From positions 1 to 33,056 of IMG/VR virus record IMGVR_UViG_3300020457_000042: a stretch of DNA of 33,056 bases. The stretch is one strand, 5' to 3'. The translations under genes were made by a program, and so were the position numbers. Of the stretch, positions 1 through 33,056 are shown one piece after another. Source of the stretch: a virus. The notes under the pieces were generated by a model. The model saw only the letters and a program-made list of their open reading frames with translations. It searched no databases and was not told the origin of the DNA. Every line of letters starts with the position of its first letter. The stretch's first letter is position 1.

Positions 1-518
1 AAGAACAGAATGTTGAATGACATACCCCTAACAGCAGATGCTGATGTAGAAGCAGCAAGAATCTTAGAACCATTCTCCAATTCTAGACTACCCCTGTTCC
101 ATGCTATGATACCCTGTTGCATCCACTTGGGTAAATTTTCATATGCAGTTTGCAATCTACCTAATAATTCTCTAGCAGTAGCTGCTTTGTTTGCTAGTAT
201 GCCTACATTGACACTATCATTGAAAACAACATAGTGTAGTAGGTATGCCACACAGGTAGTAGACTTACCAGTCTGTCTGGGCATCTTACAGATATTGAAT
301 CTGTTCTCATGGAAATTTTTAATTAACTTCTTCTGAAAGTGATAAGGTTTAAATGCTGTCAGACCTTCATCAAGACTCACAATTTTTACATACTTTTCTG
401 CAAAATAAATGGGATCATTTCTGCAAGCATAGAATTCAAGAACTTGTTCTTTACTAAATTGTTGTTCTACATTTGCTCTTTTCAGATTGGGATTACCCAA
501 ATAAATGTTGTCTGACAT
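1..518 (-). CDS. 17: Terminase large subunit gp17, N-terminal part (cut by window edge)
   Basis: ATPase of the DNA packaging motor, which with gp16 and the portal pumps DNA into the prohead and cuts the concatemer. The first 172 residues are in the window, read by hand from an ATG at 516-518. Residues 81-87 read RQTGKST, a Walker A (P-loop) ATP-binding motif. The segment before it, with YFAEKYVKIV at 38-47 and YHFQKKLI at 59-66, is typical of the T4-like terminase N-terminus. A strong Shine-Dalgarno, AGGAGG, lies 5 bases upstream. The C-terminal nuclease domain lies beyond position 1, so completeness cannot be judged. The start is certain because of the ribosome site and the in-frame stop shortly before it. 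The family assignment is from recognition of these motifs. Confidence 0.93.
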   Translation of the reverse strand, partial: MSDNIYLGNPNLKRANVEQQFSKEQVLEFYACRNDPIYFAEKYVKIVSLDEGLTAFKPYHFQKKLIKNFHENRFNICKMPRQTGKSTTCVAYLLHYVVFNDSVNVGILANKAATARELLGRLQTAYENLPKWMQQGIIAWNRGSLELENGSKILAASTSASAVRGMSFNILF

Positions 519-523
519 AATAA

Positions 524-529
524 CCTCCT
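524..529 (-). promoter_or_regulatory. Strong Shine-Dalgarno of terminase gp17
   Basis: The minus strand reads AGGAGG, then TTATT, then ATG: a full consensus ribosome site with 5-base spacing. The TAG stop of the preceding 48-residue ORF (528-530) overlaps its first bases. Translation of the two frames is therefore likely coupled. Most other genes in the window lack so strong a site. Confidence 0.85.
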
Positions 530-674
530 ACATCATTTCATACTTTCCAAATTTGAGATCATGATCTCTTGTCTTCATAGTCATATCTATAATTCTTTCT
601 AACTGTCTAACTTTCTTTTCTAAATCCTTAGTACGCTGTTCCTCCTGTTTGGAGGAGTGGTTCTCCTGGTTCAT
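528..674 (-). CDS. Small coiled-coil protein (48 aa) overlapping the preceding gene
   Basis: A 48-residue frame, too short for common ORF cut-offs, from an ATG at 672-674 to a TAG at 528-530. It starts inside the 81-residue gene in another frame (47 bases overlap), and its stop merges with the terminase Shine-Dalgarno. The product is very charged. Residues 17-30 (DLEKKVRQLERIID) have heptad-like spacing and should form a helix or short coiled coil. The tail reads TRDHDLKFGKYEMM. The 100-base stretch between the upstream stop and the terminase would otherwise be empty in a very compact genome, which favours a real gene. There is no clear ribosome site of its own, so coupling to the upstream gene is likely. 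The function is unknown. Confidence 0.6.
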   Translation of the reverse strand: MNQENHSSKQEEQRTKDLEKKVRQLERIIDMTMKTRDHDLKFGKYEMM

Positions 675-873
675 GTTTTGAAACTTGGTAATTCCAGAGT
701 TTTGCGCCAGGATACACTTTTACCACTTGATCCTGAACTTCTCTGCGTGATGGTTTTTTGATTGAAGGGAAAAACATTTTTATCATGTAGTTTTTACCTC
801 TCCAAGACAAATAACAGTCAATAACATTTCCTATTTGTGCTCTTAATTTAGTTGCCTCTTTAAAGGAAATCAT
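628..873 (-). CDS. Conserved hypothetical protein (81 aa) between the fibre gene and terminase
   Basis: A small basic soluble protein with no signal peptide or membrane segment. Visible features are an N-terminal ISFKEATKLRAQIG, a central SWRGKNYMIKMFFPS that looks like beta strands, PSRREVQDQV at about 42-51, and a C-terminal YPGAKLWNYQVSKHEPGEP. From memory it resembles a small family of unknown function in T4-like marine phages, but I cannot name it. The start is the first ATG after the late promoter at 899-906, 25 bases away. It is probably expressed late with the terminase genes. I do not recognise a catalytic motif. Confidence 0.75.
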   Translation of the reverse strand: MISFKEATKLRAQIGNVIDCYLSWRGKNYMIKMFFPSIKKPSRREVQDQVVKVYPGAKLWNYQVSKHEPGEPLLQTGGTAY

Positions 874-898
874 TATATTTAAACATCATTTACTTTAA

Positions 899-906
899 TA
901 TTTATT
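899..906 (-). promoter_or_regulatory. Late promoter AATAAATA before the 81-aa gene and terminase
   Basis: The minus strand reads AATAAATA, matching the NATAAATA late promoter core used by T4-like phages with their own gp55-type sigma factor. It lies in the 38-base gap after the 572-residue gene stops, about 25 bases before the next ATG. It probably drives the 81-aa gene, the nested 48-aa ORF and gp17. Confidence 0.65.
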
Positions 907-911
907 AAAAT

Positions 912-2630
912 TTACACTTGTAGTGCTGTAAAAATAACTTTGAATGTAGTGGAACTTGATGATGCAGGGAATCCAAGCAATCTCAAAGCACCACTATTGA
1001 TGTCAGTAGAGAATGTTGCAATACCTGTTGGTTGATTGAGAGTTCCAAATTCATTCATGTATGTGTTTGTGCCATCATGAATTACATTGATAGTTGTCAT
1101 ATTATAATTAGATCCTTGAACTGCCTGTATTTGATAACTAACAGACCTATAGGTAGATGCACTAATTGACATTACAACTGCTTGTCCTGTAGCAGAAGTA
1201 GTTAATATACCTGACTGAATATCACCAGCGATCAATTCTAAATTGGTAGCAGATACTGGTTCAAAAGTAAACTCTTCTTCTGTTGCATTATATCTTAAGA
1301 ATCTACCATCTCCTAGATTAGAATCATCAACATCATCTAATCCAGTAAGGGTGCTACTACCTAATGATGTGCTTGCAATACCAACCCACTTAGAAGTATC
1401 AGACTGATATATTAATAAATCATTATTGGTAGCATCAAATGTAACATCATCAAGGTCTTTGATGAATCCAGCACCACCTCCACCAATGGTATATAACTGT
1501 TGCTCAACTCTGTTTACAAATAATCTATAGTTTGCTGCTAAGTCTTGAAGCGTAGCAAATTTTTGATCAGTGGGGGTAAGAGGATCATCTCCTTGCTTCT
1601 CAGCAGGATCAGGTGCTATGGGGCGATTGTTAACTATCTCCTCACTCAAAGTTTCTTGAGTTCCTTTTATATCCTCTACAATTTTATAAAGTTCTGCAAT
1701 ATTAATGGTATGAGATTCTGCTTTATCTCTTAACTTCTTAATATCCTTATCATAGTATTTTACTTCTGGAAGATTAGCAACTTCTTCTTTCAGACCATTG
1801 AAGTAATTTTTAATTTCTTTATTAGAGTCACGATACTTACTATTAGACTCATCTATCTTTTTCTCAATATTTTGTTTTGCCTCATTCAATTTACTTAATA
1901 CACTTTTCTTTAATAATCTATCATCATCTTTAAACTGATTTCTGTGCTCCCATATCTTAAGAGCAGTTTCTTTCAACTCTTCATATATCTTATCTTTAGT
2001 TTCTTGTAAATACTCCTTTACTTCTTTAATCTCAACCTTCTTTTCAAAATCCTTAAGTTCTATAGTTTCAGTTAGACTGTCTATATCTTGGTTGAATGTA
2101 TCTTTAAGTGTGTGTAAATTATCATTGACTTTTTCAAAGTCATCATCTATTACGCTAAAAGTTTTTCCAATCCAAGAAAAATCAGGAACTTCATTTACTT
2201 CATTTACCCACTTAGGAAATTTGGGTATATCTTCTCTTACTCCCTGAATATCTTCTTTTAATGATTGTATATCATCTTCATAATATCTTACTTCAGGAAC
2301 TTCTGGAATGCTTTCCTTTACTTGCTCAATATGTGTTAAAAGTTCTTTAAGTTCATTATCATATGATTTTATCTCAGGTATCTCAGGTATGCTCTCTTTG
2401 ACATCATTGACTAGACGTAATAGTTCAGGCCAAGGAGGGATAACATCTTTTACTTCTGCAAATGTTTCTCCACTAGCATCTTCTATGGTTTGAACTTCCT
2501 CTTCTACTTCAATATATCCTTCTACTGATGGTAAATCTTCTTCCTCTAGCAGTTCAGCAATTGACGGAAGTTCTTCAGAACTCTCTGCAAAGTCGTCAAT
2601 AGATGGCAAATTTTTATAGTCGTCAGACAT
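912..2630 (-). CDS. Coiled-coil fibre or whisker-like virion protein (572 aa)
   Basis: Probably a trimeric fibrous structural protein. Residues 1-65 are very acidic. Residues 70-335 are mostly heptad-like helix with a recurring segment (IPEIPEIKSYDNEL at 81, IPEVPEVRYYEDDI at 108, LPEVKYYDKDIKKL at 287). Residues 350-385 (DPLTPTDQKFATLQ onward) are followed by a GGGGAG linker. Residues 390-460 hold two short fibre repeats of the LDDVxxxxxxxLxYxxxxxxW type. Residues 490-572 form a beta-rich cap with INVIHDGTNTY and NEFGTL, the same domain that is repeated three times in gp7. It lies between gp16 and gp17 rather than beside gp13, where T4 encodes fibritin, so a fibritin-like role is only an inference. 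A late promoter lies 43 bases upstream. Confidence 0.8.
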   Translation of the reverse strand: MSDDYKNLPSIDDFAESSEELPSIAELLEEEDLPSVEGYIEVEEEVQTIEDASGETFAEVKDVIPPWPELLRLVNDVKESIPEIPEIKSYDNELKELLTHIEQVKESIPEVPEVRYYEDDIQSLKEDIQGVREDIPKFPKWVNEVNEVPDFSWIGKTFSVIDDDFEKVNDNLHTLKDTFNQDIDSLTETIELKDFEKKVEIKEVKEYLQETKDKIYEELKETALKIWEHRNQFKDDDRLLKKSVLSKLNEAKQNIEKKIDESNSKYRDSNKEIKNYFNGLKEEVANLPEVKYYDKDIKKLRDKAESHTINIAELYKIVEDIKGTQETLSEEIVNNRPIAPDPAEKQGDDPLTPTDQKFATLQDLAANYRLFVNRVEQQLYTIGGGGAGFIKDLDDVTFDATNNDLLIYQSDTSKWVGIASTSLGSSTLTGLDDVDDSNLGDGRFLRYNATEEEFTFEPVSATNLELIAGDIQSGILTTSATGQAVVMSISASTYRSVSYQIQAVQGSNYNMTTINVIHDGTNTYMNEFGTLNQPTGIATFSTDINSGALRLLGFPASSSSTTFKVIFTALQV

Positions 2631-2672
2631 GTTATGAGTATCTTAGTACTTTGGGATTTCTCTCCCTATGTT

Positions 2673-3098
2673 TTATTTATTATCTTCTACATTAACAGAC
2701 TTAAGCATCTTTGCTAACTCTGCTGTAGAACCAACAAAAAGAGAATTGTTAACTGTATTGGGACCTTTGGATACTTTCTCTTCTTCTACATCTTTTAATT
2801 TCTTTTGTAGATCCATCAACTTATCAGTTGCATCAGATACACTCTTAATCAATTGACCAGCAACTTCATATGCTCTTGGCATTTCACTGTCTTGAGCAAG
2901 TTCAAGAATACCATCAATAGCCTCCTGACCTTTCTCTATTATGCTGTATAAATTACCTCTAGTATATTCATAGTCTCTCTCAATATCAGTTCTCTCATGC
3001 TTCTCAGGTTTAGTAATTCCAACTTCAGTGGTTTCTGTAGAGACTATATCTCCAGAAACATTAAAAGCATCATTTAATTCATCAAAGTTTTTAGTCAT
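2673..3098 (-). CDS. 16: Terminase small subunit gp16
   Basis: DNA-recognition partner of gp17 in packaging. At 141 residues it is close to T4 gp16 (164). Signatures include DIERDYEYTRGNLYSIIEKG at 39-58, PRAYEVAGQLIKS at about 74-86, the charged helix DKLMDLQKKLKDVEEEK at 92-108, and near the C-terminus NNSLFVGSTAELAKMLK. The helical centre fits the oligomerising coiled coil of small terminases. Its ATG overlaps the gp15 stop as TAATG, implying translational coupling. Its own stop codon lies inside the late promoter of the next gene. Confidence rests on the motifs together with the gp15-gp16 order. Confidence 0.9.
   Translation of the reverse strand: MTKNFDELNDAFNVSGDIVSTETTEVGITKPEKHERTDIERDYEYTRGNLYSIIEKGQEAIDGILELAQDSEMPRAYEVAGQLIKSVSDATDKLMDLQKKLKDVEEEKVSKGPNTVNNSLFVGSTAELAKMLKSVNVEDNK
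2674..2681 (-). promoter_or_regulatory. Late promoter AATAAATA before the 572-aa fibre gene
   Basis: AATAAATA on the minus strand includes the last sense codon and stop of gp16 (AAT AAA TAA). It lies 43 bases before the ATG at 2630, leaving a leader of roughly 35 bases. The match to NATAAATA and its position in the only gap here support it. Confidence 0.6.
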
Positions 3099-4099
3099 TA
3101 CGTTGTCCCATCAAAACCAAAGTCATCTCCAAATTCTATAGCAGCATTGTCTGTAGATGTGATGACTTTGACTTCTGCACCATTTACATGTTCTGTAGCA
3201 GTAGTATTGTCTTGACCCCTTCTAACTGTCAGTGCTGTTCCAGAAATAGATTCAACATACATTTCCTCCTGATCTATGTATATGTAATTGGTTGCTTCAA
3301 TACCACTAGCACTAGTTACATTAATGATGCCAATGCTTTCATTTATGTTCTCACTTAGGTTTGTAGTGACTGTATCGCCATATGACTTAGTTGCTCTAGG
3401 TACAACACTGTAAGTAACCTCCCTAGTTGGAGTGGATGTTTTGCCACCAGCAACATATCCAACAGATGCCTTCTTGATAACATCCTTAGCAATGTCTGTA
3501 TTAACAGGACCAAACATGTATGTCTTAGCAGTGAATCTCATAGTATAGATGAGTGCTCTTCTGGTAGAGAAATCACTTTCATAATCATCACTAGTAGTAA
3601 TAGAATTCAGAACAATTGGTATATCTCTTTTCTCTCCAATAGTATCAACTAGGTCTACTGATACAGTATAGGCAGGTTGAAAGTATGGGAGTATCTGCTC
3701 TACTATTTGAAGCATATCATCATTCAACTTAGTAAAAATACTAAGTTCAAAATCTAGGTTATATGGCACAGGAAGATATGTTTTTGCTAGTGTCTTCTTA
3801 TCTCCTTTTACACCTTTTAAAAATGTTTGTGTGGTTGTTGACTTTCTTGCAGGATCATAACTAAGACCATTTAATTCAAATGACATTCTTGGTAGTGTGA
3901 TCTGAACTGGTCTGTTTAGATCAGGTACTTGCTCTAGTCTTGCTAAGAACTTTTGAGTAGGACCATATGCCAATGGAACCTTGGTAGTACTAACAACTGA
4001 ATCATCACTATTAGTGTGATTTATGTTTATATTATTAAAGATAGAACCAAACGCAATGATGGTTCTCCTCATTATTTCGTGATAAAAATATTCAAACAT
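3098..4099 (-). CDS. 15: Tail completion and sheath stabiliser gp15 with C-terminal extension
   Basis: Tail terminator that caps the tail tube and sheath and joins the neck. It has 333 residues against 272 in T4. The core runs to about residue 215, with MRRTIIAFGSIFNN at 10-23, PRMSFELNGLSYDPARK at 70-86, YNLDFELSIFTKLNDDM at 113-129, ILPYFQPAY at 136-144 and the conserved TRRALIYTMRFTAKTYMFG at 179-197. Residues about 240-320 are an added module containing EEMYVESISGTALTVRRGQ (278-296) and ATEHVNGAEV, a motif that recurs in gp7 and the DUF4815 protein. The end, IEFGDDFGFDG, is family-like, so the module seems inserted just before the terminus. AGGA at 4108-4111 serves as a ribosome site 8 bases before the ATG. 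Confidence 0.92.
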   Translation of the reverse strand: MFEYFYHEIMRRTIIAFGSIFNNININHTNSDDSVVSTTKVPLAYGPTQKFLARLEQVPDLNRPVQITLPRMSFELNGLSYDPARKSTTTQTFLKGVKGDKKTLAKTYLPVPYNLDFELSIFTKLNDDMLQIVEQILPYFQPAYTVSVDLVDTIGEKRDIPIVLNSITTSDDYESDFSTRRALIYTMRFTAKTYMFGPVNTDIAKDVIKKASVGYVAGGKTSTPTREVTYSVVPRATKSYGDTVTTNLSENINESIGIINVTSASGIEATNYIYIDQEEMYVESISGTALTVRRGQDNTTATEHVNGAEVKVITSTDNAAIEFGDDFGFDGTT

Positions 4100-4121
4100 T
4101 GTTATAGTCCTGACATTTTAT

Positions 4122-5510
4122 TTAGGGCATTCCAAATGGATTGGTCTCTGTGAAGTCAATAATATCATCTGCCTCACTTTCTATATTAGTATTATCAGCA
4201 AATCCACTATCTACATTAGTATCAGAAGTCTTCTGATATTCATATTCAGCACCAGATGTGCTACCTGTAATAACCTCACCATCAACAAATGCACCAGTGG
4301 TAATAGATACTTTAAGTTCAAGAGTAGATGCATCCCATGATTTGACTCTACCAGTAGAACTACTTGCAGCACCAGTAACAACTTCATTAAATACGTAATT
4401 ACCAGATCCACCCATGAATGGTGCTGTGACTGTGATAGTTGGAGGAGTGGTATATCCAGATCCAGCATCAGTAATACCAATCTGAGTGACAATACCTACA
4501 CTATTGATATATGCCAATGCAGATGCTGTTGTACCCCCCTCAGGTGCTGCTGTAAAGGATATTAGTGGGACTGTAGAGTATCCAGTACCCCCAGAGGTAA
4601 TTGTGACTATTCCAATAGATCCATCAGATACAGTGGCAGTAGCAGCAAATCCTGCACCTCCACCACCAACTGTATAGATCTCTGGTTCTTGACCTACTGT
4701 ATATCCAAAACCTGGATTGATAAGATCTACTCTACGTATTCTGAAAGATTTCTCTCCATCATAATCTACTATATCATCTCTCATAGATGCTATACCTATA
4801 GCAGTTAGTCCAGCAGAAGGAGCAGATGAAATAGCGATTCTTGGAAGACTGGTATACTCATTTCCTGTATTGGAGATAGTGACCTTACTTAATGCACCAT
4901 CTACTATTCCTGTAGTAAGAACTGCTGTGGTTCCTGAAGACACCAAGGTAAGTGTTTCAATGTAACCTGCTTTTTCTAAGTTATCATCAATGTCACCCAC
5001 CCCAGTATCAATGACTTCATCCTCATATCTGTAAAGCTCACATCTGAGTTCATATACATAATTTTTCTTTAACTGATAGAATGGTTTTTCATGCTCTACA
5101 AATTTAATTTCAAATAACCTATCTCCTAATGGGAAGTATATTAAGTCTCCCTCTTTAGGTCTGGTTGCTAACTCTATATTTGGTATATTCTTAATAAGTG
5201 GTGTAATATAATTTTCAAATCTATCTCTTGATATGATAAGTGTAAGATCATCAAGTGCCTGAACACCAAACTTAGATAGAAGAGAACCTTGTCCCTCATA
5301 CCCATCAAAAGTATCTACATATGCCTCAAGTGGTATTGCCTCTTCAAATTTAGATTCTATGACTTCCTGTATTACAGTATTTTTAGTCATATATCTTCTA
5401 GGGATATAGAATACATCTACCCCATACATTCTAATCTGTTCATTGATTAGACTCTGAACTAAATTTTGTTCAGTAGAAGACCCTTGCAGGAAAAAAGGAT
5501 TTAATGCCAT
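4122..5510 (-). CDS. 14: Neck protein gp14 with beta-repeat insertion
   Basis: Head-completion neck protein that works with gp13 to seal the filled head and receive the tail. Length 462, against 256 in T4. Residues 1-185 match the family (ALNPFFLQGSSTEQNLVQSL, FYIPRRYMTKNTV, PLEAYVDTFDGYEGQG, RPKEGDLIYFPLG, and the YVYELRCELYRYEDE strand). The end, ESEADDIIDFTETNPFGMP, is also typical. Between them an insert of about 250 residues holds four GxGYxxxP-type repeats (near 216, 267, 308, 350) and one GxVTGAxSSxTG-type module (about 375-425). The insert explains the extra length and looks like decoration on the neck surface. The ATG overlaps the gp13 stop as TAATG. Confidence 0.92.
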   Translation of the reverse strand: MALNPFFLQGSSTEQNLVQSLINEQIRMYGVDVFYIPRRYMTKNTVIQEVIESKFEEAIPLEAYVDTFDGYEGQGSLLSKFGVQALDDLTLIISRDRFENYITPLIKNIPNIELATRPKEGDLIYFPLGDRLFEIKFVEHEKPFYQLKKNYVYELRCELYRYEDEVIDTGVGDIDDNLEKAGYIETLTLVSSGTTAVLTTGIVDGALSKVTISNTGNEYTSLPRIAISSAPSAGLTAIGIASMRDDIVDYDGEKSFRIRRVDLINPGFGYTVGQEPEIYTVGGGGAGFAATATVSDGSIGIVTITSGGTGYSTVPLISFTAAPEGGTTASALAYINSVGIVTQIGITDAGSGYTTPPTITVTAPFMGGSGNYVFNEVVTGAASSSTGRVKSWDASTLELKVSITTGAFVDGEVITGSTSGAEYEYQKTSDTNVDSGFADNTNIESEADDIIDFTETNPFGMP

Positions 5511-6355
5511 TATCCTATCATATCAAGAGGAGGAAGTTCATATGTATTAGACATCATCTCTCTTATTTTATCCAAATCTTTCTCAGCATCGTCATATATC
5601 TCTCTACCATTTAACTCAACTCCACCAGGCAATTTTACACCTTGGAACTTAATTAAGTTTTGACCCCATTGTTTCTTAATGAGTGCAGTAGCATAAGGTT
5701 TTAAAAATGAATCATTATATACTTTGGGATAATCATCTGGATTCATCAATCTAAAACAGTCTACTACTAGGAAATCATCTACTCTAACAGAACCCCAATC
5801 AATATCTAAATATAATCTATCTTGTCTCTTATTAAATCTTATTTGTTTTTGTGTTGTTAATAAAAAATCAATATCTTCTAGATATGTCTTAACCATAGCA
5901 TAAGTTAATAACTCAGTGCTACCCCAGTAGTAAATATCATTCAAAAATAATTGATACTTCACACTAAACATATTATTAGTAATGGTATTGCTACCATCAA
6001 AATGGAATATCTTTGTAACGCCTAATATCTCATTTGGAACTATCAAGTAATTACTGTTTTCTTCATAATCAAATTGAACTGAAGAACCAGCAACATCTCC
6101 AGTAGCACTTGTGGTTGTTATACCAACTCCATTAGTTCCTGCCTTTGCCTTACCCCTATCAATATCATCTTGTGTTATCTTATACTTCATGTAAGTCTGA
6201 TAGACTCCATCAAAATGTCTCTCTTGAAAATACTGAAGAGCATCATCAATTATATCATCTACTTGTTCATCAGCAACATTTATTTCTAAAACAGGCGCAC
6301 CAAGTTTTCTCTTGCAGTAATCAATCAGTTCTGATCTAGTTGAAGGTTGCGCCAT
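5510..6355 (-). CDS. 13: Neck protein gp13
   Basis: Head-completion protein that binds the portal after packaging and forms the neck with gp14. At 281 residues it is near T4 gp13 (309). The start, MAQPSTRSELIDYCKRKLGAP, is followed by INVADEQVDDIIDDALQYFQ and ERHFDG, a strong family signature. Further on are YLIVPNEILGVTKIFHF, LYLDIDWGSV and FLVVDCFRLMNPDDYPKVYND. A short Gly/Thr-rich loop at about residues 72-92 resembles local expansions in the neighbours but is small. A late promoter lies 24 bases upstream. No strong Shine-Dalgarno is visible. Order gp13-gp14-gp15-gp16 is as in T4. Confidence 0.94.
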   Translation of the reverse strand: MAQPSTRSELIDYCKRKLGAPVLEINVADEQVDDIIDDALQYFQERHFDGVYQTYMKYKITQDDIDRGKAKAGTNGVGITTTSATGDVAGSSVQFDYEENSNYLIVPNEILGVTKIFHFDGSNTITNNMFSVKYQLFLNDIYYWGSTELLTYAMVKTYLEDIDFLLTTQKQIRFNKRQDRLYLDIDWGSVRVDDFLVVDCFRLMNPDDYPKVYNDSFLKPYATALIKKQWGQNLIKFQGVKLPGGVELNGREIYDDAEKDLDKIREMMSNTYELPPLDMIG

Positions 6356-6379
6356 CTATCTACTTTACTAGTATAATGT

Positions 6380-6387
6380 TATTTATG
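6380..6387 (-). promoter_or_regulatory. Late promoter CATAAATA before gp13
   Basis: CATAAATA on the minus strand overlaps the stop of the preceding 129-aa gene (TCA TAA). It ends 24 bases before the gp13 ATG. It probably starts the gp13-gp14-gp15-gp16 transcript. Confidence 0.65.
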
Positions 6388-6772
6388 AAGGAGCAGAAGA
6401 GATGCCAGCTATTACCAACACATCCCCTGATACTATTCTAAAGATTGATGATCCTGACCCCACTAAAACATCATATACATATCTTCCTTCCTTTAAATTT
6501 CTAGTAGCAGTAGATCCTAATGATATCCTAAATTCTCCACCTTTTGCACTTGTAAATCCAACATTAAATGTTGCTTGAGCACCTAATGTTGCACCAATAG
6601 CAACACTCTTTGCAAGTTGAGCAGAACCAGTATATCCAGTAAAATCAAAAGCAGTGCCAGAAGTTCCAACTACAGTATAGTTAGCATCTAAATCTGCCCC
6701 TGTATTGATGGTGAGATTAACACCATATGCAACACCTGAACTAGGATCAAAAGTAAAAGTGTTTTTAGCCAT
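6383..6772 (-). CDS. Small beta-rich structural protein (129 aa)
   Basis: Predicted from composition to be an all-beta, immunoglobulin-like virion protein: short, rich in Gly, Ala, Ser, Thr and Val, with no Cys and no membrane segment. The pattern FDFTGYTGSAQLAKS (42-56), then GEFRISLG (79-86), then LKEGRYVYDVLV (93-104), then IVSGDVLVIAG (113-123) resembles small domains in many phage tail proteins that end in a ...GRYxYDVLV...G.V.V.. sequence. From memory similar small proteins occur in cyanophage structural clusters, but I cannot give a name. The ATG overlaps the preceding gene by 8 bases. Its place next to the giant DUF4815 protein suggests a baseplate or fibre partner, by inference. Confidence 0.75.
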   Translation of the reverse strand: MAKNTFTFDPSSGVAYGVNLTINTGADLDANYTVVGTSGTAFDFTGYTGSAQLAKSVAIGATLGAQATFNVGFTSAKGGEFRISLGSTATRNLKEGRYVYDVLVGSGSSIFRIVSGDVLVIAGISSAPS

Positions 6773-6986
6773 TAGATAGTGCTCTTAGTAAATTTTTGAT
6801 TTCATTAATGTCATTCTTTAAATCTTTCAATTCATTCTCCATATTATCTATCCTTTCTGTCCCTTGTTTTCTTTTGGCACGAAGGGATAGATATTGATTA
6901 TACTGACTGGAATCATTATTTAAAATAGCACCTGTGCTATTATCACGAATCAAATCAGTATGTCCTTCTACATTTGTGTGTTTCAT
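6765..6986 (-). CDS. Small coiled-coil protein (73 aa) after the DUF4815 protein
   Basis: I choose the ATG at 6984-6986 (product starting MKHTNVEGHTDLIRD). The longer frame to 7001 would overlap the preceding gene and adds only MLLHN. The chosen start follows the upstream stop within a few bases. The N-terminal half is polar with an SQYNQYLSLRAKRKQG segment. Residues about 47-68 (DNMENELKDLKNDINEIK) form a textbook heptad, likely an oligomeric helix ending in NLLRALSNG. It could be an assembly factor or a minor structural protein for the adjacent giant fibre or baseplate protein. The function is not known. Overlap with the next gene is 8 bases. Confidence 0.78.
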   Translation of the reverse strand: MKHTNVEGHTDLIRDNSTGAILNNDSSQYNQYLSLRAKRKQGTERIDNMENELKDLKNDINEIKNLLRALSNG

Positions 6987-6987
6987 A

Positions 6988-9900
6988 TTATGCAAGAGCA
7001 AGTACTCTCAAATTTTTCATTCTAGGTGGTTGTGCTTGATTAGTTCCACTACCAACTAACTTAATACTAAAGTTTCTAAATGTTGGTAGATTATCAATTG
7101 TAAATTCATAGTCATTATATATGACCTGATTTGCTGTATATGCTATAACGTCAGTCTTAGCAGTCAATTTATCAGGAAGTCCACTATTCTTAGCTGGGTT
7201 TATAACCTGTCCTGTAGATAATAAATTATCATGTCCAGGGAAAGGTTGATAAATTAATTCTCCATTAGGATCATCTGTGATAGCATAGAATGCTCTTATA
7301 TCACTAGTAATATTAATATGAGCCTCTAGATGAATTTTAATTGATGTAGCACCATTCTCTAATTGAATTGGTTGAGATGCATAAACAAATGCATTAGGAT
7401 CATCAACAATAGTCTTAACTCTATTATCAGTAGTATAATCAACCACTGGATTGTTAAGTCTATTTGAAGTGAATATCATGGCAACTCTGTCCAAATCAAT
7501 TATTGGAGAAACTGCAGGGTTAACACTTTCCAAACCTAAATTCAAAGTGAATGATTTATTATCTGGAAGATTTGGTAATGAAGTGGTTTCATTAATTCTA
7601 GAAGCGATCATTCTAGGAGTAGACATATAGTTATTAGTGGTTAAACTAATTTCTTCAAATCCTTTATCTTGGTAAGGGATTTCTGATCCATCAACACTAG
7701 ATCCTGTAACAGTCCTTACTTGAGCAGTGATATTAGTCCCTGTAGGAGTAATATTTTGAACAATAGGAGTTATAATTTCAAATGGTATATTGTCTGTAGC
7801 AAATACACCCTCTCCACCAGCAGACTTAGTTTGATTAAAATGAAGAACTGGTAAACTAGTACCCACAGATCTATCCACTCCATTAGCAGAAGTATCAATC
7901 TTCACATTATAAAAATCTATTCCTATGGGATTAGTGATGGTTGCACTTGAAAGATTATGATCAGTATTAATCCTTCTCAAGGATACTCCATTTAATTCAT
8001 ACTTATGAACAAGATCACCTAGATCATGAGATAATGTATTAGTAGAATCAACCCCTCTAGAAACTCCAGTTAATGTATTATTAGTTACACCACTGTAAGA
8101 AAGGATTTCAGAACCTACTTTAATATAACCCAAGTTAGTAGAACCAACTCCTACATTTTCAAATGATGAGTAATCAGTAGCATCATCAAGTATAATAGAA
8201 CCTGTAGATGTTGAATCATAATCTACTGCTAATTTAGTAGGAGATATATCAGATTGGACATCTGAGAATGTTACTACATCTTGAGTGGTATGCATACCAT
8301 GATTCTTTTGATTAACCTTAATATGAAGTCCATCTGTAACATCTACAGCAGCTGCTGATAAGAATACATTTCCTCCAGCTTGACCATTAAGATCAGTGAC
8401 ACCAAATCCTGCTGTATATTGAATTGAATTGCCCACTCCAGTTATGAAATCACCTTGAACATTATCAAGAATGTATTCATTAACTCCACCAAGAGAAGCG
8501 ATAGTGAACTGAATATCTCTTCCTAGTGAAGTTAGACCAACAGTGGACACTCCAACCACATCTCCAACAGAATATCCACTACCACCATTAGAAACAGTTG
8601 CAGCAACTGCTACACCATTAGTAATAGTAAGACTCAAAGTTCCATTTCTTCCACTTCCAGTCTGAGTCACCATAGGAACATGATGATATGTGGTGCTACC
8701 AGAGGAAGGAGTATAACCCACACCTGCATTTGTAATAGTCAAATTACCACTAGCAGTTCCTGCTGTTCCTACAAAATTTCCTGTGGCATTACTACCCAAC
8801 TGAGAAACTATGTTTCCAAGAGCTATTGTAGAGTCAGATATTGTAGTATTAAATCCTATCCTTACTTTATTAGAAGAAATTTCAAATGAGTCTTTACGTA
8901 AAGCATTAATATCATCAGAGAAACTGAATAGACTTGGATTTACAAAATTAACATTTCCTTGATTAGGAGCAAATTGAGCTCTATAAAGAGTAAATTTAAG
9001 ATCCTCCCACTGACTTGGATTCCATGTTTCTCCATTCTGAGATTTAAATAAAGAACCTAGTGTAGGTTGAGAAGATATAAGAATTTGTTCAGACTCAGGA
9101 GCATTAATTGTAGCAATGTCAACTTCTCCAACTCTAGATATCCAAGTGCTATAATTAGAACTTACTGAAAGAAGAACTACAGCATATGTTTGACCTGGAG
9201 ATAAGTAAACTGGACCTGGGAATATAACAGGAGTAACTGCAGTGGCATTATCTGATACAAAAACACTATCTGGTTCTAACACTACTTCACCAAAAGGAAT
9301 AACCTCTTCAGTAGGTAATCCAAGTTTCACTGTTCTTAATTGTATTATCAATGGCAATGTTTGATCTTTAGTTGCCATGAATAAATCTAATCTAGTAATA
9401 AAGACACCAACATTATTTTCTACAAAAAATGTTTGAGCAAGAGGGTCTGTTTTATTAGCACATAAAGGTCCATTAGCGAAGGAAGGATGATCCTTACCTT
9501 CAAAGAATGAATTAACACCTTCCCAATCATCACCTTGCTCAGCTTTTGCTGATCCTTCTGCTGAGAATTCTAGGTGTTCAATCATTTTTTCAAAAATTTC
9601 ATCATTAGAAGCACCTTCATCAAAAGTGCCAGCCCAGTATTCTGCTCCAGACTTATCTGGTCCTCTACCTAAAATTTCAATATAAGCTTTTTCTATAGGA
9701 TCTGTTACTTCATCAACAAATGCCACTATTCTACCAGTTCCTGTGCCAGTATCTTCACTTACATTTGTTAAAAGACCACCTGCATCAACTCTAGCGTTTT
9801 CAAAATCACTATAGTTATCATATACTTTTAGATTTTGATTTATTCTATTTGCTTCAGTGTCAACAGTCTCCTTACCATATTCATTAGCATAGATAATATC

Positions 9901-12900
9901 TGTGCCAGATTCAGTAACTGTTACTTGTGCTAATACACCAGGAGCAGTGTAAACTTCCTGCCAGAATTGAGTTTCAGGTGGTGTATAATCTTGACTATCT
10001 GAACCTATTTGTTGAGTATCAGTTGTAGTATAAGTGCCTCCTCCACCACTAGTACTACTTCTACTTTCAGTCTGTATTTGAGTATGAGTATTAATATTTC
10101 TAACACTGATAATAGTAGATTGAACTGTTTCAATAGAACCAGATGAATCAAATGTTTGAGAAGCATCAGTTCCTACATCAGTAGCTTGTTGACTATTAGT
10201 AGAACTGCTTGTAAGTCTAAAGACCTTCTGACCAGCTTCAAATTTTGGTGTGGTTATATCATTAGGATTAGGTATAAAGAAAGATCCTCTAACTGATCCT
10301 AATGTATCAGTTCTTAAATTTAGATTAGTTATAGTAGCTTGAGCACTAGAAGTTTGTCCAACTAATTTAAGACCTTTTTCTACATATCCATAGTAAATAT
10401 TTTCAGACTTATCTGCTAAACTTAATGTATCAACATTCAAAATATTAGAAGTTGAAGAATATTCATCAGGAAGAATAATAGTATCTGCTGTTACACCAGA
10501 AACATCTCCATCTGCTGCTGTTGGTAATACATTATCAATTAAAACAGTTCCCCTTCTAAGAGGAGTAGATCTAAAATAAGGATTTGTATTATATACAACA
10601 CCAGGATCATCAAAAGGACCAAATTTATGATTAGATACAGCAACTCTAAATCTAATTAATTCTTTTCCATCTTTTGTAGTTCCTATGACAGTTTCTCCAA
10701 CTTGGAAAGTGCCTGTGACCATTGATATTTCAATAAGTTTTGGAACTATGAATTTATTAATATTTTCACCATCAAAGAAACCAAATACACTAGTGGTAGG
10801 TTTTAAACCCTTACAAGAGAAATCTATATTCCTAGATCTCATATAAGGAGTTATATCAGTATTAATTACTTTTGGACCTTCATTAATTGTACTAAATGTT
10901 TCTCTCTCTATAGATCTCCTTCCTTTTCTTTCTTCAGTGATATCTACTGGATTACTTCTAAAAGTAGTTGTGGTTGTTCTATACTTATTTCTAGATCTAT
11001 ATCCATTTTGTTCAGTCCATCCACCCCAATGAGTATTGGAATTTGAACCAATTACAGTATCGCCACCACCACCTGTCCAAGTGGTTTCCCATCCACCCCA
11101 TATAACAGGACTATATCCAGTATCAGGGTCCCATCCACCTGCTGCTACTTGTTCACTAGTTTCTGTGTAAGTTGTAAGATCTTCTAATTTAGCATCTAAA
11201 ACAACTTGATCTACCCATACATCTGATGATGGTGTTAATGTAATACTACCTCCATAGTAGTTTATGAGGAAAGGTGTTACACTTTCAGTTTTAGTAGCAA
11301 ATGGTTGTCTTACAAAAGGTATATTTTGATAATCTAAAGATAATACTCTACCTGTTTGTCTAATGCCATTAAAACTATTACCATCTAATTTTAAATCAAG
11401 TTCAGTGGTATAAGGTGAAGGTCTAAGTTCCCCATTTTTAAAGTCAATACTATTTTTTACTATAGTTTTTTTAAGTTGATTGTCTGTAGTAGAAAAATCA
11501 TCTACAAAAAATCCAGACTTAAATCTATTCAAACCATCAGTATCAGTGATTTGCATATTTAAGGTATCTTTTTCCAATAAGGAAAGAGTTGTAAAAAATT
11601 CTAAATTTTCAATTCTTTTCTCTAACTTATTGATATCACTCATTTGATATCTCTTATAGTTAGCTAGACTAATATTTAAATCATTAACTTCATATAAGAA
11701 AGCTGGTAGAGAAATAGAAGCAACTTCTAATGCACCATCAACAACATTTGGAAACTCTGGTGTTTCTGCAGGAATTCCATTTACTAGTTGGAATGTTCCA
11801 TTTTTACTTAAATATATTTTATCTAATCTAGGAAGATAGAATGAAAAATCTAATAGTATTGATTCATCAGATGCTAAAATATTTTTAGATGAATTACCAG
11901 AACCAGTAAATGATCTTCCTAAAAACTCAAAAGGAGAATAACTAGTGCCAGAAAAATCTGATACTCTTGGTCTAATATCTAATATATCACTTACATTAGT
12001 TTTATTAATGCTAGGTAGATCTTTATAATTAAAATTATCATATGAATTTACAGTGGTGATATCTCCAGTATCTGATGCTGCAAAAAATGCAGATTCAAAT
12101 ACTATAGATAATCGTTTAGATGGTTCATTAAAACCAGACTTTCTAACCATTCTTGCATAATCATAAATGGTTCCCCTTTGACCATCATCATAATCAAACT
12201 CTTCTGTTATATTGTTTGATCCTAAAGAAGTAGAAACCACTGTTGCTTCAATTGAAGATTCTTCAAAGGTTACAATTTCATTATCTTGGAAAGTAAAATC
12301 ATTCAATGCAAGATAATTTACAGTGGAATCATCATGTTTACTTACATATATTCCTTTAGCATTACTATTTTTTCCTATAAATGTTTCTCCTATCAATAGA
12401 TCACCTGTTTTTCCAGTAGAACTATTAATAGAACGTAATACAACTCTAGGAAAAACTGGATTACTAGCGTTGCCAGATTCTATTACTCCATAAATTTTAG
12501 TTACATCTGGTACATTTAACGATATCTCCTCATCTTGAACCCTAGTTCCATACACAGTTCCATAAGTAAGACCATCATTCAATGTATCAGTTCCAATTCC
12601 AGATGCTGATAATTTAGAATTTGTTATTGTTACTACGTTTATCTTTTGTTTTTCTTTAATTTTTTCTCTTACATTTGTTTTTCTTAAAGTGGCTATAAGT
12701 TTTGCAGAAGTATCACCTCCCAAACCATTAATAGTTACTTCAGTAGAACCTGTATTAAAATTAAATTTATCAGAGGATAATGATTCTGTTACACCATCTG
12801 TTCTAATTAATACATATCTTTCTTCATCATAAGGTAAAAATGTTTCTGATGCACTTCCACTACTAACTGCTCCTGTGGAGTTATTAGTAATATCAACATC

Positions 12901-14994
12901 AAACTGCTTTCTTATAGTGATGTTAGAATTAGTTAAATCAACATTAGAAATATTTTTCTTAGGTAATTTTGTAAATAAATTATTATCAGTAGAAGATTGG
13001 AATTGTGAAGTTAATATTTTAAAATTGGATGGATTGATTGAAGAACCTGGCAATCCACCTTCACATATGCCAGTGACAGTGGTTACTCCAGAAATAGTTA
13101 AAGAATGTTGAGAAACACTTTCAACCCTAGCATATGATGTAGTATTAAATCCTGGATTGCTATATTCTACTATATTACCAACAGTAGCTATTCCAATAAA
13201 AAATCTATTTGGATCAGTGCTTGTTACAGTTGAGATACCTAAGGATGCTCCACTAGTAGTAACTCCACTAATGTTAACTGAACCAAAAGTAAATAAATCA
13301 CTTTGTTTTACATCAGCGTTAAATGTACTAGCTGTGCTTACAGTTCCATGAATAGATTTAATATCACTAGTGGTATAAGCAGTGGCTCCTGCTGCTATGA
13401 ATCCCTCTTCAATTCCATTAATAATAAACTGTTCTCCAGTAATAAAAGATCCTTTAGTATTGTATAGAGTAACAGCAGTAGAACTACTTACTGCATTTCT
13501 TAAAAACCCAGTAGCTCCACTAGACTTGCCTTTAATATGTGTTGGAATAGAAAGACTGGTAGGAGTATTTAAGGCAATTTCTGTATATGGTTGAATATCA
13601 TATAAAGAAACATCCCATTCATTAAGGTCAGAATTGACAGCATCATATGAACCAGATTCTAAAGCAAAATCATATACTCTTGCTAATCCAATTTCTTTAC
13701 CTGCTGCACTAGTGCCAATGCCAGTTATTCTTTGATCTCTTAAACTAACAGTATAATCTGTACCTACACCTATATTAGGAGATCCTAAAACATTGTTTAA
13801 AGTAAAAGTTGGTCCTGTGACATAATTAATACTTTGATCTTCTAGAAGTTTTGTAGTTCTTGGTTTTTTAAAATCTAGAAAAGATGGAGTTATAGTTTCA
13901 ACTTCATACCCTTCAATATATGCTTTACCTGGTGATAACTTATATGTTCCTAAATCATCACTTGGATCGTTATTATTATATGTTTTTTGATCTTTAGCAA
14001 AAATTCCATTATTACCTTCAAAATCATTTAATGTATTTCTTGGAGTAAGAGTAAATGGTTTAACATAATAATTACCTGATTCATCAAATGTTCTTCTAGC
14101 AAATTCTTTACTTAAATCATCATATAGAGTTTTGTCTTGAGCAGAAGCGACTATACCATTTCTTATTTCTAATAACTCTATGAAATTAGGAGTAGATTGT
14201 TGATTAATATCAACAGCTTCTAATTTTAAATCTATGGATAATCTATCAGCGCCAGGTGCTGTAAAATTATTAAATCCCGCAGCATTATCTGTCAAAGATC
14301 TATCTATATCAGAATTTATAATATCTTCAACAACTCTAAGACCTACTTTAGCACTAATTGTATTAATAAAAGGACTCAATATAGTTGTTTGTTTTTTAAC
14401 TTCAATAAAATATCCTCTAGCATAATATATTCCCTCAGATAAAACAGCAGCACACCCAACAAAGGTAGATACTCCATTCATTAACTGAACAACAGATTCA
14501 CCTGGTTGAAAAACTATTCCTTGTCTAGTGGTAAATGGTTCTCCATCTAAGAGTAATGATTCACCTGATAAACACCTTTCATTATTATTAGCTCCACTAT
14601 TTAAATAATTTACAAATAATACATAAGAGTTATCAGCATATATCTCAGCCATATATCCTTTAACTTCAAGTTTCAATCCAGATTCACTACCAACAAAAAT
14701 CTTTCCAGTTAAATTTGAAAGATAATCTCTGACATTAAAACCTTTATTAGAAGATTGAATTTTAATAGATTCATATGCGTTGGAAAATTTAATTCCACCA
14801 CCAGTTACAGAACTTCCTTCTTGAAAAATATGACTTCCAAACCTTTCAATCTGATTTTGCAGAACAGATTGTATCCCAGTTAATTCCCTTGCTTGAACTG
14901 GAAATCCTGGTTTGAATAATATTTTATAATATTGGTCATTTGCATTAAAGTCGTCATAATAAGGTGAGACGTTTAAATTGGTTTCCTGTGGCAT
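6988..14994 (-). CDS. Giant DUF4815-type baseplate/tail structural protein (2,668 aa), gp10-like position
   Basis: A very large virion protein replacing the T4 gene 9-12 block. The N-terminus reads MPQETNLNVSPYYDDFNAND, followed by KPGFPVQARELTGIQSVLQN, the signature of the DUF4815 family of marine phage structural proteins. Residues about 1-420 fit that domain. Near 1284-1325 is a Trp/Gly-rich stretch (VIWGGWETTWTGGGG). ITPYMRSRNIDF follows at about 1360. A DUF4214-like domain lies at 1768-1822. A conserved block starting DPLAQTFFVENNVGVF begins near 1845. GxGY repeats occur at about 2125-2200, and a SEILSYSG...GVSRG module near 2296. The C-terminus ends QPPRMKNLRVLALA. It probably builds the wedge periphery and carries host-contact parts (inference). 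It starts 7 bases after gp8 without a strong ribosome site. Confidence 0.85.
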   Translation of the reverse strand: MPQETNLNVSPYYDDFNANDQYYKILFKPGFPVQARELTGIQSVLQNQIERFGSHIFQEGSSVTGGGIKFSNAYESIKIQSSNKGFNVRDYLSNLTGKIFVGSESGLKLEVKGYMAEIYADNSYVLFVNYLNSGANNNERCLSGESLLLDGEPFTTRQGIVFQPGESVVQLMNGVSTFVGCAAVLSEGIYYARGYFIEVKKQTTILSPFINTISAKVGLRVVEDIINSDIDRSLTDNAAGFNNFTAPGADRLSIDLKLEAVDINQQSTPNFIELLEIRNGIVASAQDKTLYDDLSKEFARRTFDESGNYYVKPFTLTPRNTLNDFEGNNGIFAKDQKTYNNNDPSDDLGTYKLSPGKAYIEGYEVETITPSFLDFKKPRTTKLLEDQSINYVTGPTFTLNNVLGSPNIGVGTDYTVSLRDQRITGIGTSAAGKEIGLARVYDFALESGSYDAVNSDLNEWDVSLYDIQPYTEIALNTPTSLSIPTHIKGKSSGATGFLRNAVSSSTAVTLYNTKGSFITGEQFIINGIEEGFIAAGATAYTTSDIKSIHGTVSTASTFNADVKQSDLFTFGSVNISGVTTSGASLGISTVTSTDPNRFFIGIATVGNIVEYSNPGFNTTSYARVESVSQHSLTISGVTTVTGICEGGLPGSSINPSNFKILTSQFQSSTDNNLFTKLPKKNISNVDLTNSNITIRKQFDVDITNNSTGAVSSGSASETFLPYDEERYVLIRTDGVTESLSSDKFNFNTGSTEVTINGLGGDTSAKLIATLRKTNVREKIKEKQKINVVTITNSKLSASGIGTDTLNDGLTYGTVYGTRVQDEEISLNVPDVTKIYGVIESGNASNPVFPRVVLRSINSSTGKTGDLLIGETFIGKNSNAKGIYVSKHDDSTVNYLALNDFTFQDNEIVTFEESSIEATVVSTSLGSNNITEEFDYDDGQRGTIYDYARMVRKSGFNEPSKRLSIVFESAFFAASDTGDITTVNSYDNFNYKDLPSINKTNVSDILDIRPRVSDFSGTSYSPFEFLGRSFTGSGNSSKNILASDESILLDFSFYLPRLDKIYLSKNGTFQLVNGIPAETPEFPNVVDGALEVASISLPAFLYEVNDLNISLANYKRYQMSDINKLEKRIENLEFFTTLSLLEKDTLNMQITDTDGLNRFKSGFFVDDFSTTDNQLKKTIVKNSIDFKNGELRPSPYTTELDLKLDGNSFNGIRQTGRVLSLDYQNIPFVRQPFATKTESVTPFLINYYGGSITLTPSSDVWVDQVVLDAKLEDLTTYTETSEQVAAGGWDPDTGYSPVIWGGWETTWTGGGGDTVIGSNSNTHWGGWTEQNGYRSRNKYRTTTTTFRSNPVDITEERKGRRSIERETFSTINEGPKVINTDITPYMRSRNIDFSCKGLKPTTSVFGFFDGENINKFIVPKLIEISMVTGTFQVGETVIGTTKDGKELIRFRVAVSNHKFGPFDDPGVVYNTNPYFRSTPLRRGTVLIDNVLPTAADGDVSGVTADTIILPDEYSSTSNILNVDTLSLADKSENIYYGYVEKGLKLVGQTSSAQATITNLNLRTDTLGSVRGSFFIPNPNDITTPKFEAGQKVFRLTSSSTNSQQATDVGTDASQTFDSSGSIETVQSTIISVRNINTHTQIQTESRSSTSGGGGTYTTTDTQQIGSDSQDYTPPETQFWQEVYTAPGVLAQVTVTESGTDIIYANEYGKETVDTEANRINQNLKVYDNYSDFENARVDAGGLLTNVSEDTGTGTGRIVAFVDEVTDPIEKAYIEILGRGPDKSGAEYWAGTFDEGASNDEIFEKMIEHLEFSAEGSAKAEQGDDWEGVNSFFEGKDHPSFANGPLCANKTDPLAQTFFVENNVGVFITRLDLFMATKDQTLPLIIQLRTVKLGLPTEEVIPFGEVVLEPDSVFVSDNATAVTPVIFPGPVYLSPGQTYAVVLLSVSSNYSTWISRVGEVDIATINAPESEQILISSQPTLGSLFKSQNGETWNPSQWEDLKFTLYRAQFAPNQGNVNFVNPSLFSFSDDINALRKDSFEISSNKVRIGFNTTISDSTIALGNIVSQLGSNATGNFVGTAGTASGNLTITNAGVGYTPSSGSTTYHHVPMVTQTGSGRNGTLSLTITNGVAVAATVSNGGSGYSVGDVVGVSTVGLTSLGRDIQFTIASLGGVNEYILDNVQGDFITGVGNSIQYTAGFGVTDLNGQAGGNVFLSAAAVDVTDGLHIKVNQKNHGMHTTQDVVTFSDVQSDISPTKLAVDYDSTSTGSIILDDATDYSSFENVGVGSTNLGYIKVGSEILSYSGVTNNTLTGVSRGVDSTNTLSHDLGDLVHKYELNGVSLRRINTDHNLSSATITNPIGIDFYNVKIDTSANGVDRSVGTSLPVLHFNQTKSAGGEGVFATDNIPFEIITPIVQNITPTGTNITAQVRTVTGSSVDGSEIPYQDKGFEEISLTTNNYMSTPRMIASRINETTSLPNLPDNKSFTLNLGLESVNPAVSPIIDLDRVAMIFTSNRLNNPVVDYTTDNRVKTIVDDPNAFVYASQPIQLENGATSIKIHLEAHINITSDIRAFYAITDDPNGELIYQPFPGHDNLLSTGQVINPAKNSGLPDKLTAKTDVIAYTANQVIYNDYEFTIDNLPTFRNFSIKLVGSGTNQAQPPRMKNLRVLALA
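9529..9693 (-). other. DUF4214-like domain inside the DUF4815 protein
   Basis: Residues about 1768-1822 read KAYIEILGRGPDKSGAEYW, then AGTFDEGASNDEIFEKM and EHLEFSAEGS. This fits the DUF4214 pattern (Y..iLgR.pD..G..yW......G.s...i...m..S.Ef), best known from large secreted or surface proteins of bacteria. It lies between a Ser/Thr-rich segment and the conserved DPLAQTFF block, as if inserted at a tolerant loop. Confidence 0.65.
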
Positions 14995-15000
14995 GATTCT

Positions 15001-16569
15001 TTAGAATTGCAAAATGACTTTGATATCTTCTCTTTGGTTAGCAGACCTAGTGATAGAAGGTCTGTTATCAACATATATTATATTTCCAGAGTATTTTTCA
15101 ACTTCAGGATTTGCAACCCCTTGATTAAAACTCTGTCCAAGGTAATATGTTCTATTATTTATTACTGTACTTATACCAGGACTACCTGCTGAACCAAAAC
15201 TAGTGTCTATCCCTAGTGTTCCTTCATTACTAGCGATGCTAACATTTCCACCACTTGTTGGGTTTGCAGTAAATCTATGTAGAGCAAATCCATATTTAGG
15301 ATCTGTTTTCAAAGATCCATCACTGTTGAATCCAACCAAACTCTTATCTTGCCAATATTTTAAAACACCAGTCACTTGATCATATGATATGACTCTACCA
15401 ACTGCTGTAGATCCAACTCCTACAGTTTGAGTAAATTCACTATCCAAATCAAAAGTAGCAGTGGTATAACCTGAACCAATTAATTTTAACCCATAAACTG
15501 CACTTGCTTTGGATAAATCTAAATGTGCAGTAGAATTAAAAGCTTGAGGATTTTCTACAATTCCTATTCTTGCTATTTGGTTTCCTGTTATGAAGTCTGG
15601 ATTCTCAGTGTCATTTTCAATTTTAGAATAAACTAAAACATTACTTGCTCCCAATTCTCTATAGATGTCTGCTCCATGACCACCTTGAGGTGGTATGATA
15701 ACATTGAAAACTGGTGATGTGGTTCCTACAGGAACTCCACCAGCAACTAAATCTAATGTACCATAAGTATAATTAGAACCACCCTTTGAAATATTAACAG
15801 ACTCTACTTTAGCATCATTGTTAATAACAATTGTTGCTTCTGCTCCAGATCCATCTCCATTTATAGGAACTCCTGTATATGTTCTATTAGCAGTTCCTAT
15901 TCCAGATCCTCTGTTAACTATGGTAGCAATCTTTAATTGTCCACTGGTAGAGGCATTATCTCTTACAGCAGAATTATCTGTTCCTGTGGCCCAATCACCT
16001 GGTACAGGTATAAAGTTAGTAGAATCAAATTTTGCTATGTCACTTGGTTTGATTGTAAAAAGATATTTCCATATATAACCATCTCCACTATCACCTGCTG
16101 CTTTAGGTTCTAAGTCTGTAAATGTAGGTTGATCTAGTGAAGGTCTTCCTGTAGTATTTTCTGGATCTGTTCCATTTTGCAGACAAATATAAACTTTAAA
16201 ATCTTCATTGACCACATAATATTTTGAAGAATACAAACTAGTAGCACCAGAGGGTTGTGCCAGATTTGTCCTACTTATATCACCACGATACATGTCATAA
16301 GTTATACCTGAAGTCCAAGTATACTTATTACACATTCTACGTATATCTGAAGGAGTTATTTTCTTCAACGCAATCATAGTATCCCAATAATCATTTTCTT
16401 GTTCAAAACTATCCTTTGGTGCAGGAGGGTTTGAATCCCAAGTTGATGAGTAATTGGTAGCATTAGGTAAACCAACAAAAGAATAATATGAATTTACAGT
16501 AGAAGTTGCTGCAGAGACAAAATTCTCAGCATTCAATATTCTAAGTTGATCAGTTATAATGGCTGACAT
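15001..16569 (-). CDS. 8: Baseplate wedge protein gp8, enlarged
   Basis: Wedge subunit that joins gp7 and gp10 in the T4 baseplate. Length 522 against 334 in T4. Family marks are ITDQLRILNAENFVSA (5-20), DYWDTMIALKKITPSDIRRM (60-79), YKVYIC-like FKVYICLQNG (124-133), GDGYIWKYLFTIKPSDIAKF (162-181), PPQGGHGADIYRELGA (293-308), and the C-terminal NQREDIKVILQF. Insertions include a GSGxxxxxxYTGVPINGDGSGAEATI segment (about 221-248), a matching SKGGSNYTYG (261-270) and GSGYTTATFDL (366-376), all of the GxGY repeat type also seen in gp14 and gp7. A late promoter ends 18 bases upstream. There is no Shine-Dalgarno. Confidence 0.9.
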   Translation of the reverse strand: MSAIITDQLRILNAENFVSAATSTVNSYYSFVGLPNATNYSSTWDSNPPAPKDSFEQENDYWDTMIALKKITPSDIRRMCNKYTWTSGITYDMYRGDISRTNLAQPSGATSLYSSKYYVVNEDFKVYICLQNGTDPENTTGRPSLDQPTFTDLEPKAAGDSGDGYIWKYLFTIKPSDIAKFDSTNFIPVPGDWATGTDNSAVRDNASTSGQLKIATIVNRGSGIGTANRTYTGVPINGDGSGAEATIVINNDAKVESVNISKGGSNYTYGTLDLVAGGVPVGTTSPVFNVIIPPQGGHGADIYRELGASNVLVYSKIENDTENPDFITGNQIARIGIVENPQAFNSTAHLDLSKASAVYGLKLIGSGYTTATFDLDSEFTQTVGVGSTAVGRVISYDQVTGVLKYWQDKSLVGFNSDGSLKTDPKYGFALHRFTANPTSGGNVSIASNEGTLGIDTSFGSAGSPGISTVINNRTYYLGQSFNQGVANPEVEKYSGNIIYVDNRPSITRSANQREDIKVILQF

Positions 16570-16587
16570 TTTTACTATTTTTTTAGT

Positions 16588-16595
16588 TATTTATG
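16588..16595 (-). promoter_or_regulatory. Late promoter CATAAATA before gp8
   Basis: CATAAATA on the minus strand overlaps the gp7 stop (ACA TAA) and ends 18 bases before the gp8 ATG, leaving a leader of about 10-12 bases. It probably gives independent transcription of gp8 and the DUF4815 gene after the 12-kb gp7 gene. Confidence 0.65.
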
Positions 16596-19500
16596 TGTTA
16601 TAATTTGCAGATTTCAAGGGGTTAAATCTTTCTACAATTGGAGAACTAGATATCCCACTTAAACCTGTAGAATCTCCAGCATAAGAAGTGAATACTCTTG
16701 CTTTTGCTCTAGGTTGAGTTTGAATTCTACCCCAACTATATTCTCCAAAGAATTCACTATGTCCCAGTCCAGTTAGTCCATTAAAGTCTTGAACACTCAC
16801 TGTTACTTGTGCAACATATGTTAGTCCAATTCCTATACCCATAGTTTGAGCGATAGAAACTTGAGCAACTTCATATATGTTATCTACAAATGATGTTCCA
16901 ATACCTACCACAGTTCCATCTTGATATAAAGAAGTAACTGCATTACCAACATTAGAATTGCGAACTGTAAAATAATATCCAGTTTGAATTCCACTAACAG
17001 TTATGGCAGATCCTACAATGGAAGCATCTCTGAATAAAGAATCTTTTGGAAGTAGTAAATCAAATACTATACCAGTTGATGCCACTCCAACAGATGTAGT
17101 AGATATGCCAGATATAATTCCAAAATCACCAGAGAAAGATACATCATCAATAGTTTCAATAGAAGTTATTAATTTAGGTTCACCTATTAGAACTGATGGA
17201 GCAGCAGTGCTAGTATATGCAAATCCAGTGGTGGTTCCACCAAATGAAACAGTAATAGCATTAACAGTTCCAACACCACTTATAGTAGCTGTTGCCCTAG
17301 CACCTTGAGAAGTTGTCAATCCTACTGGGGTAGTAATAGAAACAGATGGTGCTATGGTATATCCAATACCAGGATTGGTAATATCAAATGAAGTCACTGT
17401 TCCAGCAACTGAGACAAAAGCAGTTGCTGATGCTCCCACAAAACTATCTTGAGAAATAATTCTAATTTTATTTTGAGTATTAAGATTTTCTTTAGTGCTA
17501 TCAAAGAAAGTTCTAATATTAGAAACAAAAATAACAGTAGATCCAACACCAACAGATTGAATAATATTTGTATTTGGATAAATCAATGGTTCATAATGAG
17601 GTCTATCTTTTGGAACTGCCTCTCCATCAATAAACTTATCCTCAGTTTGTCTAGACCAAGTAACAGCCCTTTGGAAAGTTTCATTGGTAGTAATACCAGG
17701 ACCAGGATAAATGTTAGTATTTACACTATCAGAAGAATTAACAATTGTAACTGTTCTCTTATTTTGTTCTAATGATATATCCTGATCATATAGTTGTAAT
17801 TCATCTCCCTTCTTAACTGTTTCTAAGATGTCAATGTTAGCAACATCAACAGATCCAGTTCCTCTATAGAATAGAATTTTGGATGTATCACCTGCTTTTG
17901 GTGGTTCTTTGAATGAAATAAAACTACCACCTTTAAATTCATATCCTTCTCCAGGAACTTGAAGAACATTATTAATGAATACTAATATAAGAACCTCAAC
18001 ATCTATATTAGAACCTGGTTTAGATTGAATTGTTTGCTGCGTTCCATTTAACTTTAATGCAAAAGAAATTGTTTTACCATCAAATAATGAATCTAAAGGA
18101 TCTAAAACTTGGAAATCTCCAACAGTGAATCCAGCAAAACTATCGCTCACAGTCTCATTAACTGTAAGTTGAAATTCTCTAAATTCTGCAGCACCTGCTG
18201 TTGGAATACCTACAGTTCCACCAACACCTACAGTCAACTTTTGAGTTTCTCCATAAGCATATCCTTGATTTGTAATTTTAAAATCAATAACACTACCACC
18301 CAAACCAACAACTATATCTGCCCTTGCTTCTGATCCAACTCCAGATTGATTTGAAGAATAGAATAAAGGCATATTACTATAAGATAGTGGTTCATCTATA
18401 ACAACCAATGGAGGATTAGTAGATGTATAACCAGTGCCAGGATTAGTAATAGCGACACTTACAATATTACCACCACTAATAGCAGCAGTACCAATAAATT
18501 CAATATTAGGAGATCCAGTGCTTAATGTCTGAACTCCAACATTGACAATAGTTTGAACACCAACTCTATAACCAGAACCACTGTTTCCAATACTTACAGA
18601 ACTAATAGTTCCTAATCCAGAAACAACAGCAGTACCACCTGCAGCAACTAGTGGTTGATATCCTAAACCTTCAGTAGACCCAACAGAAACTATAACACCA
18701 CCTAAAGGAACATTAGATGTATTAGGATCAGATGCCACTGATGAAATAGATCCTGTAAATTGAATACTAGTAATTCCTACATTCTCTATTAATGTAAAAT
18801 CACCAGGCACAGATACATTGCCAGTAAATCTTTGTGGTCCTTGAGCAATTTGATTAACTAATATAAGAGCATTATTTGTAGAGAATCCTGCTACATCACT
18901 ACCATCAGATTTAAGTGTGAATTCAGTTGTTAATCCAGTGAAGTTAGCAGAAATATCATCAAATATAAAGTTACCAGCATATGGTTCATCAGAACTACCA
19001 GTAATACCAGATCTCATAAATGCTCTTGCATTAAATGTTGAATGAGTTGCTATTCCAACAAAATCCCTTTCATCTGGTTCATTTGTTGTGGTTGAAATTG
19101 GAGTCAATCCAACAGGAGCAGTGTAGAAGTTGACAGTGCTATCAACAATATTATACGCACCTTCTACTTTGGTGATTAGAGTGCCATCAGTATGTAATGT
19201 AGATTGTGTTCCCATCCAAGGTCTAGTAACGAGTAAGACATTTGTAGCACCCAATCCAACAGAATCTACCTTCATAATCTCATTTCCAATCTTCAACATA
19301 TCACCACCAGTAATAGAGGTGATACCAGATAATTTAATTTTATCTGTAGTAGCTGATACATCAGCACTAATTGTTGTAGTTACTGAAGTAGCAACTATTG
19401 GAGATTGGATAACATTATCAATGCTTAATATGCATCTTGAGTTTTGCTTACTAGAAGTAAAGGAATGAGAAGTTCCAACACCAACAGCAGTGATATCTAA

Positions 19501-22500
19501 GTAAGTAGGTGATGTCTTCAATGCATTCTCAGCAGAAGTAGCAAGTCTAAGAGTAGAATCATCAACCTTAATAGCATAAACCTCATCTGGCAACTTATCT
19601 GTAGTTCCATATCCAGTTATTGCTTGCTCTTCAATTATGATAGCAGAAGTAGTACCAGATCCAGTATATCTGTAATTTAATTTTTCTCCAGTTACAAAGT
19701 AATGATCAGGTATTCTAATTGTATCTTCAGTCAAACTAACTGTTGTAGTAGCACTTCCTACGAAGTCTCTCTTAAATATTGGCAATTGCCTATGCTTAAG
19801 TTCAAACTCTCTCTTAACATCAGTTTCAGTAGCAGTGTAAGCACCAAACCCAGTATCAATAGTAGCATTAGTCAAATCTATTTCAGTGACTTCACTAAGT
19901 TCATTTACTAATCTTAAAGCAACTTGGAATACTCTAACCTGAACATTTGCACTTGCTATTGGTGTAAATGTTAAATTAGTATTGTCTCCAGAAATAGCAG
20001 CACTAAAATCACCTAGATTAGTTACAGTTTGATTGATTGCATACTCAGTGATGTATGGAGTAGTTCCATCATCAACCACTATAACTTCAGATATTTGATA
20101 GTGACTATTGGTGGTATCTTCTACAGATACAATATAGTATGCACCATTAAAGGTTTCACTTTCATATGATGCTATTGTAGTAGCAGATGGTGAACCACTA
20201 GCAGATATAGCAGTATATCTTGAATCTAATTGAGAAGTGTTCAATGATGTAGTGCCAACACCAGCAGATGAAGAATTTCCAAAATCTACATGAACAGTAT
20301 TAGCAACAAATGTGCTTGCAGTGCTAACAGTTGGATGAAGATCTAAATTAACTCTACCTCCAGCAATATAGGCACTATAAGTTCCAAGACCAGGTTCACC
20401 AGATGCACTACCAACATTTGATGTTGTTAATTGTCCATACTCTACTAAATCTACATTAGTTCCATCATGAACCAAAGTTATTTCATCATGCTCAAAGTAT
20501 GATGAATCACTAGCAGCATATGATACTAGTATCTTAGATCCTCTGTAAGTGGTGGCAAAGGATACAATACTGTGCTGTGTAGTGATTCCTAATGGTATGG
20601 TAGTGGTGCTACTTACAATGTTAACAATACCACCCAACCCAGTGGAACCTACGCCAGCAACACTGTCAGAGATGTTAAATGCAACATTAGATACATCATA
20701 ATTATTAAACTTAAATTTCTTAGGGAAGAATAGCAATCTTCCATCATCACCAGCGATGTCCATGTCATAGGAACCTAAGTCTCCACCAAACTCACCAAGG
20801 TCAGTATTAGTTTCAACTCTACCATATTGATTTAAGAAGATATTACCAACATCATCATGAAGAGCAGAGACCAATAGAATTTGTCTTTCCTTAGTAAATC
20901 TTTTATCTCTAATAAAAGTAATATACTTTCTATATCTTACACTTGCTAGAGTAAAAGTATCAACAGATTGAAAAGCATCTGTTCTAGCATTATTATTAAA
21001 ATCTCCACTAATATCATCAACTGTCAATACTCTATTACCAATAGACTCACTATAATCTTGAAGTATTCTAGTATCAAAAACTATTTCATCAGAAATAACA
21101 CTATTGTCTATTCTTAAAGTTTTCTCTCTTACTAAATCAAAATCAAATACTGTATTCAGATCCATTGTTGAAACTAAGTCTGTAATAACTTCAAATTTAG
21201 TTTCATCTTGAACTGTGCTTATTCCAGCATCAGATTCACATCTAATAACTAAATCACTAAATTTTTTAAATCCAGCAGTATGGTTCAAAGAGCAAACTGC
21301 CTCCCTCCACTTAGTAAACTGAACTTCAGATTGAAGTGAATATGAAAAATATTGATAATAGTCACTATCAAATATTCTTTGTAAATTATCATTCAAGAAT
21401 CCAAAATTATCTTTCCATCCTTCATTCACTATAGAGGATGCATCTACATCATATAGAGAATTATAAGATACTACATCAATAACAGTGGCTTTTGTTTCTG
21501 ATGATTCACCTATTAGAGATTCTCCTTTCTTAAATACCTGAGGAGAAGATACTTTAAGAATTCCAGTTTGTTGGTTTGTTGATTGCAAAATTCCTTTTTT
21601 ATCTCCACTAATCAATGTCTCCCCTATCTCAAACTTATTACTCTGCAACTTAATATCAAATATAGGAAAATGACTTTCTGGAATAATCTTAGCAGAAGAA
21701 AGTGCTGATATAAAAGTTCCTGGAATTGAACCAGTAGGAATAATATTACTTAAACCATATCTTACAGTTCCAAGAACTCCACCTATATTAGGATGTGTTG
21801 CTTTAATTTCAAATAAAGTATATTCAAAATTCTCACTATTATATCCCTTTCCAGTGCTTCCTACTCCAACACTTACACCCTCTATCATAACTCTCTTACC
21901 CACCTCAAATGGATAATCTGCAGCATCACTGAAACTAGCACCAATGGTTACTGTTACATCTTGTGTTGCTTCATTAAAATCAAGATTATTAATTGTAATT
22001 CCATTTGAATTACTAGTAGGAATAATAGTGGGTGTTACATCATTTAAATTTTTACTATTCTGCAAAATAGTAACTTCAGTATCGCCCAACTCATAATCTA
22101 AAGCTATATCAGGAACTCTTTTTTTAGTTAATCCATCTAAGACTACTAATCCAGGTGAGTTTAAATAATTTTTACCTACAGAAGTAATTCCTACTTTAAC
22201 TATGGATGCAAGAGCATCTACTTCTATTAACTGAGGAAGTTGTGATTGTGGTCGTAAAGTTTTATCTGCAGAATAATCAAAACCAATATTTTCAATATTT
22301 ACATTTGATATTCTACCTATGGTACTACTTTTTGGTTTTAAAATTGCACCATTACCAAAACTAGATACAATAGTGCTAATACCAGGCAAACTCTTATATC
22401 CAGATCCTTTGGATGTGATTAGCACTGATTCAATGGGTCCATATGCATTATTAGCATCTGTAGAATAAGTTAACACACCATCAGACTCTACATAATTTAA

Positions 22501-25500
22501 TTTTTCTGGAGAAACTTGTAAAGAGAAGATAAAGGTGGTAGTTCCAACTCCAACTAATGTTTGGTGTCCACTTAAAGGATTGGTAGTTAAAGATAAACTA
22601 TTACAACCAAAAATATTATCTTTATCTCTTATGATTTCTTTTTTAACATTAGTATTAAGAGTATCGTTTATAGGAGTTAAATTATAATATAAATCTTTCT
22701 TGATTTCTCCTGTATTTTTAATAATCAAAGAGGCATCAGCATCTATACCAATATTTCCAGTTTTAGTAACATTAAAATCATCAGTATCTCCTGATGTAAA
22801 GAATAAACTATTTAAGTTATTGTCAAGATATAAATCAAAAGAAAAAGCACTGTAAGAAACTTCATTATTGATAAATGATAAAGAAGAATCAGATAGATCA
22901 AATTTTATTCTCTGATCTCTTTCTACCCTAACATTGGGATTGATAGGAGATATAGTGCCAGCAGAAGCACTTGTAATATTAATTACATCTGGTTTTGATT
23001 TTATAGATTGATAATACTGATTACATAATTTTATAGAATCTGAATCCAAAACATAAACATAATAAATTCCATTATCAAATAATCCACCAGATGCTGTAGA
23101 TGCTGTATATATTACTTTTTGTCCATTTTTATATCTATGTCTAGGAATAGATATGCTATTGGTAGATGTATTAACATCTCCTGAAGCGAATGTTCTAGGA
23201 TCAATAACTAGTCTTCTATTATAATCATTATATGCAACTTTTACTGTAGTAGTAATTCCTGGTAGAACATTTAAGAATACACTATCATTAGCCTCTAATC
23301 CATGAGTTGAAGCTGTAGATACTGTTGCTAGAGATCTTTCTACTTTACCACTTAAAACATTTTCATGGTTTGTTTTTAAACTATGGAATAAACCTGTTCC
23401 TATCCCAGTGAAAAATAGAGTGCTAACATTAGAATTAGTGCTATTGATTCCAACAAAAGATCCAGTAGAACCAAGTCCAACTCTAGCAGTTGATATACCA
23501 ATTAAATCTTTAGATAATACAGATGCAAATACAGTTTGCTCATTAGTTAGAACAAACTCCATTGTGCCATCAGTGGAAACTCCTAAAGCAGTTCCTCCAT
23601 TAGTTCTATAGGTTAGTGAATCTCCAGACTTTAATCCATGATTTCTAAAATAAATGGATTTGGTAGGAACAAAAATTTCGCTAATACCAGAACCTGGGTT
23701 TGAGAAAAATAAAGTAGACCCAATCCCAACACCAGAAACATTTCCTAAAGATACAGATTCTTTAGGATCAAAATATAATTCTCTATTAATTCTATAATTA
23801 GAACTATTATTTTTATTTGGTGGAATAAAGAATAAAGATCTTGGATTCTGAGTTATGAGAGAGTTAGCAGTATGAGAAGATCCCACAGTGGAGTCATGCT
23901 GTCTTATAACTCTAATTCTTGATAATTTCTCATCAAGATTCAATACCTTTATTTTTTCAGTTCCTATTCCTAAAATATCATTTTCTTTAATGTAAGTAGA
24001 ATTTACATTACCAGAAATATTAAAGAAAGTAACTATACCTGTGGTAGAAATTCCAGCAACTTCTTCAAATAATTTAAATGTTTCAGTTCTTATACCTATG
24101 CTTTGTATATTACTATTACGTAATCCATCTGTGCTTAATCCACTAACAGTAACAAATTCTTGTTCATGTAAGTTGTGAGGAGTTGTGGTAAATCCAACAT
24201 AAGTATGAGTATTTTCATAAGGAATAAATTCAACATTAGAGAAAGTTGTGCGAGCAACACTAATTTGATTTATCTTTTTACCACCAACTAGTTTTACTCT
24301 AGCTTTAGCTTTAAATCCACTAGTTCCATCATTATCAAATTCAATGCATTCAGTTGTTCTATATCCACTTCCTCCAGTAGCAATACCTACATCATCTATT
24401 GATCCAGAACTTACATCAGTAATAAATGTTTTTTGTTGATTAATAGAGTTAGGATTAACTAAGAAATCATAACTAGAATTATCAAATAAGAAATTGTAAG
24501 GACGTGTATTTCTAACTAATTCTGTTCTATTTAAATCTATATCATCCTGATTTGATGTTAGAGAGAAATTATATTCTATAGGTTGATGTTTATATGAATT
24601 ACCTATAAAGTAAGGGAATTTGGGTCTTCTAAAATTTTTAAATGACCCTTCAGAATCTTTAACATCAGGATTAATTGTAGCAAAGTATGCATACACTCCC
24701 TCTGGGTATTCTGGAGTTTTGCAGAATCTACCATTATGTTCATCTAAATCTTTACCAGTTTGGAATTGATGATCTTCTACAAAAAATCCATTTGGATATA
24801 TTTGCTGATCATTTTCTGTAAGAGGGTTGGGTCTATGAGATGTTATAGCTACATTATAACCAGATTCAAGTATTTTTATAGGACCTCCAGAATTATCATT
24901 AAATCCATATGGACCATAGATAGGAGCTCCATCATATGCCCATCCAAGTATTGGAGAATGATTTTCAGAATCTTTCTCAATATCATTTTCTAATGATAAA
25001 TCTGGAATGAAGACCTCTTTATCTCCAACTGGTTTTCTAACAAAAGTAGATTGTCTTAATTTTCTAGGTGAATATAGATGCGTATATTCTAATTGATAAT
25101 TAGAATTTAATCCTTTACTTACAACTCCATCATCAGTTGTAATTTGATCATTTTGAAGTAATCTTTCAAATGTATTGATAGTCCAAGTTCTTGGATTAGA
25201 ATAGAATTTAGCTTGATCTCCATTATTAGTTATTTTTATTTTTGCTGATGAAGAGGTATATCCAATTCCACTATGAATGACTTTGACAGAATCTATAGAA
25301 CCACCTTTTAATACTGGATCAATAACACATCCTACACCCTCTCCAACAATTTCTAATTTGGGAGCAGAGTTATATTCAGAACCAGAACTTAGAACTAATA
25401 CTTCTTTTATTTTTCCTTCAACTGATACTATGGGAAGTAATTGAGCATTCTTTCCAGTTTTTAAATTAAACTCTGGTTGCCTATTATAATTGATAATATC

Positions 25501-28500
25501 TGAAGATCCATATCCTACTCCACCATCAACCACATAAACTGACTTGATAGATCCCTTACCTGAAGCTATTAAAGAAGCATCAAAGTTTTGTCCACTAAAA
25601 GTAGAAACTCCAATATGTCCAGATACTGTTACTGTGATAGGAGGATAGTTAAATTCATGGAAACCACTACCACCATTCTTTAAGTCAATATATTCTTTAT
25701 TATTCAAATAAAAATTAGACGCTGTAGAACCTACACCAACAGCAGATAATCTGAAAGAATCCCCATTTATTTCTGTAACATAATAATCAGTTAAAGTTGT
25801 TAGTCCAGTTATAGGTGTTCCTTTAGTATCATATCTAACTTTTTCTCCAGTCTTATATCCATGACCTTTAATATTAATTAAGTTGGAAGCAGTATTAATT
25901 CCAGCAGCAGTTATTGAAGTTAATCTATTTTTATATCCAGAACCACTATTTCCAATACTTACAGAACTAATTATTCTTTTTTTAGATTGACATTTAAGCT
26001 CTTGAATACCAACACCAAAAGCAGTGAGATTGACAGATGAAACTCCTACTATGGCATCTGAAAAATTATTATGCAAAGATACAGTGGTAGAATCTTTAAC
26101 ACAACAAAAATAAACAGCATTGGTTGTTAAACCAGATATTGCAGTTTGTTTTTCTGTATTATATGAAATAAGTTCACCATCTCTAAATTTATGAAAAGTT
26201 GAGAACCCTATTGTATTATTAGTAAGATTTACTAAACCAGCACTTTCTGTTGAGTCAAATTCAACAGAATGATTTACTAAAACTAAATTAGGAGATGCTA
26301 CACAACCAAAACCATTTCCACCACTTACTTTTAAAGTTGGATCTGTAATATAATCAAATCCACCATCTAAAACTTTAATTTCATCAATAGTTCCTTCAAC
26401 TTCACAAAAAGCAGAACATCCAGTTCCAACTGTGTCTGTAACACTTAATATTGGTGGATTTGATATGTCAAATCCAAAACCAGGACTAGTAACTGATATT
26501 TCATCTAAAGGACCATAATAAACAACATCGCTTGATTTATAATTCAGTATTTCTACACCATTTACCAAAATACCTGTTTTTCCACTTTGAGTAGATTTTG
26601 AGGATGTAGACTCAATTGGTGTTTGTACTTTTCTTATTAATTTTTGAGATTGTATTGATTTATTGGAAAATTCTGATATTTCAAACTTATTATTACTTAC
26701 ACTACCAGAAAAAGATATAAAATTAGAATTACTAATATTAGCACTACTTCTAGAAATTTTTATATTATTGATGTCTACTTTTTTAATAAAATACTCACTT
26801 TCAGTAATATCTAATTTATTATCTCCTTCACCTGCAACATAAGTTACTCTTTCTCCAGTGAGAAGACCATGATTGGGTATATTAATTGTATCGCTGTTAT
26901 CAAAAGATCCAGAAAATAAAATATCTGTTTCTCTGATATCTAGAGCATCATTAAAATAATTTGGTATAGATGGGGATGTAATATAAGTGCAATCTTTATC
27001 ATCTAAGTAAGTATTTTGAATATTAGCAGTAAAAATGCTAGTTGTAGGATAATTGCTTAAATTTGCCTTAGATATTAATTTTTTAATTGTATATTTTGTA
27101 AGGAGTGATAATTCACCAGCACCTTTAATTAATACTTCTTTTGAACTTACTAAAGAAATTATAGAGCACTCAATATCATTAATAAGAGCATTATCTCCAA
27201 TAACAAAGGTATGAGTATCAAAAAGGGTAAGTTTATAGGTAAAGTTAGATGCGTCAATCAACTCAATAGATTCTACTTTGTAACTAGTAGAAATATTGGA
27301 AAATAAACTTTTAATTATTTTATTTTCAGTATTAGAACCCAAACCTTTAGGTTCTATAACATCTCCAATTTCACTGTACTTATTATCTTCAAAAGAAACA
27401 TCTAAATTAGAAAGAACACCAGTTATCCTGACTGTAACCCTATCTGCAGTTCCTATGCCAGCAAATCCATAAGCGAATGTGTTTATTATGATATCTTGAG
27501 CAGAAGAAAGATTTTTATCTACACCAGAACAATCAAAAAATTGATTTAAAGATTTTGACTTGTAATTTATGATATTAGAAGTTCCATCTGCAAAATTAGC
27601 TACTAGACTACCAGTAGTTCCAAATCCAACAGTGGAATCTACAGTTAATACTGTAGAACCAATTGAAATAGATTCAACTACTTTGGTATTTGGATGAATT
27701 GAAAAATTACCAGTTACATTAGTAGAATTTGGTGTAAAATCAAGACTTATTCTATAATATACCTTTCCATCTCTTACAATCTTTTCAACATCACTAATAG
27801 CACCTGTAGCTTCAGAAAAACCATCTACATTATCTTGAAATAAATTTCTATTGACTAGTTTTTCTGGATCTCCTTCAATAGCCTCTACTACAATCTGTTT
27901 TGAGATTTTATAATTTGCTTCTGAGGGTATAAAAAGAAAATCACGTGGTTTTAGTACTTCTACATCCTCACCATACAAAGCTCTAAACAAAATTTCAAAA
28001 GATTGATCAGTTCCTTTGGAAGAATAAAAATCTTTTACTTGTTTTGTGAATAATCTTTGATTAACATTAGAAGATAATGTTCTTTCTTCAAATCCAGGAT
28101 TTACTTGTTTTTTTACCTTAGTAAAAAATTCTTGTAAAAATATAATACTTAAATTATTAACAACTGTTCCACTAGAATGTGTAGAAATGCCAGAATTAGT
28201 AAAAATTAACTCATCTTGACTACCAGGATTTCTATAAGATGTAATTCCACTAAATCCTCTTGAACAACCAGTAAAACTATTAGTAGTGATACCAGTATAT
28301 GTAATAATTTCAGAATCTATCTCAAGTAATCCATAAGACTTAGGAAATCCTGTAGTAGAGTCTACAGATATGGTATTATCAGCGATTCCTACATTAGAAG
28401 ATAAAGATGTAGAGTCTATTAGATCTGTTAGTTCATCAACTTTGACATATTTGTCAATATTCTGCAAAACATCCAAGGTAGAACCTTGACCTTCTAAAGA

Positions 28501-28611
28501 AGTATAATATTGTGCTAAAAAATCTCCAGCAAGTGGAAAATCATCCTTTATAAAATCAGGAAGTTGATTCTTGACAACTGAACTAATTTTTACTCTTGTA
28601 TTTTCTGGCAT
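16591..28611 (-). CDS. 7: Giant baseplate wedge protein gp7 (4,006 aa)
   Basis: Wedge protein that in T4 nucleates the arm with gp10, gp8, gp6 and gp53. T4 gp7 has 1,032 residues, so this is about four times longer. The gp7 core is recognised by the N-terminus (KNQLPDFIKDDFPLAGDFL at 14-32, FLQEFFTKVKKQVNPGFEER at 158-177, RALYGEDVEVLKPRDFLF at 210-227), by GWKDNFGFLNDNLQRIFD near 2398 with QYFSYSLQSEVQFTKWREAV after it, and by its place between gp6 and gp8. Added modules: GxGYxxxP repeats throughout, six HGxxTGE-type repeats (His 581, 807, 917, 1658, 1825, 2970), a YHYH domain (about 1210-1344), three HDGT beta domains (about 2555-2905), a GNEIMKVDSV module near 3105, and an INNVLQVPGEGYEFKGG block near 3560. 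The start has no Shine-Dalgarno and follows gp6 by 14 bases. The reading frame is unbroken. Confidence 0.88.
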   Translation of the reverse strand: MPENTRVKISSVVKNQLPDFIKDDFPLAGDFLAQYYTSLEGQGSTLDVLQNIDKYVKVDELTDLIDSTSLSSNVGIADNTISVDSTTGFPKSYGLLEIDSEIITYTGITTNSFTGCSRGFSGITSYRNPGSQDELIFTNSGISTHSSGTVVNNLSIIFLQEFFTKVKKQVNPGFEERTLSSNVNQRLFTKQVKDFYSSKGTDQSFEILFRALYGEDVEVLKPRDFLFIPSEANYKISKQIVVEAIEGDPEKLVNRNLFQDNVDGFSEATGAISDVEKIVRDGKVYYRISLDFTPNSTNVTGNFSIHPNTKVVESISIGSTVLTVDSTVGFGTTGSLVANFADGTSNIINYKSKSLNQFFDCSGVDKNLSSAQDIIINTFAYGFAGIGTADRVTVRITGVLSNLDVSFEDNKYSEIGDVIEPKGLGSNTENKIIKSLFSNISTSYKVESIELIDASNFTYKLTLFDTHTFVIGDNALINDIECSIISLVSSKEVLIKGAGELSLLTKYTIKKLISKANLSNYPTTSIFTANIQNTYLDDKDCTYITSPSIPNYFNDALDIRETDILFSGSFDNSDTINIPNHGLLTGERVTYVAGEGDNKLDITESEYFIKKVDINNIKISRSSANISNSNFISFSGSVSNNKFEISEFSNKSIQSQKLIRKVQTPIESTSSKSTQSGKTGILVNGVEILNYKSSDVVYYGPLDEISVTSPGFGFDISNPPILSVTDTVGTGCSAFCEVEGTIDEIKVLDGGFDYITDPTLKVSGGNGFGCVASPNLVLVNHSVEFDSTESAGLVNLTNNTIGFSTFHKFRDGELISYNTEKQTAISGLTTNAVYFCCVKDSTTVSLHNNFSDAIVGVSSVNLTAFGVGIQELKCQSKKRIISSVSIGNSGSGYKNRLTSITAAGINTASNLINIKGHGYKTGEKVRYDTKGTPITGLTTLTDYYVTEINGDSFRLSAVGVGSTASNFYLNNKEYIDLKNGGSGFHEFNYPPITVTVSGHIGVSTFSGQNFDASLIASGKGSIKSVYVVDGGVGYGSSDIINYNRQPEFNLKTGKNAQLLPIVSVEGKIKEVLVLSSGSEYNSAPKLEIVGEGVGCVIDPVLKGGSIDSVKVIHSGIGYTSSSAKIKITNNGDQAKFYSNPRTWTINTFERLLQNDQITTDDGVVSKGLNSNYQLEYTHLYSPRKLRQSTFVRKPVGDKEVFIPDLSLENDIEKDSENHSPILGWAYDGAPIYGPYGFNDNSGGPIKILESGYNVAITSHRPNPLTENDQQIYPNGFFVEDHQFQTGKDLDEHNGRFCKTPEYPEGVYAYFATINPDVKDSEGSFKNFRRPKFPYFIGNSYKHQPIEYNFSLTSNQDDIDLNRTELVRNTRPYNFLFDNSSYDFLVNPNSINQQKTFITDVSSGSIDDVGIATGGSGYRTTECIEFDNDGTSGFKAKARVKLVGGKKINQISVARTTFSNVEFIPYENTHTYVGFTTTPHNLHEQEFVTVSGLSTDGLRNSNIQSIGIRTETFKLFEEVAGISTTGIVTFFNISGNVNSTYIKENDILGIGTEKIKVLNLDEKLSRIRVIRQHDSTVGSSHTANSLITQNPRSLFFIPPNKNNSSNYRINRELYFDPKESVSLGNVSGVGIGSTLFFSNPGSGISEIFVPTKSIYFRNHGLKSGDSLTYRTNGGTALGVSTDGTMEFVLTNEQTVFASVLSKDLIGISTARVGLGSTGSFVGINSTNSNVSTLFFTGIGTGLFHSLKTNHENVLSGKVERSLATVSTASTHGLEANDSVFLNVLPGITTTVKVAYNDYNRRLVIDPRTFASGDVNTSTNSISIPRHRYKNGQKVIYTASTASGGLFDNGIYYVYVLDSDSIKLCNQYYQSIKSKPDVINITSASAGTISPINPNVRVERDQRIKFDLSDSSLSFINNEVSYSAFSFDLYLDNNLNSLFFTSGDTDDFNVTKTGNIGIDADASLIIKNTGEIKKDLYYNLTPINDTLNTNVKKEIIRDKDNIFGCNSLSLTTNPLSGHQTLVGVGTTTFIFSLQVSPEKLNYVESDGVLTYSTDANNAYGPIESVLITSKGSGYKSLPGISTIVSSFGNGAILKPKSSTIGRISNVNIENIGFDYSADKTLRPQSQLPQLIEVDALASIVKVGITSVGKNYLNSPGLVVLDGLTKKRVPDIALDYELGDTEVTILQNSKNLNDVTPTIIPTSNSNGITINNLDFNEATQDVTVTIGASFSDAADYPFEVGKRVMIEGVSVGVGSTGKGYNSENFEYTLFEIKATHPNIGGVLGTVRYGLSNIIPTGSIPGTFISALSSAKIIPESHFPIFDIKLQSNKFEIGETLISGDKKGILQSTNQQTGILKVSSPQVFKKGESLIGESSETKATVIDVVSYNSLYDVDASSIVNEGWKDNFGFLNDNLQRIFDSDYYQYFSYSLQSEVQFTKWREAVCSLNHTAGFKKFSDLVIRCESDAGISTVQDETKFEVITDLVSTMDLNTVFDFDLVREKTLRIDNSVISDEIVFDTRILQDYSESIGNRVLTVDDISGDFNNNARTDAFQSVDTFTLASVRYRKYITFIRDKRFTKERQILLVSALHDDVGNIFLNQYGRVETNTDLGEFGGDLGSYDMDIAGDDGRLLFFPKKFKFNNYDVSNVAFNISDSVAGVGSTGLGGIVNIVSSTTTIPLGITTQHSIVSFATTYRGSKILVSYAASDSSYFEHDEITLVHDGTNVDLVEYGQLTTSNVGSASGEPGLGTYSAYIAGGRVNLDLHPTVSTASTFVANTVHVDFGNSSSAGVGTTSLNTSQLDSRYTAISASGSPSATTIASYESETFNGAYYIVSVEDTTNSHYQISEVIVVDDGTTPYITEYAINQTVTNLGDFSAAISGDNTNLTFTPIASANVQVRVFQVALRLVNELSEVTEIDLTNATIDTGFGAYTATETDVKREFELKHRQLPIFKRDFVGSATTTVSLTEDTIRIPDHYFVTGEKLNYRYTGSGTTSAIIIEEQAITGYGTTDKLPDEVYAIKVDDSTLRLATSAENALKTSPTYLDITAVGVGTSHSFTSSKQNSRCILSIDNVIQSPIVATSVTTTISADVSATTDKIKLSGITSITGGDMLKIGNEIMKVDSVGLGATNVLLVTRPWMGTQSTLHTDGTLITKVEGAYNIVDSTVNFYTAPVGLTPISTTTNEPDERDFVGIATHSTFNARAFMRSGITGSSDEPYAGNFIFDDISANFTGLTTEFTLKSDGSDVAGFSTNNALILVNQIAQGPQRFTGNVSVPGDFTLIENVGITSIQFTGSISSVASDPNTSNVPLGGVIVSVGSTEGLGYQPLVAAGGTAVVSGLGTISSVSIGNSGSGYRVGVQTIVNVGVQTLSTGSPNIEFIGTAAISGGNIVSVAITNPGTGYTSTNPPLVVIDEPLSYSNMPLFYSSNQSGVGSEARADIVVGLGGSVIDFKITNQGYAYGETQKLTVGVGGTVGIPTAGAAEFREFQLTVNETVSDSFAGFTVGDFQVLDPLDSLFDGKTISFALKLNGTQQTIQSKPGSNIDVEVLILVFINNVLQVPGEGYEFKGGSFISFKEPPKAGDTSKILFYRGTGSVDVANIDILETVKKGDELQLYDQDISLEQNKRTVTIVNSSDSVNTNIYPGPGITTNETFQRAVTWSRQTEDKFIDGEAVPKDRPHYEPLIYPNTNIIQSVGVGSTVIFVSNIRTFFDSTKENLNTQNKIRIISQDSFVGASATAFVSVAGTVTSFDITNPGIGYTIAPSVSITTPVGLTTSQGARATATISGVGTVNAITVSFGGTTTGFAYTSTAAPSVLIGEPKLITSIETIDDVSFSGDFGIISGISTTSVGVASTGIVFDLLLPKDSLFRDASIVGSAITVSGIQTGYYFTVRNSNVGNAVTSLYQDGTVVGIGTSFVDNIYEVAQVSIAQTMGIGIGLTYVAQVTVSVQDFNGLTGLGHSEFFGEYSWGRIQTQPRAKARVFTSYAGDSTGLSGISSSPIVERFNPLKSANYNT
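18567..18606 (-). repeat. 40-bp near-identical direct repeat in gp7, copy B
   Basis: Compared by eye with 25932-25971, 38 of 40 bases match, in the same reading frame. Both copies encode the peptide SSVSIGNSGSGY. Similarity at the DNA level is far higher than among the other GxGY repeats, suggesting recent duplication or gene conversion. Confidence 0.85.
19897..20949 (-). repeat. Three diverged copies of a beta domain in gp7 (HDGT domain)
   Basis: Residues about 2555-2650, 2685-2778 and 2820-2905 share the pattern Y.I.V......I..v.HDGT.....EYG.l....lG.fs..I.G....L.f.P, with ALHDDVGNIFLNQYG, LVHDGTNVDLVEYG and VVDDGTTPYITEYA at the core. The C-terminal cap of the 572-residue fibre protein (INVIHDGTNTYMNEFG) is a fourth member. 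Such domains are common in marine phage fibres from memory. The role is probably surface exposure or binding, by inference. Confidence 0.75.
24580..24984 (-). other. YHYH-type domain inside gp7
   Basis: Residues about 1210-1344 carry the ordered motifs of the YHYH family: HSPILGWAYDGAPIYGPYG from His1218, LDEHNGR at 1289-1295, VYAYFAT at 1306-1312 (where the name-giving YHYH would lie), and PYFIGNSYKHQP ending near 1344. The two His of the YHYH motif are replaced by Ala and Phe, so if the parent family uses them for metal binding this copy may have lost it. Recognition is by motif order, not by a search. Confidence 0.75.
25932..25971 (-). repeat. 40-bp near-identical direct repeat in gp7, copy A
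   Basis: Partner of 18567-18606: 38 of 40 bases are identical by eye and in frame. It lies about 880 residues into gp7, right after an HGxxTGE-type repeat and before another one at His917. Confidence 0.85.
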
Positions 28612-28625
28612 TTTATATTAAACTA

Positions 28626-30653
28626 TTAATATGAAGATGAAGAAGAGGATGCTGAAGTTTGTAGAGGAGTGAATACACTACTGGACCCTACTCTATATGT
28701 ATCTGAGGAAGTCAAGGTAGTATTTGCAGATTCAGACTCAGTTAGTCTGGCTAACTCTCCTTTAACATAACTTGAAGTTGCTGTGAATGTAGTTCCTGCA
28801 GTGCTCTCACCAGAATCAATACTATCAGGGACCATATCTACAGTAGTGTTACCAATATCTAATTGTAGGTACAAATCTTGCAATCCAATAACATCATTAG
28901 ATTGAGGACATGCTGATACCTCAATAATTGGTATATCTTGAACCTTTTTAGATGTTCCTGTAATATTAATTGGTTTGATTAAAATTTCACCTTTTTCATA
29001 ATCAATGGTTCCTACATTACTGCTTACTATGGTTGATGAGGCTTTTCCATCCAATTTAAATAAGAATAAATTACCAACTACATTATCAGTAGGAATATCA
29101 CTTAAATAGACAGTATCTGCTATTCCAAATATGTTAAATCCAGATGATCTAATATTATAACCACTCATTCTCTTTATATAGAATTTATTACCAAAACATA
29201 ACTCATATTCTGCTCTTTGATTCAATGCAGGCTTCATATCTCTTCTAATTTCAATTTTACTGATATTAGAAGTTATAGATTCATTACTATTGTCTACAAT
29301 TGTTTGAAATCTGCTATATTTGAATCTTGCTCCATATTTATTCAGTTCTGAGGAATCAGAATACTTAGTAATGTTATTTGTTACCACAGTTTTTACAGCA
29401 TCTGCAGTTGCTGCTAAATTAGGATTATAATATGCATTAATATGTGCTTCAATATACAAATATTTCAAATCTTGGATTTCGCAAACAATTCCAGCAACAG
29501 AATATTTCTTTAATAAGGTTTTGAGATTATTTTTAATGGAATCTGGAACAAAAGGTCCATAAAATGGTTTTATAGTGATAAAAACTTTTCCATATTGTGG
29601 AGGAGTCAATTCTTCACCTCCAAAAACTGAAACTGACTCAGTTTCTGGGTAAATTTTAGGAATCAGTGCCTCATAATCACCTGCAGTGACTGCTCTATTG
29701 AATGTAGAGTAAATTTTAGGTGCAAAACGCTTAACAGAGTCTATAGATTCAATTTCTTTACCTCCTACAGACTCACTTACTGAAGAAAGTAAGGAAATTC
29801 CTGTGCTTACAAGGTTATTATTGTTATCTACTATTCTTCCATTAAAATTAAAGGAAGAAATGCCATTTGCTGCTTCTCCATTGCTAGTAATATAGGAAAC
29901 TTCAATATAATTTTGTGCTTTTAACTTTTCTCCAAAGACACCATCACCAAAAATGAGTTCATATCTTTGATCTTCCACTTCTTGAATGAAATATACACAT
30001 GAAGAGGAGGTAACTTCTATCAATGTATCAGAAAATACATATTTTTTAGCAGAAGTGCTAGATTCAGTCTGTCTTACAGTGACTTCTAGGGTAGAAGTGT
30101 CAATATTTGCATTATCTAGAGTATATCTTGAAGGAGGAGCAGGTGTTTGAGAGGAAACAGTAAAGTTTGAGGTCAAAAATGTCCCTTCAAAGATAGTAAC
30201 ATTGTTAAAAGTAGCAATTCCATCAACTACAGGCACTGTTACATCGCTTGGAATGCAAAAAGAGTAACTTTCTGACCCAAAAACTGCTGAAGATGTAGCA
30301 ACTATACCTTTTTTAAGTGTAAGTGTAACAGGTTTAGTAGTAAATCCAGTTGTATCTACAAAAAATGATATTACTGCCTTTGCTGCAGTCCTTGATCTGG
30401 GTGTATAACCTATATTTCTTGCTAATGCAACTACATTTTCTCTTAAAGTGGCACTATCTATGAATACTTCATTGCTAACCATGTTAGCATTGTAGGAATT
30501 GATGTAAGTATTGTATGCTAATACATCAATTATGTTAGAAAGGTTAGATCCTTCAAAATCATAATCAGTAAATTCAGAATTTTCCCTCAAATAATCAGTA
30601 AGTGAGGTCTTTATCTGATCAAAATCTAAATTTGTAAAATTTACTAGTGCCAT
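28626..30653 (-). CDS. 6: Baseplate wedge protein gp6
   Basis: Dimeric wedge protein that forms the continuous inner ring of the baseplate with gp25 and gp53. Length 675, close to T4 gp6 (660), so unlike its neighbours it has not been expanded. Family signatures are the N-terminal FTNLDFDQIKTSLTDYL, DYDFEGSNLSNIIDVLAYNT at about 29-48, the helix YINSYNANMVSNEVFIDSA at 50-68, LRENVVALARNIGYTPRSR at 70-88, and the later FNRAVTAGDYEALIPKIYP. The last 30 residues are very Ser/Thr-rich and end in six Ser and a Tyr, probably a flexible tail. The ATG follows the gp25 stop with almost no gap, so it is likely cotranscribed and coupled with gp25. Confidence 0.95.
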   Translation of the reverse strand: MALVNFTNLDFDQIKTSLTDYLRENSEFTDYDFEGSNLSNIIDVLAYNTYINSYNANMVSNEVFIDSATLRENVVALARNIGYTPRSRTAAKAVISFFVDTTGFTTKPVTLTLKKGIVATSSAVFGSESYSFCIPSDVTVPVVDGIATFNNVTIFEGTFLTSNFTVSSQTPAPPSRYTLDNANIDTSTLEVTVRQTESSTSAKKYVFSDTLIEVTSSSCVYFIQEVEDQRYELIFGDGVFGEKLKAQNYIEVSYITSNGEAANGISSFNFNGRIVDNNNNLVSTGISLLSSVSESVGGKEIESIDSVKRFAPKIYSTFNRAVTAGDYEALIPKIYPETESVSVFGGEELTPPQYGKVFITIKPFYGPFVPDSIKNNLKTLLKKYSVAGIVCEIQDLKYLYIEAHINAYYNPNLAATADAVKTVVTNNITKYSDSSELNKYGARFKYSRFQTIVDNSNESITSNISKIEIRRDMKPALNQRAEYELCFGNKFYIKRMSGYNIRSSGFNIFGIADTVYLSDIPTDNVVGNLFLFKLDGKASSTIVSSNVGTIDYEKGEILIKPINITGTSKKVQDIPIIEVSACPQSNDVIGLQDLYLQLDIGNTTVDMVPDSIDSGESTAGTTFTATSSYVKGELARLTESESANTTLTSSDTYRVGSSSVFTPLQTSASSSSSSY

Positions 30654-31055
30654 TTATCTTGTTGACTGTAGTGCAAAGTTTAATTGTTGAGGAAGAGCAT
30701 CAATTCCTATGATATCATAGGAGATAGTAACATCAAATTCATGATTTTCAAAGTTAGGTTTCACTATAACATCCTTTAATGTCACTCTTGGTTCATATTT
30801 TTGGATACATTCTGCTATTTCATCCCTAATTGCAGAGGCAGAAAGGTCATCCATCACATCAAAAAGCAATTCACTTACTCTAGAACCCAAATCTTCATTA
30901 AAAAAACGTTCACCTGGCACTGTAAGCACCAAATTTCTAATAGAACGTCCAATGGCAGTCCTATTTTTAATGCTAATTAGGTCGTCGTTGATGGGATTTA
31001 TCTCAAAAGACATGCTAATGTCCTTAAAACCCCTACTAACCCTCTCTACAGGCAT
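30654..31055 (-). CDS. 25: Baseplate wedge protein gp25
   Basis: Small wedge protein of the gp25-like family shared by contractile tails and type VI secretion (TssE-like), which sits in the inner baseplate ring and touches the sheath start. Length 133, against 132 in T4. The core runs NRTAIGRSIRNLVLTVPGER, FFNEDLGSRVSELLFD, SAIRDEIAECIQKYEPRVTL and EFDVTISYDII. A second in-frame ATG at 31011-31013 (MSFEINPIND) has a better ribosome site (AAGGA, 7 bases). I keep the upstream start because the late promoter points to it and because homologues I recall begin MPVxRVSRGFKD. First gene of the late cluster here. Confidence 0.95.
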   Translation of the reverse strand: MPVERVSRGFKDISMSFEINPINDDLISIKNRTAIGRSIRNLVLTVPGERFFNEDLGSRVSELLFDVMDDLSASAIRDEIAECIQKYEPRVTLKDVIVKPNFENHEFDVTISYDIIGIDALPQQLNFALQSTR

Positions 31056-31076
31056 AGAATTAAGTAATTATAAGTT

Positions 31077-31084
31077 TATTTATG
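31077..31084 (-). promoter_or_regulatory. Late promoter CATAAATA before gp25
   Basis: CATAAATA on the minus strand lies 21 bases before the gp25 ATG and just after the terminator at 31096-31124. It is the likely start of the gp25-gp6-gp7 late transcript. Confidence 0.7.
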
Positions 31085-31095
31085 AGGGTTTTTAC

Positions 31096-31124
31096 GCAAA
31101 AAAAAGAGACCTAATGGTCTCTTT
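31096..31124 (-). terminator. Rho-independent terminator closing the small-gene module
   Basis: The minus strand reads AAAGAGACC, loop ATTA, then GGTCTCTTT followed by more T: a perfect 9-bp stem (31103-31124) with a T-tract of eight counting the stem end. It lies 1 base after the stop of the 47-aa gene and only 12 bases before the gp25 late promoter. On the plus strand no T-tract follows, so it acts on minus-strand transcripts. Confidence 0.85.
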
Positions 31125-31125
31125 A

Positions 31126-31269
31126 CTATCTTCCTTGTCCTCTATACCTTTTTTTAGGTTTATTGGCACTTGTAGCAGCATACTTAGTGTGTTTTCCCCT
31201 ACCTTGATAAGTTTTTTTAGGTATGGTTTCTACATAATCACCACCAGAGAGAGATTTTTTGACTGGCAT
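31126..31269 (-). CDS. Small basic protein (47 aa)
   Basis: A short gene read by hand: ATG at 31267-31269, TAG at 31126-31128. The product starts MPVKKSLSGGDYVETIPKKT and ends KPKKRYRGQGR. It is strongly basic (about 12 Lys and Arg), Gly-rich, without hydrophobic core or Cys, and probably disordered or nucleic-acid-binding. The ATG overlaps the stop of the 68-aa gene (TAATG), and the terminator follows its stop, so it is well framed as the last gene of a three-gene unit. I do not recognise a named family. A small ribosome- or nucleic-acid-binding factor would fit the composition, but that is a guess. Confidence 0.75.
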   Translation of the reverse strand: MPVKKSLSGGDYVETIPKKTYQGRGKHTKYAATSANKPKKRYRGQGR

Positions 31270-31475
31270 TAGTTTTCATCCTCCAATTGCTTTATTACTT
31301 TATCAGAGATCGCTAGTAGATTAGCAACACTCTTAATGTTTTCTATAGATGCCAATACATCAGCAATGTTTTTACTAATGTAAGGTTCTTCACTTCTTGC
31401 TGAGAAGGCAAGAGCATTCCTTAAAGATGCTTGTGCATCATCCAATGAGTCTTGTACTTGTTTTGATAGTGTCAT
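31269..31475 (-). CDS. Small helical protein (68 aa)
   Basis: I choose the ATG at 31473-31475 because AGGGGA (31482-31487) lies 6 bases upstream. A longer frame starting at 31562 would overlap the glycosyltransferase gene by 77 bases. The product (MTLSKQVQDSLDDAQASLRN, then ALAFSARSEEPYISKNIADV and LASIENIKSVANLLAISDKV) looks all-helical and soluble. It is coupled to the glycosyltransferase above (its Shine-Dalgarno overlaps that stop codon) and to the 47-aa gene below. The function is unknown. From memory similar small proteins accompany structural clusters in cyanophages. Confidence 0.78.
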   Translation of the reverse strand: MTLSKQVQDSLDDAQASLRNALAFSARSEEPYISKNIADVLASIENIKSVANLLAISDKVIKQLEDEN

Positions 31476-31485
31476 TAGAGGTCCC

Positions 31486-32253
31486 CTAGATAACTCTTGT
31501 TTTCTCATGACCCACTCTAATACGAGGGTCACACCAAATTTGTAGTCCTTGATCAATAGCATCTAAGCAGAATGAGACATCCTCCCCACACATGTCTTGT
31601 ACTGCCCCAGATTCAAAGACTTGCATCTTAGGAGCAAACCAAGGATAAGGAAGGTTCTCAAAGACACCCTTCTTAATAAGCACCCAACCAAAACCTGTAT
31701 AGTCTACTGTAAAAGGTTTCTTTCTCTTACTCATAGTCTCTACAGTTTCATGATTCATGACTCCACCATTCTTTCTGAAATCATCTTCCTCTAACCAGTG
31801 AGCAACTGAGGTAGTTGTGCCATCTTCAGTAGCATACCAACCTGCTGAGATCTTTCTCTCATCCTCTTCTGCTGGAATCGCTAAATCACAGAGTTGCCAG
31901 AACTTTTCTGTGGTAAAGACAATATCAGAGTCAATCCATAACTGATAGTCATATTCTAGTTTACCATCCCAAGGTACTTGCTTAGGACCACGTAATACAT
32001 TAGCACCAAGAACCTTACATCTAGCAAAGTTCACCATAGAAGAATAGTCTTGACTAATCTGTATAGACATTCCATTCTGTACCATGTCAAAACATAACTG
32101 TACAAAATTCTTTAGAAAGATATAACTACATCCTCTACCAGGTAAACAGAATACTATTGTCTTACCTTTCATTCTTGCTTTGATAGCATCATAGTCCCAA
32201 TCTGGTTCTTTCTTTTTGGGTGCTGCTGCCTTAACAGTAAATCCTTTTGCCAT
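31486..32253 (-). CDS. GT-A-type glycosyltransferase-like protein (255 aa)
   Basis: Probable nucleotide-sugar glycosyltransferase of the cytoplasm. A Lys-rich start (residues 1-30) precedes the strand KTIVFCLPGRGCSYIFLKNF. YQLWIDSDIVF (104-113) contains the Asp-Ser-Asp (108-110) metal and sugar-nucleotide motif. GFGWVLIKKGVFENL at 187-201 and the acid pair of CGEDVSFC (222-229) follow, then HEKTRV at the end (His249), an order typical of GT-A enzymes with DxD, acid pair and metal His. No membrane segment. The acceptor (DNA base, virion protein or host glycan) cannot be told. It has its own consensus sigma70 promoter, unlike the structural genes, so expression before the late phase is likely. 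The start is supported by this promoter. Confidence 0.8.
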   Translation of the reverse strand: MAKGFTVKAAAPKKKEPDWDYDAIKARMKGKTIVFCLPGRGCSYIFLKNFVQLCFDMVQNGMSIQISQDYSSMVNFARCKVLGANVLRGPKQVPWDGKLEYDYQLWIDSDIVFTTEKFWQLCDLAIPAEEDERKISAGWYATEDGTTTSVAHWLEEDDFRKNGGVMNHETVETMSKRKKPFTVDYTGFGWVLIKKGVFENLPYPWFAPKMQVFESGAVQDMCGEDVSFCLDAIDQGLQIWCDPRIRVGHEKTRVI

Positions 32254-32276
32254 AACTGTGTAATACCTTCAATTCA

Positions 32277-32305
32277 ATTATAGAGTAATTATATGTATAT
32301 GTCAA
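32277..32305 (-). promoter_or_regulatory. Consensus sigma70 promoter before the glycosyltransferase
   Basis: The minus strand has TTGACA at 32300-32305 and TATAAT at 32277-32282 with a 17-base spacer: a perfect match to the bacterial housekeeping consensus. Transcription should start near 32270, giving a leader of about 17 bases before the ATG at 32253. The -35 box overlaps the TGA stop of the preceding gene (32302-32304). Confidence 0.85.
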
Positions 32306-32526
32306 TAAGAATCTTCTTCCCATGTATGTTTGTAGATAACCCTACCAGGTCCTCCAACTCCTGCTTTGGGACCTAACTTAATATATGATAAATCTTTCTC
32401 TGAATAATCTGTCTTGAGCAATCCTACCATCACATTTAGGAGTTGCCATTTCTCCTCAAAGTCCTCTTCATTTAAATTGCAATAGAGCACCTTGTCCTTT
32501 GCATATATGTGATAACTTGTTTCCAT
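32302..32526 (-). CDS. Conserved small hypothetical protein (74 aa)
   Basis: A small acidic soluble protein starting METSYHIYAKDKVLYCNLNE. The middle, LNVMVGLLKTDYSEKDLSYI, is helical, and the end KAGVGGPGRVIYKHTWEEDS is Gly-rich. From memory the YHIYAK...MVGLxKTDYSxxDLSY pattern recurs as a small conserved protein of unknown role in T4-like cyanophages. I know no function. It starts 4 bases after the stop of the possible 33-aa ORF and has a moderate promoter of its own. Its stop is within the -35 box for the glycosyltransferase. Confidence 0.8.
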   Translation of the reverse strand: METSYHIYAKDKVLYCNLNEEDFEEKWQLLNVMVGLLKTDYSEKDLSYIKLGPKAGVGGPGRVIYKHTWEEDSY

Positions 32527-32530
32527 AATA

Positions 32531-32632
32531 TCATGAATTGAACACTTTATATATGTTGACTGCGATCACTCCAAGGGCAGTCCACATAAAAAAATTACCT
32601 ATTTTAAAAGGTAATAGAATTAAAAACTTCAT
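32531..32632 (-). CDS. Possible small single-span membrane peptide (33 aa)
   Basis: A frame from ATG 32630-32632 to TGA 32531-32533 encodes MKFLILLPFKIGNFF followed by MWTALGVIAVNIYKVFNS. It would have one hydrophobic span (about residues 12-29) and a short basic end. Small membrane peptides are common in these phages. Against it: no Shine-Dalgarno, and the first half coincides with a possible hairpin and T-tract (32588-32615). An internal ATG at residue 16 would give an 18-residue peptide. Treat as tentative. Confidence 0.4.
   Translation of the reverse strand: MKFLILLPFKIGNFFMWTALGVIAVNIYKVFNS
32546..32574 (-). promoter_or_regulatory. Probable sigma70-type promoter before the 74-aa gene
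   Basis: TTGGAG (32569-32574), 17-base spacer, TATAAA (32546-32551) on the minus strand, with the ATG 20 bases after the -10 box. Nine of twelve consensus positions match. It lies inside the possible 33-aa ORF. Confidence 0.5.
32588..32615 (-). terminator. Weak hairpin with T-tract, possible terminator
   Basis: The minus strand has ATTACCT, an 8-base loop, AGGTAAT and then a T-run ending before ATG (7 bp stem, only two or three G-C pairs). It could end transcripts from the 34-aa gene before the promoter at 32546-32574. It overlaps the possible 33-aa ORF, so at most one reading may be right. Confidence 0.4.
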
Positions 32633-32841
32633 GGGCAATTTTTTTACTGGGAAATTTTTTTTTTATTTTTATATCTCTAGCTCAATTTGTCACCTCTGTA
32701 GGTTAGGGTAGTTTGCTTTTTTTCGCACGCACCCCCCACAAAATAATACATAACAACACACAACTGTCTGTTACACTAACACTAATACCTATAAGATTGT
32801 GGGTACTATGTATTAGATAGCACCCACACAGTTCTTGTTAG
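32633..32841. other. Noncoding gap with A-tracts, a G-run and a hairpin
   Basis: About 210 bases without a gene I can support. It holds T-runs on the plus strand of 7, 10 and 7 bases (32639-32645, 32655-32664, 32717-32723). It also has a locally GC-rich island with six C in a row near 32731-32737, and the hairpin at 32798-32828. It may be a promoter-proximal leader or a bent-DNA region. No tRNA cloverleaf was seen. Confidence 0.5.
32798..32828 (-). other. Stable RNA hairpin after the 34-aa gene
   Basis: On the minus strand TGTGGGTGCTAT pairs with ATAGTACCCACA around a 7-base loop, giving 12 bp with one G-U pair. On the plus strand the same position is an A-C mismatch, so the structure favours minus-strand RNA. 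It begins 13 bases after the stop at 32842. No T-tract follows (AATCTTATAG), so it may protect a 3' end or be a processing site instead of a simple terminator. Confidence 0.6.
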
Positions 32842-32946
32842 TTATAGCACTGTATCTTCTACTGCTTCAATATCATCTAGCACTGTTAATATGTCTGCTC
32901 CAGTATCAACAACGTCTAATAGGAAAAGTGCGAAGTTCTTGGACAT
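32842..32946 (-). CDS. Small acidic peptide (34 aa), FALFLLD type
   Basis: ATG at 32944-32946, TAA at 32842-32844. The product reads MSKNFALFLLDVVDTGADIL, then TVLDDIEAVEDTVL. It is acidic and amphipathic-helical. From memory very similar FALFLLDxxDTGxxIL peptides occur as small unnamed genes in marine T4-like phages, which is why I prefer this start. The frame is open to another ATG at 33001-33003 (53 aa), directly preceded by an in-frame stop. Neither start has a convincing Shine-Dalgarno. The function is unknown. Confidence 0.6.
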   Translation of the reverse strand: MSKNFALFLLDVVDTGADILTVLDDIEAVEDTVL

Positions 32947-33017
32947 AATAAGAATAACAAAGTGTACAGAATAGTTTAGAGACTTACTCAGGTCTAATAA
33001 CATTTAGTGTGAGATAT

Positions 33018-33056
33018 TCACAGTTCTTCAATATAACTTTCTACCTGCTCATTGTC
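33018..33056 (-). CDS. C-terminal end of a gene cut by the window edge
   Basis: The last 39 bases read on the minus strand as DNEQVESYIEEL followed by TGA (33018-33020). The acidic helical ending looks like a real protein C-terminus, and same-strand close packing supports it. Twelve residues are too few to identify it. Confidence 0.4.
   Translation of the reverse strand, partial: DNEQVESYIEEL

Follow-up and report, generated by a model that had tools for sequence, protein, structure and literature searches.

A 4,006-residue gp7-type baseplate wedge protein that appears to be a small wedge core, opened and extended by added domains

The 33,056-nucleotide stretch of viral DNA analysed here (the window) carries, between the baseplate genes gp6 and gp8, a single unbroken frame of 4,006 codons with an ATG start, and the locus raises the questions of whether so long a protein is real, whether it is a gp7, and what its additional residues might do. 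A sequence-only reading had taken the frame for gp7 expanded about fourfold into a mosaic and had judged it under-described. The unbroken frame was confirmed; the gene makes up 36% of the window, in keeping with the estimate of more than a third, and 'about fourfold' is right because T4 gp7 has 1,032 residues. The gene and its neighbours are as follows.

16591..28611, minus strand: gp7-type baseplate wedge gene, ATG to stop, 4,006 aa
28626..30653, minus strand: gp6 baseplate wedge, neighbour
30654..31055, minus strand: gp25 baseplate wedge, neighbour
15001..16569, minus strand: gp8 baseplate wedge, neighbour
6988..14994, minus strand: VrlC / DUF4815 protein, 2,668 aa, beside gp7

The 4,006-residue gp7 is a real tail-baseplate protein. 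An assembly error or an artificial fusion of several genes, in whose favour no point was found and which had been named as grounds for abandoning the reading, has practically no chance of being correct and was rejected, because 23 complete homologues on other viral contigs (4,001-4,032 aa, 64-97% identity) are collinear with it end to end, cultured phages carry annotated genes of the same size, and dN/dS across the gene is 0.10-0.23, with purifying selection in every stretch. No tandem duplication was found at the DNA level within the gene; its repeats are old and visible at the protein level only. A scan for promoters and terminators found promoter-like sites no more often than in shuffled sequences, and gave no support for a separate transcript.

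The identification as gp7 also held. Within the wedge operon, the gene lies between gp6 and gp8, as does gp7 of T4; the order gp25-gp6-gp7-gp8 is also that of S-SM2, Bellamy and P-SSM2, while T4 has gp6-gp7-gp8. The protein matches phrog_2885 ('baseplate wedge subunit', 4,179 positions) over residues 4-3367 (E=0, 3,516 bits). Profiles delimit three conserved blocks.

28414..28611, minus strand: core block A, residues 1-66, helix-turn-helix-like N-terminus
27721..28164, minus strand: core block B, residues 150-297, motif LFTKQVKDFYSSKGTDQSFEILFRALYGEDVEV; profile matches T4 gp7 725-758
21172..21462, minus strand: core block C, residues 2384-2480, GFLND..Q...DSDYYQYFSYSL.SE....W...V..L.HTAGFKKFSD; T4 gp7 865-892 is a weak top match

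The gp7 signatures previously placed at residues 1-230 and 2398-2470 are therefore real, and correspond to blocks A and B and to block C, respectively. With T4 left out of the profile, the best match of block B among all PDB chains was T4 gp7 725-758 (E=5.1e-8). The block C profile likewise had T4 gp7 865-892 as its top PDB match, at a weak E of 0.058 (approximately 0.004-0.009 in small sets); the two matches lie in collinear order on T4 gp7, although that of block C is not significant alone. Block A was found in every other tested relative having B and C, down to gp7s of 503 aa, and no counterpart was found in T4 gp7. At the level of sequence, these comparisons establish the homology of the core to gp7. 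They also bear on a published statement that gp7 is missing from cyano- and pelagimyophages, with VrlC in its place (PMC7029224), according to which the 4,006-residue protein would be something else. We regard this as very improbable: apart from the match of block B to T4 gp7, gp7 and VrlC occur together in one operon in the window, S-SM2, P-HM2 and pelagiphage Mosig, and VrlC matches a DUF4815 protein in the PDB, ORF65 (9euf), with E=2.4e-38. The view that gp7 is absent from these phages or replaced by VrlC is corrected here.

The three blocks together account for approximately 310 of the 4,006 residues. Among the gp7s compared, total length ranges from 503 to 6,737 aa, the gap between B and C from 80 to 2,724 residues and the tail after C from 21 to 3,128, yet A, B and C together span only approximately 185-320 residues (outside T4). 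Judged from these comparisons, the giant gp7 is a small ancient wedge core that has been opened between B and C, by 2,086 aa in the window, and extended after C, by 1,526 aa, and it is this split-core anatomy that is new here. Structure prediction added little on the packing of the core: in an AlphaFold2 model of residues 2360-2960, block C, modelled apart from the other blocks, was unfolded (pLDDT approximately 20); a model of a whole pelagiphage gp7 (L099, 874 aa) had a mean pLDDT of 43 and was unusable for A/B/C packing, and the profile of that protein matched no PDB chain.

The earlier count of five or more kinds of additional module was borne out by five repeated modules, M1-M5, together with a YHYH domain; the module profiles gave zero matches on shuffled and reversed control sequences. 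The added parts are listed below.

21463..27720, minus strand: B/C insertion, residues 298-2383 (2,086 aa), putative beta modules and YHYH
16594..21171, minus strand: C-terminal extension, residues 2481-4006 (1,526 aa)
28246..28371, minus strand: module M3 copy 1, residues 81-122, EIITYTG type
27526..27645, minus strand: module M3 copy 2, residues 323-362
26752..26886, minus strand: module M2 (HGLxTGexVxY), residues 576-620
Residues 807-846, 912-956, 1653-1691, 1820-1863 and 2965-3024, minus strand: further M2 copies
17332..26514, minus strand: span of the 11 M1 copies (GxI..V.I...GxGYt..P)
Residues 700-724, 739-762, 881-895, 1065-1089, 1103-1121 and 1401-1425, minus strand: M1 copies 1-6
Residues 2057-2079, 2099-2116, 3334-3350, 3379-3405 and 3736-3760, minus strand: M1 copies 7-11
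24667..24975, minus strand: YHYH domain (PF14240), residues 1213-1315, Pfam 77.1 bits (cut-off 25)
20719..20946, minus strand: module M5 copy 1, residues 2556-2631
20323..20577, minus strand: module M5 copy 2, residues 2679-2763
19894..20238, minus strand: module M5 copy 3, HMM 2811-2887, fold match 2792-2906, T4 gp9 C-terminal-domain fold
18832..18963, minus strand: module M4 copy 1, residues 3217-3260
17860..18084, minus strand: module M4 copy 2, residues 3510-3584, NGVLQxPG type

Several of these parts also occur outside gp7. Within the operon, M1 recurs in gp8, VrlC and gp14, the last having four copies, and a different protein of pelagiphage Mosig, one bearing gp9/10_N, ends in M4. The additions also look separable: in relatives, a YHYH domain and gp9/10_N proteins are separate genes within the gp7-gp8 interval, and in S-SSM7 the C-terminal part is itself a second gene, the two parts being 3,007 and 3,001 aa. 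Profiles of M1-M4 found nothing convincing among the T4 wedge and hub proteins. In one comparison (L012), the insertion evolved faster than the rest of gp7, with pN of approximately 0.13-0.21 in residues 401-2400 against 0.07-0.08 after residue 2400.

The YHYH domain is degenerate, matching only positions 87-184 of the profile. His1218 is retained, as is the DG of the DGxPIYG motif, but the upstream and downstream motifs read YTHLY and YAYF, and the signature histidines, which constitute the proposed metal site (PMC7824862), are not kept. For this reason, we did not adopt the reading of the domain as an active metal-dependent hydrolase in gp7s of the window type.

The three M5 domains lie in tandem just after block C and were modelled with pLDDT values of approximately 60-88 (mostly 73-88 for the third). 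Only the third gave a fold match well above background, to the C-terminal domain of T4 gp9 (1qex 171-288; VIA-align Z 12.6, rmsd 2.4 Å over 111 residues, 14% identity), followed by C-terminal domains of tailspikes; the second gave antibody-like matches with Z of approximately 5, which is the background level. The protein is a mosaic, as proposed, and at least one added domain has the fold of the gp9 C-terminal domain and of tailspike C-terminal domains. Among eight T4 tail proteins, the M5 profile picked out gp9 194-259 (iE 1.6e-4), whereas in a search of all PDB chains it did not find gp9, and the link therefore depends mainly on the fold. The sequence link is weak, and the fold match could mean merely a common tail beta-sandwich. 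A Pfam scan covering the entire chain found no gp9/10 N-terminal domain (PF07880), and the protein is accordingly not filed as gp9. An M5 domain also lies near the C-terminus of the fibre-like protein encoded in the window.

For related phages, two reports place such proteins in the virion: the 6,619-aa S-SZBM1_208 was detected by mass spectrometry with 71 peptides (PMC9146016), and ORF122 of S-CREM2 with 91 unique peptides (PMC10665884). The coverage of the S-SZBM1 protein given in Table 1, 13.5%, amounts to approximately 890 residues, which a core of approximately 310 residues could not supply. As far as that table allows a judgement, the peptides in this relative do not come from the core alone; core-only peptides had been named as an outcome that would refute the reading. 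It is quite improbable, in our estimation, that gp7 is made as one chain and then proteolysed, with the core and the peripheral fragments assembling separately. The two genes of S-SSM7 speak for it, since they imply that separate chains can work; against it, the single-chain length is constant in the 23 homologues, and the available portions of the two reports give many peptides and mention no fragments.

We consider it likely that the core builds the wedge and that the additions make up a periphery that holds fibres and possibly contacts the host. The gene encodes the wedge initiator gp7 of a T4-like marine cyanophage (Kyanoviridae type); by analogy with T4 and related contractile tails, its three-block core would join the gp6 dimer and start wedge assembly. 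The additions (approximately 2,090 residues between B and C and 1,530 after C) would most likely form an outer baseplate ring, at the T4 number of approximately six copies per virion, holding fibres or adaptors and probably touching the host envelope, so that one gp7 chain may do part of the work of separate T4 peripheral proteins. We infer the peripheral, fibre-holding role partly from precedent. In two small contractile phages, the counterpart of gp7 holds spikes or fibres: gp17 of Vibrio phage XM1 holds spikes through a loop (80-106) and its C-tail (201-242) (PMC10457771), and the C-terminal loop of A-1(L) gp32 touches the long fibre (PMC10966104). T4 gp9, which bears the long fibre on its C-terminal domain, is seated on gp7, a monomer present in six copies (PMC3004832). 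A domain of the gp9/tailspike fold would fit either fibre holding or host contact; direct receptor binding by the additions is speculative. The protein may also, as the earlier reading proposed, project far from the baseplate and act in host recognition. The role of the additions might instead be chiefly mechanical: as a beta scaffold, they would fill space, widen and stiffen the baseplate and tie wedges together without touching fibres or receptors. The presence of M1 in other proteins of the operon, some of them without a receptor role, suggests that a large share of the added residues is generic virion building material, and purifying selection throughout the additions is also consistent with a scaffold. 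However, M5, with its gp9/tailspike-type fold and its occurrence in the fibre-like protein, and the faster evolution of the insertion in the L012 comparison argue against it, and we think this explanation unlikely. A more specific form of the fibre-holding periphery, possible though doubtful, is that in cyanophages of the window type gp7 has taken over some of the work of the T4 fibre connector gp9, its tandem gp9-type domains holding fibres or binding the host directly. If true, host contact and wedge opening would be coupled in one giant polypeptide. A clean replacement of gp9 is unsupported, because the presence of M5 in gp7 does not reliably go with the absence of a separate gp9/10_N gene (present in two of seven such phages, compared with four of nine without M5, T4 aside).

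Some of the most abundant phages of the ocean count giant gp7s among their largest proteins, yet the literature searched contained no marine cyanomyovirus with a solved baseplate structure. With approximately 310 residues expected in the wedge and 3,600 at the periphery, the split-core map makes domain-by-domain structure determination, mass spectrometry and fibre-binding tests straightforward.

The gp7 of the window is not new, and the description 'under-described' fails if it means unrecognised: giant gp7s, some even larger, are normal in this virus family, and many cultured cyanophages have annotated gp7s of 3,000-6,737 aa. The Kyanoviridae 'baseplate wedge initiators' of phrog_2885 in S-SM2 (4,156 aa, 41% identity), Bellamy (4,067 aa, 44% identity), P-TIM68 (4,307 aa) and P-SSM2 (5,195 aa) share the gp6-gp8 slot, near full-length collinearity, the YHYH domain and three M5 domains; they differ in sequence divergence and, somewhat, in C-terminal length, and not in kind. 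Small gp7s (Stenotrophomonas phage BUCT608, 503 aa; Ochrobactrum phage OC, 631 aa; pelagiphage Mosig, 874 aa; Sinorhizobium phage phiM7, 1,006 aa) have the same order of A, B and C, but B and C lie 80-768 residues apart and the tails are 21-348 residues long, compared with 2,086 and 1,526 in the window. T4 gp7 shares block B and, weakly, block C in the same order; YHYH, M1-M5 and block A were not found in it, and its extra mass is mainly N-terminal (residues 1 to approximately 640), while domain V separates B from C and domain VI follows C. The window protein is therefore not an enlarged T4 gp7, because the T4 bulk precedes the core and is not shared. The PDB search with the block B profile gave no detectable match to the 242-aa gp7 orthologue of XM1, gp17; it is alike by position, its internal loop and C-tail being the parts that hold the fibre or spike. 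T4 gp9, finally, shares the fold of its C-terminal domain with the third M5 domain, but is a separate trimer with an N-terminal domain of its own.

The gp7 gene occupies 36% of the 33,056-base virus contig as a single ATG-to-stop frame of 4,006 codons, within an operon ordered gp25, gp6, gp7, gp8, VrlC, gp13, gp14, gp15 and the small terminase subunit.

Genes discussed in the text
30654–31055, minus strand: gp25
28626–30653, minus strand: gp6
16591–28611, minus strand: gp7
15001–16569, minus strand: gp8
6988–14994, minus strand: VrlC, 2,668 aa
4122–5510, minus strand: gp14

The closest cultured DNA (S-SM2 and DSL-LC03, 73–77%) covered only 1–2% of the queried stretch. Just upstream of gp25, 31486–32253 (minus strand) encodes a product of 255 aa with a match to phrog_1574, a family of unknown function, and a weak one to a phage glycosyltransferase family. 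A scan of IMG/VR yielded 23 complete gp7 homologues (4,001–4,032 aa, 64–97% identity), collinear with the window protein from first to last residue; dN/dS against four of them was 0.10, 0.19, 0.19 and 0.23, and nonsynonymous changes were fewer per site than synonymous changes in every 400-codon bin. The collinear homologues and the dN/dS values exclude a sequencing or assembly error as the source of the long frame, and the unbroken frame described in the sequence-only reading is thus genuine.

Nor is the protein exceptional in size. The family phrog_2885 (‘baseplate wedge subunit’, 4,179 positions) matches residues 4–3367 with 3,516 bits, residues 1–900 match 492 annotated phage records, nearly all of them cyanophages, and the cyanophage gene in the gp6–gp8 slot is frequently annotated as gp7 or baseplate wedge initiator.

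Product lengths of gp7 (first six) and of the gp6–gp8 slot gene (remainder)
BUCT608: 503 aa
OC: 631 aa
Mosig: 874 aa
phiM7: 1,006 aa
T4: 1,032 aa
S-CRM01: 1,454 aa
S-SRM01: 3,895 aa
Bellamy: 4,067 aa
S-SCSM1: 4,120 aa
S-SM2: 4,156 aa
ACG-2014f: 4,225 aa
P-TIM68: 4,307 aa
P-HM2: 4,454 aa
P-SSM2: 5,195 aa
S-RIM8: 6,395 aa
S-WAM1: 6,737 aa

The length comparison that the earlier reading had called for places the window protein mid-range; among the members of a known giant family, it is ordinary and mid-sized. Relatives are present in virions, with 71 peptides and 13.5% coverage for S-SZBM1_208 (6,619 aa; PMC9146016) and 91 unique peptides and 27.2% coverage for S-CREM2 ORF122 (PMC10665884). For the specialist, the surprise is the way the core is split, together with the gp9-type domains, rather than the size.

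Core profiles built from giant gp7s were compared with gp7s across the size range; the counts leave aside the second gene of S-SSM7, as it holds the C-terminal part only. Block A (residues 1–66) was present in every gp7 compared except that of T4, and blocks B (150–297) and C (2384–2480) in every one, including T4. T4 aside, the three spans total 185–320 residues, while the B–C gap ranges from 80 to 2,724 residues and the tail after block C from 21 to 3,128; in S-RIM8 and S-WAM1 the A–B junction is additionally opened by about 600. In several relatives the Pfam Baseplate_wedge family PF23786 (284 positions) matches close to block B, and in OC and S-CRM01 it matches at block C, tying the two halves together. 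The two gp7 signatures noticed from the sequence were therefore borne out, and on this profile evidence they are halves of one small core, 2,086 residues apart.

This core is homologous to T4 gp7. A block B profile made without T4 found, among 177,635 distinct PDB sequences, T4 gp7 725–758 as its best match (E = 5.1e-8); the second was a gp7 from a Klebsiella phage. The block C profile also ranked T4 gp7 (865–892) first in the PDB, but weakly (E = 0.058); because the order is collinear, we regard this homology as credible, though not proven. Pfam domain V of T4 gp7 (766–861) lies between the B and C motifs and domain VI (920–1012) after both, so T4 gp7 also bears material in these two places, and its bigger addition, the N-terminal residues 1 to approximately 640, is not shared. 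Since T4 has additions of its own, the largest unshared, the gp7s are better described as having in common a core of about 310 residues to which each line has made its own additions; of the proposal that T4 gp7 had been expanded fourfold, the size holds and the expansion of T4 gp7 itself does not. According to PMC7029224, cyano- and pelagimyophages lack T4 gp7 and have VrlC in its place. However, the window and pelagiphage Mosig, whose gp7 has 874 aa, each carry both genes in a single operon, and the solved protein that VrlC matches, in four stretches, is another one: ORF65, a DUF4815 protein (PDB 9euf, E = 2.4e-38). The presence of both genes conflicts with VrlC as a gp7 substitute and corrects the statement on gp7 absence.

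The ‘at least five kinds’ of extra module reported earlier were recovered by iterated profiles, with clean shuffled and reversed controls.

Modules in gp7
M1 (GxGYt..P type): eleven copies
M2 (HGLxTGexVxY): six copies
M3 (EIITYTG): two copies
M4 (NGVLQxPG): two copies
M5: three copies
YHYH domain (PF14240): one copy, residues 1213–1315

M1, a short beta module, is common to several virion proteins of the operon, occurring four times in gp14 and also in gp8 and VrlC; M3 recurs in VrlC. M5 recurs near the C-terminus (residues 482–559) of a 572-aa fibre-like protein (912–2630, minus strand), which has a coiled-coil-like middle part and takes the place of the ‘phage tail fiber-like protein’ that S-SM2 encodes between its gp16 and gp17. 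Against the nearest gp7 homologue (L006, gp7 from base 913), differences per 300 nt rise from about 6 to about 30 near codon 2700, inside the M5 array, a pattern resembling a junction at which alleles have recombined.

The YHYH domain lies inside gp7 in all 11 cultured giants checked (3,000 aa or more), and was found nowhere in the records of six phages with a gp7 of 1,454 aa or less. It has been proposed as a metal-dependent hydrolase (PMC7824862). Window-type gp7 retains H1218 and DGxPIYG, and the signature histidines are not kept (upstream motif YTHLY, downstream YAYF), making that role doubtful here on sequence grounds. Several YHYH matches in contigs whose titles name bacterial or archaeal metagenome bins (L180–L187) have phage-gp7-type surroundings (e.g. 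‘QYSHLYAPRxLRE’), and so these contigs are probably pieces of cyanophage DNA that were binned with cells.

AlphaFold2 modelling of residues 2360–2960 from 34 sequences gave a low mean pLDDT of 50, with the third M5 mostly at 73–88. The top Foldseek match of the M5 model was T4 gp9 (1qex, E = 7.2e-5), and VIA-align superposed residues 2792–2906 on gp9 171–288 (Z 12.6, rmsd 2.4 Å, 111 residues); domains of tailspikes and tail fibres ranked next, at Z 6–11, against a background starting at approximately Z 5. The M5 profile selected gp9 194–259 among eight T4 proteins (iE 1.6e-4); run against all PDB chains, it did not find gp9. As modelled, the third M5 has the fold of the C-terminal part of gp9, and common descent is likely, but not proven.

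Domains joined in window gp7 are divided among separate chains in its relatives. In S-SSM7, two genes are annotated as gp7 (3,007 and 3,001 aa), the first matching window gp7 1–2556 and 3004–3119 and the second only stretches within 3126–3999; the pair represents a natural split of a giant gp7 soon after block C, with a 340-aa gp9/10_N-bearing gene between the two (L094, 18001–37095). Between gp7 and gp8, S-WAM1 and S-RIM8 encode extra YHYH proteins, and both of these, P-TIM68, S-SCSM1 and Mosig encode gp9/10_N proteins, that of Mosig having M4 at its C-terminus. The relatives showed no strict trade-off between carrying M5 in gp7 and having a gp9/10_N gene. The separate chains thus speak for a peripheral, modular role.

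The core would sit in the wedge, with the additions at the rim, where they would hold fibres; that they bind a receptor directly is speculative. T4 gp7 is a six-copy monomer that binds gp9, on whose C-terminal domain the long fibres sit (PMC3004832). In XM1 gp17, the 242-aa gp7 orthologue, to which no sequence alignment of giant gp7 could be made, the spikes are held by an internal loop (80–106) and the C-terminal tail (201–242) (PMC10457771), and in the gp7-type gp32 of A-1(L) the C-terminal loop touches the long fibre (PMC10966104); in giant gp7s the enlargement lies within the core and in the tail, roughly these two positions.
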